DNA from: an uncultured Gelidibacter sp.
Lineage (GTDB): Bacteria > Bacteroidota > Bacteroidia > Flavobacteriales > Flavobacteriaceae
Assembly: GCF_947500795.1 (NCBI RefSeq)
Contig: NZ_CANMTE010000001.1
Coordinates: 868,001-932,000 of the forward strand
Direction of reading: 5' to 3'
Length of the DNA: 64,000 bases
Below the pieces are notes generated by a model. That model ran no database searches, had not been told where the DNA came from, and worked only from the letters and a program-made list of their open reading frames with translations. A program made the position numbers and the translations under genes. Numbering within the stretch: the stretch's first letter is position 1; each line of letters opens with the position of its first letter. Below, one piece after another: positions 1-64,000 of the stretch.

Positions 1-222
1 GATGGTTTTTCGTTTTAAAATCAAATACCGTATTCGGGCTTCTTTATTATCAAATTGCAACCTGTTTAAAACCACAACTTCATCCAAGTCAATGGTAGTC
101 ACGGGAATTGAATCGCCATCAATATAATAATACTCTACAGTGGTTGAATCTTTCTCAACGGGAAGTGTTTGAGCAAAGAGCAGAACAGGGAAAAATATAA
201 AAATGTAGGTCGCTAATTTCAT
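1..222 (-). CDS. DUF4294 family protein, N-terminal part (runs off window start)
   Basis: The reading frame starts with ATG at 222 on the minus strand and is still open at base 1, so only about 74 residues are seen. It begins with a Sec signal peptide (MKLATYIFIFFPVLLFAQ), followed by a short acidic linker and the segment IDLDEVVVLNRLQFDNKEAR, which I recognise from the DUF4294 family of Bacteroidota. Family members are small exported proteins of unknown function, often beside an M42 peptidase gene as here (divergent, 100 bp apart). No catalytic motif is visible. Family assignment is from memory of the conserved segment; function is unknown. Confidence 0.75.
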   Translation of the reverse strand, partial: MKLATYIFIFFPVLLFAQTLPVEKDSTTVEYYYIDGDSIPVTTIDLDEVVVLNRLQFDNKEARIRYLILKRKTI

Positions 223-323
223 GTGGTGCAAGAGCTCTAAAATCATACCAAAATTAAGAATTTAGAGATGCATTACCCTTAAAATTCTATTAATATTACT
301 AATTTTAGAAAAAATATTAACTC

Positions 324-1415
324 ATGCCAGAAAAGAACATTTTAGACAAAAAATCATTAGAATTTTTAGAGACTTATTTAAATAACGCTTCACCGACAGG
401 GTATGAATGGACCGGCCAAAAATTATGGATGGATTACCTAAAACCTTATGTTGATGAATTTATTACAGATACTTACGGAACTGCGGTGGGTGTCATCAAT
501 CCAGATGCAAAATACAAGGTCGTCATTGAAGGTCATGCCGATGAAATTTCATGGTATGTCAATTATATATCAGATAACGGTCTTATTTATGTCATCAGAA
601 ATGGCGGTAGCGACCATCAAATTGCACCAAGTAAGATTGTAAACATCCATACCAAAAACGGTATTGTAAAAGGTGTATTTGGATGGCCAGCAATCCACAC
701 AAGAGACAAAGCAAAGGAAGAAGCGCCAAAACCAGAAAATATCACCATTGATGTTGGTGCAAAAAACAAGGAGGAAGTTGAGAAAATGGGCGTTCACGTA
801 GGATGCGTCATCACGTACCCAGACACCTTCCACATTTTAAACAATGATAAATTTGTATGTCGCGCTATCGATAATCGTATTGGCGGCTTCATGATTGCCC
901 AAGTTGCCCGATTATTGAAAGAGAATAAAAAGACCTTGCCTTTCGGACTTTACATCACTAATTCAGTTCAGGAAGAAATTGGATTGCGCGGTGCTGAGAT
1001 GATTGCAGAACGCATCAAACCTAACGTAGCCATTGTTACGGACGTAACGCACGACACGACCACGCCAATGATCGACAAGAAAAAAGAAGGTCATTTAGAG
1101 CTTGGATTAGGCCCTGTGGTTGCCTATGCGCCTGCTGTTCAACAAAAATTACGCGATTTAATTACAGAAACAGCTGAAAACAAAAAGATACCTTTCCAAC
1201 GTTCCGCTTGTTCACGAGCAACGGGTACAGACACTGATGCGTTTGCATACAGCGGTATGGGCGTTGCAAGTGCTCTTATTTCCCTGCCATTGCGATATAT
1301 GCATACCACGGTAGAAATGGTGCATAAAGAAGATGTCGAAAACGTGATTAGATTAATCTATGAAACGCTGTTGAATATTAAAGAAAACGATACGTTTAGT
1401 TATTTTGAAGACTAA
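324..1415 (+). CDS. M42 family metallopeptidase (glutamyl aminopeptidase / tetrahedral aminopeptidase type)
   Basis: A 363-residue cytoplasmic zinc/cobalt aminopeptidase of the M42 family, which trims N-terminal residues from short peptides and forms dodecameric tetrahedra in characterised members. The metal ligands can be placed: H71 in EGHADEIS, D183 in RAIDNRIGG, E217/E218 in VQEEIG (catalytic and metal ligand), D240 in VTDVTHD and H327 in RYMHT. Length is usual for the family. The ATG at 324 follows an AT-rich leader with no Shine-Dalgarno, as is common in this phylum. It is monocistronic: divergent from the DUF4294 gene and followed by a strong hairpin terminator. Substrate preference cannot be read from the sequence. 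Confidence 0.93.
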   Translation: MPEKNILDKKSLEFLETYLNNASPTGYEWTGQKLWMDYLKPYVDEFITDTYGTAVGVINPDAKYKVVIEGHADEISWYVNYISDNGLIYVIRNGGSDHQIAPSKIVNIHTKNGIVKGVFGWPAIHTRDKAKEEAPKPENITIDVGAKNKEEVEKMGVHVGCVITYPDTFHILNNDKFVCRAIDNRIGGFMIAQVARLLKENKKTLPFGLYITNSVQEEIGLRGAEMIAERIKPNVAIVTDVTHDTTTPMIDKKKEGHLELGLGPVVAYAPAVQQKLRDLITETAENKKIPFQRSACSRATGTDTDAFAYSGMGVASALISLPLRYMHTTVEMVHKEDVENVIRLIYETLLNIKENDTFSYFED

Positions 1416-1470
1416 TCACTTTTTCAACATAAAATCATCAAATTGATATTTTTAAGTTAGCTGCAAAAGA

Positions 1471-1497
1471 AACAACGGCGGAAAATTCGCCGTTGTT
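1471..1497 (+). terminator. Rho-independent terminator of the M42 peptidase gene
   Basis: Ten-base perfect stem AACAACGGCG / CGCCGTTGTT around a GAAAATT loop, followed by a short T run, 55 bp after the M42 stop codon. The rest of 1416-1714 is AT-rich and shows nothing else; it must contain the promoter of the Nudix gene, but I see no clear -7 element. Confidence 0.85.
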
Positions 1498-1714
1498 TTA
1501 AGCAGTAAAATGAACACCATTAACTGTTTTTCTTCATTAAGAATTAGATTGGTTATAATTTTATTTAAAGATAACGTACTTAAAGTAAAGATTTAAATAG
1601 TATTTATATCTTACTAATATTAAGCATCTTAAAAAACAAATAAATCTATATAAATTCCATTAGATGCAGGATTTTAAAAAATAATAGGCGCGTTTGATAT
1701 CTATAACAACTTAA

Positions 1715-2284
1715 ATGGAAACCGAAGAATATATCGCAATTTTAGACGCAGATGGATCGCCAACAGGTAAAACCGCGCTCAAATCTGAAATCCACAAAAA
1801 AGGCCATTATCACAACACTTCACATGTCTGGTATTATAATGCCAATGCCGAAATACTTTTAGCACAACGCGCAGCTTCAAAAACAATTTACCCCTTGTTG
1901 TGGGACATCTCTGTGGCTGGCCATGTTGACGCCGGCGAAACCATTGAACAAGCAGCTATTAGGGAAACACGAGAGGAAATTGGAATTGAAATTACTGAAG
2001 ATGCTCTTCATAAAATTGGCGTATATGAGTGCTTTCAAAGCTACCCTAACGGTATTATCGACAATGAATTCCACCATACATTTATTTCAGAAATCAATTG
2101 TTCACTAAGTGATCTTACCACAGATCCAGAAGAAGTTGAACAGGCGAAGCTTTTGAGTATACCAGAGTTTAAGGAACTTTTGGAGAATAGCGAAAACAAC
2201 AGTCATTTCGTCGCCAGCAATACGCCCTACTACCTTGAGGTCATTAAGGCCATCGAAAAAAGAATCGTAAACAAAAAAGCATGA
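1715..2284 (+). CDS. Nudix hydrolase (YfcD / isopentenyl-diphosphate isomerase-like subgroup)
   Basis: A 189-residue Nudix-fold protein. The Nudix box reads G-x5-E-x7-REtrEEIG and begins at GHVDAGE near residue 70, with the metal-binding REtrEE intact. The N-terminal segment (Y-I-x-I-L-D-x-D-G-x-P-T-G) and the H-x-x-S-H-V-W-Y-Y strand resemble the YfcD/IDI-like branch, so it may hydrolyse a nucleotide or isoprenoid diphosphate; the substrate is not deducible. Its stop codon overlaps the start of the PrsW-like gene by 4 bp (ATGA), so the two are translationally coupled. Confidence 0.85.
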   Translation: METEEYIAILDADGSPTGKTALKSEIHKKGHYHNTSHVWYYNANAEILLAQRAASKTIYPLLWDISVAGHVDAGETIEQAAIRETREEIGIEITEDALHKIGVYECFQSYPNGIIDNEFHHTFISEINCSLSDLTTDPEEVEQAKLLSIPEFKELLENSENNSHFVASNTPYYLEVIKAIEKRIVNKKA

Positions 2285-2967
2285 CCTTATTACTTTTAGC
2301 CATTTCCCCGGTACTCATCATCATCTTTTATATTTTTATAAAAGACAACTACGAAAAGGAACCGAAGCGATTATTGGTCTTCAACTTTATTCTTGGCGCC
2401 ATTGTCAGCATCATTATTACTACGATGCTGTACATGATTATCGATATCCCATTAAAACTTGAAAACCACACCAGTATTTTTGAGCAATTCGTCAAGGCCT
2501 TTTTTGTTGTTGGCCTTACGGAAGAATTCAGCAAATATGTTATTGTGCGCTATTATGCACAACCACACAAGGAATACAATGAGCCGTTTGACGGTATCGT
2601 ATATGCCGTAATGGTTTCCATGGGTTTTGCAGCCACAGAAAACGTGATGTATGTAATGCAAGGTGGCGTGGAAGTGGCCATCATTAGAGCATTTACCGCA
2701 GTCCCTGCACATGCTACGTTCGCCATATTGATGGGCTATTTTATGGGGAAAGCAAAATTTTCTAAAAATCGGAAGATATTAAATTTGACAGGCCTTTTTC
2801 TCGCGACCTTGTTTCATGGCGCTTACGACTTCTTCCTATTTATCGATTTTATTCCAGGCATCTGGATAGGCGCTTTTATCTCTTTATTTATTGGAATTGT
2901 CTTAGCACAGAAAGCAATCAAGAGACATCAATTCAATTCTCAATTCAACACTCAGAAAAAAGGGTGA
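2281..2967 (+). CDS. PrsW family intramembrane metalloprotease
   Basis: A 228-residue polytopic membrane protein with about seven hydrophobic segments. The three motifs of the PrsW/CPBP-like intramembrane protease clan are present: EE-x-x-K-Y at E81/E82, an F-x-x-x-E motif (FAATEN) near residue 120, and two histidine motifs, H-A-x-F near 144 and F-H-x-x-x-D near 180-184. PrsW in Bacillus cleaves the anti-sigma factor RsiW; the target here is unknown. It overlaps the Nudix stop by 4 bp and is followed 29 bp later by the CBS-domain gene, so the three may share a transcript. Confidence 0.85.
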   Translation: MTLLLLAISPVLIIIFYIFIKDNYEKEPKRLLVFNFILGAIVSIIITTMLYMIIDIPLKLENHTSIFEQFVKAFFVVGLTEEFSKYVIVRYYAQPHKEYNEPFDGIVYAVMVSMGFAATENVMYVMQGGVEVAIIRAFTAVPAHATFAILMGYFMGKAKFSKNRKILNLTGLFLATLFHGAYDFFLFIDFIPGIWIGAFISLFIGIVLAQKAIKRHQFNSQFNTQKKG

Positions 2968-2996
2968 AACACTAAACTTTGATTAATTTTATCGGA

Positions 2997-4916
2997 ATGA
3001 AAAATACTATAGCCGAAAGAATTGCCGATTTTATCAAAAGCTTCCCTCCTTTTGACCAACTTTCAAAAGAGGATTTATACGCTATTGCACAAGTCGTAAC
3101 GATTACCTATCTCGAAAAGGATAAAATGGTTTATGCTGCCGGCGATGCGCTGCACGACAAATTCTACATGATCCACAAAGGCGCCATTGCACTGACTAAA
3201 GAAATCAACGCTAAATTGGAAACGGTCGATCGTTTTGATGAAGGTGATGTTTTTGGACTTCGACCACTTTTTGCTAAAGAAAACTATGCCACAAATGCCG
3301 TTACTGAAGAAGAAAGCATTCTCTACGGAATTCCTTTAGCCACGTTCAAGCCATTAATAAGCCAAAACAAAGATGTGGTTGACTTCCTGATAGAAAGCTT
3401 CGCTTCCAATACTGAAAACCCCTTTTCAAAAGAGATACACGGCTCACTATACGACAATCGTTTAGAGGTTTTGGCAAACGATAAAGAGCTTTTTGAACTG
3501 CAGCCTGTCCGCTATATCAAAAAAGTGATTACCGCCAAGGCGAACGCTAAAATCAAGGACATCGCACTGCTCATGCAGAAACACCATATTGGCTCGATAA
3601 TTATAGAAGCTGATGATATTCCCATTGGGATTGTCACCAATGTGGATTTACGAAATAAAGTTATTACTGGTGAATATACCATTGATGCTGAAGTCAAGCA
3701 CATTATGAGCGCACCGGTGTTGTGCTACCCAAAAGGGGTATCCATTAGTCAAGCACAACTCACAATGATGAAACATAACATTAGTCATTTATGTGTCACT
3801 GCGGATGGTACTCCAAATTCAAAAATTATTGGGGTCATCTCACAAAACGACATCAATGTGATGCGGGGCAGCAATCCAACGGTTTTAATGAAAGCCATCA
3901 AGCGCTCCCAATCCACAAAACAACTGAAGCATATCCGCAAAAAGATGATGGTGCTTTTAAAGGGTTTTATGAAACAGGACATCCCTTTAACCCAAACCAG
4001 TAAGATCATTTTTGAACTGAATGACGCCACCATTAAGCGGATTATTGAGCGCTGTATTGTAAAGATGGGGAAACAGCCTCCTGTGAAGTTTGCTTGGATG
4101 TCTATGGGCAGCCAAGGGCGAAAAGAGCAATTATTGCAAACAGATCAGGACAATGCCATCGTGTTTGAGAATGTTGAGGCAGATGAGTTGGAAGATGTAA
4201 GAGCCTATTTCCTATTGCTCTCAAAAAAAGTGAATAAACGGTTGAATGAAGTGGGCTTTGACTTTTGCCCGGCCGACATTATGGCGAAAAACCCAAAATG
4301 GTGCTTAAGTTTGGATGAATGGAAAAATCAGTTTAACCAATGGACCTCCAACACGGGTGATGATGAAATATTATTATCCTCCATTTTTTTCGACTTCGAC
4401 ATCACTTTTGGCGATGCCAGCCTCACAAACCAACTCTCGGATCACATCTTCGACATCACTAAAAACAATCACATGTTTCTAACCAAACTGGCCGCGAGCG
4501 CCCTGAGAAGCGCTTCTCCACTTGGATTCTTTAGGCGATTTTTGGTAGAAAAGGACGGTGAGTATAAAGATTTTTTCGACATTAAAAAACGCGCCATCAT
4601 GCCAATTGTAGATGCCGGACGACTGTTTGCGCTTTCAAACCAAATTAAAAATATTAATAACACGGCGGAGCGGTTTGAAAAAATGGCCGAATTATTTCCC
4701 GCGAATAAAGAACTCTACCTATCCTGTTCCTACGCCTCAAAAGCCCTTCTCAAATTCCGCACAAAACATGGCTTGCTCCATAACGATAACGGTCGATTTA
4801 TTGAAATTGCCGCATTGACCAAAGAAGAGAAAATGAAATTGAAACGGTGCTTTAACACCATAGCAAGGGTTCAAGAATCAATCAAACTGAAGTATAATCT
4901 AAGTAATTTTAAATGA
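2997..4916 (+). CDS. cNMP-binding / CBS-pair / DUF294 nucleotidyltransferase-like signalling protein
   Basis: About 639 residues from the ATG at 2997; a TTG at 2979 would add six residues, but ATG is preferred. Domains in order are a cyclic-nucleotide-binding fold (about 15-130), two CBS motifs (about 165-285), a DUF294 nucleotidyltransferase-like domain with the signature GSQGRKEQ...TDQDNA (about 365-385) and a DUF294_C helical domain. GlnD-like members are thought to transfer nucleotides to a protein target, but no substrate is established. The gene overlaps the DnaQ-like exonuclease by 4 bp. The same pair sits beside acs and its two-component regulator in several proteobacteria (my recollection of the CrbSR neighbourhood), and acs with a two-component system lies 10 kb away here. 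Confidence 0.85.
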   Translation: MKNTIAERIADFIKSFPPFDQLSKEDLYAIAQVVTITYLEKDKMVYAAGDALHDKFYMIHKGAIALTKEINAKLETVDRFDEGDVFGLRPLFAKENYATNAVTEEESILYGIPLATFKPLISQNKDVVDFLIESFASNTENPFSKEIHGSLYDNRLEVLANDKELFELQPVRYIKKVITAKANAKIKDIALLMQKHHIGSIIIEADDIPIGIVTNVDLRNKVITGEYTIDAEVKHIMSAPVLCYPKGVSISQAQLTMMKHNISHLCVTADGTPNSKIIGVISQNDINVMRGSNPTVLMKAIKRSQSTKQLKHIRKKMMVLLKGFMKQDIPLTQTSKIIFELNDATIKRIIERCIVKMGKQPPVKFAWMSMGSQGRKEQLLQTDQDNAIVFENVEADELEDVRAYFLLLSKKVNKRLNEVGFDFCPADIMAKNPKWCLSLDEWKNQFNQWTSNTGDDEILLSSIFFDFDITFGDASLTNQLSDHIFDITKNNHMFLTKLAASALRSASPLGFFRRFLVEKDGEYKDFFDIKKRAIMPIVDAGRLFALSNQIKNINNTAERFEKMAELFPANKELYLSCSYASKALLKFRTKHGLLHNDNGRFIEIAALTKEEKMKLKRCFNTIARVQESIKLKYNLSNFK

Positions 4917-5584
4917 TGCTCTGGAACTTCAAAAAAAAGACTTACCCCGACTATTGGGAAGCGTATTTGCATCACTTTGAAAAAAAGGAAAAAAAGACCT
5001 TAGATTCTTCACGGTTTGTTGCCTTCGATTGTGAAACCACTGGATTCGATTTCTTTATTGACAGGATATTGTCTATCGGTGCAGTGTCCATTTCTAAGAA
5101 TGAAATTGCTGTTGCCGATTCCTTTGAAATCTATTTAAAACAGTCCCATTTTAATCCAGATAGCGTTCCTATCCACGGTATTCTCCAACATGATATGTTG
5201 CCGAAACTTTCTGAAGAAGAGGCTATAAAGCAATTTCTCAACTATATTGAAGATGCCGTATTGATTGCCCATCATGCTAGCTTTGATATTCAAATGATCA
5301 ATGCCGCATTGAACCGAATGGGTTTACCCAATTTGAAAAATAAAGTTATTGATACGATGAACCTCTATGCCAACACGCGAATCAAATCAAATTTTATTGA
5401 TAAACGTGCCCATTACTCACTCGACCATATTGCAGAGGCCTATGCCATTAATTTGATGGATCGGCATACCGCGCCTGGTGATGCGCTAATTGCCGCAATC
5501 ATATTCCTTAAGACCACAGCGCTTCTCAAAAAATCGAAATCATTTAAGTTGGAGCGCTATTTTCTTAAACCAAATATGTTTTAA
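4913..5584 (+). CDS. 3'-5' exonuclease, DnaQ/PolC epsilon-like (DEDDh)
   Basis: A 223-residue protein with the three exonuclease motifs: ExoI F-D-C-E-T-T-G-F-D near residue 40, ExoII A-H-H-A-S-F-D near 120, and ExoIII (DEDDh) D-R-H-T-A-P-G-D-A near 183-191. It resembles the proofreading subunit of DNA polymerase III, but in this phylum such short proteins next to DUF294/CBS genes are separate from the replicative exonuclease. The start ATG overlaps the upstream stop (ATGATG), so an internal ATG at 4916 is equally possible. Its job with the DUF294 protein is unknown; RNA or nucleotide turnover is as plausible as DNA repair. Confidence 0.88.
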   Translation: MMLWNFKKKTYPDYWEAYLHHFEKKEKKTLDSSRFVAFDCETTGFDFFIDRILSIGAVSISKNEIAVADSFEIYLKQSHFNPDSVPIHGILQHDMLPKLSEEEAIKQFLNYIEDAVLIAHHASFDIQMINAALNRMGLPNLKNKVIDTMNLYANTRIKSNFIDKRAHYSLDHIAEAYAINLMDRHTAPGDALIAAIIFLKTTALLKKSKSFKLERYFLKPNMF

Positions 5585-5632
5585 TATCCCTCATAATATT
5601 CGTAACTTTTCCACCATTAATGATAAAACCCT

Positions 5633-6118
5633 ATGAATAAACAACACCAAGTTCTGGTCAATGAAGAGTTGGAACTATCCCTATCCGATAAGGATATAAA
5701 ATCTTTAGATGCTATCAAGACATCTGACACAAAATACCATATACTTCATGGTGGTAAGTCTTACAACGCTGAAATAATAGACAGCAAGTTTAACGAAAGG
5801 TCATATAAAGTAAAGATTAACAATAACAGTTATAACATAAATATAAACAATAGTTTACATCAATTAATAAAGGATTTAGGTTTTGAAATTGGAAGCTCTA
5901 AAAAAGTGGATAAAATAACCGCTCCTATGCCTGGGTTAATTTTGGAAATCAATGTCAATATTGGTGATGAAGTCAAAGAAAATGACCCTCTATTAATTTT
6001 AGAGGCGATGAAAATGGAGAATGTTATCACGTCTCCACGAGAAGGCATTATCAAATCTATTGCTATTAAAAAAGGCGAAGCGGTTGATAAAAATCAGTTG
6101 TTGGTGGAGTTTGAATAA
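5633..6118 (+). CDS. Biotin carboxyl carrier subunit of an acyl-CoA carboxylase
   Basis: A 161-residue carrier protein. The C-terminal biotinyl/lipoyl domain (about 92-160) contains the biotinylation motif EAMKMEN with K127 as the biotinylated lysine, preceded by the APMPG turn. The N-terminal 90 residues form a linker/scaffold typical of the carrier subunits paired with stand-alone biotin carboxylase and carboxyltransferase in Bacteroidota. It is first in a three-gene cluster with the biotin carboxylase (6225) and the carboxyltransferase (7810). It swings CO2 from the carboxylase to the acyl-CoA. Confidence 0.9.
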   Translation: MNKQHQVLVNEELELSLSDKDIKSLDAIKTSDTKYHILHGGKSYNAEIIDSKFNERSYKVKINNNSYNININNSLHQLIKDLGFEIGSSKKVDKITAPMPGLILEINVNIGDEVKENDPLLILEAMKMENVITSPREGIIKSIAIKKGEAVDKNQLLVEFE

Positions 6119-6189
6119 GCCAAGTCTTTTACAATGAAAATCAATCACGGAAGCTTCTCTAAAGCAGCTTTCCGTAACCAAACATAAGA

Positions 6190-6207
6190 TTCCCGCTTTC
6201 GCAGGAA
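6190..6207. repeat. Small palindromic hairpin in the carboxylase intergenic gap
   Basis: TTCCCGC-TTTC-GCAGGAA, a 7-bp stem with one C/A mismatch. It resembles the TTCCCGC..GCGGGAA palindromes that are often scattered between flavobacterial genes (from memory). It has no T tract, so it is more likely an RNA stabilising/processing element or a dispersed repeat copy than a terminator. Only one copy was seen here. Confidence 0.35.
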
Positions 6208-6224
6208 CAGAAATACATTTTTCA

Positions 6225-7670
6225 ATGAAAAAAATACTAATTGCAAATCGAGGAGAAATCGCCATTCGCGTGATGAAAACAGCAAAAAGAATGGGCATTA
6301 AAACGGTCGCGGTGTATTCTACTGCCGATCGTAATTCGCCTCACGTCAAATTTGCAGATGAAGCCGTTTTAATTGGTGAAGCACCTTCCAATCAGTCCTA
6401 TTTATTAGGAAACAAAATTATAGAAGTCGCAAAAAGCTTGAATGTGGACGCAATTCACCCAGGCTACGGTTTTTTAAGTGAAAATGCCGATTTTGCTGAA
6501 GCTTGTGAAGCCAATAATATCATCTTTATTGGTCCAAAATCGAAGGCCATTAGAATTATGGGGAGCAAATTAGCAGCTAAAGAAGCTGTTAAACATTATG
6601 ACATCCCAATGGTCCCAGGAATAGACGAAGCCATTACCGATGTTGAAAAAGCCAAGTCTATCGCGAATGATATCGGATTTCCTATCCTTATAAAAGCTTC
6701 CGCTGGTGGCGGTGGTAAGGGCATGCGGGTGGTTGAAAAAGCTTCCGAATTGGAATCGCAAATGAAGCGCGCTATTAGTGAGGCCACTTCTGCTTTTGGT
6801 GACGGCTCTGTTTTTATTGAAAAATATGTGAGTTCGCCACGTCATATTGAAATTCAAGTGATGGCGGACACCCACGGCAATACCATTCATCTTTTTGAAA
6901 GGGAATGCAGTATTCAGCGCCGTCATCAAAAGGTTGTTGAGGAAGCGCCTTCTTCTGTCCTAACCCCTGAATTGCGCTCTAAAATGGGTGAAGCGGCCAT
7001 TAAAGTGGCGCAAGCCTGTGATTATGCAGGCGCAGGAACAGTAGAATTTTTATTGGACGAACATCTCAATTTCTACTTTTTAGAAATGAACACCCGACTG
7101 CAAGTGGAACATCCAGTAACGGAACTTATTACCAATACAGACTTGGTAGAACTCCAAATTCGTGTAGCTCGTGGCGAAGTACTACCTATAAAACAAAAAG
7201 ATCTTAAAATTAAAGGGCATGCTTTAGAGTTGCGTGTTTATGCGGAAGATCCTTTAAATGATTTCTTGCCTAGCGTTGGAAACTTAGAAGTGTACCGCTT
7301 GCCAATAGGCGACAATATCAGGGTTGATAACGGTTTTGAGGAAGGTATGGACATTCCTATTTATTATGATCCGATGCTGGCTAAACTGATCACGTATGGC
7401 GCTACAAGAGCCGAGGCTATTGAGGAAATGCTGAAAGCCATCTCTAATTACCATATTGAAGGCATTGAAACAACACTTCCTTTCGGAACTTTTGTATTTG
7501 AACACGAGGCGTTTCGTTCTGGTAATTTTGACACCCATTTTGTAAAGAAATACTTTTCACCAGAAAGCATTAAAGCCCGTCGTGAAGAAGAAGCGCATTT
7601 GGCAGCATTAATCGCTGTAAAACAGTATTTAGAAGATCAAAAAGTGCTGCGTATCCCTGACAACGATTAA
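6225..7670 (+). CDS. accC: Biotin carboxylase subunit of an acyl-CoA carboxylase
   Basis: A 481-residue ATP-grasp enzyme that carboxylates the biotin of the carrier protein with bicarbonate and ATP. Visible features are the N-terminal KILIANRGEIAIR, the H-P-G-Y-G-F-L-S-E-N motif near 78-86, the glycine-rich ATP loop GGGGKGMR at 161-168, the F-E-R-E-C-S-I-Q-R-R-H-Q-K segment, the catalytic E-M-N-T-R-L-Q-V-E-H-P-V-T-E motif and the C-terminal biotin_carb_C domain. Slightly longer than the 449-residue E. coli AccC, as usual for acyl-CoA carboxylase versions. It lies in the cluster with the carrier and carboxyltransferase genes. Whether the holoenzyme uses propionyl- or acetyl-CoA is decided by the beta subunit. 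Confidence 0.93.
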   Translation: MKKILIANRGEIAIRVMKTAKRMGIKTVAVYSTADRNSPHVKFADEAVLIGEAPSNQSYLLGNKIIEVAKSLNVDAIHPGYGFLSENADFAEACEANNIIFIGPKSKAIRIMGSKLAAKEAVKHYDIPMVPGIDEAITDVEKAKSIANDIGFPILIKASAGGGGKGMRVVEKASELESQMKRAISEATSAFGDGSVFIEKYVSSPRHIEIQVMADTHGNTIHLFERECSIQRRHQKVVEEAPSSVLTPELRSKMGEAAIKVAQACDYAGAGTVEFLLDEHLNFYFLEMNTRLQVEHPVTELITNTDLVELQIRVARGEVLPIKQKDLKIKGHALELRVYAEDPLNDFLPSVGNLEVYRLPIGDNIRVDNGFEEGMDIPIYYDPMLAKLITYGATRAEAIEEMLKAISNYHIEGIETTLPFGTFVFEHEAFRSGNFDTHFVKKYFSPESIKARREEEAHLAALIAVKQYLEDQKVLRIPDND

Positions 7671-7809
7671 TATAATACTTGATTGCGTTAAAACCATCAG
7701 CAACTAAATGGGATAACGGAACTGTTCAAAAAAAAGATAAAAAAAAGAGAATGCTAACATGTGTTGTCTGCTGAAAATTCGTTTGCATTTTAAGTGAAAC
7801 AAAAAATAT

Positions 7810-9351
7810 ATGGAATCAAAAATAAAAGACCTTAACGAAAAACTTGCGCTGGCTTATCTCGGCGGTGGGCAAGATCGTATTGACAAACAACACGAAAAAA
7901 AGAAACTCACTGCAAGAGAACGGGTGGAATATTTATTGGACGAAGGTTCTTTTGAAGAAATTGGCGCCTTAGTTACCCATCGTGCCAAGGATTTCGGAAT
8001 GGCCGATCAGCAATTCTATGGGGATGGCGTGGTGACAGGCTACGGCACGGTGCATGGTAAATTGGTGTATGTATTTGCACAGGATTTTACGGTTTTCGGA
8101 GGTTCATTATCCGAAACCCACGCGGAGAAAATTTGCAAGGTGATGGATTTAGCCGTTAAAGTTGGGGCTCCAATTATTGGCTTAAATGATTCTGGCGGCG
8201 CACGGATTCAGGAAGGCGTAAGAAGCTTGGGAGGTTATGCAGATATCTTTTATCGTAATGTCCAAGCATCTGGCGTGATTCCACAGATCTCTGCCATCAT
8301 GGGACCTTGCGCGGGTGGCGCTGTTTACAGTCCAGCAATGACCGATTTCACGATCATGGTACAAGACACCAGTTATATGTTTGTTACCGGTCCTAATGTG
8401 GTAAAAACGGTTACGAATGAGAATGTGACCTCAGAAGAATTGGGAGGTGCCAGTACGCATTCCACAAAATCTGGCGTGGCACATATCACCGCTTCCAATG
8501 ATATAGAATGTTTGGAGGATATTAAGAAACTCATTAGCTATCTACCCCAAAATAATACAGAAACCACTCCCCTTTTGCCTTTTGAATTGAAAGATGAAGT
8601 TAGAGACGTGCTCTCTGATATCATACCTGACAATGCCAATAAGCCGTATGACATGCACAGCGTGATCAATGGGATCATTGATACCGATTCCTTTTATGAA
8701 ATCCATAAGGACTATGCTGAAAACATTATTGTAGGATTTGCAAGATTAGGCGGCAGAAGCATTGGCATTGTAGCCAATCAACCCATGTATTTGGCGGGCG
8801 TTTTAGATGTAAATAGCTCTAAAAAAGCGGCACGTTTTGTACGTTTCTGTGATTGTTTCAACATTCCATTATTAGTTTTAGAAGATGTGCCAGGCTTTTT
8901 ACCAGGAACGGACCAAGAATGGCGCGGCATTATCGTTCATGGCGCTAAACTACTCTATGCTTTTAGTGAAGCCACCGTACCAAGAATTACCGTGATTACC
9001 AGAAAAGCCTATGGCGGCGCTTATGATGTTATGAATTCGAAACACATAGGTTCTGACATGAATTTTGCGTGGCCAAGTGCTGAGATTGCAGTTATGGGCG
9101 CAAAAGGTGCGGCAGAAATTATTTTTAAGAAAGAAATCAATAAGGCTGAGGATAAAGATGCTAAACTGAAAGAAAAAGAAGCGGAATATGCACGTCTTTT
9201 CGCTAATCCTTATAGCGCTGCGGAACGTGGTTTTGTTGACGAAGTAATCCTTCCAAAGGATACGCGACGCAAATTAATCAAGGCCTTTGCGATGTTAAAA
9301 GACAAAAAAGTGGAAACTCCAAAACGAAAACATGGAAATATTCCATTATAA
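7810..9351 (+). CDS. Acyl-CoA carboxylase carboxyltransferase (propionyl-CoA carboxylase beta type)
   Basis: A 513-residue carboxyltransferase of the crotonase superfamily, fused N- and C-domains as in PccB. The N half has the GGSLSE..HAEKI segment, [12 protein letters not shown] and the oxyanion motif [12 protein letters not shown]. The C half has [10 protein letters not shown] and R-K-A-Y-G-G-A-Y. It takes carboxybiotin from the carrier protein to make, most likely, methylmalonyl-CoA for the propionate pathway. The 139-bp gap upstream shows no hairpin, so read-through from accC is likely. The gene ends at a bidirectional terminator. Propionyl specificity is inferred from family resemblance. 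Confidence 0.9.
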
Positions 9352-9370
9352 GCAACCTATAGAAACAAAA

Positions 9371-9399
9371 AAATGACTTCAATTTACATGAAGTCATTT
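9371..9399. terminator. Bidirectional terminator between the carboxylase and NYN genes
   Basis: Ten-base stem AAATGACTTC / GAAGTCATTT with a 9-nt loop. A T run follows on the plus strand and an A run precedes it, so it can end the carboxylase transcript (+) and the convergent NYN-domain transcript (-). Confidence 0.85.
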
Positions 9400-9425
9400 T
9401 TTTTATGGTAATACTCAAATCCTAA

Positions 9426-10220
9426 TTAGGTTTTTGAGATCAATTTCTTTTTGTTTCGCGACTGCTTGCTAGGTTTAGCCTGCTCTGCTTTAATTCGCAC
9501 ATAAATGAGTTTATAGTGCCCTTTTGAATCTTCGCGACGCTCAATTTCAAACTCTTTTAAAGACTTAATTAACGGCGTTAATTTCTGGAAACCATAATTA
9601 CGAGAATCAAAATTAGGCTGCTTCTTTTGCATCAATCCGCCAACATCACCTAAGAAGGCCCAGCCGTCTTCATCCGCAACATCATCAATAGTAGCGGCAA
9701 TAAACTTAATTTCCTTCTGGGTGATTTTATCGACATTGCTCTTAGCCGTTTTTGACTCTTCTGTAGAAACAACTTCTTCGTCTGAACTTTGATTCTTAAG
9801 AATTTCAATATAGATGAACTTATCACAGGCAACAATAAAAGGATTTGGTGTTTTCTTTTCACCTATCCCATACACTTTCATCCCTGCTTCACGCAGTCGT
9901 GTTGCCAATCGGGTGAAATCGCTATCACTTGAAACGATACAAAAACCATCTACTTTTGCTGTGTAGAGAATGTCCATCGCATCAATAATCATGGCCGAAT
10001 CTGTAGCGTTTTTACCTACCGTATACCCATATTGCTGAATTGGCGTAATGGCGTTTTCCAAGAGCATATTCTTCCATTTTGAAAGATGAGGCTTGGTCCA
10101 ATCGCCATAAATACGCTTAATGGTAGGATTTCCATATTTGGCAATTTCCTCCATCATTTCCTTTACATAGGCTGAAGGGATATTATCCCCATCTATTAAT
10201 ACTGCAAGTTTTATATCCAT
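9426..10220 (-). CDS. NYN-domain (PIN-like) ribonuclease with C-terminal OST-HTH/LOTUS domain
   Basis: A 264-residue protein. Residues 1-150 are a NYN/LabA-like nuclease domain with acidic metal ligands in LIDGDNI, T-D-S-A-M-I-I-D-A-M-D and V-S-S-D-S-D-F-T-R-L. Residues about 165-250 (A-A-I-D-D-V-A-D-E-D-G-W...G-D-V-G onward) match the OST-HTH/LOTUS RNA-binding domain, followed by a basic tail rich in K/R. The architecture is that of putative structured-RNA nucleases (MARF1-like in eukaryotes, widespread in bacteria). Targets are unknown. It is transcribed alone, convergent with the carboxylase cluster. Confidence 0.88.
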   Translation of the reverse strand: MDIKLAVLIDGDNIPSAYVKEMMEEIAKYGNPTIKRIYGDWTKPHLSKWKNMLLENAITPIQQYGYTVGKNATDSAMIIDAMDILYTAKVDGFCIVSSDSDFTRLATRLREAGMKVYGIGEKKTPNPFIVACDKFIYIEILKNQSSDEEVVSTEESKTAKSNVDKITQKEIKFIAATIDDVADEDGWAFLGDVGGLMQKKQPNFDSRNYGFQKLTPLIKSLKEFEIERREDSKGHYKLIYVRIKAEQAKPSKQSRNKKKLISKT

Positions 10221-10330
10221 TATGTCGTGTTGTAATTATTTCGAATTTATAAATATTTTAAAAGTTAAATATACCAATTAATTAGGAAATGTATTGGGGA
10301 TACTGACTTTAATGACTCCCTAAAAAAATG

Positions 10331-10357
10331 AAACCATAGCCAAAAAGGCTATGGTTT
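10331..10357 (-). terminator. Terminator of the glutamate dehydrogenase operon
   Basis: Eleven-base perfect stem AAACCATAGCC / GGCTATGGTTT with an A5 loop. On the minus strand it is followed by CATTTTTTTAG, giving a rho-independent terminator 43 bp past the stop of the 125-residue gene. Confidence 0.85.
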
Positions 10358-10399
10358 CTTGCTCAACCAAATATTATAGCATTCAACTAATAAGAAAAA

Positions 10400-10777
10400 C
10401 TAAACGAGCAATTTTTGATATACTTTATCTTTTATGGCCTGGTTTTGCGCAACACATGCTGCATATTTTTCAAATACATAGTCATGCTTCTGAATGTAAA
10501 ACTGATCACATTCGGTGTCATTGCACTCCCTAACATTATTAAATAGATTTCTATAAGAATAGAATTCATTCAACAGATTGATATTTTCATTAATATCATC
10601 CAACAATGCATCACGCAGCTCCTTGTCGCCAATTTTATGAGCAACAATTTTTGCAAGTTGATCCGCTTCTACGTTCAAGGCGTCCAAGTGCGATATCCAA
10701 GACTGAAGTTCACGACGCATATGTCTTTTAACAATTTCGTCGTCCGTTTCATGTCCGTAATTAACTAAAGGTTTCAT
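10400..10777 (-). CDS. Hypothetical helical protein, last gene of the gdh unit
   Basis: A 125-residue soluble protein that I do not recognise. It is rich in acidic and helical residues, with two H-rich turns and a C-terminal part containing C-x4-C. No signal peptide or membrane segment is seen. Its start codon overlaps the stop of the Rnk/GreA-like gene by one base, so it is translationally coupled to it. The arrangement as last gene of the glutamate dehydrogenase unit suggests a small accessory or regulatory role, which is inference only. Confidence 0.7.
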   Translation of the reverse strand: MKPLVNYGHETDDEIVKRHMRRELQSWISHLDALNVEADQLAKIVAHKIGDKELRDALLDDINENINLLNEFYSYRNLFNNVRECNDTECDQFYIQKHDYVFEKYAACVAQNQAIKDKVYQKLLV

Positions 10778-11190
10778 TACGCAATATTTAATTTTGTGAT
10801 ATTATTTTGTTTGACATCCAAAATGGTGATGTCCTTATCTCCACCAGGAAACGTCCAACTAATACTATCGTTTTTTGCATAGCCCATAACAGCAGCTCCC
10901 ATTGGTAATAACAATGAAATTTTCTTTTGCGCATTATTACTTTCAGCAGGTAACACCACCTGGAAAGTATAAGACCAGCCATCTTGAGTAGCAATGGTAA
11001 TTTCTGAATTGATTCTTACAACATCATCAGGCATTTTATCGTCATCCAAAATTTCAGCGCTTTCCATTTCTTTGGCGAATTTGGTCAGCGAGACTTTTTG
11101 GGTTGAATCTTTATAATCATTGGTGAGCGTCAACAAACGTTTTATCGCCACATACTCTTTCTTTTCTAAAATCAAATTACCGTACTTCAT
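10777..11190 (-). CDS. GreA/GreB C-terminal domain protein (Rnk-like)
   Basis: A 137-residue protein. The C-terminal half (about 60-135) matches the FKBP-like C-terminal domain of GreA/GreB and Rnk, with the characteristic I-S-L-L-L-P-M-G-A-A-V-M-G-Y-x3-D-S-I-S-W-x-F-P-G-G. The N-terminal half lacks the long GreA coiled coil, which is the Rnk arrangement. Rnk proteins bind RNA polymerase near the secondary channel and counter Gre factors. The gene starts 20 bp after gdh with no terminator between, so it belongs to the gdh transcript. Confidence 0.8.
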   Translation of the reverse strand: MKYGNLILEKKEYVAIKRLLTLTNDYKDSTQKVSLTKFAKEMESAEILDDDKMPDDVVRINSEITIATQDGWSYTFQVVLPAESNNAQKKISLLLPMGAAVMGYAKNDSISWTFPGGDKDITILDVKQNNITKLNIA

Positions 11191-11210
11191 GTTTACATAT
11201 TTATTAATAA

Positions 11211-12506
11211 TTAAGGAAAAATACCACGTTGTATATACGCTCTTTCAATACGCTCAATAGCAATTATATACGCCGTTGAGCGCATATCAAGATTTTTTAA
11301 CTTAGAGGTTTCATATACTTTTTTAAACACCTCTTTTATTCTTTTTTCTAGTTTGACCATGATTTCATCAAGATCCCACAATTCCCCGTTCCGATTTTGT
11401 AGCCATTCAAAATAACTACCAACCACACCGCCTGAATTACAAAGAATATCAGGAATCACGTCGATACCGCGCTCCTGTAAAATCTTTTCAGCTTCAACTG
11501 TTGTTGGTCCGTTAGCACCTTCAGCAATCAAAAACGCTTTAATTTTCGACGCGCGATCTTCAGTAATTTGATTGCCTAAGGCTGCTGGAATGCAGATGTC
11601 GCATTCCAATTCAAAAAACGCATCTTTATCCATAGCTTCCGATCCTGGAAATCCTACGACACTACCTTTATTAGAGGTGGTGTAATTAAATAGGGACTCA
11701 ACTTCCAATCCGTTAGGATTCACAATGGTTCCGAATGCGTCTTGCACACCTATTAATTTTGCGCCTACTTCCTGTAAAAAGTGAGAGGCCCAATACCCGA
11801 CATTTCCAAACCCTTGCACGATGAAGGTTTTATCCTTCAAATCAATATTTTTGTATTCTGCCCAATACTTAATGGTCAAAAACACTCCAAATCCTGTTGC
11901 TCTGTCACGTCCTTCAAGACCTCCAGAGCCTACTGGCTTTCCCGTGACCACATGTTGATTTTTAGAACGCTCTGCTGGCGGTTTTGTAGACATGTAAGTG
12001 TCCGCAATCCATGCCATAGTTTGCGCATTCGTATTAACATCTGGCGCCGGAATATCATGTTCAGGCCCAATATTATCTCCCAATGCATAAGTGAAACGTC
12101 TTGTTATACGTTCCAATTCTGAATCGGAATATTTGGTAGGATCCATTTGGATACCTCCCTTGGCACCACCATATGGCAACCCTGCCAAAGATGTTTTCCA
12201 GGTCATCCACATTGCCAACGCCTTAACGGAGTCAATATCAATGGTTGGATGATAACGTAAACCACCTTTATAGGGACCAAGCGCATTATTATGCTGCACG
12301 CGGTAGCCTTTAAAAATCTCCACATCACCGTTATCCATTCGCACCGGAAAATGAATGATGAGTTCATTATTGGTTACCGAAAGGATTTTCTTAATGTTCG
12401 GATTTAAGTTTATAAGTTCGGATGCCGCATCAAATTGCTTCATCACGTTTTGAAGCATCCCTTGTTTGGGTGCTTCTTTTACTACTTTCTTTTTTGTTAA
12501 AGTCAT
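11211..12506 (-). CDS. Glutamate dehydrogenase (Glu/Leu/Phe/Val dehydrogenase family)
   Basis: A 431-residue enzyme of the hexameric ~50-kDa glutamate dehydrogenase type, which interconverts glutamate and 2-oxoglutarate plus ammonia. Visible are the substrate-binding segment Y-R-V-Q-H-N-N-A-L-G-P-Y-K-G-G-L-R-Y-H, the catalytic lysine region G-L-P-Y-G-G-A-K-G-G-I, the P-A-P-D-V-N-T motif, and the Rossmann nucleotide loop V-Q-G-F-G-N-V-G. Coenzyme preference is not clear from sequence. It is second in a unit starting with the Cys-rich peptide gene (10 bp upstream) and controlled by a predicted sigma-54 promoter, which suggests regulated catabolic or assimilatory use tied to the neighbouring NtrC-type regulator. 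Confidence 0.93.
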   Translation of the reverse strand: MTLTKKKVVKEAPKQGMLQNVMKQFDAASELINLNPNIKKILSVTNNELIIHFPVRMDNGDVEIFKGYRVQHNNALGPYKGGLRYHPTIDIDSVKALAMWMTWKTSLAGLPYGGAKGGIQMDPTKYSDSELERITRRFTYALGDNIGPEHDIPAPDVNTNAQTMAWIADTYMSTKPPAERSKNQHVVTGKPVGSGGLEGRDRATGFGVFLTIKYWAEYKNIDLKDKTFIVQGFGNVGYWASHFLQEVGAKLIGVQDAFGTIVNPNGLEVESLFNYTTSNKGSVVGFPGSEAMDKDAFFELECDICIPAALGNQITEDRASKIKAFLIAEGANGPTTVEAEKILQERGIDVIPDILCNSGGVVGSYFEWLQNRNGELWDLDEIMVKLEKRIKEVFKKVYETSKLKNLDMRSTAYIIAIERIERAYIQRGIFP

Positions 12507-12516
12507 CGCTTCGTAT

Positions 12517-12714
12517 TTAAAGTAAAACCTCTACTTTACTGCCGGAAGCAGATAAACTATTGGCCTCATTAATTATTTTTTGTTGAAACTCCTGATCGTA
12601 ATCCGCCGAGACCTCATGTTCGCTGCATGACCAAATTGAACTTTTATCATTTGTTAAACAGCAGTAAGCGAGATGCTCACATGATGCACATAAACTGTTT
12701 TCGAGAGTTTTCAT
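12517..12714 (-). CDS. Small Cys-rich protein, first gene of the sigma-54 unit
   Basis: A 65-residue soluble protein with cysteines at C9, C12, C18, C19 and C30 (C-x2-C-x5-C-C-x10-C) plus H14 and H33. The spacing suits a zinc or iron-sulfur site. The C-terminal half is acidic and without cysteine. I do not recognise a family. The ATG lies about 30 bp downstream of the -12 element of a sigma-54 promoter, and the stop is 10 bp before gdh. It could be a metal- or redox-sensing partner of the dehydrogenase, but nothing in the sequence proves this. Confidence 0.75.
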   Translation of the reverse strand: MKTLENSLCASCEHLAYCCLTNDKSSIWSCSEHEVSADYDQEFQQKIINEANSLSASGSKVEVLL

Positions 12715-12743
12715 AACTTAATGTTTATAGCCAAGCTCCTAAA

Positions 12744-12759
12744 AGCAATTGATGTGCCG
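12744..12759 (-). promoter_or_regulatory. Sigma-54 (RpoN) promoter of the Cys-rich peptide-gdh unit
   Basis: On the minus strand the sequence reads CGGCACATCAATTGCT, giving the -24 GG and -12 GC exactly 10 bases apart and matching the consensus TGGCACG-N4-TTGCW at GGCAC and TTGCT. The predicted transcription start (about 12733) leaves a leader of about 19 nt before the ATG at 12714. An NtrC-type activator gene lies immediately upstream. Confidence 0.8.
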
Positions 12760-12858
12760 TTAAACAATAAGAAGTTCGTTCACTCTTGTAAACTATTGGC
12801 AATCAGTAATTTAAATTATTATGTTTAATGTTTCTATGTTTTCAGACTGGGTAAATTC

Positions 12859-12871
12859 TCCTCACTGAGGA
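12859..12871. promoter_or_regulatory. Palindrome, candidate upstream activator site
   Basis: TCCTCA-C-TGAGGA, a perfect 6-bp inverted repeat flanked by AATTC and ATTA. It is centred about 108 bp upstream of the -24 element, the usual distance for NtrC-type enhancer sites. It lies just after the activator gene's stop, so a weak hairpin terminator is the alternative, but no T tract follows on the minus strand. Confidence 0.4.
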
Positions 12872-12892
12872 ATTATTACGCACTTAAAAACG

Positions 12893-14218
12893 CTATTTTA
12901 TTTTGTCTCTCAAGGTTTTACGATCAATCTGAAGGATTTCTGCCGCCTTCGATTTATTATTCCCCATAGCCTCCAACACTTTAAGAATGTGTTTTTTTTC
13001 TACTTCCTTGAGCGATAAAAAGATATCCTGTTTTGGGAACTCAATTTGATATTTAAGGTGTTGCGGTAAATTTTCAATTTCCACTTGCTTATCGCACATA
13101 ATCACCGCGCGCTGAATACTATTTTCCAGCTCCCTAATATTTCCTGGCCAATCATAACGTTCTAGCGCCAACAAAGCCTCTTCTGATATTTTAACGATGC
13201 GGTCCTTATACTCTACCCCATATTTGAATAGAAATTTATCAACTAAAAGTGGAATATCAGATTTACGATCCCGTAAAGGTGGCACATCTATTTGGACCAC
13301 AGTCAATCGGTAATATAAATCTTCCCTAAAACGTCCTTTTTCAATAAGTTCTTTTAAATCAACATTTGTTGCTGCAATCACCCGAACGTCAATTTTCTCC
13401 ACTTTTTGGGAACCGACCCTCATGATTTCCTTTTCCTGCAGCACCCTAAGCAAACTCAGCTGTGTGGCCATGGAGGCATTTCCAATTTCATCTAAAAATA
13501 GAGTGCCTTTATTTGCCGCTTGAAAGAAGCCACTCCGATCTTCATTAGCACCCGTAAACGCGCCTTTCGTGTAGCCAAACAATTCCGCTTCTAAAAGATT
13601 TTCAGGAATAGCGCCACAATTGACCGCCACAAATGGTGCTGCCGCAAATTTCCCCATATAGTGAATGGCACGCGCCACAAGCTCTTTTCCGGTTCCACTT
13701 TCGCCTTTAATGAAAACTGTAGCCTTATTATCCTTTACTCTATCAATAATATTTGATACGTTCTTAAACGCTTCAGATTGCCCAATAAGTTCCCCAAAAA
13801 CGGGATGCTGCGAGGTAGCTTTTTTAGGTTTTGAATGTGTTCGTGGGCGTAACGCAAATGATTTCTCTACCGCATTCTTGAGTTCATCTTTGGTGAAAGG
13901 CTTGGTTAAGTAGTCCATAACTCCAGACTTCATTGCTGCTAATGCGCCATCAATAGAAGGATAGCCCGTTACCGCCAATTTTGGAATTTCGGGAAAATGT
14001 TCAGATACGTATTTTACCAATTGCAACCCATCAACGCCTGGCATTTGGAGATCGGTAATTAATAAATCAATGGATTGATCCTGTAAAATAGCAATTGCTT
14101 CTTTTACAGAAATAGCTTTATAGGTATGATAATTTAAGGACTGCAGATGCCTTTGGATAAGTTCTAAAATGTGCACATCATCATCCACAATCAATATGTT
14201 TTCCTTTTCCAATGGCAT
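12893..14218 (-). CDS. Sigma-54-dependent response regulator (NtrC family)
   Basis: A 441-residue activator. The receiver domain (1-120) has the acidic pocket D12-D14, phosphoacceptor D56 in L-L-I-T-D-L-Q-M-P-G, T84 and K106. The AAA+ domain (about 145-375) carries Walker A GESGTGKE (172-179) and the sigma-54-contact loop GAFTGA (219-224). A Fis-type HTH closes the protein (K-S-K-A-A-E-I-L-x-I-D-R-K-T-L). It is the last gene of the acs-kinase-regulator operon, 3 bp after the kinase stop. The nearest plausible target is the sigma-54 promoter at 12744-12759. Confidence 0.95.
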   Translation of the reverse strand: MPLEKENILIVDDDVHILELIQRHLQSLNYHTYKAISVKEAIAILQDQSIDLLITDLQMPGVDGLQLVKYVSEHFPEIPKLAVTGYPSIDGALAAMKSGVMDYLTKPFTKDELKNAVEKSFALRPRTHSKPKKATSQHPVFGELIGQSEAFKNVSNIIDRVKDNKATVFIKGESGTGKELVARAIHYMGKFAAAPFVAVNCGAIPENLLEAELFGYTKGAFTGANEDRSGFFQAANKGTLFLDEIGNASMATQLSLLRVLQEKEIMRVGSQKVEKIDVRVIAATNVDLKELIEKGRFREDLYYRLTVVQIDVPPLRDRKSDIPLLVDKFLFKYGVEYKDRIVKISEEALLALERYDWPGNIRELENSIQRAVIMCDKQVEIENLPQHLKYQIEFPKQDIFLSLKEVEKKHILKVLEAMGNNKSKAAEILQIDRKTLRDKIK

Positions 14219-14221
14219 GTT

Positions 14222-15322
14222 TTACAATTTGGGAAATGTTAATGTAAAAATGGTTCCTTGCGGTTTATTCGCACTATGTTTTATGGTTCCTCTATGGCTT
14301 TTCATTATACCATGAACCACACTCAACCCTAAACCTGAACCTTCACCAACAGGTTTGGTGGTATAAAAAGGATTGAAAATGTGTTCAGAAATTTCTTTTG
14401 GAATACCTACGCCCTCATCACTTATAATCATAACCACTTCCTTAGCATGGTTGCTAATATCCACCACAATTTTTCCGTTTTGAGGAGAGAAATAAATGGC
14501 ATTGATTACTAAGTTAAAAACAACTTGTGTGAGTTGAATGGCATCGACTTTAAATGAAATATCTTCTTCACTAAACTGCAACTGACAGTCCAATCCTTTT
14601 TTACTGAAACTAGGCTGCAACAAATTTATGGCCTCAGTGATTATCGGATTAATGTTCACCAATTCCATTTGATGAGGCATTTCACAGGAAAAGAACATTA
14701 ATTTTTTCACCACTTCCCTTGAGAAAATGGCGCTATTCATTATTTTGTCTAAATCCTGAAGGGCAACCTTATCCTTAGCAAAACGTTCTTTTAATAATTC
14801 AGAAAACCCTAAAATATTCGCCAATGGCGTATTCAATTCATGCGCGATGCCTGCTGTAATTTCACCTAAAATTGCGAGTCTATCAGCACGCTCCATTTGA
14901 CGCTTGGTCCGTTCTTCTTTATCAATAATCTGTTTGCGTTCTATGAGATTGCCAATTTCGGCCGCCAAGGTTTTTAAGAGTTTTTTCTCTTCTTCCAAGA
15001 ACACATTCTCATTATATTTTTCCTTCGGATAGCCGATTTTAATAGCACCATAAGGCAAGTTGAACACCTTAATTGCCGAGAGAATAAACACTTGATCTTC
15101 TAACCTTTGGCCTGCATACACATGCTGATCTCCCAACTTTAATTCAACAAAAGCTTCCTCACTATAAAGTATAGCTTCCTTCAAACTGGCAGCAATGGCT
15201 TTAAAGGTCGGATCTAAATCATAAAGATTACAATTGGCAATATAGGAGCTGACATTGTACAGACAAGTCAGCTCCTTAATGCGTTCTTTTAATTTATCTT
15301 CTGTTGAAACACGGGTTCTCAT
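14222..15322 (-). CDS. Cytoplasmic sensor histidine kinase partnered with the NtrC-type regulator
   Basis: A 366-residue kinase without membrane segments. Residues about 10-130 look like a GAF-type sensory domain, followed by a coiled linker, then a HisKA domain with the phosphorylated H161 in G-I-A-H-E-L-N-T-P-L. The HATPase domain has the N box (L-V-I-N-A-I-Y-F-S), G1 (D-E-G-V-G-I-P) and G2 (G-E-G-S-G-L-G-L-S). It starts 8 bp after acs and ends 3 bp before the regulator gene. The signal must be intracellular; linkage to acs suggests acetate, acetyl-CoA or amino-acid catabolic state, which is inference. Confidence 0.92.
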   Translation of the reverse strand: MRTRVSTEDKLKERIKELTCLYNVSSYIANCNLYDLDPTFKAIAASLKEAILYSEEAFVELKLGDQHVYAGQRLEDQVFILSAIKVFNLPYGAIKIGYPKEKYNENVFLEEEKKLLKTLAAEIGNLIERKQIIDKEERTKRQMERADRLAILGEITAGIAHELNTPLANILGFSELLKERFAKDKVALQDLDKIMNSAIFSREVVKKLMFFSCEMPHQMELVNINPIITEAINLLQPSFSKKGLDCQLQFSEEDISFKVDAIQLTQVVFNLVINAIYFSPQNGKIVVDISNHAKEVVMIISDEGVGIPKEISEHIFNPFYTTKPVGEGSGLGLSVVHGIMKSHRGTIKHSANKPQGTIFTLTFPKL

Positions 15323-15330
15323 TTTAATGC

Positions 15331-17235
15331 TTACAGCCTTTTATCGATAATCTCCTGTACAACTTCCGGATTCAACAAGGTACTTGTATCCCCCAAGTTG
15401 CTCATGTCATTTTCTGCAATCTTACGTAAAATACGACGCATAATTTTTCCACTTCTTGTTTTCGGCAAAGCCTCCGTAAACTGAATCTTATCAAGTTTTG
15501 CGATTGGCCCAATACGTTCTGATATCAATTGGTTGATTTCTTTGCGCAAATTATCATGGAGCCTGCTTTCTCCTGTTTCCTTTAAAGATATATAGCCATA
15601 AAGTGCGTTTCCTTTAATGTCATGTGGGAATCCTACAATTGCACTTTCTGAAACTGCTGGATGCTCATTAATGGCATCTTCCAAAGGTCCTGTTCCTAAA
15701 TTATGTCCTGAAACAATCACGACATCATCTACCCTTCCTGTAATTCTGTAATATCCAACTTCATCACGCAACGCACCGTCACCCGTAAAGTATTTATTCT
15801 CGTAAGTAGAAAAATAGGTGTCTTTATAACGCTGGTGGTTATTCCAAATAGTTCGTGCCATTCCTGGCCAAGGGAATTTTATGCACAAACGGCCTTCTAC
15901 CTGATTCCCGACTAATTCTTCGCCAGACTCATCAACTAATGCAGGTTGCACTCCTAAGAAAGGCAAGGTGGCGTAGGTAGGTTTTGTTGGCGTTACATAT
16001 GGCAAAGGCGTAATCATAATGCCTCCGGTTTCTGTTTGCCACCACGTATCAACAATTGGGTTTTTACCTTTTCCAATAATGTCATTATACCAGTGCCATG
16101 CTTCCTCATTAATTGGTTCACCTACTGAACCGAGCACCTTAATGGACGATAAATCTACATTTTCAGCAAATGATAAATTCTGCTTTGCTAAGGCACGAAT
16201 AGCAGTTGGTGCTGTATAAAACTGGTTCACTTTATGTTTTTCGACAATCTGCCAGAATCTTCCAAAGTCTGGATAATGCGGCACGCCTTCAAACATTAAT
16301 GTAGTCGCACCATTGGCCAAGGGTCCATAAACGATATAACTATGGCCAGTAATCCAACCAATATCTGCCGTACACCAATAGACATCGTTTTCTTTATACT
16401 GGAACACATTCTTAAAAGTATACGCGGTGTACACCATATATCCGCCCGTGGTATGCACCATTCCTTTCGGCTTTCCTGTAGAACCAGAAGTATATAAAAT
16501 GAACAACGGATCTTCGGCATCCATAATTTCGGCTTCAAAAACTGCCGAAGCCTTATCCATTAACGGCTGTAACCATATATCACGATTTTCGACCATTTGT
16601 ATGTCAGAATTGGTACGATTTACCACCAATACTTTATCTACTTCACATTGTTGTAATGCCTCATCAACAATTCCTTTTAAGTCGATACTTTTATTACCTC
16701 TATAGGAACCATCTGCCGTAATCACAATTTTACAGTCGCTGTCTTTTATACGTGTGGATAGTGCGGTTGATGAGAATCCAGCGAAAACTACGTTATGGAT
16801 TGCGCCAATTCGAGCACATGCCAATAAAGTGACTGCCAATTCAGGAATCATAGGCAAATACACACAAACGCGATCGCCTTTTTTAACTCCTTGATCTTTT
16901 AAAACGTTGGCCATTTTACATACGCGCTCATGAAGCTGTTTATAAGTGATGTGTTGGGCAGCTTCATCCGGACTATTCGGTTCAAATATTATGGCTGTTT
17001 TATCGCCACGATTGAGTAAATGCCTGTCTAGACAATTTTCTGTAATGTTCAATTTCGCGCCTTCAAACCATTTGATTTCTGGTTTTTTAAAATCCCAGGT
17101 GAGTACTTTGTCCCATTTTTTTCGCCATAAGAAATGCTCTTCAGCGATTTCTTCCCAAAAATTTTCAGGCTCACGTACTGATTTTCTATAGACTTGGTAA
17201 TACTCCTCTAGGTTTTTAATGCTGTAATTACTCAT
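15331..17235 (-). CDS. acs: Acetate--CoA ligase (acetyl-CoA synthetase)
   Basis: A 634-residue AMP-forming ligase that activates acetate to acetyl-CoA. It has the ACS N-terminal domain, the P-loop Y-T-S-G-S-T-G-K-P-K-G, the W-W-Q-T-E-T-G-G motif, Y-x-T-G-D-G near the hinge, and the C-terminal A10 motif P-K-T-R-S-G-K-I-M-R-R, whose lysine is the usual acetylation switch. Length matches the family. It is the first gene of an operon with the histidine kinase and the sigma-54 activator (gaps of 8 and 3 bp), which ties acetate activation to transcriptional control. The 188 bp upstream contains no clear sigma-54 site. Confidence 0.95.
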   Translation of the reverse strand: MSNYSIKNLEEYYQVYRKSVREPENFWEEIAEEHFLWRKKWDKVLTWDFKKPEIKWFEGAKLNITENCLDRHLLNRGDKTAIIFEPNSPDEAAQHITYKQLHERVCKMANVLKDQGVKKGDRVCVYLPMIPELAVTLLACARIGAIHNVVFAGFSSTALSTRIKDSDCKIVITADGSYRGNKSIDLKGIVDEALQQCEVDKVLVVNRTNSDIQMVENRDIWLQPLMDKASAVFEAEIMDAEDPLFILYTSGSTGKPKGMVHTTGGYMVYTAYTFKNVFQYKENDVYWCTADIGWITGHSYIVYGPLANGATTLMFEGVPHYPDFGRFWQIVEKHKVNQFYTAPTAIRALAKQNLSFAENVDLSSIKVLGSVGEPINEEAWHWYNDIIGKGKNPIVDTWWQTETGGIMITPLPYVTPTKPTYATLPFLGVQPALVDESGEELVGNQVEGRLCIKFPWPGMARTIWNNHQRYKDTYFSTYENKYFTGDGALRDEVGYYRITGRVDDVVIVSGHNLGTGPLEDAINEHPAVSESAIVGFPHDIKGNALYGYISLKETGESRLHDNLRKEINQLISERIGPIAKLDKIQFTEALPKTRSGKIMRRILRKIAENDMSNLGDTSTLLNPEVVQEIIDKRL

Positions 17236-17423
17236 AATTAAATATTCTTTGTCGTGTTGTAAATTTACTTTCTGTTATGTTGGTTTCTTTATTATGTAGG
17301 AACGAAGGCGCGTTCTCTCAAAAATATCAAATAATTTTTAAAATCGGCGGAACTTGAACACTACCTGTAACAATTCATATTATTAAGAATGAAACCTATT
17401 TTAAACTGTCTCTAATAGCTGCG

Positions 17424-18794
17424 TTATAGCTGCATTCTTTTAGAATAGGCTTTCATTTCCTTTATCACCTTCGGTGCTAAAATAATAGTCGCCGTCATGG
17501 TAGGAATTGCCATCAACGCAAATGTTCCATCAATCAAATTAAGCATCATACTTAATGGTGTTACTGCACCCAGAATGATACTCGCGATATAGAAATAATT
17601 GTAATAATGTTTGTTATGTGCCCCAAATAAGAAGGACATGCATTTTGTGCCATAATAAGAATAGGTAAACAAGGACGAAATACTAAAAGTTGCAATACAA
17701 ATCAACAACAGATAATTCCCATAGCCCGGCATCGCATCATTAAACGCCGCCGCCGTTAAGCTGACGCCATTGGCCTCACTAGTTTGCCATACGCCAGTAA
17801 CCAAAATTGCGAGTGCAGTTAAAGTACACACCACAAGCGTATCTATTGCAGGCCCTAACATTGCGACCAAACCTTCGCGAACAGGCTCATTTGTTTTTGA
17901 CGCGCCATGTGCCATTGGTGCGGTACCAATACCAGCTTCATTAGAAAATGCACCACGTCTCACGCCTAATAGTATCAATCCGCCAACAACACCTCCCAAG
18001 AACGAGTCGCCTTTAAAGAAATCACCAGCAAAGGCATCCGTAAACATCAATGCCAAATAACGAGGCACTTCTTCAATATATACTCCCAATATGATTAGGA
18101 CCAAAACGAAATATAAGAGCACCATACTTGGCACTAGCTTGGAAGCTGTTTTACTAATTCTGTCCAATCCACCTAAAATAACAACTGCTGTAATTATAAC
18201 AAGTATTATCCCGATAATGATATTTGAAGTGTTGGTCACTTCAATACCATTTGGTTCCAAAAGGACAAAGTTGATGGCTTGCTTTAATTGGTTCACGTTA
18301 AAAACCGGCAATGCGCCTATCAGTCCGCAAATACTAAAAAACACCGCTAATGGTTTCCAAGATTTCCCTAAGCCTTCCATAATAAAGTACATTGGTCCAC
18401 CTTGAATATCGCCATTACTGTCTTTTCCTCTATACATAATAGCTAAGGTACAGGTGAAAAATTTTGTAGACATGCCAATTATGGCGCTCATCCACATCCA
18501 AAACATTGCTCCAGGACCACCAATATGAATGGCTACCGCTACACCCGCGATATTTCCCATCCCGATAGTTGAAGCTAAAGCCGTTGAAAGTGCCTGGAAA
18601 TGAGTAATTTCTCCTGGTGCATTAGGGTCATCATACTTGCCTCTTAGGACATTTAAAGCGTGAAAGAAATAGCGAAAAGGTAAAAATTGGGATCGTACCA
18701 ATAAGTACAATCCTCCTCCAATTAGTAAAATCAATAAAGGTAAACCCCATGCGTAGTCAGCGTAGGCTTGAAAAATTGAATCTAAAGTCTTCAT
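17424..18794 (-). CDS. Alanine/glycine:cation symporter (AGCS family)
   Basis: A 456-residue inner-membrane transporter with about ten to eleven membrane helices. It shows AGCS features: the N-terminal P-F-R-Y-F-x-H-A segment, T-A-L-A-S-T-I-G-M-G-N-I-A-G-V-A near residues 70-85, G-G-P-M-Y-F-I near 132, and R-R-G-A-F-S-N-E-A-G-I-G-T-A-P-M-A in the middle. It imports alanine or glycine with sodium. It lies directly upstream of the acs operon on the same strand, 188 bp away, fitting an amino-acid/acetate catabolic neighbourhood. Shared regulation is possible but no matching operator was seen. Confidence 0.93.
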   Translation of the reverse strand: MKTLDSIFQAYADYAWGLPLLILLIGGGLYLLVRSQFLPFRYFFHALNVLRGKYDDPNAPGEITHFQALSTALASTIGMGNIAGVAVAIHIGGPGAMFWMWMSAIIGMSTKFFTCTLAIMYRGKDSNGDIQGGPMYFIMEGLGKSWKPLAVFFSICGLIGALPVFNVNQLKQAINFVLLEPNGIEVTNTSNIIIGIILVIITAVVILGGLDRISKTASKLVPSMVLLYFVLVLIILGVYIEEVPRYLALMFTDAFAGDFFKGDSFLGGVVGGLILLGVRRGAFSNEAGIGTAPMAHGASKTNEPVREGLVAMLGPAIDTLVVCTLTALAILVTGVWQTSEANGVSLTAAAFNDAMPGYGNYLLLICIATFSISSLFTYSYYGTKCMSFLFGAHNKHYYNYFYIASIILGAVTPLSMMLNLIDGTFALMAIPTMTATIILAPKVIKEMKAYSKRMQL

Positions 18795-18893
18795 TTGTAA
18801 AATTTGGTTAGCGATTTTAAAGATATAGTTTTCGTTTTATAATTTTTAAGAATGTCATAGAAAAAATCTCGAATCCTCGTAAAAGTTATTAAT

Positions 18894-18922
18894 TTTGATT
18901 TTTAACATTATATTTACATTTA
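18894..18922 (+). promoter_or_regulatory. Candidate Bacteroidota-type promoter of the acyltransferase gene
   Basis: TTTG at 18894-18897, a 17-bp spacer, then TACATTTA (consensus TAnnTTTG), 15 bp before the TTG start. The last base of the -7 element deviates. Confidence 0.4.
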
Positions 18923-18937
18923 CTAGCCAAAACCTCA

Positions 18938-20062
18938 TTGAAAGCAAACCGACTTTATTTTATTGACGCTGTAAGAGCGTTTGCCATTTTAATGATGCTT
19001 CAAGGCCACTTTGTGGATACCCTATTGAATCCAATTTATCGCGATGACTCCTATGTGGCCTACACAGTTTGGTCTTATTTTAGAGGAATTACCGCACCTA
19101 CATTTTTCACCATTTCAGGTTTAGTCTTTCTATATTTACTGTTGAAAGCGCATGCCAAAGGAAGTGACAAACAGCGTTTGCGGAAAGGTGCTACTCGGGG
19201 TGTGATGTTACTTGGTATTGGTTATGCGCTCAGAATTCCATTTTTTTCTTGGTTTAAGGGCGATTTTGATACCTACTTTTTGGTTATTGATGTCCTCCAA
19301 TGTATTGGATTGTCGCTACTCTTATTAATCGGACTTTATTTACTCTGCAGACGAAACAGTACCATACTTTCTATTGTATTATTGATTATCGGGTGCGTCA
19401 TATTTGTCACGGAGCCGTTGTATCGCACATTGACTTTAGAAAATGTACCGTTGGTTTTTGCTAATTATTTAAGTAAGTCTAATGGAAGTGTGTTTACGAT
19501 TTTACCATGGTTTGGCTATGTGGCGTTCGGAGGATTTTTCGCCACCTTATTTTTTAAGTATTCACATAAAAAACATTTCAAACAGATAACGGTGTCTGCA
19601 TTTTTTATCTTGAGTTTGATCCTGCTATTCTATTCTACGCAGATTTTACAACAATTATATGTAATTACGAATGTAGAATTGTTTGAAAGAGCGGCAAACT
19701 ATAATTACCTCTTCTTAAGATTAGGGAATGTACTGTTGTATTTCACCTTTTTCTACGCCTTAGAGCGCTTTATGAAGCAGTCCATTGTTACCAGAATTGG
19801 AGAAACCACCTTGAATATATATGTGGTCCACTTTATTATTATCTATGGAAGTTTCACTGGGATTGGCCTTAAACACTTTTACTACAAAGCATTAGAACCT
19901 TGGGAAGCCGTTTTTGGAGCCTTAGCATTTATTGTAGCGGTATGTATTATTGTGTTCCATATTGGAAAAACCAATGCGTTTATCTACAAATACCTAAGAA
20001 AACTATTGCACCTGATAAAACCATCAGATGCAACAGCGAATGAGTCAGAGGAAGACCTCTAG
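18938..20062 (+). CDS. Heparan-alpha-glucosaminide N-acetyltransferase-like membrane protein (DUF1624)
   Basis: A 374-residue polytopic membrane protein with about ten helices. The N-terminus (Y-F-I-D-A-V-R-A-F-A-I-L-M-M-L-x-G-H) and the R-G-x-T-A-P-T-F-F-x-I-S-G segment match the DUF1624 / HGSNAT catalytic family, related to acyltransferase 3 proteins. These transfer acetyl groups across the membrane onto amino sugars or other acceptors. The reading frame has no ATG near its start; the TTG at 18938 is the best initiation codon, since the first internal ATG falls inside the conserved first helix. It ends one base before the convergent purC. A second HGSNAT-like gene is at 51991. Confidence 0.8.
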   Translation: MKANRLYFIDAVRAFAILMMLQGHFVDTLLNPIYRDDSYVAYTVWSYFRGITAPTFFTISGLVFLYLLLKAHAKGSDKQRLRKGATRGVMLLGIGYALRIPFFSWFKGDFDTYFLVIDVLQCIGLSLLLLIGLYLLCRRNSTILSIVLLIIGCVIFVTEPLYRTLTLENVPLVFANYLSKSNGSVFTILPWFGYVAFGGFFATLFFKYSHKKHFKQITVSAFFILSLILLFYSTQILQQLYVITNVELFERAANYNYLFLRLGNVLLYFTFFYALERFMKQSIVTRIGETTLNIYVVHFIIIYGSFTGIGLKHFYYKALEPWEAVFGALAFIVAVCIIVFHIGKTNAFIYKYLRKLLHLIKPSDATANESEEDL

Positions 20063-20063
20063 G

Positions 20064-21017
20064 TTATTTATGATCAGCTAAAAAGCGTTCAACATTGGTT
20101 TTTATGCGCTCTTGAATGTGATTAACATCAGCCTTTACAAAAGCTTCACCCATAATATTTTCGTAAAGCTCAATATAACGGTCCGAAACGGCTTCAATAT
20201 AAGCGTCACTCATTTCAGGAACCGATTGTCCTTCCAAACCTTGAAAACCATTAGTAATCAACCATTGGCGCACAAACTCCTTAGATAGTTGTTTCTGTTG
20301 CTCACCACTATCTTGACGGTCTTGATAACCATCTGCATAAAAATATCTTGAAGAATCTGGCGTGTGGATTTCATCAATCAATACAATCTTGCCATCTTTC
20401 GTTTTTCCGAATTCATATTTAGTATCCACTAAAATCAGGCCTCTACTTGCTGCGATTTCAGAACCTCTTTGAAAAAGTTTTCGGGTGTAATCTTCTAACA
20501 CCACATAATCAGCTTCACTAACAATACCGCGTTTTAGGATGTCTTCTCTTGAAATATCTTCATCATGATCTCCCATTTCAGCTTTGGTAGCAGGCGTTAT
20601 GATAGGCTCAGGAAATTTGCCATTTTCTTTCATGCCTTCTGGAAGGGCAACACCACATAACATACGCTTTCCTGCTTTATACTCGCGTGCCGCATGACCC
20701 GACATATAGCCACGAATCACCATTTCAACTTTAAAAGGCTCACATAAATGACCTACAGCCACATTAGGATCTGGCGTAGCAATCAGCCAATTCGGAACCA
20801 AATCTTCAGTTTGCTTCATGAACTTGGTCGCAATTTGATTAAGGATTTGACCTTTATAAGGAATACCTTTTGGCATCACCACGTCAAATGCACTCAAACG
20901 ATCCGTTGCAATCATGACTAACAAATTGTCATTAATATTGTAAACCTCTCTGACCTTGCCTTTGTAAAGTCCTTTTTGTCCTGGAAAATTAAAGTTGGTG
21001 TCTATTATGGTATTCAT
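20064..21017 (-). CDS. purC: Phosphoribosylaminoimidazole-succinocarboxamide synthase
   Basis: A 317-residue SAICAR synthetase, ATP-dependent step of purine synthesis joining aspartate to CAIR. Visible are the N-terminal G-K-V-R-E-V-Y, the [12 protein letters not shown] segment, V-R-G-Y-M-S-G-H (family R-G-Y-x-x-G-S) and [13 protein letters not shown]. The length corresponds to the longer Bacteroidota/eukaryote-like version. It is convergent with the DUF1624 gene, with only one base between the stops and no terminator between them. Confidence 0.95.
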
Positions 21018-21085
21018 TTTGGCTGAAATTTAAGCTGTTTTATGTAACACAAAAGTAAGGGTATTGCTCATTAGAATGCAAAAAA

Positions 21086-21109
21086 AAAGAGCAGTAAAAA
21101 CTGCTCTTT
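21086..21109 (-). terminator. Terminator of the outer-membrane protein gene
   Basis: Nine-base stem AAAGAGCAG / CTGCTCTTT with a TAAAAA loop. On the minus strand the stem is followed by a run of T, a typical rho-independent terminator 22 bp after the stop of the beta-barrel gene. Confidence 0.85.
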
Positions 21110-21131
21110 CTAAAAATTTTAAAATTTCTTA

Positions 21132-21644
21132 TTAAAATCTCAAGTTATAGGTTGCTCCAATCCCAAGGACTTTAATATCCAAATCATTTTCAGCAAATGT
21201 GTTTTGGTAATAAGCGAAGAAATTCCAATCGTTGTTATGGTATCCAATTTGAGGGTTTAAATAAAGACCTCCATCATTGTTATCACTATTAGTTAAGAAT
21301 CCGTAACCGAAATCAGCACCTACAAACAAGCCTTTTTTCGCAAAATAATATCTCGCAAAACCAGCTGCTGGAATAACGCCAAAATCTTCACCATTATCTT
21401 TACCAAACATATGGGTGTAACCAGTTGCAATACCAATACCAAAATTTGGTGTTACCAAAAATTGTCCTTTCACATCCAATCCAAGGGCGAATGAAGCAAA
21501 GTCATCAGTGTCACCCACTGGCAAACCTGTATTCAATCCGACCTTTAACCATGAATTTTTGGAAGTAATGTCTTTTACTTGTACTTCCTGCGCGAAAGTT
21601 GTTAATCCCATAAACAACGCAAATACTAAAATAAGCTTCTTCAT
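21132..21644 (-). CDS. Small outer-membrane beta-barrel protein
   Basis: A 170-residue exported protein with a signal peptide (MKKLILVFALFMGLTTFA|QE). The mature part alternates hydrophobic and polar residues with glycine/aromatic-rich strands and ends in the outer-membrane signature G-A-T-Y-N-L-R-F with a C-terminal phenylalanine. This fits an eight-stranded OmpA/OmpW-like barrel. No peptidoglycan-binding domain is attached. It is monocistronic with its own terminator. Function unknown; a structural or porin-like role is inferred from the fold only. Confidence 0.8.
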   Translation of the reverse strand: MKKLILVFALFMGLTTFAQEVQVKDITSKNSWLKVGLNTGLPVGDTDDFASFALGLDVKGQFLVTPNFGIGIATGYTHMFGKDNGEDFGVIPAAGFARYYFAKKGLFVGADFGYGFLTNSDNNDGGLYLNPQIGYHNNDWNFFAYYQNTFAENDLDIKVLGIGATYNLRF

Positions 21645-21841
21645 TTTTTTTAAATAGTTTTAAGTTTATAAAAACTCAGTAGTCAAAATATGTACCACTT
21701 TTGAGTTTTAAAATGGGAACTATTCAAAAAAAATAGCAATGGGTTGAAGGTGAAATTATTAACAACAAATAAAATTTGTCATGCTTGTCAGGTCACGTCA
21801 TATAAGAGAACTTCGAGTAATTGGCAGTCCATTCGCTCCTA

Positions 21842-22795
21842 CTACTCCATGTTTTCACTACTCTTATAAGCTTCAATAATTTTACGGACCAATTTGTGAC
21901 GAATGACGTCAGTTTCATCCAAATAAATCATACCAACACCTTCTACATTTTTCAGAATTAAAAGTGCTTCTTTTAACCCTGATGTGGTACGTCTTGGTAA
22001 ATCAACTTGGCCCGGATCTCCGGTCAGTAAAAACTTCGCGTTTTTGCCCATTCTGGTCAAGAACATCTTCATCTGATTATGAGTGGTATTCTGGCCTTCA
22101 TCCAAAATCACGAAAGCGTTGTCTAATGTACGTCCACGCATAAACGCTAATGGTGCAATTTGAATCGTACCATTTTCAATAAGTTGCGCTAATTTTTCAG
22201 CGGGAATCATATCTCTTAACGCATCATATAAAGGCTGCATATAAGGATCTAGCTTTTCTTTTAAATCGCCCGGAAGAAATCCTAAGTTCTCTCCAGCTTC
22301 AACTGCAGGTCGCGTTAAAATTATTCTTTTTACTTCTTTATTTTTTAGAGCTTTAACTGCCAAAGCCACACCTGTATAGGTTTTTCCTGTTCCGGCAGGA
22401 CCAATAGCAAAAACCATATCATTTTGTCGCATACTTTCAACCAATTTTCGTTGATTGACCGTCTGTGCCTTAATAATTTTACCGCCAACACCGTGAACGA
22501 TCACTTCGCCACTTTTCTCAGTGGTAGTATAGTCCTCACTTTTAACGCTGGTTAAAACCTGCTCAATGGCATTTTCATCAATTTTATTATACTTTCCATA
22601 ATGTGCAACGAGCATGGTCATGCGCTTGTCAAATTCCTCAAGCACGTCTTGTTCGCCGTAAGCTTTAATTCTATTGCCTCTTGCGACAATTTTTAATTTT
22701 GGAAAATATTTTTTAAGTAGTTCAATATTAACGTTATGTGGTCCAAAAAATTCTTTTGGAGCAATTTCTTCCAGTTCTAATATAAGTTCATTCAA
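21842..22795 (-). CDS. PhoH family protein (PhoH-like ATPase)
   Basis: A 317-residue protein with an N-terminal KH-like part (about 1-95) and a RecA-like PhoH ATPase domain. Walker A is GPAGTGKT (132-139); Walker B is F-V-I-L-D-E-G-Q-N-T-T; T-G-D-P-x-Q-V-D-L-P follows. This is the usual size for PhoH/YbeZ, which works with the YbeY endoribonuclease in rRNA maturation in other bacteria. ybeY is not adjacent here. It is divergent from the SAM hydrolase gene, with a 211-bp AT-rich gap. Confidence 0.92.
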   Translation of the reverse strand: MNELILELEEIAPKEFFGPHNVNIELLKKYFPKLKIVARGNRIKAYGEQDVLEEFDKRMTMLVAHYGKYNKIDENAIEQVLTSVKSEDYTTTEKSGEVIVHGVGGKIIKAQTVNQRKLVESMRQNDMVFAIGPAGTGKTYTGVALAVKALKNKEVKRIILTRPAVEAGENLGFLPGDLKEKLDPYMQPLYDALRDMIPAEKLAQLIENGTIQIAPLAFMRGRTLDNAFVILDEGQNTTHNQMKMFLTRMGKNAKFLLTGDPGQVDLPRRTTSGLKEALLILKNVEGVGMIYLDETDVIRHKLVRKIIEAYKSSENME

Positions 22796-23006
22796 AAGCT
22801 ATCGGATTTAATAAATTAATCTCTTAAGTTTTATTAGTTTTGTGTGGACAAAAAAAGTCTCATAAATTTTCACGCTACTATACAAATCTAGTTGAAAAAT
22901 ATAGAAAAGTTTTATCAAAACATACAATTAATATATTTTTTTTAAATAGATAAAAGAAAGTATCATCACCATAGTAAGCAACCTAAAGAAGAACATTTAA
23001 AAGTAC

Positions 23007-23843
23007 ATGGCAATCATCACATTAACTACTGATTTTGGAGAAAAGGATCACTTTGTTGGCGCTATTAAAGGCTCTATTTATAGTGAACTTGAAGATGTAA
23101 AGATTGTGGATATCTCTCATGCTATTTCTCCGTTCAACGTTATGGAAGCTGCCTATATTATACAAAATGCCTACAGCAGTTTTCCCAAAGGGTCCATCCA
23201 TTTAATAGGTATTGATTCTGAATTGAATCCTGAAAACAAACATATTGCGCTAAAATTGAACGATCATTATTTTATATGTGCCAATAATGGCATTATGAGT
23301 ATGATTTGTAATGAAATTACTCCAGAAAAGATCGTGGAAATTAATATTCATGACAAGATAGAGACCAATTTCCCGGTATTGGATGTTTTTGTTAGAGTGG
23401 CCTGTCATATTGCACGTGGTGGGACTTTAGAGGTAGTAGGAAAGATAATATCAGAGATTAAACCGATTAAAAACCTGAATCCGTTTGTTAACGAAGATCA
23501 ATCTCAAATTATAGGGAGCGTTATATATATTGATAATTACGGCAACGTGATTACCAACATCCGTCGCAAATATTTTGAACAAGTCCAAAAAGGACGTGCT
23601 TTTGAAATTTCAGCAAGGAGTTATAAGTTTAAGGAAATTCATACAAAATACAGTGATATTGTCAATTTTGACATGCCGGAAGAAGACCGTCAGGATGAAG
23701 GCCGCGGATTAGTGGTTTTCAATTCGTCCGATTATTTAGAAATTGCCATTTATAAAAGTGATCTTGCAACGGTGGGCAGTGCATCGAGCTTAATGGGCTT
23801 GCAAATGCGTGATACGGTGACGGTGAATTTTTTGAAGGCTTGA
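23007..23843 (+). CDS. SAM hydroxide adenosyltransferase family protein (DUF62)
   Basis: A 278-residue protein of the DUF62 / SAM hydrolase family, relatives of fluorinases that cleave S-adenosylmethionine with hydroxide to adenosine and methionine. The N-terminal T-T-D-F-G-E-K-D-H-F-V-G-A-I-K-G carries the SAM-contacting aspartate, and I-Y-I-D-N-Y-G-N-V-I-T-N-I in the C-terminal barrel is characteristic. The proline-rich loop of true halogenases is not evident. It is divergent from phoH and followed at once by the heptanucleotide repeats, the first starting two bases after the stop. Confidence 0.9.
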   Translation: MAIITLTTDFGEKDHFVGAIKGSIYSELEDVKIVDISHAISPFNVMEAAYIIQNAYSSFPKGSIHLIGIDSELNPENKHIALKLNDHYFICANNGIMSMICNEITPEKIVEINIHDKIETNFPVLDVFVRVACHIARGGTLEVVGKIISEIKPIKNLNPFVNEDQSQIIGSVIYIDNYGNVITNIRRKYFEQVQKGRAFEISARSYKFKEIHTKYSDIVNFDMPEEDRQDEGRGLVVFNSSDYLEIAIYKSDLATVGSASSLMGLQMRDTVTVNFLKA

Positions 23844-23844
23844 T

Positions 23845-23900
23845 GATTGTTGATTGACGATTGAGGATTGTTGATTGTTGATTGTTGATTGTTGATTAAC
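23845..23900. repeat. Heptanucleotide microsatellite, GATTGTT type
   Basis: Eight tandem 7-base units: GATTGTT, GATTGAC, GATTGAG, four more GATTGTT, then GATTAAC. It begins directly after the SAM hydrolase stop codon. Units differ only in their last three bases. Confidence 0.9.
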
Positions 23901-23920
23901 TAAAACTAAAAATAAGCAAA

Positions 23921-24010
23921 CTGAAGACTGAGAACTGAAGACTGAGAACTGAATACTGAATACTGAAGACTGAAGACTGAAGACTGAAGACTGAAGACTG
24001 AAGACTGATA
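23921..24010. repeat. Heptanucleotide microsatellite, CTGAAGA type
   Basis: Twelve tandem 7-base units plus a partial CTGATA. Variants are CTGAAGA (eight copies, the last six consecutive), CTGAGAA (two) and CTGAATA (two). It ends 18 bp before the monooxygenase start codon, so copy number would change the distance between promoter and gene. Confidence 0.92.
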
Positions 24011-24027
24011 AAAATTAAACAAAAAAG

Positions 24028-24324
24028 ATGTTTGTAAGAATTGTAAAAATGAGTTTTGAACCTTCAAAGATTGAGGCGTTTTTGGACTTTTTCGAAACTA
24101 AAAAGGAGCTTATCAGAGGCTTTGAAGGCTGCCAATTTTTAGAACTTTACAGAGATAAAAACGATACGAATATATTTTTCACCTATAGTTATTGGAATGC
24201 AGAGTCAGATTTGGAAAATTACAGAAACTCTGATTTATTTAAAAGTGTTTGGGCAACAACCAAGCAGGCTTTTAATGCCAAGCCAGAAGCATGGAGCGTG
24301 GATAAATTAGTATCACTTAAATAA
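24028..24324 (+). CDS. Antibiotic biosynthesis monooxygenase (ABM) domain protein
   Basis: A 98-residue ferredoxin-like (dimeric alpha+beta barrel) protein. The pattern V-R-I-V-K-M-S-F ... F-L-D-F-F-E ... I-R-G-F-E-G-C-Q-F-L-E-L-Y-R-D ... F-F-T-Y-S-Y-W-N is typical of ABM/quinol monooxygenase domains. Members range from quinol monooxygenases to heme-degrading enzymes; no heme ligand can be assigned. It is 17 bp upstream of gldF and may be cotranscribed with it. The heptanucleotide repeat lies immediately upstream. Confidence 0.82.
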   Translation: MFVRIVKMSFEPSKIEAFLDFFETKKELIRGFEGCQFLELYRDKNDTNIFFTYSYWNAESDLENYRNSDLFKSVWATTKQAFNAKPEAWSVDKLVSLK

Positions 24325-24340
24325 TTTAGAACATAAATAC

Positions 24341-25051
24341 ATGTTTGCAATACTTAAAAAAGAAATCAATTCCTTCTTTGCATCGCCAATCGGTTATTTG
24401 GTGATTGCATTGTTTTTGGTGCTCAACGGACTTTTTCTGTGGTTATTTAAAGGCGATTTCAATATTTTAGAAAGTGGTTTTGCGGAGTTGACACCATTTT
24501 TCCTTTTGGCGCCTTGGATTCTCATCTTCTTAGTTCCTGCGGTTACCATGCGAAGCTTTTCTGATGAAAAAAAGCAAGGCACCTTAGAACTTTTGGTCAC
24601 CAAACCCCTATCCCATTTACAAATCGTATTAGGGAAATACATTGGCGCACTTATACTGATTGTTTTCGCATTGTTGCCAACACTTCTTTATGTTGTGGCG
24701 CTGGACAACTTGAAAATGAGCACTAATATCCTAGATTACGGGAGTATTATTGGCTCCTACCTTGGACTATTCTTTTTAGTGGCGGCATATACGGCCATCG
24801 GACTTTTTGCCTCTACCATATCTGACAACCAAATTGTAGCTTTTATTAGTGCTGTTTTTCTTTGCTTTTTCTTTTACTTCGGATTTGAAGGTCTTTCAAA
24901 TTTAAGTGCATGGCCATTAGAAAAATTAGGTATGGAAGCGCATTTTAACAGCATTAGCAGAGGTGTTTTAGACACTAGAGATTTACTTTATTTTATTACT
25001 ATTTCAGTCTTTTTTATTGCCCTGACCCAGTTCAACATTCAAAAAAAATAA
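24341..25051 (+). CDS. gldF: Gliding motility ABC transporter permease GldF
   Basis: A 236-residue ABC-2 type permease with six membrane helices. It starts M-F-A-I-L-K-K-E-I-N-S-F-F-A-S-P-I-G-Y and has the R-S-F-S-D-E-K-K-x-G-T-L-E-L-L-x-T-K-P ABC-2 coupling segment near residues 68-88, both typical of GldF. With GldG and the ATPase GldA (not in the window) it forms an ABC system linked to gliding in Flavobacteriia. The next gene starts one base after its stop. Confidence 0.92.
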   Translation: MFAILKKEINSFFASPIGYLVIALFLVLNGLFLWLFKGDFNILESGFAELTPFFLLAPWILIFLVPAVTMRSFSDEKKQGTLELLVTKPLSHLQIVLGKYIGALILIVFALLPTLLYVVALDNLKMSTNILDYGSIIGSYLGLFFLVAAYTAIGLFASTISDNQIVAFISAVFLCFFFYFGFEGLSNLSAWPLEKLGMEAHFNSISRGVLDTRDLLYFITISVFFIALTQFNIQKK

Positions 25052-25052
25052 T

Positions 25053-25547
25053 ATGATCATTACGCCCTTACTTATCCTTTTTTCAGTTATTGTATTTGCT
25101 TTAACTTTTCTATTTGTGAATACAATTGATGATCGCAAGTGGATTACCATTCCGCTAAGCATTATTTTAACGCCTTTTATCTATTTCTATGCGTTTTACC
25201 CGATGTTGAATATCTTCAGCAGCTATCATCATGAAAAATATTTCGATGCCAAACTGTGGCATAAAAATCCTTCGTTCCGTTATGAAATGTATGATAACAT
25301 CATAGAAACAGATACGTTGATAGGCATCTCCAAGCCAAAAATAAAAGAACTTTTGGGCACCTATGAATGGTTATCTTGGGATGATGCTAAAAACGCACAC
25401 AACCAGGACCGTTGGAATTACGGCATTGGTATTTTACCAGGGGCGTTCAATAGTCAATCTGAAGCTATGGAAGTTGTATTTGATAATGACACTGTAAGTC
25501 AGATAAACACCTATAAAATTACCCTCAAAGTAGATGCTAAAAAATAA
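25053..25547 (+). CDS. Hypothetical membrane-anchored protein between gldF and gldG
   Basis: A 164-residue protein with two N-terminal hydrophobic segments (about 3-22 and 30-50) and a soluble remainder containing W-L-S-W-D-D and G-I-L-P-G-A motifs. I do not recognise the family. It is embedded between gldF (1 bp gap) and gldG (14-bp overlap), so it is cotranslated with the gliding ABC transporter. A role in that complex is an inference from position. Confidence 0.75.
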   Translation: MIITPLLILFSVIVFALTFLFVNTIDDRKWITIPLSIILTPFIYFYAFYPMLNIFSSYHHEKYFDAKLWHKNPSFRYEMYDNIIETDTLIGISKPKIKELLGTYEWLSWDDAKNAHNQDRWNYGIGILPGAFNSQSEAMEVVFDNDTVSQINTYKITLKVDAKK

Positions 25548-27204
25548 ATCAAATATTACAAAAATTGCTGTAATCCTTGTTGCGTTAGTGGCTCTTAATT
25601 GGGTTGGCTCTAAGGTTTACAAACGGTTTGACCTGACCCAAAACCAAAGGTATACACTATCTGAATCGGCTTTGGCAACAGTTAAGGATGTCAATTCACC
25701 TTTGGTTGTAGACGTGTTTTTGGAAGGGAATTTCCCTTCTGAATTTAGACGGCTAAGAAATGAAACCGAGCAATTGTTGGAAGAGTTTGCCTTAGATAAT
25801 GACCACATCATCTTCAATTTCATCAATCCGTTAGAAGATGAAAAATCGCGCGACAACAACATTGAACAGTTGGTACAACGCGGACTGGAACCTTTGCAAT
25901 TAAGTGTCAATACCAATGGCAAAACGTCGCAAGAGCTGATATTTCCTTGGGCTTTGGCAAGTTACAATGACCAAACCGTTAAAATTCCACTGATAAAGAA
26001 TAAAATTGGGGCTTCTCAGCAAGAATTGGTTACGAATTCCGTTCAACATTTAGAATATGCATTTGCGGAAGGGTTTCAAAAATTGGTCACTCCGAAGAGT
26101 AAGAAAATTGCCATTTTAAAAGGCAATGGACAGTTGGGCGACGCCTATCTGGCTGATTTTCTTCAAACCATAAAAGAACATTATTTTATTGCACCATTCA
26201 CCTTAGATAGTGTGGCCAGAAATGCGCAAGGCACTTTAGAAAAACTGAAGACCTATGACTTGATCATTTCGGCAAAACCTTCGCAGCCGTTTTCAGATGA
26301 AGAAAAATTGGTTTTAGACCAATACACTATGAATGGCGGTAAAAGTTTATGGCTCACGGAAAGTATTTTAATGGACAAGGACAGCCTTTATAATGATGAA
26401 GGCCGTGGCATTGCCATGAGGAATGATCTTAATTTAAATGATTTTTTCTTCCCATATGGCGTGCGCATCAACCCAGTAATTGTGAATGACCTCTACTCTG
26501 CTCCTATAACAATTGCTATAGGCGAAGGTAGTAATGCACAATTTCAACCTTTAAAATGGCCTTATTCGCCATTGGCGGCAGGAAATCCTGAACACCCAAT
26601 TACGAGCAATTTAAACTTGGTAAAATTTGATTTTGCGAGTCAATTGGACACGTTAAAAAGTAGTACTAAAAAAACAATCCTTTTACAGAGTTCGAAGCAC
26701 ACCAAATTGGAAGGTGTTCCTAAGGAGATTTCTTTGGAAATTGTAACGCAAGATCAAGATCCTACGTCATTTACTAAAGGACCACAGACGTTAGCGGTAT
26801 TATTGGAAGGTGAATTTACATCGGCCTATAAAAACAGGATCAAGCCATTCAACATGGCATCCTATAAAGACAACAGTCCTAACACAAAAATGATTGTGAT
26901 TGCTGATGGCGATGTGATTAAAAACGATGTCATCAAAAACAAGCCTCAAGAATTAGGATTTGACCGTTGGACGGGACAAAGTTTTGGCAATAAGGAGTTT
27001 TTGACAAATGCCGTGAACTATCTCTTAAATGACGACGGATTGTTGGAAGTGAGAACAAAAGATATTAACATTGCTTTTTTAGACCCTGAAACTACGGTAG
27101 AAAACAAGTCACAATGGCAGATTATTACTATTGCGCTTCCATTGGTAATTCTTGCAATTTTTGGCTTAGTGTTTAATTTTATCAGACGTAAAAAATACGC
27201 ATAA
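25534..27204 (+). CDS. gldG: Gliding motility ABC transporter substrate-binding protein GldG
   Basis: A 556-residue protein anchored by an N-terminal helix (about 9-27) and a C-terminal helix (about 530-550) followed by R-R-K-K-Y-A. The large central part is the ABC-type uncharacterised/GldG domain, beginning after K-R-F-D-L-T-x-N-x-R-Y-T-L-S-E, the hallmark start of GldG/auxiliary ABC components. It overlaps the preceding gene by 14 bp. The same frame stays open for 54 codons after the stop, without a start codon, probably by chance. Confidence 0.92.
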   Translation: MLKNKSNITKIAVILVALVALNWVGSKVYKRFDLTQNQRYTLSESALATVKDVNSPLVVDVFLEGNFPSEFRRLRNETEQLLEEFALDNDHIIFNFINPLEDEKSRDNNIEQLVQRGLEPLQLSVNTNGKTSQELIFPWALASYNDQTVKIPLIKNKIGASQQELVTNSVQHLEYAFAEGFQKLVTPKSKKIAILKGNGQLGDAYLADFLQTIKEHYFIAPFTLDSVARNAQGTLEKLKTYDLIISAKPSQPFSDEEKLVLDQYTMNGGKSLWLTESILMDKDSLYNDEGRGIAMRNDLNLNDFFFPYGVRINPVIVNDLYSAPITIAIGEGSNAQFQPLKWPYSPLAAGNPEHPITSNLNLVKFDFASQLDTLKSSTKKTILLQSSKHTKLEGVPKEISLEIVTQDQDPTSFTKGPQTLAVLLEGEFTSAYKNRIKPFNMASYKDNSPNTKMIVIADGDVIKNDVIKNKPQELGFDRWTGQSFGNKEFLTNAVNYLLNDDGLLEVRTKDINIAFLDPETTVENKSQWQIITIALPLVILAIFGLVFNFIRRKKYA

Positions 27205-27495
27205 TTAAATTCGGCGGTCATCATCGTCAAGCTTCAATCTTGGAACGCGCATTATTCACAATTTTGCGGTGATATTTCGGTCCATTTAGAGGCTTCAAAC
27301 GAGATGCCATTCACGCTAAACACCCAGCAAATTCAGGGGTTTATAATCGCTTTACAGATTAAGCATTGAAAGCTTCAAATAAGCTGAACCTATGCACAAA
27401 CTGTTAATAAAATTGTATAAGTTAGGCCTACGAGTATCATTTTAAACAAATATATTTGCTTTGTCTAATATCTAACATACAAAATAAACACATAC
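27205..27495. other. Intergenic region upstream of dnaN
   Basis: 291 bp, less AT-rich in its first half than other gaps in the window. That half holds a 54-codon open stretch in the gldG frame without a start codon, which might be a gene remnant. TATATTTG at 27451-27458 is a perfect TAnnTTTG -7 element, placed 37 bp before the dnaN start; no good -33 partner was seen. No hairpin was found. Confidence 0.4.
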
Positions 27496-28614
27496 ATGAA
27501 GTTTATCGTATCAAGTACCTATTTACTCAAACAATTGCAAGTGTTGGGTGGGGTCATCAACAACTCAAACACCTTACCTATTCTGGATAATTTCTTGTTT
27601 GAACTTAATGATTCAAAACTCACTGTTTCTGCAAGTGATTTAGAGACTACAATGTCTTCAATTATTGATGTTGAAAGTACAAGTGTTGGTAGCATTGCCT
27701 TACCTGCGCGTTTACTATTGGACACCCTTAAAACGTTTCCTGAGCAACCCCTTACGTTTGTTGTAGAAGATAACAATACTGTTGAAATCAGCTCTAACCA
27801 TGGTAAATACGCCTTGGCTTATGTTGACGGCAACGAGTTTCCAAAAGCAGTAGCGCTAGAAGATCCTAGTACTACAACGGTTATGGGAGATATTTTAGCA
27901 ACAGCAATCAGTAAAACAATTTTTGCAGCAGGAAATGACGATTTACGCCCAGTAATGAGCGGTGTGTTCTTTCAGTTTTCTACTGAAGGCCTTACGTTTG
28001 TTGCCACTGATGCGCATAAATTAGTAAAATATACCCGTGAAGATGTAACTGCCAATCAAGTTGCTGAATTCATTATGCCTAAAAAACCTTTAAATCTTTT
28101 AAAAGGAATTTTAGCTGGTAATGATGATGCGGTAACTATTGAATATAACGATTCTAACGCGAAATTTACTTTTGAAAATTCTGTGTTGGTTTGTCGTTTA
28201 ATTGATGGAAAATATCCTAACTACGAAGCGGTAATCCCTAAGGAGAACCCGAATAAATTGACGATTGACAGAAACCAATTCTTGAATTCTGTTAAACGTG
28301 TGAGCATTTTCTCTAACAAAACAACACACCAAATCCGCTTAAAAATTGCTGGTGCTGAATTGAATATTTCTGCAGAAGATATCGACTACAGCAACAAAGC
28401 TGAAGAGCGTTTAACATGTGATTACCAAGGTGATGATATGCAAATTGGCTTTAACTCCCGATTCTTAACAGAAATGTTGAACAATCTTGGTGCTAGTGAA
28501 GTACAATTGGAAATGAGTTTGCCAAACAGAGCTGGAATTTTGACCCCAATTGATGGTTTAGACGAAGGTGAGCGCGTAACTATGTTAGTGATGCCTGTGA
28601 TGTTAAATAATTAG
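27496..28614 (+). CDS. dnaN: DNA polymerase III beta subunit (sliding clamp)
   Basis: A 372-residue clamp subunit; the dimer encircles DNA and tethers the polymerase. It begins MKFIVSSTYLLKQL, contains three repeated clamp domains of about 120 residues and ends with M-L-V-M-P-V-M-L-N-N, the conserved P-M-R-L-like C-terminus. Length is standard (366-374). dnaA and oriC are not nearby, as is frequent in Bacteroidota. It is monocistronic with a strong terminator 20 bp after the stop. Confidence 0.97.
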   Translation: MKFIVSSTYLLKQLQVLGGVINNSNTLPILDNFLFELNDSKLTVSASDLETTMSSIIDVESTSVGSIALPARLLLDTLKTFPEQPLTFVVEDNNTVEISSNHGKYALAYVDGNEFPKAVALEDPSTTTVMGDILATAISKTIFAAGNDDLRPVMSGVFFQFSTEGLTFVATDAHKLVKYTREDVTANQVAEFIMPKKPLNLLKGILAGNDDAVTIEYNDSNAKFTFENSVLVCRLIDGKYPNYEAVIPKENPNKLTIDRNQFLNSVKRVSIFSNKTTHQIRLKIAGAELNISAEDIDYSNKAEERLTCDYQGDDMQIGFNSRFLTEMLNNLGASEVQLEMSLPNRAGILTPIDGLDEGERVTMLVMPVMLNN

Positions 28615-28633
28615 AACGACCCTATTTTATATA

Positions 28634-28666
28634 AAAAACGCCTACTCTAAAAAAGTAGGCGTTTTT
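28634..28666 (+). terminator. Rho-independent terminator of dnaN
   Basis: Thirteen-base stem AAAAACGCCTACT / AGTAGGCGTTTTT with a 7-nt loop and a T tract. The flanking A run also makes it usable for the convergent DUF4870 gene. Confidence 0.9.
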
Positions 28667-28684
28667 GCTTTATCTAATGATTGT

Positions 28685-29023
28685 TTAACTAATAAAATTA
28701 AAAGATAAAGGGTATTTTGGTGTTTCGCCATTGCTGGCTTTAATGGCATTGATGACAGGAAATACAATAGAAAATAGTCCTAAAACTAAAAATCCAATAA
28801 ATCCTAATCCGCAAATTAAAATTAGCGGTACACAAATGATGCAATAGACGATTAAGCTTAATTGAAAATTGATAATATTCTTACCATGTTGCTCCATTTC
28901 ATACACTTTCTCTTTTTGTGTGATCCAAATAATTAATGGCAGAATTAAACTCCCAAAACCTAACACCAAGGTCACTAATTGACTTAAATGTGTAATGACG
29001 ATTAATTGTTTGTCTTCTCTCAT
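28685..29023 (-). CDS. DUF4870 domain-containing membrane protein
   Basis: A 112-residue protein with three hydrophobic segments. The motif L-x-x-L-P-L-I-I-W-I-T-Q-K-E-K near residues 25-38, then a glutamine/asparagine-containing second helix (N-I-I-N-F-Q-L-S), then a third helix followed by the A-S-N-G-E-T-P-K-Y-P-L-S-F tail, match the DUF4870 family (Tic20-like fold). Function unknown. It is convergent with dnaN and shares its terminator. Confidence 0.88.
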   Translation of the reverse strand: MREDKQLIVITHLSQLVTLVLGFGSLILPLIIWITQKEKVYEMEQHGKNIINFQLSLIVYCIICVPLILICGLGFIGFLVLGLFSIVFPVINAIKASNGETPKYPLSFNFIS

Positions 29024-29088
29024 GTTGATTGATTTTTGATGATTGATGTATTTATATGACGTGCAAAAATCAAAAATGTTACAACACC

Positions 29089-31377
29089 TTAAAAGCGATA
29101 GTCTATTGAAAGGCCTCCGTAGTAATGACGTGGATTACCCGGATAGTAATAACGCGGTTCAGAATTATTAAATCCAGTGGCATTGATCAGGATGGACGAC
29201 GCGTAGGTTGTATCGGCTAAATTGTTCACGCCAAAGTGTAATTGATACCCTATCTTTTTAAAAAGCTGACCGCCGTAGTTGAGTTTCACATTTAAGAGAT
29301 TGTAAGCGTCTCTGTACAAACTATTGGCGTCATTCATAGGCATCTCTCCAACATATAAGTGATTTACAAATAAAGACAGCTGATTCATTTTAAAAGCAAT
29401 TCCCGAAGCCAAGGTTACATTAGGAACCCCTGTGAGGTCATTGCCTGAATAATCGATATCCTCATTGATAAACTCTTTAAACCTGTGCCAATTAAAGGAT
29501 GCGTTTATAAAAGGTGAAACACTTAGAGCTTCAGTCACTTGAATTTTATAATCCGTTGCAATCTCCAAACCTTTGTGTAACGTGCGTCCAGCATTTCTAC
29601 CAATATATTGATCATCTCCTACGCGTTGGGCTACCAACAAATCCTTGATATCTAATATGTAATAGGAAGAAAATACATGCAAGCGTTTCCCAAAGAAATA
29701 GGCTTCAGTTCCTAATTCGTAATTATAACCTTTTTCCGGGCTAATTTCAGGATTAATGACACCGTCTGGGGTTAAGGTTTCCTCTAAACTCGGATAGTTA
29801 AATCCATAACTCACATTGGCAAAAAGCTGTTGCTGTGGATTAAGATGATAGGACACATTGACATTTGGAGCGATGATAGGATCAAAGTTTCTGGTGGCGC
29901 TTTTATCTGCTTCAGCCGAATTAAACTGGTCTTTAAAGTCGTAGGATGTTTTGTTGAAATTCACCCCAAACTGAAGGTTCAATTTGTCTGAAACAGGAAG
30001 TGTGACACTTGAAAAGAGATTCAAATTGTTTCTCTTTTCTTGATTTTCACTCAGCAACTCCCCTTCCAAACTTCCCATGCCATTATTTGAAGCATACAAA
30101 TTCTCAATGGTTTTCCACTGATAGTCATCTTTAAAAACCTCGGTTCCAAAGTCCCATTTGGCCCTTTTTTCTAAAAAGTCAAAAGTGTTTGTGAATACCG
30201 AACGTAAACCAACGCCTTCAGTAGATTCATCCAGAATATTAAAAGGTCTTGGTTCATAATGGTCTGAATAGGTATAAAAAATGCTCGTCGTGTTTTCAAA
30301 TGTGTCAGAGAATTTGTGCTTCAGACTTACACCAGCCAAATTTTGTTTATCCGCTTCATATCCTTTGGCTTTAGCCCAAGTAAATGCTGCTTTGGAAGGT
30401 TGCTCCAAATAATCCGTCTTTCCTATGGAACTCGGAATTTGCGCTTGATAATTGGTATGATTTAATACGAGTGACAGTTGGGTGTTCTCGTTTATTTGAT
30501 AACTCGAATTTAGAAAATAAGAGTTTCTGTTATACCCGCCGTTATCACGAAAACCATCCAGTTCTAAATGGTCGTACGCCAGATGAATCGTGATGTTTTT
30601 ATCAGAATAATCTGTGGAAATACTATTTTTAAACATTCCAAAAGATCCTACAGAGGTGTTGTTTTTAAAGGAAAATCCTGGCGATTTGGTGTTTTTGGAA
30701 TTCAATAGTATGGTCCCACCCAAATTAGTCCCGTACAATGTGGCTTTAGGCCCTTTAATGATTTCTATAGATTGCAAATCTTCCGGATCATAAACATCCA
30801 AAGCAGTTTCCCCAACGCCATTAGTAATCGGGATGCCATTGAAATACGCCTTAATTTTATTGGTACCATAAAGTGTACGGGATCCCACACCTCTAATGGT
30901 GATGCGGTTGGTATTAATGGCACCACTTTGAATATAGGCCCCAGCGGTTTGATTCAAGGCATCAACAAGCGCCACGGGACTTTGTTGTGCGATGGCTTCG
31001 CTGGTAACAAAGCTTGTAGGGAGCAGGACCTCGCTCTTAATTTCTGAAGAGGCCATAACTACGACGGTACTCAGTTCCTCAATACCAGGATTTTCTTTCA
31101 AAGTAAATAATTGATTGGCTTCTGAAAACCGAAACGACCCAGGTTGATATTTCGGATGTTCCAATTGAATGTCTATAGGAAGAGTTAAATTGTTAGGAAG
31201 CACAAAAACACCCTTACTATCGGTTTTTGAAATAAGGCTATTTTCAAAAATCACAGAGACATCAGAAATAGGTATATTTTGTTCAGATGTAACAATACCC
31301 GTGGTGTTTTGAGCATTTAGTAGATTAAAAAAAACGGTCATGAATATCATAACCGCCTGTATCTTTAAAGATTTCAT
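29089..31377 (-). CDS. TonB-dependent outer-membrane receptor, probable siderophore/metal uptake
   Basis: A 762-residue receptor. Signal peptide (first 22 residues), a CarboxypepD_reg-like domain (about 23-95), a plug domain (about 115-225) with R-I-T-I-R-G-V-G-S-R and I-E-I-I-K-G-P-K-A-T-L-Y-G-T-N, and a 22-strand barrel ending in G-L-S-I-D-Y-R-F. The plug and size are like FecA/iron-chelate receptors rather than SusC. A palindrome in its promoter region (31410-31431) resembles metalloregulator operators. The LacI gene upstream on the same strand is 101 bp away. Ligand unknown. Confidence 0.88.
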   Translation of the reverse strand: MKSLKIQAVMIFMTVFFNLLNAQNTTGIVTSEQNIPISDVSVIFENSLISKTDSKGVFVLPNNLTLPIDIQLEHPKYQPGSFRFSEANQLFTLKENPGIEELSTVVVMASSEIKSEVLLPTSFVTSEAIAQQSPVALVDALNQTAGAYIQSGAINTNRITIRGVGSRTLYGTNKIKAYFNGIPITNGVGETALDVYDPEDLQSIEIIKGPKATLYGTNLGGTILLNSKNTKSPGFSFKNNTSVGSFGMFKNSISTDYSDKNITIHLAYDHLELDGFRDNGGYNRNSYFLNSSYQINENTQLSLVLNHTNYQAQIPSSIGKTDYLEQPSKAAFTWAKAKGYEADKQNLAGVSLKHKFSDTFENTTSIFYTYSDHYEPRPFNILDESTEGVGLRSVFTNTFDFLEKRAKWDFGTEVFKDDYQWKTIENLYASNNGMGSLEGELLSENQEKRNNLNLFSSVTLPVSDKLNLQFGVNFNKTSYDFKDQFNSAEADKSATRNFDPIIAPNVNVSYHLNPQQQLFANVSYGFNYPSLEETLTPDGVINPEISPEKGYNYELGTEAYFFGKRLHVFSSYYILDIKDLLVAQRVGDDQYIGRNAGRTLHKGLEIATDYKIQVTEALSVSPFINASFNWHRFKEFINEDIDYSGNDLTGVPNVTLASGIAFKMNQLSLFVNHLYVGEMPMNDANSLYRDAYNLLNVKLNYGGQLFKKIGYQLHFGVNNLADTTYASSILINATGFNNSEPRYYYPGNPRHYYGGLSIDYRF

Positions 31378-31409
31378 CTTAATGTAATTTGTCTTAAAAA
31401 TGTCCTTCT

Positions 31410-31431
31410 AAATTAGACGACATCTAAATTT
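31410..31431. promoter_or_regulatory. Palindromic operator candidate upstream of the TonB receptor
   Basis: AAATTAGA-CGACA-TCTAAATTT, an imperfect inverted repeat 33 bp before the receptor start. The TTTAGA..TCTAA arms are like those bound by DtxR/MntR-type iron or manganese regulators. No regulator of that class is in the window. Confidence 0.4.
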
Positions 31432-31478
31432 GCCTATTTTATACCATCTCAACGCAATATTGTGAAAAAAGCAATGCA

Positions 31479-32492
31479 TTACTTTGTAGTCCCTCTTAAA
31501 ATCAATTTCGTTTTGATGGTTTTTGTCTCGTGTTTCGTGCTGTTTTTCTGATTTAAACGCTCTATCATAAGCTCAACGGTAGCTTTTCCAATATCCATCG
31601 TGTGCTGGGAAATTGTAGACAGTTTTGGATCGGTAAAAGCGAGGACATTATCATCAGAAAACCCAATAATCGATAACTTTTCAGGAATATTATAACCTAA
31701 TTTCAATGCTTTATGTTGTGCTACGACGCCAGAAGTATTATCACTGGAAATAATGCCGTCTACATTTTTATGTGACTTGAATAGATCATCGATAACAACT
31801 TCCAAATCATCCTCCTTACCGATATTAATAAAAATAGGATCGTTTTTGTAGTTGGCATCTTCTTCAATAGCTTTCAGATAGCCGTTTTTTCTTAATTTAC
31901 CTACACTCAATTCATCAATATCGCTAATATGAACAATGTGCTTCCGTCCTTCCTTCAATAAATGTTTTGTGGCTTCATAAGATGCTCCAAAATCATCGAT
32001 AATTACCTTGTCACAATCAAGGTCCTCCGCCACTCTATCAAATAAAACCACTGGAATATCTTTGTTTAAAATAGCCGAAATATGTTCCATATTATTTTCG
32101 ACTTGCGTCTCTTCGGCAATGGACATAATAAATCCGTCTACGCTACCATTAGACAACAATAATAGGCTCTCTTTTTCCTTAGACAGGAGCTCATTGGAAA
32201 GACATGTGATAATGTTGTAGCCTTGTTTTGTCGCTTCCATTTCAATGGCATACAACGCTTTTGCAAAAAAATGATTGAGCACGTTTGGAATAATCACGCC
32301 CAAGGTTTTCGTCTTATTGCTCTTTAAACTTAACGCCATTCTATTAGGTTGATAGTTAAGATGTTTAGCCAATTCTTTAACCCGCTGAATAGTGTCTTTG
32401 CTTATTTCTTCGCTATTATGCAAGGCCTTAGAAACTGTTGATACAGATACATTTAATTGTTCAGCTAATTGTTTGAGCGTTACCATAGACAT
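31479..32492 (-). CDS. LacI family transcriptional regulator
   Basis: A 337-residue regulator. The N-terminal HTH reads V-T-L-K-Q-L-A-E-Q-L-N-V-S-V-S-T-V-S-K-A-L, with the hinge helix L-N-Y-Q-P-N-R-M-A-L-S-L, followed by a periplasmic-binding-protein-like ligand domain (about 60-335; L-G-V-I-I-P-N-V-L-N-H-F-F, G-V-V-A-Q-H-K-A, I-S-Q-H). It probably senses a sugar. Neighbours on the same strand are a secreted esterase upstream and a TonB receptor downstream. ATG codons at residues 1 and 3 are both possible starts. Confidence 0.93.
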   Translation of the reverse strand: MSMVTLKQLAEQLNVSVSTVSKALHNSEEISKDTIQRVKELAKHLNYQPNRMALSLKSNKTKTLGVIIPNVLNHFFAKALYAIEMEATKQGYNIITCLSNELLSKEKESLLLLSNGSVDGFIMSIAEETQVENNMEHISAILNKDIPVVLFDRVAEDLDCDKVIIDDFGASYEATKHLLKEGRKHIVHISDIDELSVGKLRKNGYLKAIEEDANYKNDPIFINIGKEDDLEVVIDDLFKSHKNVDGIISSDNTSGVVAQHKALKLGYNIPEKLSIIGFSDDNVLAFTDPKLSTISQHTMDIGKATVELMIERLNQKNSTKHETKTIKTKLILRGTTK

Positions 32493-32587
32493 TTAAAATT
32501 AAAACGAGTGTAAAAGATAAAAGTACTGCCTTTTCAGGATAAAAGTGCTAAACCTATAAAATTATTAGAACCTATTTCTTGAACCAT

Positions 32588-33478
32588 TTATGTGGTTTTC
32601 TTGATTATTCTTATCGTTTGTACAATCTCCTTTTTTACGATGGTTTGATTGAAAAATTCGAATACACCATCCAATTGATCAAAAGGAATGTTGGACAACT
32701 CATGTTTACCACCAATCACCTTATACAAATAATATGGCATTTCCAATTCCAGCAACCTTTCCACAATAGTTGCCGACCCGTCCAACATGATGTAGCCTTT
32801 CTTTTCCGGTTTGCACATATGGTGCGCCGCACTTCCAAAAGGCACGATATTATCAGCAGTGCCATGAAAAAATGCAGACGGCAAAGCATTCTCTTTGGTC
32901 ATATAATCAGCATTGACCATTGCACCTGCCAATGAAAACACGCCTGCAAACTTTACCTTCTCATACTTTTTCAAGTTTTCTATAAAATATTCACGCATAT
33001 ATACTGCGTTCAGCATGCCTTCTGCTCCAGCGCTACTGCCACCCGCAATCATTTTGGTGACATCAGCCCCTAATAATTTTTTATTGTCATAAATAAACTT
33101 GGCAGCGTCTAGAAAATCGATGGCCGCATTTTTAAAGGTGGATAGTTTTTCGCCTTTTGGACAATCACATCCAAATCCTGTTGCTTGCCCTTTTCGAGTT
33201 AATCGGTATGAAATAAGCACGCCTAAATAGCCTTTTTCCGCAGCCAATTCGCCAAATTTAACCTCACTTGGATAATTCCTTGCGCCACCCACAAATCCGC
33301 CGCCATGCATCCATAACATGACTGGTAGCGAATCATTATTTTTCATGTTTTTCGGACTGTAAACATCCATACGTAACGTATCAAAACCTTTAATAGCATA
33401 GGTGTAAGTGGTTACGTTAGTTTGGGAAAAAGCAATACTTGTAATGAAAATAAAAATGTAAAAAATGTATTTTTTCAT
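32588..33478 (-). CDS. Secreted alpha/beta-hydrolase (esterase, HSL/carboxylesterase-like)
   Basis: About 296 residues from the ATG at 33478, which places a clean signal peptide first (MKKYIFYIFIFITSIAFS|Q). An upstream ATG at 33511 would add 11 residues before it and is less likely. The oxyanion-hole motif H-G-G-G-F lies near residue 70, the nucleophile elbow G-G-S-S-A-G near 148 and a probable catalytic D and H near 220 and 265 (F-H-G-T-A-D-N-I-V-P and G-G-K-H-E-L). It would cleave ester groups (acetyl, feruloyl or lipid) in the periplasm. Substrate not deducible. Confidence 0.83.
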   Translation of the reverse strand: MKKYIFYIFIFITSIAFSQTNVTTYTYAIKGFDTLRMDVYSPKNMKNNDSLPVMLWMHGGGFVGGARNYPSEVKFGELAAEKGYLGVLISYRLTRKGQATGFGCDCPKGEKLSTFKNAAIDFLDAAKFIYDNKKLLGADVTKMIAGGSSAGAEGMLNAVYMREYFIENLKKYEKVKFAGVFSLAGAMVNADYMTKENALPSAFFHGTADNIVPFGSAAHHMCKPEKKGYIMLDGSATIVERLLELEMPYYLYKVIGGKHELSNIPFDQLDGVFEFFNQTIVKKEIVQTIRIIKKTT

Positions 33479-33725
33479 GGAAAAACCGGTTGTTTTTATA
33501 AGCAAATTCATAACGAATTCTATAGGAGTGAATCAACACCTTTTTGATGTTCTAAAATTTCACAGCATAAAAATATCAATTAAAACTCAATAACCATCCC
33601 TATGAGAAAATTGTAGGTAAAAAATAACATTAATATTCAGATCGTGCTACAAAAGCCTTTCGATGCACGCCTAAAAATCCCTTTTTGATAACTAAACTCG
33701 GGATGGTTTAATGTTTTATTTGCCT

Positions 33726-33733
33726 TACTTTTG
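33726..33733 (+). promoter_or_regulatory. -7 promoter element of the DUF457-like gene
   Basis: TACTTTTG, a perfect TAnnTTTG. The start codon is at 33742, so the transcript would have almost no leader. No good -33 TTG is seen at the usual distance. Confidence 0.45.
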
Positions 33734-33741
33734 CAAAACGT

Positions 33742-34740
33742 ATGGATTCACTTACTCAAATCATTTTAGGTGCCGCTGTTGGCGAAGCGGTTTTAGGAAA
33801 AAAAGTCGGCAATAAAGCGATGCTTTACGGCGCCATAGCTGGTACGATTCCAGATTTGGATATTTTTTCCTCTCATTTTACAGACACCGTTTCTGCTTTA
33901 CAGATTCATAGAGGTTTTACACATTCTATTGTGTTTTCTGCACTCTTCGCTCCCATTTTTGGATGGCTGGTATCGCGGTATGAACGTTATAAAGATTTTA
34001 AAGGATGGGGCTGGTTATTTTTCTGGGCTTTTGTGACGCATCCTATTTTAGACGCACACACCACTTGGGGTACGCAATTGTTTTGGCCTTTAGAAGAACG
34101 CCTTGCTTTTAAAACTATTTTTGTCATCGATCCACTATACACCTTACCTTTTCTGGTGTTCTTGATTTTAGCGATGTTCCAAAACAGGACTTCTAAAAAA
34201 CGTCGTTTTTACAACACTACCGGGCTGATTTTAAGTAGTTCGTATTTACTGTTGACATTCTTTCTAAAATGGATGGCATTTACAAAATTTGAATCGGCTC
34301 TAGACCATCAAAATATCGCTTATAATCAAATTGACACAAGACCCGCACCTCTTAATACGATTCTCTGGAGTGCCAATGTTGAGACTGACGACGCTTATTT
34401 ATTAGGATATTATTCTTTCTTGGACACCCAACCCATAACGTTCGAAACTTACGAGAAGAATCATGAGTTACTCGGCGACCTTGTTAAACATGAAAAAGTG
34501 CAACGCATGATTGACATTACGAATGGTTGGTATACCATCATTGAGAAAGACGGCAAGCTACTCTTTAATGATTTACGTTTCGGATTGTTAACTATGGATA
34601 AAGGATCTCAAGATTTTGTGTTTCAATATGAAATTGTAAGTGATGAGCAAGGCAATGTGCATTTTGTAGAGGAGGAAAAAACCCAGCGTGATGCCAAAAA
34701 GTTGATGGGCGATTTATGGAAGCGAATTAAAGGAAATTAA
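33742..34740 (+). CDS. YdjM/DUF457-type membrane-bound metal-dependent hydrolase
   Basis: A 332-residue membrane protein. The N-terminal D-S-L-T-Q-I-I-L-G-A-A-V-G-E-A-V-L-G, A-G-T-I-P-D-L-D and H-R-G-F-T-H-S motifs (putative metal ligands) are those of the LexA-binding/YdjM membrane hydrolase family, followed by F-W-A-F-V-T-H-P-I-L-D-A-H-T-T-W-G-T near residue 105. About five membrane helices are followed by a C-terminal soluble domain (about 180-332). Homologues are implicated in membrane or phospholipid processes, but the reaction is unknown. Confidence 0.87.
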   Translation: MDSLTQIILGAAVGEAVLGKKVGNKAMLYGAIAGTIPDLDIFSSHFTDTVSALQIHRGFTHSIVFSALFAPIFGWLVSRYERYKDFKGWGWLFFWAFVTHPILDAHTTWGTQLFWPLEERLAFKTIFVIDPLYTLPFLVFLILAMFQNRTSKKRRFYNTTGLILSSSYLLLTFFLKWMAFTKFESALDHQNIAYNQIDTRPAPLNTILWSANVETDDAYLLGYYSFLDTQPITFETYEKNHELLGDLVKHEKVQRMIDITNGWYTIIEKDGKLLFNDLRFGLLTMDKGSQDFVFQYEIVSDEQGNVHFVEEEKTQRDAKKLMGDLWKRIKGN

Positions 34741-34796
34741 AAAATCAAACTGTTTTACCTTAATCTAAATAAAACCTCTGTTCACTAATCAACAAG

Positions 34797-35576
34797 CTAT
34801 TTACCACCATTAGCTCTTAAATCTGCCATACAATTCGCATCTAGACTAGGCGCAGCACTCATGTTGGCCATGTCCAAAATTCCAGCACCGGATTCGGATT
34901 TCCAGAACATCAAACAGTCCTTATTATTGCAATGTTTTGCGTGTGCACCATCTTCATGATTTGTTTGCATTGGACTTCCTAAGTTTGTAAGTCCGAAAAT
35001 ATGACCAAATTCATGCGTCATTACAGTGGTTTCCAACAAAGAACGATTTGGCTCTAATGGGCTATTGCTATAATTATTTAAAGTTTCTTGAAATATAACA
35101 AAGGACGTGTTCCAATAGGCCGTACCCAACACTACAGTTTCATCTGCGGCAGAGTCTTTATCAGATTTCCCGTCAGAAAAGTAAGCCCATACGGCGATTC
35201 TATTGTCCGTATTATAATATTTTCGGTGCTTCTTCTCTATTTCCGAAATGTCATTAATACTGTATTTGGTTTTGTTTGGTGATGGGATGGCGCGTTTTTC
35301 TATAACAATTCCTTGAGGCTTGAATGTTCGCTTCTCTATAAACGACTTCAAATTATTTATAGAACTTTGAGAAGGTTCAAAGCCTTCAACATACACAATC
35401 TCTAAAATCATACTGGTATATTTATCAGCAGATAGTAGATCTTTTGCCGACTTTCCGGTAGATTGTCTGTTTGCCGATTGATTAACGCCATTGTCATCTG
35501 TTGTTAAGGCATCATCTGTTGAACATGCGTTCAAGAGGATCATCCCTAACATAAGTAATACGATTTTGTACTTCAT
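34797..35576 (-). CDS. Lipoprotein zinc metalloprotease (metzincin-like)
   Basis: About 259 residues from the ATG at 35576, chosen because it gives a lipoprotein signal (M-K-Y-K-I-V-L-L-M-L-G-M-I-L-L-N-A-C) with lipidated C18; an in-frame ATG at 35642 would place 22 residues before it. The zinc motif H-E-F-G-H-I-F-G-L is at 188-196, followed by a Cys-containing C-terminal region (H-C-N-N-K-D-C-L-M-F) with the methionine of a Met turn. This is the arrangement of Bacteroidota 'membrane metalloprotease' lipoproteins. Substrate unknown. Confidence 0.85.
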   Translation of the reverse strand: MKYKIVLLMLGMILLNACSTDDALTTDDNGVNQSANRQSTGKSAKDLLSADKYTSMILEIVYVEGFEPSQSSINNLKSFIEKRTFKPQGIVIEKRAIPSPNKTKYSINDISEIEKKHRKYYNTDNRIAVWAYFSDGKSDKDSAADETVVLGTAYWNTSFVIFQETLNNYSNSPLEPNRSLLETTVMTHEFGHIFGLTNLGSPMQTNHEDGAHAKHCNNKDCLMFWKSESGAGILDMANMSAAPSLDANCMADLRANGGK

Positions 35577-36030
35577 TTGTGAGTTTTTAAATATCATTAA
35601 AACAGCAACCTCATTCGGACAACTGGTATTATATAACGGCAATTTAGGAATTTAATTTTAGCATTAACCCATCGACTTTAACTGATCGATTAACTTAAAA
35701 AAGTTTTTTAGGTAGAAAATTGAACTAAAAATTCGATACTGCATCTTGAGTTTCTAAATTAATCAAATGTAAATATCGAGATTGCATTCACGCTTCAACA
35801 ATCTGATATAAAACCAAGATCAATCAATTTAAATATTGATTATCAACCACATAGATACAATACATTCAATTTATTCTCTATCAATGGATTCGAAGTCTAA
35901 AAGAGATAGGTTTATAAATCATCAGAAAATATAAGTCTGATATATGTCATTTTGCTATTACATTTAAAACCTTAATTTTACACTTCTAATTAACCTTAAC
36001 TTTATTTCAGAGAATCAATTCAATAAAAGC
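35577..36030. other. 454-bp AT-rich intergenic region with a probable usp promoter
   Basis: No gene or hairpin seen. TTTG at 35951-35954, an 18-bp spacer and TAATTTTA at 35973-35980 form a plausible promoter for the universal stress protein gene, 50 bp upstream of its ATG. Confidence 0.4.
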
Positions 36031-36867
36031 ATGAGACATCACATTTTAGTACCAACAGATTTTTCAGATAACGCATGGAGCGCTGCGCTTTACGCCTTAA
36101 AATTGTATGCCAATAAACCGTGTACATTTTATTTTTCGCATGCTTGGACGTTTTTGAATTCTGGCTCAAGAACTCATATTTCGCAAAGCTATATTGATCC
36201 ATTAATTGAAAAAGCGAAAGAACAACTTGAAGAAGTAAAGGAAAAAGCTAAAAAGGAAAGTACCAATAGCGAGCATCAGTTTGAAACCATCTTTAGTTAT
36301 GGCTCATTAATGGATTCTGTTGAATTTGCCAATAAAGAACACAATATTGATCTTGTAGTAATGGGTACAAAAGGCGCTACTGGTGCCAAAAAGATATTTC
36401 TAGGAAGTAATGCCGTAACGGTAGTTAATAGAGTAAGACGCGCTCCCCTATTGTTGGTTCCTAAGAAAAGTAAATTTGAAACCCCTAAAAAGATTTTGTT
36501 CCCAACAGCTTTTAACAGGTTTTTTGGCGAAGAAATAAAGCGCGTAAAGCAATTAGCGGAACTGCACCAATCGTCTATTGACATTCTTCATATTAACAAA
36601 AAAGAAACCCTAACAGACATCCAAAATTCCAATTTGGAAAGTTTAACAGCAGAATTAGCAGACTTTGATTTTAATTTCAATTGGATGCCTGATTACAACT
36701 CAAAAGCCGAAGCCATAACTGATTTTATAAAGGATAACAATATCAATATCCTCACGATGATTAATTATGAGCATAGCTTTATCGAAAATTTAGTTAAGGA
36801 GCCTGTGATTAAAAAATTAGGATTCCATTCTAAAATTCCTTTCATGATTATCCCTAGAATTGATTAA
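36031..36867 (+). CDS. Universal stress protein (two UspA domains)
   Basis: A 278-residue protein with two tandem Usp folds. The first (1-145) is complete: I-L-V-P-T-D-F-S-D-N-A at the start and the nucleotide-loop G-x2-G-x9-G-S motif (G-T-K-G-A-T-G-A-K-K-I-F-L-G-S-N-A). The second (about 150-278) is degenerate and lacks a clear ATP loop. Such proteins respond to starvation or membrane stress. It is monocistronic with a strong terminator. Confidence 0.92.
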   Translation: MRHHILVPTDFSDNAWSAALYALKLYANKPCTFYFSHAWTFLNSGSRTHISQSYIDPLIEKAKEQLEEVKEKAKKESTNSEHQFETIFSYGSLMDSVEFANKEHNIDLVVMGTKGATGAKKIFLGSNAVTVVNRVRRAPLLLVPKKSKFETPKKILFPTAFNRFFGEEIKRVKQLAELHQSSIDILHINKKETLTDIQNSNLESLTAELADFDFNFNWMPDYNSKAEAITDFIKDNNINILTMINYEHSFIENLVKEPVIKKLGFHSKIPFMIIPRID

Positions 36868-36915
36868 GGAAACACTGATATTTTCTGCATCGAAATTGAA
36901 TACCACACTTATAAA

Positions 36916-36954
36916 AAATAACAAAGCGACTCCAATTGGGTCGCTTTGTTATTT
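36916..36954. terminator. Terminator of the universal stress protein gene
   Basis: AAATAACAAAGCGAC / GTCGCTTTGTTATTT, a 15-bp perfect stem with the CCAATTGG-containing loop. It has T-rich ends on both strands, so it also serves the convergent gene at 36994. Confidence 0.9.
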
Positions 36955-36993
36955 TAGAAGGCCATTATAAAATAGCTAATTGAATATGTGTGA

Positions 36994-37317
36994 CTATGCT
37001 ACTTCAGTCAACCAACGTTGTACATACGCATCATTTCTGGCATGCCATTGTGTATGGATGGCATATAGAAAACCGTTTCTCTCAAATTCATAGTCCCACG
37101 TGTATCGGTCCATACCTTTTTCATCTTTTATGGCATCAGCTTTCTCTGTTGCTGTAAAATGTGTTGGTACTTTTAATAATAGTGGATTCTTTATATCAAA
37201 AACTACTTTTGAATGCGACTTTCTGCAGAACTTGTCTAAATCAGCATCGGATAAATTTTGAAGGGCGTTTGAAATTTTCTCTTGAATTTCAATGTTGGAA
37301 TATAATCTTTGACTCAT
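36994..37317 (-). CDS. Hypothetical protein
   Basis: About 107 residues from the ATG at 37317 (M-S-Q-R-L-Y-S-N); an upstream ATG at 37362 would add a 15-residue leader of unlike composition. No signal peptide or membrane helix. The C-terminal part is aromatic-rich (Y-T-W-D-Y-E-F-E-R-N-G-F-L-Y-A-I-H-T-Q-W). I do not recognise the family and see no catalytic motif. Convergent with the usp gene. Confidence 0.65.
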   Translation of the reverse strand: MSQRLYSNIEIQEKISNALQNLSDADLDKFCRKSHSKVVFDIKNPLLLKVPTHFTATEKADAIKDEKGMDRYTWDYEFERNGFLYAIHTQWHARNDAYVQRWLTEVA

Positions 37318-37449
37318 AATAAGGGTGACATTATTTTTTGTTTGGTTACTCACTATAACCATTAGCGCTTGTATAACGCTCTACTTGTGGATTATTAGGA
37401 AGGGGTCAAAGATAGGGAGATAATTTATATTAATTGCGCTTATAAAAAT

Positions 37450-37502
37450 AAACCCTGACAATGCTACATACTAATAGTAAGTTGTACAGCAAGTCAGGGT
37501 TT
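37450..37502 (-). terminator. Terminator at the end of the amino-sugar locus
   Basis: AAACCCTGAC / GTCAGGGTTT, a 10-bp stem closing a 33-nt partly paired loop; on the minus strand it runs into TATTTTTAT. It lies 38 bp beyond the GH9 stop. Confidence 0.7.
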
Positions 37503-37539
37503 TGATAAATTACTTTTCAGAAAGGATTTATTCCATATT

Positions 37540-40053
37540 TTATTCCTTCAAATCCAAAATACCCTCCAAACTTTCAAACGCATACCCACGCTTTTTTAAG
37601 ATCATAATGAGGTCATCCAATTTTTTATAAAATTTATCAGTACGATCAGGATGCGTTCCTAAATGGGAGAGCAACATAAACCCATTCATGTCATTGGTTT
37701 CTTCGTAGCCTAAAATAGAGTTCATGATGTCCTCAGAACTTCTATAATTCTTCATATCTGGTGTTGTATAATCAGCATGAGATAAGGTGCCTTTAGTATA
37801 ATTGATTAACGTAATACCCATTTGATCTGCCCATTGAGTGATGATGTTGTCGTTCCATTCGAATGGTGGTAAAAAATAGGGCGCCTCTTCTTTTAAAATG
37901 CCGAATTTCTCCATTTCAGCATAGTTGGCTTTGAGATCATTTTTAAATTCCTCTTGAGTGACCAAACGTTTTTTATCGGCTGTCCAATCATTATACAACA
38001 AGTGTTTATCAGAATGTGCGCCAAGATAATGTCCTACTTTTTTTGCATTTTTAATAAAAGATGAAAAGTTCTCATTTCGGTAGAAATCACCTGTTAAAAA
38101 GAATGCTCCTTTAATACCGTGCTTTTGAAGAACGCGTAATATGTCGTCTGCTCCGTCAGCATATTCATCTGCAGAAAATAGTAAGCTTATTGACTTTTTT
38201 GAAGTATCACCTCTAACAATGGCACCGGTTTCATCAAAGCTATAATTCTTTTTTTGATGCCCTTTCGCTCTACTTTCACTTTCAAGAGACGCTAGATAAT
38301 AGACTAAAGAAGCCGTACCATCCATGGTAGGTTCGTTGGTGGCATAACTCCCCACATCGTCCTGGTACACGACCAAATCCGATTGGAATCGGGCATACTC
38401 ATCGTCATTATGAAGTTCCACGCCTATCAAACTGTTAGCAATGGAGCCATATACCGGCCCGTCTATCAATCCGCCGTTAGTTGGATAACCTTCCAAAAGT
38501 GTTAACGAAGAATGCGGATCAACAGGGGTGTCTCCAAAACTTGGTAGTCCAACAATCATTGATGTTCCCCAAATATTACATCCAAAAAGCCAATCCCGAA
38601 GTGCGGCTTCCATTTCTAAATACGTTGCATCATCTGTCAAATTATGATACAATTTACTTTGCGTCACAGCGGCAGTTACAAAATTGTTGGAACACCACAC
38701 AAAAGGAATTCCGATATAAAATGGATTGTCCTTACCCCGTTGGTGAAGCATTTCTAATCCTTTTTGATAATAAGACGCCACTTCCTTTTTTTCTTCGGAT
38801 GCGAGTGCAGATGCCAATTCGTGATGTCCTGCGTTTAAAAATGGATAATATTGATAATGTAAGATTGTGTCTCGGCCAATCCAAGGCGTTACCTTTTCTT
38901 CGGACGCATATTTTAGAGCACTTTTTTTATAGGTCTCATTTCCTGTCAGCTTATAAAGACTACTTGCTGCCAATTCCATGTCATCAACCCAATTGTCCTC
39001 TTCGTAAAAATAAGGTGACCGTCCGGGAGCCGTTTGGCTTACCCCTGGATGTAGTTCCCCATAGATATAAGCTTCTTCTGCACGCTTGGTCAAATGTTTA
39101 GAATATTCAGGATAAAATTCACTCAGCACTTCCGCCCCAATAGCAAATGCTGAAGCAAATTTTCCGGCAGTAGATGCGGCGCCTGTAGATCTGTTTTTAT
39201 ATTTAAGAATTCCTTGTTTTTCACCACTTGCCATATATACAGGTCGGCCTTTTCTATTAGGATCATAAACTACCGAATCCTTATTTGGCAAGCGGTACCC
39301 GGAATGATCACGATCATCAGCAATTTGGTTATAATATTCTGAATCGGAAGGATTCATTCGTTTCAGCCAATCCATTCCAAATTTAGCTTCGTCAATCACA
39401 TCAGGAATACCGTTCGGACCTGGCAATCCGGCGGAGTCATAAGCATCGCCGAACGACTCAGGATTATCTCGGTATGCGAAAAGCAATTGAAACACGGCAT
39501 TCGCTGAAGTGGCCGTATATTGCAAATAATCGGAAGCGTCATGCCACCCTCCGGTTGCATCAATACGCTCTCCTTCTCGCTCCGGATTATAGACAATAAA
39601 TCCGTCATCTAAATGGCAAGATGCCGTTAAAAAAGGATTGTAACCACATCGTTGCTGACGCATATATTCTAATAGGAAATCGGCTGTATGGTCATAAACA
39701 TCAGCATTGATTCGGAATTCAGGCGATTTGACCCCATTCGCAGAAAGATAATAGTTGCCAGGCGTATTAAATGCACTAAAGTTTAAGCGGTAAGACGATT
39801 TAAAAGGGCCATATGCACCCTTAGCTACGGGCGATTTCGAACTAAATACAACTTTATGTGATTGCGCATCATGTAAAGAGAACGCACTAAGCGTTTCGGC
39901 TTCAAGGGCACCGAAAACAGCAACTTTAATCGAATTTGGTGTGTATCCTAATTGATTGACCCGAATTACAGCATTTTCTTCAGTTTGTAACGCCATTGCG
40001 CTAACAAGAGAAGTAAATAGTATCAGACTAAGAAATAAGACAATTTTTTTCAT
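37540..40053 (-). CDS. GH9 glycosidase fused to a NodB-like polysaccharide deacetylase
   Basis: An 837-residue exported enzyme. Signal peptide (1-19); cellulase N-terminal Ig-like domain (about 25-120); GH9 catalytic domain (about 125-600) with the base motif G-G-W-H-D-A-S-D-Y (D172/D175) and the acid E574 in Y-A-T-N-E-P-T-x-D-G-T-A; polysaccharide deacetylase domain (about 621-837). In the last, the first NodB motif T-F-D-D is replaced by F-S-A-D-E (626-630) while the H-S-x-x-H metal motif is kept (680-684). GH9 includes endoglucanases and exo-beta-glucosaminidases; the deacetylase and the MurNAc/GlcNAc neighbours favour an amino-sugar substrate. Separated from the upstream gene by a terminator-like hairpin. 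Specificity is inference. Confidence 0.9.
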   Translation of the reverse strand: MKKIVLFLSLILFTSLVSAMALQTEENAVIRVNQLGYTPNSIKVAVFGALEAETLSAFSLHDAQSHKVVFSSKSPVAKGAYGPFKSSYRLNFSAFNTPGNYYLSANGVKSPEFRINADVYDHTADFLLEYMRQQRCGYNPFLTASCHLDDGFIVYNPEREGERIDATGGWHDASDYLQYTATSANAVFQLLFAYRDNPESFGDAYDSAGLPGPNGIPDVIDEAKFGMDWLKRMNPSDSEYYNQIADDRDHSGYRLPNKDSVVYDPNRKGRPVYMASGEKQGILKYKNRSTGAASTAGKFASAFAIGAEVLSEFYPEYSKHLTKRAEEAYIYGELHPGVSQTAPGRSPYFYEEDNWVDDMELAASSLYKLTGNETYKKSALKYASEEKVTPWIGRDTILHYQYYPFLNAGHHELASALASEEKKEVASYYQKGLEMLHQRGKDNPFYIGIPFVWCSNNFVTAAVTQSKLYHNLTDDATYLEMEAALRDWLFGCNIWGTSMIVGLPSFGDTPVDPHSSLTLLEGYPTNGGLIDGPVYGSIANSLIGVELHNDDEYARFQSDLVVYQDDVGSYATNEPTMDGTASLVYYLASLESESRAKGHQKKNYSFDETGAIVRGDTSKKSISLLFSADEYADGADDILRVLQKHGIKGAFFLTGDFYRNENFSSFIKNAKKVGHYLGAHSDKHLLYNDWTADKKRLVTQEEFKNDLKANYAEMEKFGILKEEAPYFLPPFEWNDNIITQWADQMGITLINYTKGTLSHADYTTPDMKNYRSSEDIMNSILGYEETNDMNGFMLLSHLGTHPDRTDKFYKKLDDLIMILKKRGYAFESLEGILDLKE

Positions 40054-40079
40054 CTGTTTAGGTTATTTGATTTAGAAAA

Positions 40080-40130
40080 AATGGATGCTCCAATGCTTAA
40101 GAAAATGTTCCGTAAGCAGTCGCATCCATT
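40080..40130 (-). terminator. Nested hairpin between the NamZ-like and GH9 genes
   Basis: AATGGATGC / GCATCCATT outer stem enclosing TGCTTA / TAAGCA inner stem. On the minus strand it is followed by T6, so it looks like a functional terminator or attenuator inside the locus. Confidence 0.7.
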
Positions 40131-40214
40131 GATTTTTATGAATTGAAGAGTTTCATTCCTCCATCTGTCACTGAAAAGTTTATTCAAGTGCAGAGGCGAC
40201 CGTGTTCTCTTCGA

Positions 40215-41441
40215 TTAGTTATACAGCAAGTACTTTGCTCTCGTTTCTTTAAAAGATTCCAATCCTGGTTGCCAAGTTTCTTTTATCGCTTCAATGGACA
40301 TGCCTTGTTCTATTTGTGCTTGTAATTTGGTGGTTCCTGCCAGTTTCTTGAAGAAATCATTAAAGAATGTTTTTTTATCTGGTGCGCCATTATAAGCATC
40401 AATTAACCAATCTAAACGAAGTTCATTAAGCGTTTCCACTTCCCTCAAATCTTTTCCGTAGCAAAGCTCACCTTGATGTTTAGGAGTTTTAGCACCAAAA
40501 TTAGGTTGTGGTGTAAAGCTGAAATCGAATTGATCTTTTGGTAAATATGGTGCTCCAAAAATTTGAAATTGCATTTCTGTACCACGTCCACAGCTTACAG
40601 TTGTACCTTCAAAAAAGCACACACTCGGATATAAATTAATCGATTTGGCATTTGGAAGATTTGGCGATGGTAATATCGGTAAATCGTATTCTGAAGCATA
40701 GGTATAGTTCTTCAATGGCACTACAGTTAAATCGCATTGAATCCCATTTTCCAACCATTTTTCGCCATTGATCATCTTTCCATATTCGCCGATGGTCATC
40801 CCATAAACAATTGGCACCGGATGCATGCCCACGAAACTTTTAACGTCGCTCTCTAAAATTGGTCCATCAATATAATGTCCGTTAGGATTTGGACGGTCTA
40901 AAACGATTACTGGAATATTCAGTTCCGCCGCAATTTCCATCACATAGTGCAATGTGGAAATATAGGTGTAAAAACGAACACCAACATCTTGAACATCAAA
41001 AAGCATGACGTCGATATTTTCCATAAATTCTGGTGGTGCCTTTCGGTTTTTACCATAAAGTGAAAATACAGGCAAGCCTGTTTTCTCATCCACACCATCC
41101 TCTATATATTCGCCAGCATCAGCAGTACCGCGAAACCCATGTTCAGGAGCAAAAACTGTGGTTACGTTAACGTTCATCGCAATTAACGAATCGACAATAT
41201 GCGTATGGCTTTCTTCACTAGCATCTTTAAAAATGACACTTGTTTGATTGGCCACAACACCCACTTTTTTGCCTTCTAACAATTTCAGGTAGGCTTCTGT
41301 TTGATTAGCACCTGTAATAATCGAAGGTTTTTCAACCGGAGTGTTTTCAGAAGTATCATTGTTAGCTTGGTTTTTCTTAGGCGAAGAATTACAAGCTAAA
41401 AGGGTCATAAAACATAGGAACAGATATTTCATAATTTTCAA
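40215..41441 (-). CDS. DUF1343 / GH171 lipoprotein, probable exo-beta-N-acetylmuramidase (NamZ-like)
   Basis: A 408-residue lipoprotein (lipobox L-L-A-C-N near residue 17). The DUF1343 hallmarks are present: V-G-V-V-A-N-Q-T-S near 60, F-A-P-E-H-G-F-R-G-T near 97-106, the D-V-Q-D-V-G-V-R-F-Y-T-Y segment and R-P-N-P-N-G-x-x-I-D-G-P. NamZ of Bacillus and Tannerella, the founders of GH171, release terminal MurNAc from peptidoglycan chains. Here it sits in one direction with a GH18, a NagZ-type GH3 and MurQ, exactly the enzymes needed to strip and use MurNAc-GlcNAc chains. Strong functional inference by family and context. Confidence 0.88.
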   Translation of the reverse strand: MKIMKYLFLCFMTLLACNSSPKKNQANNDTSENTPVEKPSIITGANQTEAYLKLLEGKKVGVVANQTSVIFKDASEESHTHIVDSLIAMNVNVTTVFAPEHGFRGTADAGEYIEDGVDEKTGLPVFSLYGKNRKAPPEFMENIDVMLFDVQDVGVRFYTYISTLHYVMEIAAELNIPVIVLDRPNPNGHYIDGPILESDVKSFVGMHPVPIVYGMTIGEYGKMINGEKWLENGIQCDLTVVPLKNYTYASEYDLPILPSPNLPNAKSINLYPSVCFFEGTTVSCGRGTEMQFQIFGAPYLPKDQFDFSFTPQPNFGAKTPKHQGELCYGKDLREVETLNELRLDWLIDAYNGAPDKKTFFNDFFKKLAGTTKLQAQIEQGMSIEAIKETWQPGLESFKETRAKYLLYN

Positions 41442-41521
41442 TTTTAATTCGTGATTAGTAAATGGTTTTTATTCATATAGGTTGGAAACAACTCGTAACC
41501 AACTTAACAATTTTAAATAAA

Positions 41522-42991
41522 TTAATTGGATTTCAAGATTTTAAACGTCCCCTGCGCTCCCCGCTCATCTTCAATTTCTAAAAAATAAATCCCGTTTTTT
41601 AAATGCGACATATTGATCATTTCAAGATCTGAGGTCACTTTTAAAACAGAGGCGCCTAAAACATTGAACAGTTCCATTTTAGAAAATTTTACAGGGCTAT
41701 TACTTGAAATTTGAATGTAATCAGCTGTTGGATTTGGGTGAATTCTGATAGTTCCCAAATCTGAATCTTTCACTGAAGCCGTTGCACCAAATTTAGATTG
41801 GATGAGCTCCCAAAGTTCTGGACGGCCACCATCATAATTTAAAGCCCACATGCCCACGCCGCCCAATTCATTGGCGATAGCCAAATCAAATTTCTTTGAA
41901 ATACTCAATTCATTATCGGTCCAAACCTGGTTCCAATTGGTACCATCGTTCCATTTATACCATGGGTATTCAAAATCTGAATTCCAAATAAATCCACCAT
42001 GGGAATCCGCTTCCGTAACCGTGTTTTTATAGCGTGTAGATTTTACATGCGCCACCGTCGTAGATTCCGGTGCATCTGTAGCTGTTTTCCAATGCTGCCC
42101 GTAATATGGCACCGCCATTATTAATTTCTCCGGATTCTTTGTGGTCGGCACAGCATAAGTTCCTGTTTCAATTGTACGTTTAACAGAACGTTTCCAAGAC
42201 GTATGATGCGTCAGTGGTGCAACTGGCCCTGAATTCGCGCCGCTTGCAGAAGTGTAATCGTAAGCCATAATAACAACGTAATCCACACTATCTACCAAGC
42301 CATCAATATCCCATCCGCCCCAATTTACAGCAGGTCCGTCAAAAGACACTTCTTTGCCAGGAAGTTCAGCATGGATAAATGTGGTTAAATCTGCCAAGAA
42401 TTCGTTCAATTCTGCACCTCGGTGCGCGGTAGACATGCCTTCAAAATCAATATTCACCCCATCCAATTTGTAGGTTTCAATTAAGTTTTTGACGTTCGTA
42501 AAGAACAATGCTTTTTTGGCAGGATTGGTAACCAATTCCCAAACCACAGCATCTGCGCCATTAGCACCTCCAAAATTAACTACGGTCATGATCACTTTAA
42601 CGCCCTGTGCATGCGCAGCATTAATTTCATTCGTCCACGGCCAACCTTGAGGTGTGGCGATAGAAGCATCCAATTGCACTAAAAAATCAAAGCATGCCAA
42701 ATGAGTCAATAGGTCATATCGAATATTCTCATGAGCCCCAGAACTTTGCTCCCAATACGGCAGGAAGCCGAATACTTTTTTATTTAAAGTGGTTACTTTC
42801 GAAGTGTTTAGACCTATAATGTCTTCGGTCCGTTGACTTGCATTGAGTTGAATGCTGTAATTATCAATCTTTCCGAACTCATGTTTTTGCTTTTGGTGAG
42901 GCCCTTCCAAAATAAGCTCTTGTGAGGTCATGGTTTGAACCATTAAACAACACAACACGAACTGCAATCTGGTAAGTAAAGTTTTTTGCAT
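41522..42991 (-). CDS. Secreted GH18 glycosidase with type IX secretion sorting domain
   Basis: A 489-residue secreted enzyme. Signal peptide (about 1-23), GH18 barrel (about 70-400) with the active-site motif D-G-V-N-I-D-F-E (D177, D182, catalytic acid E184) and M-A-Y-D-Y, and a C-terminal T9SS sorting domain (about 415-489, starting I-R-I-H-P-N-P-T and ending I-L-K-S-N). The D-G-V-N-I-D-F-E variant is like peptidoglycan/spore-cortex GH18 enzymes (recollection) rather than classic chitinases with D-G-x-D-x-D-x-E. It would cut GlcNAc-beta-1,4 linkages outside the cell and feed the exo-enzymes of the locus. Confidence 0.9.
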   Translation of the reverse strand: MQKTLLTRLQFVLCCLMVQTMTSQELILEGPHQKQKHEFGKIDNYSIQLNASQRTEDIIGLNTSKVTTLNKKVFGFLPYWEQSSGAHENIRYDLLTHLACFDFLVQLDASIATPQGWPWTNEINAAHAQGVKVIMTVVNFGGANGADAVVWELVTNPAKKALFFTNVKNLIETYKLDGVNIDFEGMSTAHRGAELNEFLADLTTFIHAELPGKEVSFDGPAVNWGGWDIDGLVDSVDYVVIMAYDYTSASGANSGPVAPLTHHTSWKRSVKRTIETGTYAVPTTKNPEKLIMAVPYYGQHWKTATDAPESTTVAHVKSTRYKNTVTEADSHGGFIWNSDFEYPWYKWNDGTNWNQVWTDNELSISKKFDLAIANELGGVGMWALNYDGGRPELWELIQSKFGATASVKDSDLGTIRIHPNPTADYIQISSNSPVKFSKMELFNVLGASVLKVTSDLEMINMSHLKNGIYFLEIEDERGAQGTFKILKSN

Positions 42992-43020
42992 ATGAGTCGG
43001 TTTAAAGATTAATAAAAATG

Positions 43021-44703
43021 TTACTGTGTCGTTATAATTCCTGAATGCACAGGAAAAGCATTAGAAATGGATGCAGGCAAGGTTCCTTTCGCTTCTGCTT
43101 CTCCAAAAATCACTTCTGCCGACACTTTATTGGCTATCTCCGAATTCTCATAAGAAATCAGAATGCCTTCCACGTGCTCTAAATTGGTCTCTTTTAAACT
43201 ATACTGACTTGCGAAAACTGTAAGAATGGTTTTATGTGCTTTAGCTATCGATTCAATTACTTTCTTATCGTCCTCTGAAATGGCATAGGTTAATCGACTG
43301 TTTTTTCGATGGTACCCAATAATAACTTTATCATAATTTTTAAGGTCTTCCAGCAGATTTTTATGAGAAACTTCAGTCACAGTAGCTCTCGTTTTTAAAG
43401 CCTTTAAAAACGTATCGGAAGGACCCTCACCTAATTTCACAAAAGCGATTTTCTCATTTGCATTTTTATTCAATGGCAGAATTTGACCCTCATTTTTAAT
43501 CAAAGTAACCGCCTGTCTGATGGCTTCTTCATAGAGATTCGCATTGATATCGCCGTTTAAATCCTTGATAAGATTTTTTGTTTCTATTGGTTGATAGTTA
43601 TTCAATCCGGCATCGAATTTGGCGGCAAGGATTTTCTTTACAGAAAACGCTAAACGCGCTTCCGTAATCTCCTTATTGGTGTAAGCTTCTACAATTTTAG
43701 TGATGGCTTTTGGTGCATCCTCAGAAAAAAGAAGCACATCATTTCCTGCTTTAAATGCGGCTAAATCTATATCGCCAGGTTGCCCATAATCGGCTGCACC
43801 TTTCATATTTAATGCATCGGTAAAAATAAGACCTTCGTATCCTAATTTTTCTTTAAGGAGTTCAGTCACAATTTTATAAGATAACGATGATGGTAAACCC
43901 GCTTGAGGTTCTAAATTAGGCACGTTTAAATGGGCCACCATCACGCCGCCAACACCTTTTTTGAACAATTCTTTATACGGATACAATTCTACCGAATCAA
44001 TTCTTTGTTCTGAAAAAGCAACTGTTGGCAATGTTTTATGCGAATCCGTATCGGTATCGCCATGGCCAGGGAAATGTTTGGCAGAACCAATGACGCCGGT
44101 ACTTTCCATGCCTTTGGTAAATGCCCACGCTTTTTTGGTAACGTTGAATTTATCCTCACCGTATGAACGCACACCAATCACCGGGTTTTTAGAATTTGTA
44201 TTGATATCCACCACAGGCGCAAAATTGATATGAATGCCCATACGGTTGCAGTCTTTACCAATTTGCTGACCAATTCTTTCAATAATTTTAGTATTGTTTA
44301 TCGCACCCAAGGTCATATTGTATGGATATCTCGCTGTACTATCTAATCGCATATTCAATCCCCATTCGCCATCAACACCAATAAACATTGGGACTTTAGA
44401 TAAGGCTTGATAAGTATTGGTCAGATTTGCTTGACGAATTGGTCCGCCCTGAAAAAATATCAGTCCGCCAATTTGATAGTCATTAATAAGTTTCTGAATA
44501 GAATCATTATGGGAATCCACACGGTTGGAATATGCGCTCACCATAAACAACTGCCCTACTTTTTCTTGAAGTGACATTTGGTTGTACACACTGTCCACCC
44601 ATTGCCCTCTATGATCCACCTCTACAGGACGTTTATTGGACGTTTTAGCACAAGAAGCCAACACAAGCATGGCAACAGTGACTATTGGTAAAATCTTTTT
44701 CAT
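43021..44703 (-). CDS. GH3 beta-N-acetylhexosaminidase (NagZ-like lipoprotein)
   Basis: A 560-residue lipoprotein (lipobox L-A-S-C, C18). The GH3 barrel carries the NagZ loop K-H-F-P-G-H-G-D-T-D-T-D-S-H (209-222), whose Asp-His dyad acts as acid/base, and the nucleophile D296 in I-F-T-D-A-L-N-M. A C-terminal (alpha/beta) sandwich domain (about 400-555) is also present. NagZ enzymes remove GlcNAc from GlcNAc-MurNAc. Its start overlaps the murQ stop by 4 bp (ATGA), firmly linking it to MurNAc metabolism. The lipid anchor places it in the periplasm or outer membrane. Confidence 0.92.
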   Translation of the reverse strand: MKKILPIVTVAMLVLASCAKTSNKRPVEVDHRGQWVDSVYNQMSLQEKVGQLFMVSAYSNRVDSHNDSIQKLINDYQIGGLIFFQGGPIRQANLTNTYQALSKVPMFIGVDGEWGLNMRLDSTARYPYNMTLGAINNTKIIERIGQQIGKDCNRMGIHINFAPVVDINTNSKNPVIGVRSYGEDKFNVTKKAWAFTKGMESTGVIGSAKHFPGHGDTDTDSHKTLPTVAFSEQRIDSVELYPYKELFKKGVGGVMVAHLNVPNLEPQAGLPSSLSYKIVTELLKEKLGYEGLIFTDALNMKGAADYGQPGDIDLAAFKAGNDVLLFSEDAPKAITKIVEAYTNKEITEARLAFSVKKILAAKFDAGLNNYQPIETKNLIKDLNGDINANLYEEAIRQAVTLIKNEGQILPLNKNANEKIAFVKLGEGPSDTFLKALKTRATVTEVSHKNLLEDLKNYDKVIIGYHRKNSRLTYAISEDDKKVIESIAKAHKTILTVFASQYSLKETNLEHVEGILISYENSEIANKVSAEVIFGEAEAKGTLPASISNAFPVHSGIITTQ

Positions 44704-45521
44704 TTCTTATTCAATTTATAGGTATCAACTGCTTTACGGACACTTTTATGTTCTGCTAACAGGGCTTTTGCCGTAGCCTCATCCACATGCGCTTCATTCA
44801 TAATCATTTGAACGCCTCGGGTGACCAACTTTTTGTTAGACAATTGCATGTCCACCATTTTATTACCTCTTACCCTTCCTAACTTGATCATGACCGTTGT
44901 AGAAATCATGTTTAAGGCTAATTTTTGGGCGGTTCCTGCTTTCATTCGCGTGCTTCCTGTAACAAATTCAGGACCTACAACCAATTCAATAGGAAAATCT
45001 ACTGCTTGTGACAATGGCGAATCTGCATTACACGTGATACACCCAGTAATAATACCTTGATCTCTTGCTGCTTTTACACCACCAATCACATAAGGCGTGG
45101 TACCGGAAGCGGCAATCCCGACAAGCGCATCTTTTGAAGTAATGTTGTGTTTTTTGAGATCTTCCCATGCCAGTTCAGCATTATCTTCAGCGTTTTCAAC
45201 AGCTTTTCGAAGTGCACCATCACCTCCAGCAATGATACCAACTACCATAGTATCCGGCACACCATATGTTGGCGGGCATTCGGAAGCATCCAACACACCC
45301 AAACGCCCACTCGTGCCGGCGCCTATATAAAATAAGCGTCCGCCATCTTTCATTTTAGAATATATGGCATCTACTAAGCTTTCAATTTGAGGAATGGCTT
45401 TTTCGAGGGCAAGAGGAACCGTTTTATCTTCAGTATTCATATTTGAGAGCAACTCAAATGTGTTCATTTTCTCTAGGTCATTATAATCCGACGCTTGTTC
45501 TGTTGTTAATTTACCTTCCAT
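44700..45521 (-). CDS. murQ: N-acetylmuramic acid 6-phosphate etherase
   Basis: A 273-residue SIS-fold etherase that splits the D-lactyl ether of MurNAc-6-phosphate to GlcNAc-6-phosphate and lactate. The signature G-A-G-T-S-G-R-L-G-V-L-D-A-S-E-C-P-P-T-Y holds the catalytic glutamate (near residue 82), and G-S-T-R-M-K-A-G-T-A-Q-K follows near 190-200. Slightly shorter than the 298-residue E. coli enzyme, as usual in this phylum. It needs phosphorylated MurNAc, yet neither a phosphotransferase permease nor a MurNAc kinase (MurK/AmgK type) is in the window. Confidence 0.96.
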   Translation of the reverse strand: MEGKLTTEQASDYNDLEKMNTFELLSNMNTEDKTVPLALEKAIPQIESLVDAIYSKMKDGGRLFYIGAGTSGRLGVLDASECPPTYGVPDTMVVGIIAGGDGALRKAVENAEDNAELAWEDLKKHNITSKDALVGIAASGTTPYVIGGVKAARDQGIITGCITCNADSPLSQAVDFPIELVVGPEFVTGSTRMKAGTAQKLALNMISTTVMIKLGRVRGNKMVDMQLSNKKLVTRGVQMIMNEAHVDEATAKALLAEHKSVRKAVDTYKLNKK

Positions 45522-45556
45522 AGGATTTGATATTTAATTTGCTATTATGATAAAAT

Positions 45557-47017
45557 TTAAGATTGAAGTGGCTTTTTCTTTACAAGTAGTAAGCACACAA
45601 TTGTTAAAAAGGCATTCACAAAAATGTTCATGAACCCGAAATCAAAGTTATACCAGTTTATAAAAAAGTAATTTAAAAAGTAAGTCACCAAAGGCATCGC
45701 AATACATATATACGGCACTGCCGCATCATAAACCTTCACTTTTGTGAAAATTCCTAACAAATACAAGCCCAATAATGGTCCGTAGGTGTAACCTGCTACC
45801 TTAAAAATGGTTGAAATCACATCGCCTTTACTTTCTGAAAAGGCCATAATAATTAGAAAAAGAAATGCTGAAAACCCAAACAATGTGCGATTTTTAAGTT
45901 GCAGTTTTTTCTTTGTACTCTTCGATTTAATATTTAAAAAATCATGTGTAAACGATGTGGTGAGTGCGGTTAGCGCAGAATCGGCGCTAGAAAATGAAGC
46001 TGCCGTAATTCCCAAAATAAAACTAACCCCTGCGAATATTCCAAAATGATTTAAGGACAGCATTGGGAATAAATTATCGGTATTGATGAAATTCCCATTT
46101 TCAATATCTAATTGAACGCCAAATTTCTCAGCGTATAAATACAACATCACACCTAAGCCTAAAAATAGAAATTGAGTAACCGCCAAAAAGATGCTGAAGG
46201 TCAAAATATTTTTTTGAGCCTCACCTTTAGTTTTACATGTTAAGGTTTTTTGCATCATATTCTGATCCAACCCAACCATGGCTACTGCAATTAAAACACC
46301 GGAAATAAACTGCTTAAAAAAGTTGTTTCCTGAATTGAAATCCCAATCAAATACTTTAAAGTACTCGTGATTGGTTACGGATGTGATTGTTTCTGCCACA
46401 CTTAAATCTAATGAAGTCTTCACTACATAAATTGATATACCTACCGCTGAAAGCAGGAAAAATGTTTGTAAAGTGTCCGTCCACACAATAGTTTTAATCC
46501 CAGATTTATTGGTGTATAACCAAATAAGCACCAGGATAAGGATGACCGTAACATAAAACGGAATGTTGAAGGCATCAAAAACGGCATATTGTAAAATTTT
46601 TGCTGCCAGCATCAATCGTAGTGCGGCACCAAAAGACTGTGAAATAAGGAAAAACATAGAACCCGTTTTATAGGTTTTGATCCCAAATCGTGTTTCTAAA
46701 TAACTATAGATTGATACTAATTTTAAATCGTAATAGATTGGAACCAAAACGTAGGTTATAAATACATAGCCTACTACATTCCCGAAGACAAACTGTAAAT
46801 AATAAAAATAGTTATTGCCCACCATACCAGGAATAGACACGAAGGTGACCCCTGATAATACGGCACCTATCATCCCGAAGGCAACAATTTGCCAAGGCGA
46901 TTTTCTATCTCCAGTATAATAAGAATCCTCACTTGTGTTTCTGGAAACAACGTGGGAAATCAACATTAATACTCCAAAATAGCAGGCTATGATTATTAGA
47001 ATTAAAGTTGCGCTCAT
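45557..47017 (-). CDS. Sodium:solute symporter, probable amino-sugar importer
   Basis: A 486-residue SSS-family transporter with about thirteen membrane helices. The sodium-site helix reads F-G-M-I-G-A-V-L-S-G-V-T-F-V-S-I-P-G (about 46-64) and the central S-S-A-D-S-A-L-T-A-L segment is typical of the family. It starts 148 bp after susD, beyond a terminator-like hairpin, and is 35 bp from murQ. Position makes it the inner-membrane importer of MurNAc, GlcNAc or muropeptide sugars; the family alone does not show the substrate. Confidence 0.9.
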   Translation of the reverse strand: MSATLILIIIACYFGVLMLISHVVSRNTSEDSYYTGDRKSPWQIVAFGMIGAVLSGVTFVSIPGMVGNNYFYYLQFVFGNVVGYVFITYVLVPIYYDLKLVSIYSYLETRFGIKTYKTGSMFFLISQSFGAALRLMLAAKILQYAVFDAFNIPFYVTVILILVLIWLYTNKSGIKTIVWTDTLQTFFLLSAVGISIYVVKTSLDLSVAETITSVTNHEYFKVFDWDFNSGNNFFKQFISGVLIAVAMVGLDQNMMQKTLTCKTKGEAQKNILTFSIFLAVTQFLFLGLGVMLYLYAEKFGVQLDIENGNFINTDNLFPMLSLNHFGIFAGVSFILGITAASFSSADSALTALTTSFTHDFLNIKSKSTKKKLQLKNRTLFGFSAFLFLIIMAFSESKGDVISTIFKVAGYTYGPLLGLYLLGIFTKVKVYDAAVPYICIAMPLVTYFLNYFFINWYNFDFGFMNIFVNAFLTIVCLLLVKKKPLQS

Positions 47018-47086
47018 TTGTTTATTTGGTTTTTATTTTAAAATGGTTGATCTGGTTGTTTTATGAAATGATTTTCAATAAAAAAA

Positions 47087-47136
47087 AGAGGTGAGAGGAT
47101 TAAATGTCTCGTGAAATGTTTAATTCCCTCACCTCT
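47087..47136 (-). terminator. Strong terminator after susD
   Basis: AGAGGTGAG / CTCACCTCT outer stem with GATTAAA / TTTAATTC pairing inside. On the minus strand it is followed by eight T. It separates susCD from the downstream transporter and enzymes and probably sets their lower expression by partial read-through. Confidence 0.85.
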
Positions 47137-47164
47137 AATAATTGACTAATTTAAATAATTCAAT

Positions 47165-48652
47165 TTATTCTTTATCCCACCACATTCTTGTCAGAAGGCC
47201 GTCGCCACCTTGTTGCTCAATTCCAGCAGCAAGCATGTCAGGATTGTTTAACTTTTCAGAACCAGGATAAGGTAATCTTCTTGGTATTTTACCATCGGTT
47301 AGCAGAGCTGCAACATTTGCAGGAACTAACTCAGGATATCCAGATCTTTTCCAGTTTGAGAATGTTTCCAATCCGTTTCCAAAAGTAGCTACCCAATATT
47401 GTTCATTAATCATTTTTAAAGCTTCCGTTGGCTTAAATGGATTTGCAGCCAAATATGCATTTATTTGAGCGGTTGTAATGTTCACGCCATTTCCATAAAG
47501 TGAAAGGTATTGCATTGCAGCAGTAACCCCAGCATTATAATGTGCTTCAGCATCACCACCGGCTAATCCCCAACGATGTGCAGCTTCAGCAAGCATAAAT
47601 TCAACTTCAGCATAAGTTTGGAAGAATAACGGTGCATCGTAAACAATGTTTCCTGAACCTCCAAAAATATTAATGTTTGGCTTAGAATTAGCGTTCCCTC
47701 TTGATGGATCATTAATGTCCTGACCTGATTGCAATGCGAAATCAGTGTTGCCATCTACTGTGGAGAATAACACTGAAACTCTAGGATCATTTCTGTCTTT
47801 CATATAATCCATAAGCGTTTTAGAGATCTTCACTTGTGTAGCCGCTCTCGATGTAAAACTTTTTGTAAGCGGGTTAACGTTAGGTCCACCATCACTTGCA
47901 GAGTTTTCATATTTAGTAAATGCAATATCAGCATTGCTGGTCATTACACCACCTTCAATAGCTTTAGCAGCCCAAGCTTGAGCGCCAGCATTGTCAACTT
48001 TTACCATTCTCATTGCCAAACGTAACATTAGAGAATTGGCAAACTTTTTCCATTTTTGAGTATCACCCGCAAATAATAAATCGGCAGATCCATAAGAACT
48101 AGGAGTTCCTGTGCTTAAAACTGCAGCAGATGTTTCCAAGGTCTCCAACATGCCTTTATAAATATCACTTTGCTTGTCATATTTAGGAAAACGAATGCCT
48201 TCAATAAAACCTTTTCCTGCTTCACTGTATGGAATATCGCCATAAGCATCCGTAAGTCTACTAAAGATTAACACCTTTTGGATTCTTGCAATGGCCAAAT
48301 CAGTTTCAGCAGTTGGACTAGTGCTTGCTTTTAATTGCTCTTCTAAATCGACAACGTTTTTAACGGTATTTGAAAATTGTTCTTCAAACAACTGGTGCGT
48401 ATTTCCTTCTTTGTACAAGAATGAAGCATAAGACGTGTTGTTAAGATGCTGAACATTCTGCATCATATGGATCACATTGTAAAACAAAGTCGCCACATAG
48501 CTACTTCCACCCGTATATAATTGGATGAAGGTTAACTTTGTTGATGGATCTAGTTGCGTTGGTTTTGTAGGATTTACGTTTAGCTCCTCAAAGCCTTCAT
48601 CGCATGATCCAAACATCACAACTATAGCTAGTAAAATAAGTATTTTTTTCAT
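47165..48652 (-). CDS. SusD/RagB-like nutrient-binding outer-membrane lipoprotein (SusD_2 type)
   Basis: A 495-residue surface lipoprotein (M-K-K-I-L-I-L-L-A-I-V-V-M-F-G-S-C, C17). The N-L-N-P-T segment, the TPR-like helices (D-A-Y-G-D-I-P-Y-S-E-A near 133, K-W-K-K-F-A-N-S-L-M-L-R-L-A-M-R-M) and the C-terminal W-x-R-S-G-Y-P motif match the SusD-like_2 family. It binds glycan at the cell surface and forms a complex with the SusC-like pore encoded 11 bp upstream. The ligand is inferred from the locus to be an amino-sugar glycan. Confidence 0.94.
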   Translation of the reverse strand: MKKILILLAIVVMFGSCDEGFEELNVNPTKPTQLDPSTKLTFIQLYTGGSSYVATLFYNVIHMMQNVQHLNNTSYASFLYKEGNTHQLFEEQFSNTVKNVVDLEEQLKASTSPTAETDLAIARIQKVLIFSRLTDAYGDIPYSEAGKGFIEGIRFPKYDKQSDIYKGMLETLETSAAVLSTGTPSSYGSADLLFAGDTQKWKKFANSLMLRLAMRMVKVDNAGAQAWAAKAIEGGVMTSNADIAFTKYENSASDGGPNVNPLTKSFTSRAATQVKISKTLMDYMKDRNDPRVSVLFSTVDGNTDFALQSGQDINDPSRGNANSKPNINIFGGSGNIVYDAPLFFQTYAEVEFMLAEAAHRWGLAGGDAEAHYNAGVTAAMQYLSLYGNGVNITTAQINAYLAANPFKPTEALKMINEQYWVATFGNGLETFSNWKRSGYPELVPANVAALLTDGKIPRRLPYPGSEKLNNPDMLAAGIEQQGGDGLLTRMWWDKE

Positions 48653-48663
48653 TTCTATATTTT

Positions 48664-51600
48664 TTAAAATTTCATGTTTACAGAAAACCCATAGCTTTTG
48701 GTTGATGGGATCCCAAATCTTTCAATACCTTGAGAATTCAAGTTGTTAAGTGCAGCTTCTGGATCCACGTTATCAATATCCTTTTTGATAAAAAACAGGT
48801 TTCTACCAATTACAGATAATCTTAAATCGTTGATGAAAAAGTTTTTAAGAACAGAACTTGGAAGACTATAAGACAAGCTTAGTTCACGGAATTTGATGAA
48901 ATCTGTGCTGTACACAACTTCCTCAGAAATACCTCTACTCTCTTCCAACATCACGCCATAATAAGTTCTTAAGTTTTCTGGCGCTACCGTCATTGTGAAT
49001 GGGTTTCCGGTTGCATTGTCTACACCTGACACTACCAATCCTGTTTCACGACCTTCTAATGTCTTCTTGTGCAAACCTCTTAACAAAAGCTCTCTGTTTG
49101 TACCAGAGTGTACACTTCCGCCATATTTAGCATCAATCAAAAATCCTAAAGTCACATTTTTATATCTGAAGGAGTTATGGAAACCAACAGTATAAGGCGC
49201 TACACCTTGACCTAAAATTTTATTTGGCCCTTGGATTGGTTTTGGAATGCTACCCGTAACATCATACATAATATTACCTGATGCATCTCTCTTATAAGAA
49301 GAACCATAGATAACCCCGTAGTGTTCTCCAACAATATGAGAAATAATTGCTGTTCTAGAACGCGTTTGGCTACCATCAACATTTATTGGTGTGTCCTCGT
49401 CATCAGTTTGAAGAATCTTACTGTCATTATAACCAAGGTTAAGCGAAGTGTTCCAAGAGAAATCGTCAGTTAAAATAGGCGTTCCACCAATTAAAAATTC
49501 AAGACCTTTATTTTGTAAGGCTCCAATATTTAAGATTGAAGATGTAAAGCCTGACGATTGAGACGCTGCTGCTCTAACAATATCATTTGTAGTTTCGTTA
49601 TGGTAATACGCTACGTCTAAATTCAAACGGTTTTGAAAGAAACGTCCTTCTAAACCAAATTCAATTTCGTCCTTTTGGAAAGGCACCAAGTTAGGATTCG
49701 GAATAGAATTCCCGTTTAACTGACCAAAAGATTGGCCTTGAAAACTTCCAGTAACCGCATAATCTAAGTTTAAGGCGTAAGCATTTTGTGCTCCACCCGC
49801 TACCTGTGCGTAACTAGATCTTAATTTTAAATAATCAATAGCTTCAGGAAGATCGAAAGCTTCACTAAGTAGTAAACTTCCACTTAAAGACCAGTAGAAA
49901 TCATTATTTGGTGTTTTTTTACCTGGATAAGAAAGTGTAGAGAACCAGTCATTTCTACCTGTGAAAGTCACATATAAAAATTTGTTATAGTCCACTTCAA
50001 AAGACCCGTAAAGTGAATTGGTCTTTGTTTTAAAGTAGTCGTTTTTAGGTTCAGGTAAGGTTGTGTTGTTCAAATCTTCCAATCCTATAACGATAAAACC
50101 TCTTCCTAATGCACTTAACTGTTCAAAAGTTGAAGAACGCGTATTGGCTCCAATAATTGAATTTGTTCCTATACTACTTGTGAGGTTTTTTGAAATACCC
50201 AACATAAAATCGGCATCAAAAGACGTGTAAGTAGATTTTGCTTGGCTCAACTCACCACCTGGGCGGTATGAAGTTCCATAAGGCGTTACCGCTCTTCTCG
50301 CAAAATCATAAGTGTCTATACCTGCACGACCCGTAGCATATAACCAATCGGTGATGTCATAACGCAACGTTGTAGACGCCGTTAGTCGGTTCTTTTTGTC
50401 ATCATTATTGAAATCATTTACCGCCCAATATGGATTTGAGATAAACTCGCTAGGTTGAAATCTAAGCTCAGTACCTTGTTCGTTCGATCCTGGTTTTAAA
50501 TCATAAATATCCAAACTGCTTGGCAACACATAGGCTACAGTATTCGCATTTCCTGGAGTATCACCAATATTGATACGGTTATGAACCTTTTCAATAATGT
50601 ACTTTGCATTAACGGTTGAAGTCAATTTAGAATTGATCTTCGCCGTTGCATTTAAAGAAAGTGATTTTCTATTTAAAGTTGAATTTGGAAAAATATCCTT
50701 GTTATCTAAATTGGACATTGAAAAACGATAATTATAATCGTCTCCTCCTTTTGATAAGGCCAATGTGTTGATGGCCGTCGTTCCCGTTTGATAAAATTTA
50801 TCTAAATTATTACCTGTGTAAGAATACGGACGCTTAACACCATCCCAATTGTAAACCATTGATCCGTCCATTCTTGCACCCCAAGATTGTAATGTGCTTA
50901 CGTAAGAATCGTCAACGGCTTTTTCCATAGTTCCGATTTCTCTCGGATTACCAGCTTCATCGTACTCAAAACCAGGTTTCAATCTGTTGTCACCTTGCCC
51001 ATACGTAGTTTGGATATCCTGAAGATCCGTATTAATTCTATCAAATGTAAAAGAGCTAGAATATTCAATGCCTAAGCTTTGTTTTCCTTTACCGGATTTG
51101 GTAGTAATCATAATAACCCCATTGGATGCTAATGAACCATACAATGCAGCTGCAGAACTTCCTTTTAATACAGAAATTGATTCAATATCATCAGGGTTAA
51201 GCGATGAAATATCGTCACCACCATCACCTGTACCATCATTGGTTGGACCAACAACTGAACTTTTTGTTTGGTTAATAACCGGTATTCCATCCACAACATA
51301 AAGTGGTTGGTTGTTTCCTGTTAAAGAACTGGCACCACGAATCACAATTCTACTAGAACCAGAAGCACCTGCACTGGTAGTAGAAACATTCACCCCCGCT
51401 ACTCTACCTTGTAATGAATTGACAGCACTTGTAGATTTTACTTGAGAAATATCATCTCCATCCACAGTAGTCAAGGAATATCCTAAAGCCTTAGCCTCAC
51501 GTTTAATCCCTAATGCCGTAACCACAACTTCATCTAAACTCGTCGCATCTTCTTGCATCTTAACATTCAATACTTGATTGTTACTCGCAATAGTCATTGT

Positions 51601-51855
51601 GACTGTTTTGTATCCCACAAAGCTAAAAACCAGCTTTTTTCCTTGTAGATTAGTAGCACTACTGATAGTAAACTTCCCATCAAAATCTGTCACACTCCCA
51701 GTTGATGTTCCTTCTACAATCACATTCACACCCAATAAAGGCATTTCGCTACCGACCTCCGTCACCATTCCAGTTACAGTTGAGGTCTGAGCAAAAGAAG
51801 CATGCCCAACAAACAACAATAGGATGGCAATTACTTGACCATAATAATTTTTCAT
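48664..51855 (-). CDS. SusC/RagA family TonB-linked outer-membrane protein
   Basis: A 1063-residue outer-membrane importer. Signal peptide (about 1-22), CarboxypepD_reg-like domain (about 25-105), plug with the SusC signature L-D-E-V-V-V-T-A-L-G and G-S-S-A-A-A-L-Y-G-S-L-A-S-N-G-V-I, then a large beta-barrel ending in S-V-N-M-K-F. It pairs with the SusD-like gene 11 bp downstream. Together they import oligosaccharides using TonB energy. Being the first gene after the HGSNAT-like gene, it is probably transcribed from its own promoter in 51856-51990. Confidence 0.96.
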   Translation of the reverse strand: MKNYYGQVIAILLLFVGHASFAQTSTVTGMVTEVGSEMPLLGVNVIVEGTSTGSVTDFDGKFTISSATNLQGKKLVFSFVGYKTVTMTIASNNQVLNVKMQEDATSLDEVVVTALGIKREAKALGYSLTTVDGDDISQVKSTSAVNSLQGRVAGVNVSTTSAGASGSSRIVIRGASSLTGNNQPLYVVDGIPVINQTKSSVVGPTNDGTGDGGDDISSLNPDDIESISVLKGSSAAALYGSLASNGVIMITTKSGKGKQSLGIEYSSSFTFDRINTDLQDIQTTYGQGDNRLKPGFEYDEAGNPREIGTMEKAVDDSYVSTLQSWGARMDGSMVYNWDGVKRPYSYTGNNLDKFYQTGTTAINTLALSKGGDDYNYRFSMSNLDNKDIFPNSTLNRKSLSLNATAKINSKLTSTVNAKYIIEKVHNRINIGDTPGNANTVAYVLPSSLDIYDLKPGSNEQGTELRFQPSEFISNPYWAVNDFNNDDKKNRLTASTTLRYDITDWLYATGRAGIDTYDFARRAVTPYGTSYRPGGELSQAKSTYTSFDADFMLGISKNLTSSIGTNSIIGANTRSSTFEQLSALGRGFIVIGLEDLNNTTLPEPKNDYFKTKTNSLYGSFEVDYNKFLYVTFTGRNDWFSTLSYPGKKTPNNDFYWSLSGSLLLSEAFDLPEAIDYLKLRSSYAQVAGGAQNAYALNLDYAVTGSFQGQSFGQLNGNSIPNPNLVPFQKDEIEFGLEGRFFQNRLNLDVAYYHNETTNDIVRAAASQSSGFTSSILNIGALQNKGLEFLIGGTPILTDDFSWNTSLNLGYNDSKILQTDDEDTPINVDGSQTRSRTAIISHIVGEHYGVIYGSSYKRDASGNIMYDVTGSIPKPIQGPNKILGQGVAPYTVGFHNSFRYKNVTLGFLIDAKYGGSVHSGTNRELLLRGLHKKTLEGRETGLVVSGVDNATGNPFTMTVAPENLRTYYGVMLEESRGISEEVVYSTDFIKFRELSLSYSLPSSVLKNFFINDLRLSVIGRNLFFIKKDIDNVDPEAALNNLNSQGIERFGIPSTKSYGFSVNMKF

Positions 51856-51990
51856 ACAGTTAATATTTAGTTAATTTAAAATAAAAGTAGTCAAAAATAA
51901 CAGAAACGTGCATGTTTTTTGCAGTATAATGCGTTTTTAATAATAAAAAATCGAAAAAATGAGAATTTATCAAGGATTCAAGAACCCGTT

Positions 51991-53100
51991 CTAGATTTTG
52001 ATGAAGATTTTCTTTCTATAGAGGATATAGCATATCAACCAAAATATGATGATGTGGGTTATTGCGAACATTAAGGAACCATTCATATTTCCAAAAACGG
52101 GAGCGAACACGTTAGAAAACAAATAGTTATACATCGACATCGAATTTGTAGAGCCTTCAACAGGCATTTTGATGAGGTAGATAATTGTTTTGGCATAAAC
52201 CCCGGAAAACACAAATATGAATAGCGGATTAGAACCAAAATGGACAAATGGTTTTGACCAGGAACTGAACTTCTTATAATCAATTATAAAAATTAAGGCG
52301 GCCAAAACAAGCGTACCCAAGCCGGCAGTATATAACACGTAAGAACTTGTCCATAACGGTTTATTAATAGGGAATACAATTGCCCATAAAGCGCCTATCA
52401 CCGTCATAATAGCCCCATAAATAACAAGTTTTTTCATCTTAAGAGTGATGGATTTTGTGCTATTCATTAAATCGCCCACGAGATAACCAATAATCACCGT
52501 GCCAATGGCAGGAATTGAGGACAGCAACCCTTCTGGGTCAAACGGAATGCCAAATCCTTTATAAATATGGTTCTCACCAAGCAGGAAAAGATCAAATTTT
52601 CTGACAATATTTTCTTCCAAAGAATAAGGATCTGAAGCCGCACCAACAAACAGAAGTGCCCAATATCCTAATAAAATAACCGCTAAAATAATCAACAGTT
52701 TAGGCTTCTTGAAATTCACACAAAGCAACGCGCCCGCACCGTAGGCTAAGGCTATACGTTGTAATACGCCCATAATGCGAACAGATTCAAAATTGAAATA
52801 AGGATATAAATTCAGTAGCAATCCTATCAGAAATATGATAAGTGTCCGCTTTAGAATTTTGAAAGTTGCGGCTTTGGAAGCGACTTCATTATATTTTTTA
52901 AAAGAGAAATAGAGCGACAATCCAACGATGAAAAGAAAAAACGGAAATACCAAGTCTGTTGGCGTACACCCATGCCAAGCAGCATGGCGTAAGGGCGCAT
53001 ACACATAACTCCAGCTTCCCGGGGTGTTTACTAAAATCATAAAACAAATGGTAATGCCTCGCAGGACATCCAATGAAATTAACCTCTGAGAAGTGCTCAT
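51991..53100 (-). CDS. HGSNAT-like transmembrane N-acetyltransferase (DUF5009/DUF1624)
   Basis: A 369-residue polytopic membrane protein with about ten helices. The N-terminus R-L-I-S-L-D-V-L-R-G-I-T-I-x-F-M-I-L-V-N-T-P and the periplasmic R-H-A-A-W-H-G-C-T-P-T-D-L-V-F-P-F-F-L-F motif, with the catalytic histidine, match bacterial heparan-alpha-glucosaminide N-acetyltransferase homologues. These use cytoplasmic acetyl-CoA to acetylate an amino sugar on the other side of the membrane. It is 135 bp upstream of susC on the same strand. Given the deacetylase domain in the locus it may re-acetylate GlcN in the periplasm (inference). Confidence 0.87.
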   Translation of the reverse strand: MSTSQRLISLDVLRGITICFMILVNTPGSWSYVYAPLRHAAWHGCTPTDLVFPFFLFIVGLSLYFSFKKYNEVASKAATFKILKRTLIIFLIGLLLNLYPYFNFESVRIMGVLQRIALAYGAGALLCVNFKKPKLLIILAVILLGYWALLFVGAASDPYSLEENIVRKFDLFLLGENHIYKGFGIPFDPEGLLSSIPAIGTVIIGYLVGDLMNSTKSITLKMKKLVIYGAIMTVIGALWAIVFPINKPLWTSSYVLYTAGLGTLVLAALIFIIDYKKFSSWSKPFVHFGSNPLFIFVFSGVYAKTIIYLIKMPVEGSTNSMSMYNYLFSNVFAPVFGNMNGSLMFAITHIIIFWLICYILYRKKIFIKI

Positions 53101-53259
53101 AATTCCTTAATTTTAACAAAATTTTTATAAACGCATTCTCAAATGTATACTTTTTTATTATAAAATGCATAGATGAAAGTTGAATCTTGCATTTTTTTGC
53201 ATACATTTAATAAAATTATTGCATTGAGTTTAGCTTGAGTCGGAATACAGAAAAAACAC

Positions 53260-54009
53260 ATGAAGAAAAAAGAGCGCCAGCAAAAAATAGTTGACGAAGT
53301 AAGTATCAATAGAAAAGTCAGTTCTACCTACTTGTCAGAAAAACTAAATGTTTCAGAAGACACCATCAGAAGAGACATTAAAGAATTACATGACCAAGGA
53401 TTATTGGCAAAAGTTCATGGTGGCGCTATTTCAACCGTTCAAAAACTATATCATTATAATGAGGACGTTATCTATAATAGAGAAAATAAAGTCCGAATAG
53501 CCTTAAAAGCCATCAAATTAATTGAGGATGGCATGGTTATTATCATGAGTGGCGGTACTACAAATTTAATCTTGGCCAAATTGTTGCCTAAAAATTTAAA
53601 AGCCACCGTTTACACCTATAGTTTGCCTATCGCCATGCAATTAACGGAGCATCCCTTAATTGAAACGATTTTTATTGGCGGTAAAATTCAAAGAAGTGCC
53701 ATGGTTACCACTGGGATTGATGTTATTCAATATCTTTCAAATATTAGAGCCAATATCTGCTTTATTGGCGTGAGTGCGTTAAGTATCGAACAAGGCGTTA
53801 CTGATGAAGGCTATGAAGTGGCCATGATTAAAAAGGCAATGATCAATGCTTCCCAAAAAACAGTGTTTTTGGTCACACCTAATAAGTTTAATGCGACGTT
53901 AAATTATGATGTGTGCAATATTGCGGACATTGGGACGGTTGTAACTGATCTTGCTTCTGAAGACCAAAATTTTAAGAGGTACAAAAAGGCAGGATTAAAT
54001 TTACTGTAG
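53260..54009 (+). CDS. DeoR/GlpR family transcriptional regulator
   Basis: A 249-residue regulator. N-terminal DeoR HTH (K-V-S-S-T-Y-L-S-E-K-L-N-V-S-E-D-T-I-R-R-D-I-K-E-L) followed by the G-L-L-x-K-V-H-G-G-A motif and the DeoRC sensor domain (I-S-G-G-T-T, I-G-G-K-I, F-I-G-V-S-A-L). DeoR proteins sense phosphorylated sugars. It is divergent from the HGSNAT-like gene with a 159-bp shared control region and is the likely local regulator of the amino-sugar locus, perhaps responding to MurNAc-6P or GlcNAc-6P. Confidence 0.93.
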   Translation: MKKKERQQKIVDEVSINRKVSSTYLSEKLNVSEDTIRRDIKELHDQGLLAKVHGGAISTVQKLYHYNEDVIYNRENKVRIALKAIKLIEDGMVIIMSGGTTNLILAKLLPKNLKATVYTYSLPIAMQLTEHPLIETIFIGGKIQRSAMVTTGIDVIQYLSNIRANICFIGVSALSIEQGVTDEGYEVAMIKKAMINASQKTVFLVTPNKFNATLNYDVCNIADIGTVVTDLASEDQNFKRYKKAGLNLL

Positions 54010-54605
54010 ACCTATTACAGTTCTCCCCTCTGCCTTTACTTAAAGATACCATAGAAAGGAATGGCACTTTCTACAAATGCTTTTAGATAGTCAAATCATT
54101 CTTGTTGGCACTTGCAATATTTTGTTTGTTAGCTATTATGGAAGTGATCATAGTTAATATATGAGTCCATCTCCATCAACTTAAAAATGTGAGATTTACG
54201 TTTTAACGAATATGCTCACACCCAATAGGTTCAAACCAATGGCTAATCCAATTCACAACATTTTTTAGTTCTCACTCACAACATTTAGAAGTAGTTTTCC
54301 CTAAAACTGCAGACTTCATCTAAATGCGCGTTCTTAAATGTTCGTCATACTTACGATAGTTAACTTATAGAAGTTATAAAAATAATATGCGCATCTCAAT
54401 TGTCATTAGCTTTTAAAACTTTTAATAATAGCGATGTCATTGCCTGGCATATTTTTACAATGCACAAAAAATAATTCAATTCAATTTTAAAAAACTTCAG
54501 ATTAACTATATCTTTAGAGGATAAAACGCCTTATAGTTGTTGCTCGGTATACTTGAATACAACGTAGACTATAAGATGGTAATCGGGAATATATATTTAT
54601 AAAAG
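54010..54605. other. 596-bp non-coding region
   Basis: AT-rich, with frequent stops in all frames. I see no gene, repeat or hairpin with a T tract. TTGGCACTTGC at 54109-54119 looks at first like sigma-54 elements but the spacing is wrong. An unrecognised small RNA cannot be excluded. Confidence 0.4.
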
Positions 54606-55409
54606 ATGCAATTAAAAGATAAGACAGTTTTAATTACCGGTGGCGCTTCAGGCATTGGTAAAATTATGGGACGATTAATGCTGGAACGTCAGGCAAAAGT
54701 GATTATTTGGGATATTAATCAGGAAGGCATTGACACTACAATAGCCGATTTTTCTAATCTAGGTAACATTTCAGGATATAAAGTGGATGTTTCCAATATT
54801 CAGAACATCCAAGATACTGCTATAAAAGTAAAGCAAGACCATGGGAACGTTGATGTGCTGATCAATAATGCAGGCATCATTGTTGGCGAATATTTTCATG
54901 ACCATTCCACGGCTGACATCATTAAAACCATGGAGATCAATGCGAATGCTCCCATGTTAATTACCGCGGAATTTTTAAAGGAAATGCTCCAACAAAACTC
55001 AGGTCACATCTGTAATATTGCGTCTTCTGGAGGTCTTATTTCGAATCCAAAAATGTCAGTATATGCTGCCAGTAAATGGTCGTTAATTGGATGGTCAGAT
55101 AGTTTACGACTTGAAATGAGGAAATTAAAGAAGAATGTAAACGTGACTACCATTATGCCCTACTACATTAACACCGGCATGTTTGATGGTGTACAATCCA
55201 AAATTCCAATTCTCGATCCTGAAGCTGCTTCCTTAACGATTGTAAAAGCCATTGAGAAAAATAAAAAAATGGTCACAATTCCCGGATACATTTACAGAGT
55301 AACACGTTTCGGACAAGCCATCATGTCTGTTAATGTTTTCGATTGGTTTACAGGTAGCGTTTTAGGAATCTACAGCACTATGGAACATTTCACAGGACGG
55401 AAAAAGTAA
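54606..55409 (+). CDS. Short-chain dehydrogenase/reductase (SDR)
   Basis: A 267-residue classical SDR. The dinucleotide loop T-G-G-A-S-G-I-G is at 11-18, N-N-A-G at 87-90, the catalytic S140 in N-I-A-S-S, and Y153-x3-K157. The C-terminal part resembles the retinol-dehydrogenase/DHRS-like branch acting on lipids or sterol-like alcohols. D36 at the end of beta-2 suggests NAD preference. Stands alone between two non-coding regions; substrate not deducible. Confidence 0.92.
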   Translation: MQLKDKTVLITGGASGIGKIMGRLMLERQAKVIIWDINQEGIDTTIADFSNLGNISGYKVDVSNIQNIQDTAIKVKQDHGNVDVLINNAGIIVGEYFHDHSTADIIKTMEINANAPMLITAEFLKEMLQQNSGHICNIASSGGLISNPKMSVYAASKWSLIGWSDSLRLEMRKLKKNVNVTTIMPYYINTGMFDGVQSKIPILDPEAASLTIVKAIEKNKKMVTIPGYIYRVTRFGQAIMSVNVFDWFTGSVLGIYSTMEHFTGRKK

Positions 55410-55577
55410 CGTAAAATCAGAAAAATCAAATTAGAATTTCTTAGGTGAAACACCTAAACCCTACTCGTTTATCAAAGTTTAATTTTAATTAAAGCACTTT
55501 TTAGCTAAACTTTAATACAACTCCATACCCTTACACTCTCCGAATAGATTAATTTTGCAAAATTAAATTTTGAAGAA

Positions 55578-56036
55578 ATGGTTTCTGATTTATTCATTGC
55601 AATGCTTTGGAGTATTTCACCTTTTGGCGAAGCAAAAGTTGGTATTCCTTATGCCCTATTGAATGGTGTGAATATTTATATAGCGTTCTTGTTTTGCTTT
55701 TTGGCGAATGTTTTGGTGTTTCCTATGATGATGTTCTTCCTTAAAGTAATCAATCTTTATTTTTTTAAGTGGTACTATTATAAAAAAGCAGCCCTCTATG
55801 TGGCTCGACGTGCTAAAGTTGGTGCGGGAGAAAATGTGAAGAAATACGGATTTTGGGGCCTTATTGTTTTTGTTTTGATTCCACTTCCGGGAACGGGTGT
55901 TTACGCTGGTACTATTGCTGGGTATTTATTTGGGGTGGAGCGTAAACGCGCGTTCTTAGCAAATACTATCGGTATCTTTATTTCATGTGCCATTGTTTGG
56001 ACAACGACATTATTGGCGATGAAAGGCTTTAATTAA
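55578..56036 (+). CDS. COG2426-type small integral membrane protein (putative small multidrug export)
   Basis: A 152-residue membrane protein with four helices. The segments S-P-F-G-E-A-K-V-G-I-P-Y-A near 13-25 and K-Y-G-F-W-G-L-I-V-F-V-L-I-P-L-P-G-T-G-V-Y-A-G-T near 88-111 match the family annotated as putative small multidrug export protein, a distant relative of DedA-like transporters. Function is not established. A -7-like TAATTTTG at 55550-55557 lies 20 bp before the ATG. Confidence 0.85.
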   Translation: MVSDLFIAMLWSISPFGEAKVGIPYALLNGVNIYIAFLFCFLANVLVFPMMMFFLKVINLYFFKWYYYKKAALYVARRAKVGAGENVKKYGFWGLIVFVLIPLPGTGVYAGTIAGYLFGVERKRAFLANTIGIFISCAIVWTTTLLAMKGFN

Positions 56037-56058
56037 GATGTAAATTTCCGATATCACT

Positions 56059-57318
56059 CTATTGGAACATTGACAATGCTTCCCTTCTACTTTTAGTATC
56101 CAGAAAAACATACACAATGTTGCTAATAAAATGACTGGCCAAAACTGCAACAGCAGCACCGTTCACTTGCCAAATTGGGATCAGCAGATAACACAGTAAC
56201 AAGTTTGAAACACATCCGAGAATAAAACGATACACATTCTTCTGTATATCGTTGGCGTTAATTAAGTGCTTCTCGTAAATCATTCCAACAAAGACAAAAA
56301 GTGGCGCCCAACAAAAAATCAACAAGGGATATTTTGCTTCGGCATAAGAGGAGGTGAAAAAAGTATCCAAAATGACATCTCCAAATAGCGTATAGAATCC
56401 ACCAATTCCAACTCCAAGCAATAGCATTATTTTAAGAAGTCTCTTTATTTTTATTTTATAGAGCGTTACGTCATCCTGAAAGGATTCGGCGAGTGAAGGA
56501 TATAATGCATTAATTATAGAAAATCCGATATTCCAACTCAATCCAATAACTAAAAATTGAACCGTTGCAAAAATCCCAATGGCATGATCGTCATGATAGT
56601 ATTTTAAAAACAATTCATCAATAGTAATGTAGAACATGATTAATCCATTGGAAATAATCAATGGAAAAGACATTTTTAATAAGGTCTTTGCGTAGCTCCA
56701 CGAAAACTTCCATTGGCTAAAGAAAACCAACTTCTTATACCTTAATATCACAGAATAGATAAGCCCTTGAATGAACATATCCAGCACAATAAGTTTGGCG
56801 AAATAATACACATCAAACTGATTTTGCACGCCATAAAACTGCAACGCCACAATAAGCATTAAGCTGGCTATTTTACTTATAAATATGATTTTAGTCCATT
56901 TTTTTGCCAATAAATAGTATTCAAATACATCCGTCAATTTGAACAAATAACTAAATGCTATTATCAGGTATAAACCTCGTAGCGGACTGCTATCAGTAAA
57001 ACTAAAATAGATAAGAATGCCTATAAAAATCAGCAACCAACTGATGAGTCGGAGATAAAAAGCAGTGGCTAAAATCAGCTGCGTCCGTTTGGGATTAAAT
57101 ATAAGTTCCCGAATACAAATGGCAGATAAACCCAGGAAAAACAAAGGTGTGATCATTCCAAAAACAGATTCTACAAACTTAAGTTTCCCTATATCAACCG
57201 TTCCTAAAGCGCTAAATATCTTAGGAACTATAAAAACACCAGTTACAAGTTGTATAACTTTTTCGAGTGTAAACCACTTGGTGGCAATAAAATCTTTTCT
57301 ACTAAAAACCGCTGTCAT
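56059..57318 (-). CDS. Polysaccharide biosynthesis flippase (Wzx / MVF-like)
   Basis: A 419-residue membrane protein with about twelve helices, of the MOP (multidrug/oligosaccharidyl-lipid/polysaccharide) exporter superfamily. Features are the N-terminal T-G-V-F-I-V-P-K-I segment, L-K-F-V-E-S-V-F, and the mid-protein G-L-I-M-F-Y-I-T-I-D-E-L-F-L-K-Y-Y motif. It probably flips lipid-linked oligosaccharides. No glycosyltransferases or other polysaccharide genes are adjacent, so it is an isolated flippase. Convergent with the COG2426 gene (22 bp apart). Confidence 0.85.
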   Translation of the reverse strand: MTAVFSRKDFIATKWFTLEKVIQLVTGVFIVPKIFSALGTVDIGKLKFVESVFGMITPLFFLGLSAICIRELIFNPKRTQLILATAFYLRLISWLLIFIGILIYFSFTDSSPLRGLYLIIAFSYLFKLTDVFEYYLLAKKWTKIIFISKIASLMLIVALQFYGVQNQFDVYYFAKLIVLDMFIQGLIYSVILRYKKLVFFSQWKFSWSYAKTLLKMSFPLIISNGLIMFYITIDELFLKYYHDDHAIGIFATVQFLVIGLSWNIGFSIINALYPSLAESFQDDVTLYKIKIKRLLKIMLLLGVGIGGFYTLFGDVILDTFFTSSYAEAKYPLLIFCWAPLFVFVGMIYEKHLINANDIQKNVYRFILGCVSNLLLCYLLIPIWQVNGAAVAVLASHFISNIVYVFLDTKSRREALSMFQ

Positions 57319-57408
57319 GAACTGGATTTGGGTGGGTAAATATATAAAATCCGATTCTCTATAATCGATTGAAAGTAAATTATTACATTCGTTTATCTAA
57401 TCAACTTT

Positions 57409-58389
57409 ATGACTCCAGAGTTTCTACGTCGTTACTATATTTTACGCGTTATATCAAACCCAAAAGTGTATGGGATTGAGAAAAATGGCTTTGTTCCTCT
57501 AACCGATTTACAACGCGCATTAGATCAATTACGTTTAGATAATATTGATGATCCGCTGTATGATAAATTAAGTCAAAATGGCCAAAAAACTATAAAACGT
57601 GATCTTCAAAAGATAAAATCCTATTACCAGACCATTATCTTACACAAGCGTAATTACGGGTATTATGTGGAAGAAACTGATGTGAGTGAATCGCTCAGGG
57701 ACGTCTATGAGAAAACGGAAATCTACCTCCTCCACCACCATGCCCATAAATGGAAATCGTATGTCACAACCTCGCGGAACTCACTAAGCGATCAAATAGA
57801 TTTGGTGCCCCTAATTCACGCCATAGAACAACAATACAGAATTGAGTTGGAGTATCAAGGTTGGTATGATGATAATGGATTTGAGACTATTTCTGGTTTT
57901 TTTCAACCCTTACATCTCAAAGAAATCAACAAGGCTTGGTATTTAATAGCGCATAAGGAGCAGTATGGAATTTATTCGTTTTGTTTAGACGAAAGGATTA
58001 AAACTTTTAAAATCAGCAAACAGCAAGTAAAGCACCCCATAGAATTCGATGCATTTGAGTATTTCAAAAATGCCATAGGTATTTTAAAGACAGGAATACT
58101 ACCAGAATGGATTCATATTGAAGTGGCCAACCATCATTTTAAATACGCCATAAACAATCCGCTACATCATTCCCAGGAAATTGTCGCCTACCCAAAAATT
58201 CTAAATTCACACGAATTAGATTATAGCAATCCGGACATTTGGGGCGAAATAAAAGTGTTTTTAGAGCCTAATTACGAGTTCTTAATGGAGATTTTGAAAT
58301 ATAATCTTTGGGTAAGAATTGTTAGTCCGTTACATGTTAAAGCGTATGTAAAAGAGCATGTTGGAATGATCATGAAATATTACGAATAA
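57409..58389 (+). CDS. WYL-domain transcriptional regulator
   Basis: A 326-residue regulator: N-terminal winged HTH (about 1-70, with the recognition region Q-K-T-I-K-R-D-L-Q-K-I), WYL domain (about 135-215; I-E-Q-Q-Y-R-I-E-L-E-Y and F-F-Q-P-L-H-L-K-E-I-N-K-A-W-Y-L-I-A) and a C-terminal WCX domain (about 230-320). WYL proteins bind nucleic-acid-derived or other small ligands, and several (BrxR, CapW) repress phage-defence loci by binding inverted repeats. A 27-bp palindrome lies 66 bp after its stop, before the genes discussed below. Confidence 0.9.
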   Translation: MTPEFLRRYYILRVISNPKVYGIEKNGFVPLTDLQRALDQLRLDNIDDPLYDKLSQNGQKTIKRDLQKIKSYYQTIILHKRNYGYYVEETDVSESLRDVYEKTEIYLLHHHAHKWKSYVTTSRNSLSDQIDLVPLIHAIEQQYRIELEYQGWYDDNGFETISGFFQPLHLKEINKAWYLIAHKEQYGIYSFCLDERIKTFKISKQQVKHPIEFDAFEYFKNAIGILKTGILPEWIHIEVANHHFKYAINNPLHHSQEIVAYPKILNSHELDYSNPDIWGEIKVFLEPNYEFLMEILKYNLWVRIVSPLHVKAYVKEHVGMIMKYYE

Positions 58390-58455
58390 CATCTACTCCT
58401 CCAATCCTATTATATAGTCACGCTTAGATTTTTGTGGTTTAAAATTAAAGTTTTT

Positions 58456-58482
58456 TTAAACGGACATATTTTGTCCATTTAA
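58456..58482. promoter_or_regulatory. 27-bp palindrome, probable operator
   Basis: TTAAAC-GGACA-TATTT-TGTCC-ATTTAA: two 11-base arms with a single C/A mismatch around a 5-nt centre. It lies between the WYL gene and the 52-residue CxxC gene, 53 bp before the latter's ATG. No T tract, so an operator is more likely than a terminator. Confidence 0.6.
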
Positions 58483-58534
58483 GAAATAGCTTTGAAACTG
58501 AAATCAAAATATTAAACCCCAAATCTACCAACCT

Positions 58535-58693
58535 ATGGCTACCTATAAATGTCGAAAATGTGGCATCCACAAGAACGACACGCTAACTTCCCAGTTAAAT
58601 ACACGTATTACCTGTACTGCATTTGAAAAGGACGCCGACGTGGTTTTTCACGACTGGCAGAAACTTTCGGAGGAAGACTTGGTGTTGCATTAA
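58535..58693 (+). CDS. 52-residue CxxC small protein
   Basis: ATG at 58535 and TAA at 58691. The protein starts M-A-T-Y-K-C-R-K-C-G-I-H, giving C6-x2-C9-x2-H12 and a third cysteine C27, a possible treble-clef/zinc-ribbon-like metal site. The second half is acidic (D-A-D-V-V-F-H-D-W-Q-K-L-S-E-E-D). It follows the WYL gene and the palindrome in the same direction. I do not recognise a family; coding status rests on the Cys pattern and the clean frame. Confidence 0.6.
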   Translation: MATYKCRKCGIHKNDTLTSQLNTRITCTAFEKDADVVFHDWQKLSEEDLVLH

Positions 58694-58938
58694 CAATCAA
58701 ACTATTAATTTATTTGGAAAAGTAAGGATAATGAACCTTTTAATTTTTCATGATGACATGTGGGTTACCGCATAATCCGATGAAATTTTAAAGATAGGGT
58801 TCAACAATTATGATTTTACAAATTCAATTTAAATCAGATTATAACGATGCTAACATTCGAGATTTTATCTAATGTTACTATAATATATCAACGATTTTAG
58901 GACTACATCAACTAATTATAATTTAAAGAAACAATAAA

Positions 58939-59730
58939 ATGGATAAAGAGAAAATAGAAATCGATTTAGGAATTGAAGAGCAAAATTTACTTGCGGAAAT
59001 AGAAGAACTCCAAAGTAAGATGAATGAGGTGGACCCCAAAAAACTTAATGGACAATTAATGGATGCTATTAAAGAAAAATCGATTGAGTCAATAACAATG
59101 GCTCTAGGTGTTTCCGATATTTTAGAACAAACAGGTCATACAAAAGCTATTAATTTTAAAAAAGAATTTGAAAATAAAAAAAAATGGGACAATACTCCCA
59201 TAACTGAAAGAAGCAAAAAGTACAAACCAAAATTCACCAATGGTGATGAATTTGAAAAATTATTAAATAAAGAAATCCCAAAATACAATAGAGAGGAATA
59301 TGTTGGTAAGGGAAAAGGGCTATCACAGGCGGAGACTCAAAAGGAAAAATGGTTAGAAAGTAAAAAAGAAGGAGGTATCTATGATGCGTTTAGAGGCAAG
59401 TTTATTGCGAACGATGAAAAAGATAAGAAAAACAAAGCATATGAGTGGGATCACTTCAAATCAGCTTATGAAGTACATAATGACCCTATCTTAAGTTTAT
59501 TAAGTTTAGAAGAAAAAAGAAATTTTCTAAACTCAAATGAGAACTTAGTTCCTGTTTTAGGAAAATTAAATAATCATAAAAGAGCTGTAAGTCTTGACGA
59601 TATTCCAAAATGGTTAAACGCACCTTCAAAAGAAGATCCAAATAAAACCAATAAACAATTTTTTGAAATTGACGAGGAGCGGATTAATAATGCAATGGAA
59701 AAGGTAAGAGAAAAGAAAATGAAATCTTAA
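58939..59730 (+). CDS. HNH-like domain protein, N-terminal part of a probable frameshifted gene
   Basis: A 263-residue protein, very lysine/asparagine-rich and AT-rich in codons. Residues 1-60 are a charged coiled coil. The C-terminal half has an HNH-like arrangement: I-Y-D-A-F-R-G-K-F-I near 147-156, E-W-D-H-F-K-S (D171, H172), N-S-N-E-N-L-V at 198-204, N-N-H-K at 211-214 and K-W-L near 224-226. Restoring one A in the AAAA at 59716-59719 would fuse it with the next frame into a 557-residue protein, HNH-like plus membrane domain, an architecture I recall as a single gene in other bacteria (no family name known to me). Function unknown. Confidence 0.75.
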   Translation: MDKEKIEIDLGIEEQNLLAEIEELQSKMNEVDPKKLNGQLMDAIKEKSIESITMALGVSDILEQTGHTKAINFKKEFENKKKWDNTPITERSKKYKPKFTNGDEFEKLLNKEIPKYNREEYVGKGKGLSQAETQKEKWLESKKEGGIYDAFRGKFIANDEKDKKNKAYEWDHFKSAYEVHNDPILSLLSLEEKRNFLNSNENLVPVLGKLNNHKRAVSLDDIPKWLNAPSKEDPNKTNKQFFEIDEERINNAMEKVREKKMKS

Positions 59731-59822
59731 AAAACAAAACAGTTATATATGGTCTTAAAACCCAATCTAAAATTGCGGTATCGAACGCTGCCAAAAGTGG
59801 TGTTAAAGCTGCAATTGGCAAA

Positions 59823-60611
59823 TTGCTATCAATAACGGTTATTGAAGTAATTAATGAATTTAAAAATGAAGAAGAAGTTGATTTTAAAACTAAAGCAAAT
59901 AATATTACTGCAAGAATTAAAGCGAAATCAAAAGATATTTTGAGCTCGTTTAGTCATCATTCAGTTAATAGTTTTCTCTCAACCTTTATAGATGCCCTAC
60001 TGAATTCGGTATTTAAAATAGCGAAGAACATCTTTAAATTTGTTAAAACGGCAATTATGTCAATATTAAAAACTATTAAAATTTTATTTTCAAATAAGTA
60101 CACTTTGGAAGAAAGGCTCAATGAGGCTATGAAAATAATGGGTGCTACAGTAGCAACATTAATAGGCGTAGCATTAGACGAGGTTATTGGAAATGCATTG
60201 ATGACCTACTTACCTTTTACCGCTCCGTTTGCCGGTTACATCTCACCAGTTTTATCTGGTTTAATTGTTGGAATCAGTTCTGTATTACTTTTACAAGGAT
60301 TTCAAGTGTATAAGAACGAAATTGCTTTTAATAAATTAGAAGGAGAAAATATTGATAAGTTAACAAGACTATCGAAAGTCAATATGGCCCAAGTTGGTGT
60401 CAGTGATTACAAGACGACACAATCTGTTGGTTTATCAATTACGGTTTTTCAAGGAGTACTACCTATTATTGCATCTTGCAAAAGTCAAATAAACGATGCA
60501 ATTCAAGATTTATCAGAAATGAAAAATGAATTTACTTTAAGATCTATTAACGTAGAAAATGCACAGGACGAAGCAGACCATCTACTAGCTCAATTAAAAT
60601 CCCTATCCTAA
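59823..60611 (+). CDS. Membrane-domain protein, C-terminal part of the probable frameshifted gene
   Basis: The frame is open from 59691 but has no ATG or GTG; the first usable codon is TTG at 59823, giving 262 residues. Protein-like sequence continues upstream of this TTG (G-L-K-T-Q-S-K-I-A-V-S-N-A-A-K-S-G-V-K), which argues that it is the broken-off C-terminus of the preceding gene. From the TTG, residues 50-90 are amphipathic, and two glycine-rich membrane helices lie at about 104-122 and 139-160 with a P-F-T-A-P-F turn between. The tail is soluble and helical. The glycine-zipper helices could form a pore (inference). It ends in TAATG, overlapping the next start. Confidence 0.65.
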   Translation: MLSITVIEVINEFKNEEEVDFKTKANNITARIKAKSKDILSSFSHHSVNSFLSTFIDALLNSVFKIAKNIFKFVKTAIMSILKTIKILFSNKYTLEERLNEAMKIMGATVATLIGVALDEVIGNALMTYLPFTAPFAGYISPVLSGLIVGISSVLLLQGFQVYKNEIAFNKLEGENIDKLTRLSKVNMAQVGVSDYKTTQSVGLSITVFQGVLPIIASCKSQINDAIQDLSEMKNEFTLRSINVENAQDEADHLLAQLKSLS

Positions 60612-61354
60612 TGACTAATACTCAACAAGAAATTATTCCGTCAAATCTTGTTCCTGAGGTAAAAAGACTTCAAAGTAGACTTAACGAATCTGGCAAGAAC
60701 CTGGAACGACTTACTAAAAATTTAGAACAACATAGAGACTTAATTGGGGAAACACAAAAATCCGTTGACGATCAATGGTTCTCAAGTAGTCCAAGTAGAA
60801 ATGAGTTGTGGAAATTAATCAAAAGCGATCAAGAATCAAATAGTAAAACAACTAAAGATATCGCTAACTTATTTAAAAGTGTTAATCAAAACACAGCAGA
60901 TCTGGCTCAAATGGTTAGAGGTCTTGCTCAGTTATCATGTATGACGTATGAAGATTTAAATAAAAGTTTTAATGAAATCAAAGATAACAGAAAACAAACT
61001 AATGTTAATGGAGAGATACTTGAGAAAGGGCAATCACAGTTAAACCAACTTATAAAACTACATCTTGACAGAGCAAAAAATGAACGAGAAAAAGAGATAT
61101 TATTTAACCAAAATATGGAAAAAATTGATTTTGCATTAGACGTAACTAATAAATCTGTTAATCTCAAAATAGAAGAACTTAATTCCGCTATGGAACAAAT
61201 CTATTTTTTAAAAGAACTAAATAATAAATTAGTTTTAGAATCTAACCGATTTGATAGCGTAAAGAAGAGGTTAAAATTACTGACAACTTTAAGTGTAGTC
61301 GCGATAATGTTGTCAATAGCATCAGGAATTTTTATTTATATACAGCTATTTTAA
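60611..61354 (+). CDS. Coiled-coil protein with C-terminal membrane anchor
   Basis: A 247-residue protein that overlaps the stop of the membrane-domain frame by one base (TAATG), so the two are translationally coupled. Residues about 10-220 are almost entirely charged helix with heptad character. One hydrophobic helix at the very C-terminus (about 224-246, L-L-T-T-L-S-V-V-A-I-M-L-S-I-A-S-G-I-F) gives a tail-anchored topology. No enzyme motif. Probably the structural or sensing partner of the upstream HNH/membrane protein. AT-rich like that gene. Confidence 0.75.
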   Translation: MTNTQQEIIPSNLVPEVKRLQSRLNESGKNLERLTKNLEQHRDLIGETQKSVDDQWFSSSPSRNELWKLIKSDQESNSKTTKDIANLFKSVNQNTADLAQMVRGLAQLSCMTYEDLNKSFNEIKDNRKQTNVNGEILEKGQSQLNQLIKLHLDRAKNEREKEILFNQNMEKIDFALDVTNKSVNLKIEELNSAMEQIYFLKELNNKLVLESNRFDSVKKRLKLLTTLSVVAIMLSIASGIFIYIQLF

Positions 61355-61441
61355 AAAATGCCAATAAGAAATTAGATTTTGAAGACAACACATTTGCTGA
61401 TTTTTATAATGATTTCATAATTGAAATTTAAATTTACAACT

Positions 61442-61882
61442 ATGCAAACCACCACCCGCCCCTACCACCGCTCCGAAATAGATCTTCTATTCACTAAAAT
61501 AAAGCAACAAATGCACCAAGAGGCCTTAAAGCAAGGCGGAGATGGTATCGCACTTTATAGAGATTGCTACACAGGTAAAATTCTGCGTGGTGGCGATCGC
61601 TATGATTATGAGCATATCCGCTCTTCAGAATCCATATTCATGAAGTATTGCGACCAATTGACCAATTCTGAAATTGCGGAAGTGGTCAACTGCCCAGAAA
61701 ATGTGGCCGTGACCTTACGAACTATTAATCAGTCTAAAGGTAAAATGAGAATGGAAGATTGGCTTGCTAATGCGAACAACATTACCACCCACAGGATTGA
61801 TCTTGGATTAACTAAAAGCACTTTGGCTTATGCTGATATCGGCATTCAGCGGAAAGTAAACGAAATACTTGCTAGGAAGTAA
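61442..61882 (+). CDS. Stand-alone HNH-like protein
   Basis: A 146-residue protein from the ATG at 61442 (a TTG at 61421 would add seven residues). Motifs in order: Y-R-D-C-Y-T-G-K-I-L at 39-48, Y-E-H-I-R-S-S with E57-H58, N83, E-N at 86-87, N-Q-S-K-G at 96-100 and E-D-W-L at 105-108. This is the same order and spacing as in the HNH-like half of the protein at 58939, with E-H instead of D-H. Codon use is closer to the genome average than in the three preceding frames. Nuclease activity is not proven; it could be a decoy or immunity paralogue. Confidence 0.75.
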   Translation: MQTTTRPYHRSEIDLLFTKIKQQMHQEALKQGGDGIALYRDCYTGKILRGGDRYDYEHIRSSESIFMKYCDQLTNSEIAEVVNCPENVAVTLRTINQSKGKMRMEDWLANANNITTHRIDLGLTKSTLAYADIGIQRKVNEILARK

Positions 61883-61908
61883 TTAATTATAAGGGACCTA
61901 GTTACACG

Positions 61909-61935
61909 AAAACCAGAGGTGAATCCTCTGGTTTT
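61909..61935 (+). terminator. Terminator after the stand-alone HNH-like gene
   Basis: Eleven-base perfect stem AAAACCAGAGG / CCTCTGGTTTT with a TGAAT loop and a T-rich tail, 26 bp after the stop. Confidence 0.9.
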
Positions 61936-62038
61936 AGTTTTTAAGCATTTTTTTAAAAGTAAGTTTGTTCTAACGATTCACCAAAAAATTCTGTGGATCA
62001 AGACGATCACGACAATCCTAATTAGATATTTCTAATTA

Positions 62039-63043
62039 CTACTCCTGCTCGAATTCTAAAATATCTTTAGAATTGAATCCGATAAAAATAGTGTCTGCAA
62101 TATTTTTGTCTTGTGTCATTACCGTCAATTGCTCGCCTGATTCCAATTTTAATAACAGTTGAATAGAATCGCCAAGTTCAATTTTTTTAATGACTTGAGC
62201 TGAAGTTAAATATTCACAATCGGCTTCAGCAGACGACGGACTCACAATAATCTTTTCATTCCTAATAGCATGGCAACAGGTTTCCTTTAACGGACATCTA
62301 AATGCATTCTGTAAATTTTTATTGATATGTATGGTGCTACCAAATAAAGACGCCACGTACAAGGTATTTGGTTTTACGTAAAGGTTTGTGGCCACATCTT
62401 TTTGAATCACTCTGCCCTTTTGTAAGATTAGAATTTCATCTGCAACGGACAATGCATCTTGGGTATCGTGGGTTACAAATAACACAGTGACACCTGTTTT
62501 CTTTATAATATCAAACACTTCATTGCGCAACTGTGTTCGCAACATGGTGTCCAAATTACTAAATGGTTCATCTAAAATCAATAAAGAAGGTTCTGGCGCA
62601 AGCGCTCTTGCCAAGGCCACACGCTGCTGCTGTCCACCTGAAAGTTGATGCGGGTAACGTTTCCCTAAATCGCCCAAGCCAACCAATTCCAGCATTTCTT
62701 GTGCTCTTTGCTTTTTATGCTTCATTTTTGAAATCCCGTACAGCACGTTGTCCAAAATTGTTAAGTGCGGAAATAAAGCATATTCCTGAAAAACCAATCC
62801 GATTTTTCGCTTCTCCGGTTGCACAAACTTATCCAACGAAGCAATCACCTTATCCCCCATGACGATACTTCCATGATCAGGCCTTTCAAGTCCTGCAATT
62901 AAGCGCACCAATGTGGTTTTTCCACTCCCACTCTCTCCAACAATAGCACACACTTGGCCAGCCTTCAAATTGAAAGTCACATTCTCTATGGCGTAATTTC
63001 TGCCTTTGTCAAAACTTTTAGAAAGAGCGTTTATAGTTAACAT
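62039..63043 (-). CDS. Ferric iron-type ABC transporter ATP-binding protein (FbpC/PotA-like)
   Basis: A 334-residue ATPase. Walker A G-E-S-G-S-G-K-T-T at 36-44, Q loop F-Q-E-Y-A-L-F-P-H, signature L-S-G-G-Q-Q-Q-R, Walker B L-L-I-L-D-E-P-F-S-N-L-D and switch histidine in V-T-H-D. A C-terminal TOBE-like regulatory region (about 235-334) contains a C-x5-C-C cluster that could bind iron. It lies 2 bp after the permease gene and powers import of Fe3+ or a related anion. The iron substrate is inferred from family resemblance. Confidence 0.9.
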   Translation of the reverse strand: MLTINALSKSFDKGRNYAIENVTFNLKAGQVCAIVGESGSGKTTLVRLIAGLERPDHGSIVMGDKVIASLDKFVQPEKRKIGLVFQEYALFPHLTILDNVLYGISKMKHKKQRAQEMLELVGLGDLGKRYPHQLSGGQQQRVALARALAPEPSLLILDEPFSNLDTMLRTQLRNEVFDIIKKTGVTVLFVTHDTQDALSVADEILILQKGRVIQKDVATNLYVKPNTLYVASLFGSTIHINKNLQNAFRCPLKETCCHAIRNEKIIVSPSSAEADCEYLTSAQVIKKIELGDSIQLLLKLESGEQLTVMTQDKNIADTIFIGFNSKDILEFEQE

Positions 63044-63045
63044 GG

Positions 63046-64000
63046 TTATTTCTTGATCAATAATTTATTTAAAAATATCACTGGTAGCATTGCTGTAAAG
63101 ATAATAAAAAGTGAAGGGATAGACGCCTCCATGACCATCTCATCACTGGCATATTCAAACGCCTTTACTGCTAAAGTGTCAATATGATACGGTTTTAAGA
63201 TGAGTGTTAATGGTAATTCTTTCATCACATCAATAAAAACCAATATTACCGCACTAAAAACACCTGTTTTTATGAGCGGAAATTCGATTTTAAAAAATGT
63301 TTTTAAATTTCCAACGCCCAAAACCTTCGAGGAATCTGGGATGGAATTATCCACTTTTAGAGCTGTCGAATCTATCGGATTATAAGCCACTGCCAAGAAT
63401 CTGACGGCATAGGCATACAATAGCGCAATTAAGGTGCCATTGATGATTAAACCAGAATCTATTCCAACTTTTGCCAACATATTAATCAGCCATTTGTCTA
63501 AAGCCAAGGTAGGAATCATAATACCAATGGCAATCACAGCACCTGGAATGGCATATCCTAAAACCCCAATTCTAGAAATATTTTTAATAGAACTCAAGGT
63601 GCTCCATTTTGAAAAATAGATGAGCAAAAGAGCGAAAAACACAGTGATGAGCGCTGATGAAATGGCTATGGCAAAACTCTGAAGTGAAATCATAATAAAT
63701 TCCATATCAAAAACAGTCGATGCTGTGATAACCGCCCAATACACCAACTGTGCTACGGGCAGCATAAAACCTAAAACTATTGGCAACAATACCACCGAAA
63801 ATATCAGCCATTGCAAGCCTCCTTTAGGTTGCTTTCTCTGAATTTGCGTACTATTGGTTTTTGAAGAAGTGAATTTAACCTTTCTGACTTGCCATTTTTC
63901 AAACAAGATTAAGGCAAAAATAAATATGATCAATAAGGCCGATAAATAGACTGCTGTTTGTGGTTCTTCAAGTGAAAACCACGATCTGAAAATTCCCGTG
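63046..64000 (-). CDS. Ferric iron-type ABC transporter permease (FbpB-like), C-terminal part
   Basis: The frame is open to the window edge; an internal TTG at 63933 is not the real start, since coding sequence of the family (E-E-P-Q-T-A-V-Y-L-S-A-L-L) continues beyond it. About 317 residues are visible, the C-terminal portion of a duplicated FbpB permease that is usually about 520 long. Six or seven membrane helices are seen, with the second EAA-like cytoplasmic loop (D-S-S-K-V-L-G-V-G-N-L-K-T-F-F-K-I-E-F-P-L). It is cotranscribed with the ATPase 2 bp downstream. Confidence 0.9.
   Translation of the reverse strand, partial: TGIFRSWFSLEEPQTAVYLSALLIIFIFALILFEKWQVRKVKFTSSKTNSTQIQRKQPKGGLQWLIFSVVLLPIVLGFMLPVAQLVYWAVITASTVFDMEFIMISLQSFAIAISSALITVFFALLLIYFSKWSTLSSIKNISRIGVLGYAIPGAVIAIGIMIPTLALDKWLINMLAKVGIDSGLIINGTLIALLYAYAVRFLAVAYNPIDSTALKVDNSIPDSSKVLGVGNLKTFFKIEFPLIKTGVFSAVILVFIDVMKELPLTLILKPYHIDTLAVKAFEYASDEMVMEASIPSLFIIFTAMLPVIFLNKLLIKK

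Follow-up and report, generated by a model that had tools for sequence, protein, structure and literature searches.

Systems related to the locus

The closest described system is PDC-M40, a phage defence candidate represented in PADLOC-DB 2.0.0 by the models PDLC04629 (component A), 04630 (B) and 04631-04634 (C). A literature search found no paper naming PDC-M40, and the available parts of PMC9252829 and PMC13092281 contain nothing on PDC candidates or a like system. In its proposed working, the locus described here also recalls SNIPE, which is presented in the accessible text as a membrane-bound nuclease able to cut phage DNA during injection (PMC13190303). A further point of comparison is the regulator BrxR, which, according to the available portion of its description, binds 11-bp inverted repeats separated by a 5-bp spacer (PMC9122601).

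The locus lies at positions 57409-61882 of a 64,000-nt stretch of DNA (the window, to which all coordinates refer) from a member of the genus of Gelidibacter gilvus, Flavobacteriaceae. The parts named in the preliminary description, i.e., a WYL regulator, a 27-bp palindrome, a 52-residue CxxC peptide, an HNH domain, a membrane domain, a partner protein and a stand-alone HNH protein, were all recovered by open reading frame analysis, Pfam and sequence scanning. The locus had been put forward as an undescribed system; however, its HNH-membrane core is already known, as PADLOC-DB 2023 lists the family as phage defence candidate PDC-M40B. Judged from the sequences, what is new is a frame of WYL and CxxC genes, joined by an HNH gene in most loci, with swapping cargo in between. 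We consider it somewhat more probable than its opposite (roughly 0.55) that the window carries one allele of a Flavobacteriaceae WYL-CxxC-[cargo]-HNH accessory locus, whose cargo here is a mobile, WYL-controlled unit of a membrane-tethered HNH nuclease and a tail-anchored partner serving anti-phage or anti-plasmid defence.

The locus resembles PDC-M40 in that component B is matched over both halves and is directly followed, in the same order, by a tail-anchored protein. It differs in lacking the SUKH protein A, in a partner that matches none of the four C models, and in a B gene that is broken and set in the WYL-CxxC-HNH frame. No match to SUKH (SMI1/KNR4, PDC-M40A) was obtained among the six window proteins scanned, and no extra plus-strand open reading frame of at least 60 aa occurs between 58389 and 61442. 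The likeness to SNIPE is confined to the proposed working, a nuclease at the inner membrane, and the two are unrelated: in SNIPE, as far as the available text goes, an N-terminal anchor is followed by DUF4041 and GIY-YIG (PMC13190303), whereas the window protein has its HNH ahead of the membrane domain and is accompanied by a second anchored protein. Neither GIY-YIG nor DUF4041 gave a Pfam match in the scanned proteins.

The HNH-membrane protein and its frame break

The HNH half (263 aa; 58939..59730, plus strand) matched PDC-M40B with an E-value of 2e-7 over positions 59-230 of 547, and the membrane half, a 306-aa open frame in another reading frame (59691..60611, plus strand), matched positions 251-438 with 1.8e-16. 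The two frames overlap by 40 bases, and no separate ATG start was seen ahead of the conserved part of the membrane half. An intact copy in G. gilvus, which matches PDC-M40B with 3.2e-26, shares 80% identity with the HNH half over 254 residues and 78% with the membrane half over 295 residues. Together with the matches of both halves, this copy confirms that an HNH-membrane fusion is split by a frameshift. The length and conservation of both frames and their overlap might be taken to indicate a programmed break yielding two proteins, but this is highly improbable, as the gene is a single open frame in G. gilvus, in G718 and in 13 further relatives, and no canonical slippery heptamer was seen by eye. 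The break, situated within 59691-59730, probably leaves the HNH-membrane gene inactive here, or represents a sequencing or assembly error; since the gene is broken, the window cargo as such is probably inactive. Comparison with G. gilvus gave dN/dS ratios of 0.07 for the HNH part, 0.14 for the membrane part and 0.23 for the partner (dS 0.8-1.6), indicating purifying selection on all three.

An alignment of 14 full-length relatives shows no variation at the D, H, N and N of the HNH motif, and the window protein retains D171, H172, H180, N202 and N211; in G718, which was left out of this alignment, the D is replaced by E. Likeness to GmrSD-type HNH proteins was weak (GmrSD_C in one relative, 0.026 and 14.8 bits, below the cut-off of 23). 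PDB entry 7p9k, a DUF262-domain protein that we take to be BrxU, was reached at E 0.2, below threshold, and DUF262 had no match in the Pfam scans. PDB sequence searches with both halves, the stand-alone HNH profile and the family profiles returned nothing below E 0.1, and two AlphaFold models were too poor to use (mean pLDDT 47.6 and 39.1). Hydropathy of the membrane frame peaks at residues 36-54, 149-171, 177-201 and 245-263. The glycine-rich two-helix character proposed earlier is less firm than the other parts, with glycine at 10.6% over residues 140-205 and at 5.2% over the half as a whole.

The tail-anchored partner and the mobility of the pair

The partner, component C in the order of PDC-M40 (247 aa; 60611..61354, plus strand), shares one base with the end of the membrane frame, in agreement with the TAATG overlap reported before. 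Its identity is 67% with the G. gilvus partner and 27% with the G718 one (E 7.5e-14). The description as a tail-anchored coiled-coil protein is upheld in its first part by a single C-terminal hydrophobic segment predicted from hydropathy (residues 229-247), but the coiled-coil nature is weakly supported: a crude heptad score was reached by 7 of 200 shuffles for the window partner and by 48-87 of 200 for the proteobacterial partners, which show no excess. The partners of the window, G. gilvus and G718 did not match PDC-M40C (at cut-offs of E 1, E 10 and E 0.01, respectively). Among the proteobacterial partners, those of Klebsiella and E. coli match the PDC-M40C models and that of Variovorax does not, and profile comparison with these partners remained at noise level (0.5%). 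A weak partner match in G058 was dropped, as its alignment runs through stops.

In six of the 17 loci examined (window, G. gilvus, G718, Klebsiella, E. coli and Variovorax), the gene directly 3' of the HNH-membrane gene encodes a protein that ends in a hydrophobic anchor; L055 from Cupriavidus, an unannotated record, is left out of the count. The PADLOC candidate family is now tied to a layout of membrane nuclease and anchored partner in two phyla; in a third phylum, a plasmid carries a PDC-M40B relative with a different partner. The preliminary description had named scattered homologues lacking conserved linkage as the pattern that would speak against it; linkage was found for the pair and likewise for the stand-alone HNH gene (see below). 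WYL genes also occur near PDC-M40B relatives in Vibrio, Citrobacter, C. difficile and Raoultella plasmids. PDC-M40B is rare: at E 0.001, it was matched in 2 of the 199 genomes of the taxonomic family and in 3 of the 395 of the phylum, the window's own genome included. Of the three others, G561 has a full match, G461 an HNH-only one and G004 a short, weak one (17.7 bits), which was rejected because the surrounding genes read as metabolic.

In G. gilvus the intact pair is located elsewhere in the genome, and its DNA homology to the window is limited to 58947-61317, i.e., the pair without its flanks. The pair therefore behaves as a mobile unit, as the homology covers only these two genes. The idea of a single cassette has to be given up accordingly: the pair moves alone, and genomes lacking the pair have the WYL and CxxC genes at the same position. 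The AT-richness noted for the middle frames is real (GC 30-32% vs. 37% for the whole window). Integron sites around the G. gilvus cassette were considered and rejected, as there was no tRNA or Rfam match and the repeats read as dispersed REP-type. Viral contigs contained no relative of any query used there. In phage records the membrane half had none, and neither did the stand-alone HNH. Against plasmids, neither the HNH half nor the stand-alone HNH nor the DNA segment 57300-62100 gave a match. The Klebsiella unit had no DNA match in E. coli genomes; a 34% protein relative is present in E. coli plasmid records.

In Klebsiella, a SUKH (SMI1/KNR4) gene matching PDC-M40A precedes the HNH-membrane gene. 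SUKH proteins are immunity proteins of nuclease toxins, so that the pair might represent a toxin-immunity or toxin-antitoxin module, in which the HNH is toxic to its own cell or to rivals and is neutralised by the partner (by SUKH in Klebsiella). We regard this as unlikely: no SUKH was seen in the window, G. gilvus or G718, Pfam scans revealed no secretion or delivery domain, and the partner is predicted to be membrane-anchored. In the favoured reading as a defence unit, the HNH domain would be tethered at the inner membrane by the hydrophobic, probably membrane-inserted domain. The partner would sense, or gate the HNH upon, entry of phage or plasmid DNA or envelope disturbance, and the triggered HNH would then cut DNA. 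The intact two-gene version of G. gilvus is small enough for testing.

A constant WYL-CxxC frame with exchangeable cargo

To the left, the locus borders on a divergent gene for a membrane protein, flippase-like by eye (56059..57318, minus strand), whose orthologues adjoin WYL in the sister loci. The WYL regulator (326 aa; 57409..58389, plus strand) scored 24.2 bits against the Pfam cut-off of 21.8, with nothing else above threshold, and its orthologues in five other genomes of the genus are 75-84% identical. The CxxC peptide (52 aa; 58535..58693, plus strand) follows WYL in all eight orthologous loci found, which span three genera.

Between both genes lies the imperfect palindrome (58456..58482), a candidate operator for the CxxC gene and the genes downstream, with arms of 11 and a spacer of 5 and with 10 of 11 arm positions complementary. 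The window contains a single copy of its core, GGACA-N4-6-TGTCC (0.09 expected), but 11-5-11 palindromes of like quality are not rare in this DNA (seven in the window, where 40 Markov simulations averaged 1.4). Among the eight orthologous loci, the WYL-CxxC interval contains the exact core in four (window, G583, G582 and G586), a near-exact one in G013 and none in G584, G662 and G749; beyond the core, the sister palindromes are weaker, with 7, 9, 8 and 8 of 11 arm positions matching. By domain and layout, the locus resembles BrxR/CapW loci as far as these are covered by the available text, with a WYL regulator beside exchangeable defence genes and an 11-5-11 repeat (PMC9122601). However, the repeat of the window lies 3' of the WYL gene, ahead of the CxxC peptide, and is present with or without cargo; the whole-window scan found no other 11-5-11 site of at least 10/11 near the WYL start at 57409. 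The WYL protein would probably repress the unit via this palindrome and relieve the repression upon an infection or damage signal.

The stand-alone HNH gene follows WYL and CxxC in six of the eight loci, five times with cargo in between and once, in G583, without. The cargos are unrelated, comprising the HNH-membrane pair, dynamin plus HerA, three dynamin-like GTPases, and a 680-residue protein. Sister cargos match HerA and LeoA/LeoBC models, which, together with the PADLOC listing of PDC-M40B, bears out the defence-like character suggested earlier. Most likely, this is an accessory-defence locus under WYL control whose cargo can be exchanged, a chromosomal slot with defence-like modules between a regulator that is constant and a nuclease that recurs. 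A stricter version, which we hold to be rather doubtful, is a dedicated Flavobacteriaceae plug-in locus, in which a constant WYL repressor, CxxC and the small HNH frame a slot whose unrelated modules are exchanged with no integrase in the slot, the HNH acting as exchange enzyme or common effector.

The stand-alone HNH gene

The HNH-like product of the stand-alone gene (146 aa; 61442..61882, plus strand) aligned with the PDC-M40B-like HNH at a probability of 96.6 and E 5e-10 (hhalign). A Sigma70_r4_2 match (0.014) was rejected, being below threshold and overlapping the HNH motif. If the small HNH drives exchange or is the common effector, this would explain the swapping of defence modules and their wiring to one regulator.

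As mobiliser, it would be a homing-type endonuclease cutting cargo-less alleles behind the CxxC gene and thereby driving cargo exchange between strains. It occurs 3' of unrelated cargos in five loci, and in G583 it is intact without cargo. Between the window and G583, it has diverged less than the genes to its left (pS 0.36 vs. 0.68 for WYL and 0.78 for the flippase-like gene; fourfold sites 17/48, 46/79 and 72/102; Fisher P 0.017 and 7e-5, respectively), and DNA similarity at this gene is confined to it (61453-61870 of the window). In G740, the gene accompanies dynamin and HerA in the vicinity of integrases; no WYL orthologue was seen in the 15 kb read at that place. However, the low divergence is limited to one genome pair; the other pairs approach saturation at synonymous sites, and the protein identity of the HNH there resembles that of the neighbours. 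The short adjacent CxxC stretch between WYL and HNH is also fairly alike in the window and G583 (85%), the Pfam scan showed no homing-type DNA-recognition domain, and a clean empty/filled cargo pair was not found among the loci compared. As the arrangement is operon-like and the protein is related to the HNH of the effector-like PDC-M40B, we consider such a role improbable.

A more plausible, though still tentative, role is that of a shared effector nuclease for whichever sensor or membrane cargo precedes it. The G583 gene, intact and constrained (dN/dS 0.11) without any cargo, does not fit well, and neither does the HNH that the window cargo brings along itself. Moreover, the G. gilvus and G718 pairs have no stand-alone HNH nearby, and in G461 the gene precedes its neighbours. 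A terminator-like hairpin 3' of the gene (61909..61935), the strongest on the plus strand of 57300-62050, is in favour of this role in the window, but seven other loci lack a hairpin there. Further support comes from the position of the gene directly 3' of the cargo on the same strand, with gaps of 21-87 bases in five loci, and from the two HNH-less WYL-CxxC loci (G586 and G013), neither of which contains defence-like cargo. In addition, E57-H58, N87 and N96 of this PDC-M40B-type HNH are conserved across nine aligned sequences.

A PDC-M40-like gene pair with a broken first gene

All parts of the locus named in the preliminary description lie at the stated positions in the window, i.e., bases 868001-932000 of contig C1 in a 3.46 Mb genome from the same genus as Gelidibacter gilvus: a WYL regulator (57409-58389), a palindrome (58456-58482), a CxxC peptide (58535-58693), the HNH half (58939-59730) and membrane half (59691-60611) of an HNH-membrane gene, a partner gene (60611-61354) and a stand-alone HNH gene (61442-61882). 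The WYL domain scored above the Pfam cut-off, and the middle frames are AT-rich as reported (GC 30-32% vs. 37% for the window); the two-helix, glycine-rich and coiled-coil descriptions were only loosely supported by hydropathy, composition and heptad score. The system had been proposed as a candidate undescribed one; however, both halves match PDC-M40B, a model already listed in PADLOC, over model positions 59-230 (HNH half) and the adjoining 251-438 (membrane half) of 547. According to PMC11514479, ‘PDC’ denotes a phage defence candidate; PDC-M40 did not occur by name in any of the papers searched. As component A (a SUKH protein) of PDC-M40 is absent from the locus and the partner was not recognised as C (a coiled-coil protein), the pair is a PDC-M40-like variant and not a full member. 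The stand-alone HNH protein also matches PDC-M40B, weakly (9.1e-7), and profile comparison shows it to be a homologue of the family's HNH part (96.6%, 5e-10).

In G. gilvus, the HNH-membrane protein is encoded in a single open frame of 556 residues, followed by the partner gene with the same one-base overlap as in the window. One frame (547 residues) was also found in G718, a genome of another genus of the family, followed by a partner of 271 residues with a C-terminal hydrophobic stretch. The frame change in the window falls within 59691-59730. As both halves are still conserved relative to G. gilvus (HNH half, 80% identity, dN/dS 0.07; membrane half, 78%, dN/dS 0.14), the break is either a recent event or a sequence error; the sequence was analysed as given, with the break left uncorrected.

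Mobility of the two-gene unit

DNA similarity between the window (55501-64000 compared) and the G. gilvus locus L040 is confined to window positions 58947-61317, with nothing in the flanks. Because this similarity covers the pair alone, the WYL, CxxC and stand-alone HNH genes lie outside the mobile unit, and the earlier proposal of a single WYL-linked cassette needs changing on this point. The L040 protein matches G586:C33:50223-51890 at 100%, G586 being of the same genus as the window genome. In G. gilvus the unit is located about half a megabase from the WYL gene on the same contig, and among nine genomes of the genus a match to the HNH-membrane protein occurred in two, the window genome and G. 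gilvus.

Just before the G. gilvus cassette lies a degenerate second copy of an xseB-like gene end (L040:6798-7055 and 15211-15420), some 8 kb from an xseA/xseB-like pair (named by eye). It is possibly a trace of insertion at xseB; DNA comparison gave no match between the two xseB-like copies. Dispersed REP-like repeats of about 30-75 bases surround the cassette (L040:4678-4998, 9809-9883, 13339-13398 and 14273-14347), and a REP-associated transposase-like gene was noted by eye in another locus (L033:13771-14433). Two genera share a similar set of two small genes, of 131 aa and 70-80 aa, which by eye resemble phage lysis genes and are situated about 4-5 kb away from the HNH-membrane/partner pair (L040:2147-2789 and L065:13102-13714, the latter in G718).

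The wider HNH-membrane family

Seventeen loci with an HNH-membrane gene were inspected, drawn from genomes and from plasmid protein searches (a selection among the matches listed). In six (window, L040, L065 and the Klebsiella, E. coli and Variovorax loci L011, L048 and L049), the gene immediately downstream encodes a protein with a C-terminal hydrophobic anchor; its absence elsewhere was judged from annotation tables, with part of the downstream genes translated. Five loci (L008, L009, L053, L054, L056) have a glycine-rich membrane-like neighbour, matching PDC-M09A in L008 and L009 and recognised by reading in the others, and also an annotated YkgJ-family protein 3' of the gene. In four (L005, L010, L051, L052) a smaller protein containing a hydrophobic stretch is encoded 5', with a TerB match in L005 and assigned by reading in the other three. 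The neighbour in L050 is another protein of 404 residues, and L007 holds a shortened copy between transposases. A WYL gene stands within the gene group in L008, L050, L053, L054 and the window. The D, H, N and N of the HNH motif are invariant in 14/14 aligned full-length proteins, an alignment from which the broken window protein, the shortened L007 protein and L065 were omitted. L065 has E in place of D, a feature shared with the stand-alone HNH proteins. On Klebsiella and Raoultella plasmids, most PDC-M40B relatives (L054:3974-5545 and matches among H37-H48) carry the annotation (ATP--)cob(I)alamin adenosyltransferase, which looks wrong.

By analogy with SNIPE (PMC13190303), the best reading is accessory defence in which an HNH nuclease would be held at the membrane alongside a partner anchored there. 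Homology, motif, linkage, mobility and frame are observed; cutting, topology, sensing, WYL repression and protection would be its proposed steps. Two AlphaFold predictions (one sequence; three sequences) yielded no usable model.

A WYL-CxxC-HNH frame with exchangeable cargo

The WYL orthologue is present in 6/9 genomes of the genus (75-84% identity for the five besides the window's own) and in G662 and G749 of two other genera (56 and 67%, read from sequence). All eight loci have the same type of CxxC peptide 3' of it, and a stand-alone HNH gene follows in six; it is absent from G586 and G013, where ordinary genes come next. The cargo between CxxC and HNH is the HNH-membrane/partner pair in the window; a dynamin-like GTPase, a 142-residue protein, a HerA-like ATPase and a 174-residue protein in G582; three dynamin-like GTPases and a 129-residue protein in G584; a 679-residue protein and a small P-loop-like protein in G662; a 681-residue relative (32%) of the 679-residue G662 protein in G749; and none in G583. 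No earlier description of such a locus was found in literature listings, whose reach excluded most subscription papers. The family of about 680 residues occupies the same slot in two genera (L067:5791-7830, L068:8370-10415) and at E 0.01 matched nothing in Pfam or PADLOC. A second WYL-type regulator follows the stand-alone HNH gene in G582 (L035:10565-11464) and G584 (L036:11602-12495), so that the slot is bracketed there by two WYL-like genes.

In its 11-5-11 layout the palindrome agrees with BrxR boxes (PMC9122601). Its core is kept at the same place in 4/8 loci and near-exactly in a fifth, whether cargo is present or absent; taken by itself the layout is weak as evidence, as the window holds seven palindromes of this sort, among them the terminator-like hairpin 3' of the stand-alone HNH gene. 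This hairpin is the strongest terminator-like one on the plus strand and fits a single transcript running through HNH; a second, weak hairpin sits within the membrane frame. None with exact arms was found 3' of HNH in the seven other loci examined.

Distribution and possible exchange of the stand-alone HNH gene

The stand-alone HNH gene was found in nine genomes in all, in four overlapping samples that each include the window's own genome: it occurred in 4/59, 3/395 and 3/329, and in the sample of 397, six genomes gave any match, four being stand-alone HNH genes besides the window's own. Three of the nine genomes lie outside the six loci above. In G740 the gene accompanies dynamin and HerA genes beside two integrase (tyrosine-recombinase) genes (L066:3682-8398), and no WYL orthologue was seen within the 15 kb read around it; this region is perhaps an integrative element with cargo like that of G582. 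In G461 it precedes three further genes, of which one matches PDC-S29, and in G332 it is close to the end of a contig, where no defence-like cargo was noticed.

Between the window and G583, pS of the stand-alone HNH gene is 0.36, about half that of its two left neighbours (0.68 and 0.78; Fisher P at fourfold sites 0.017 and 7e-5), a contrast that cannot be claimed for other locus pairs, where synonymous sites are near saturation. DNA similarity also stays inside the gene (window 61453-61870). The low synonymous divergence and gene-confined similarity suggest that the stand-alone HNH gene itself has recently been exchanged.
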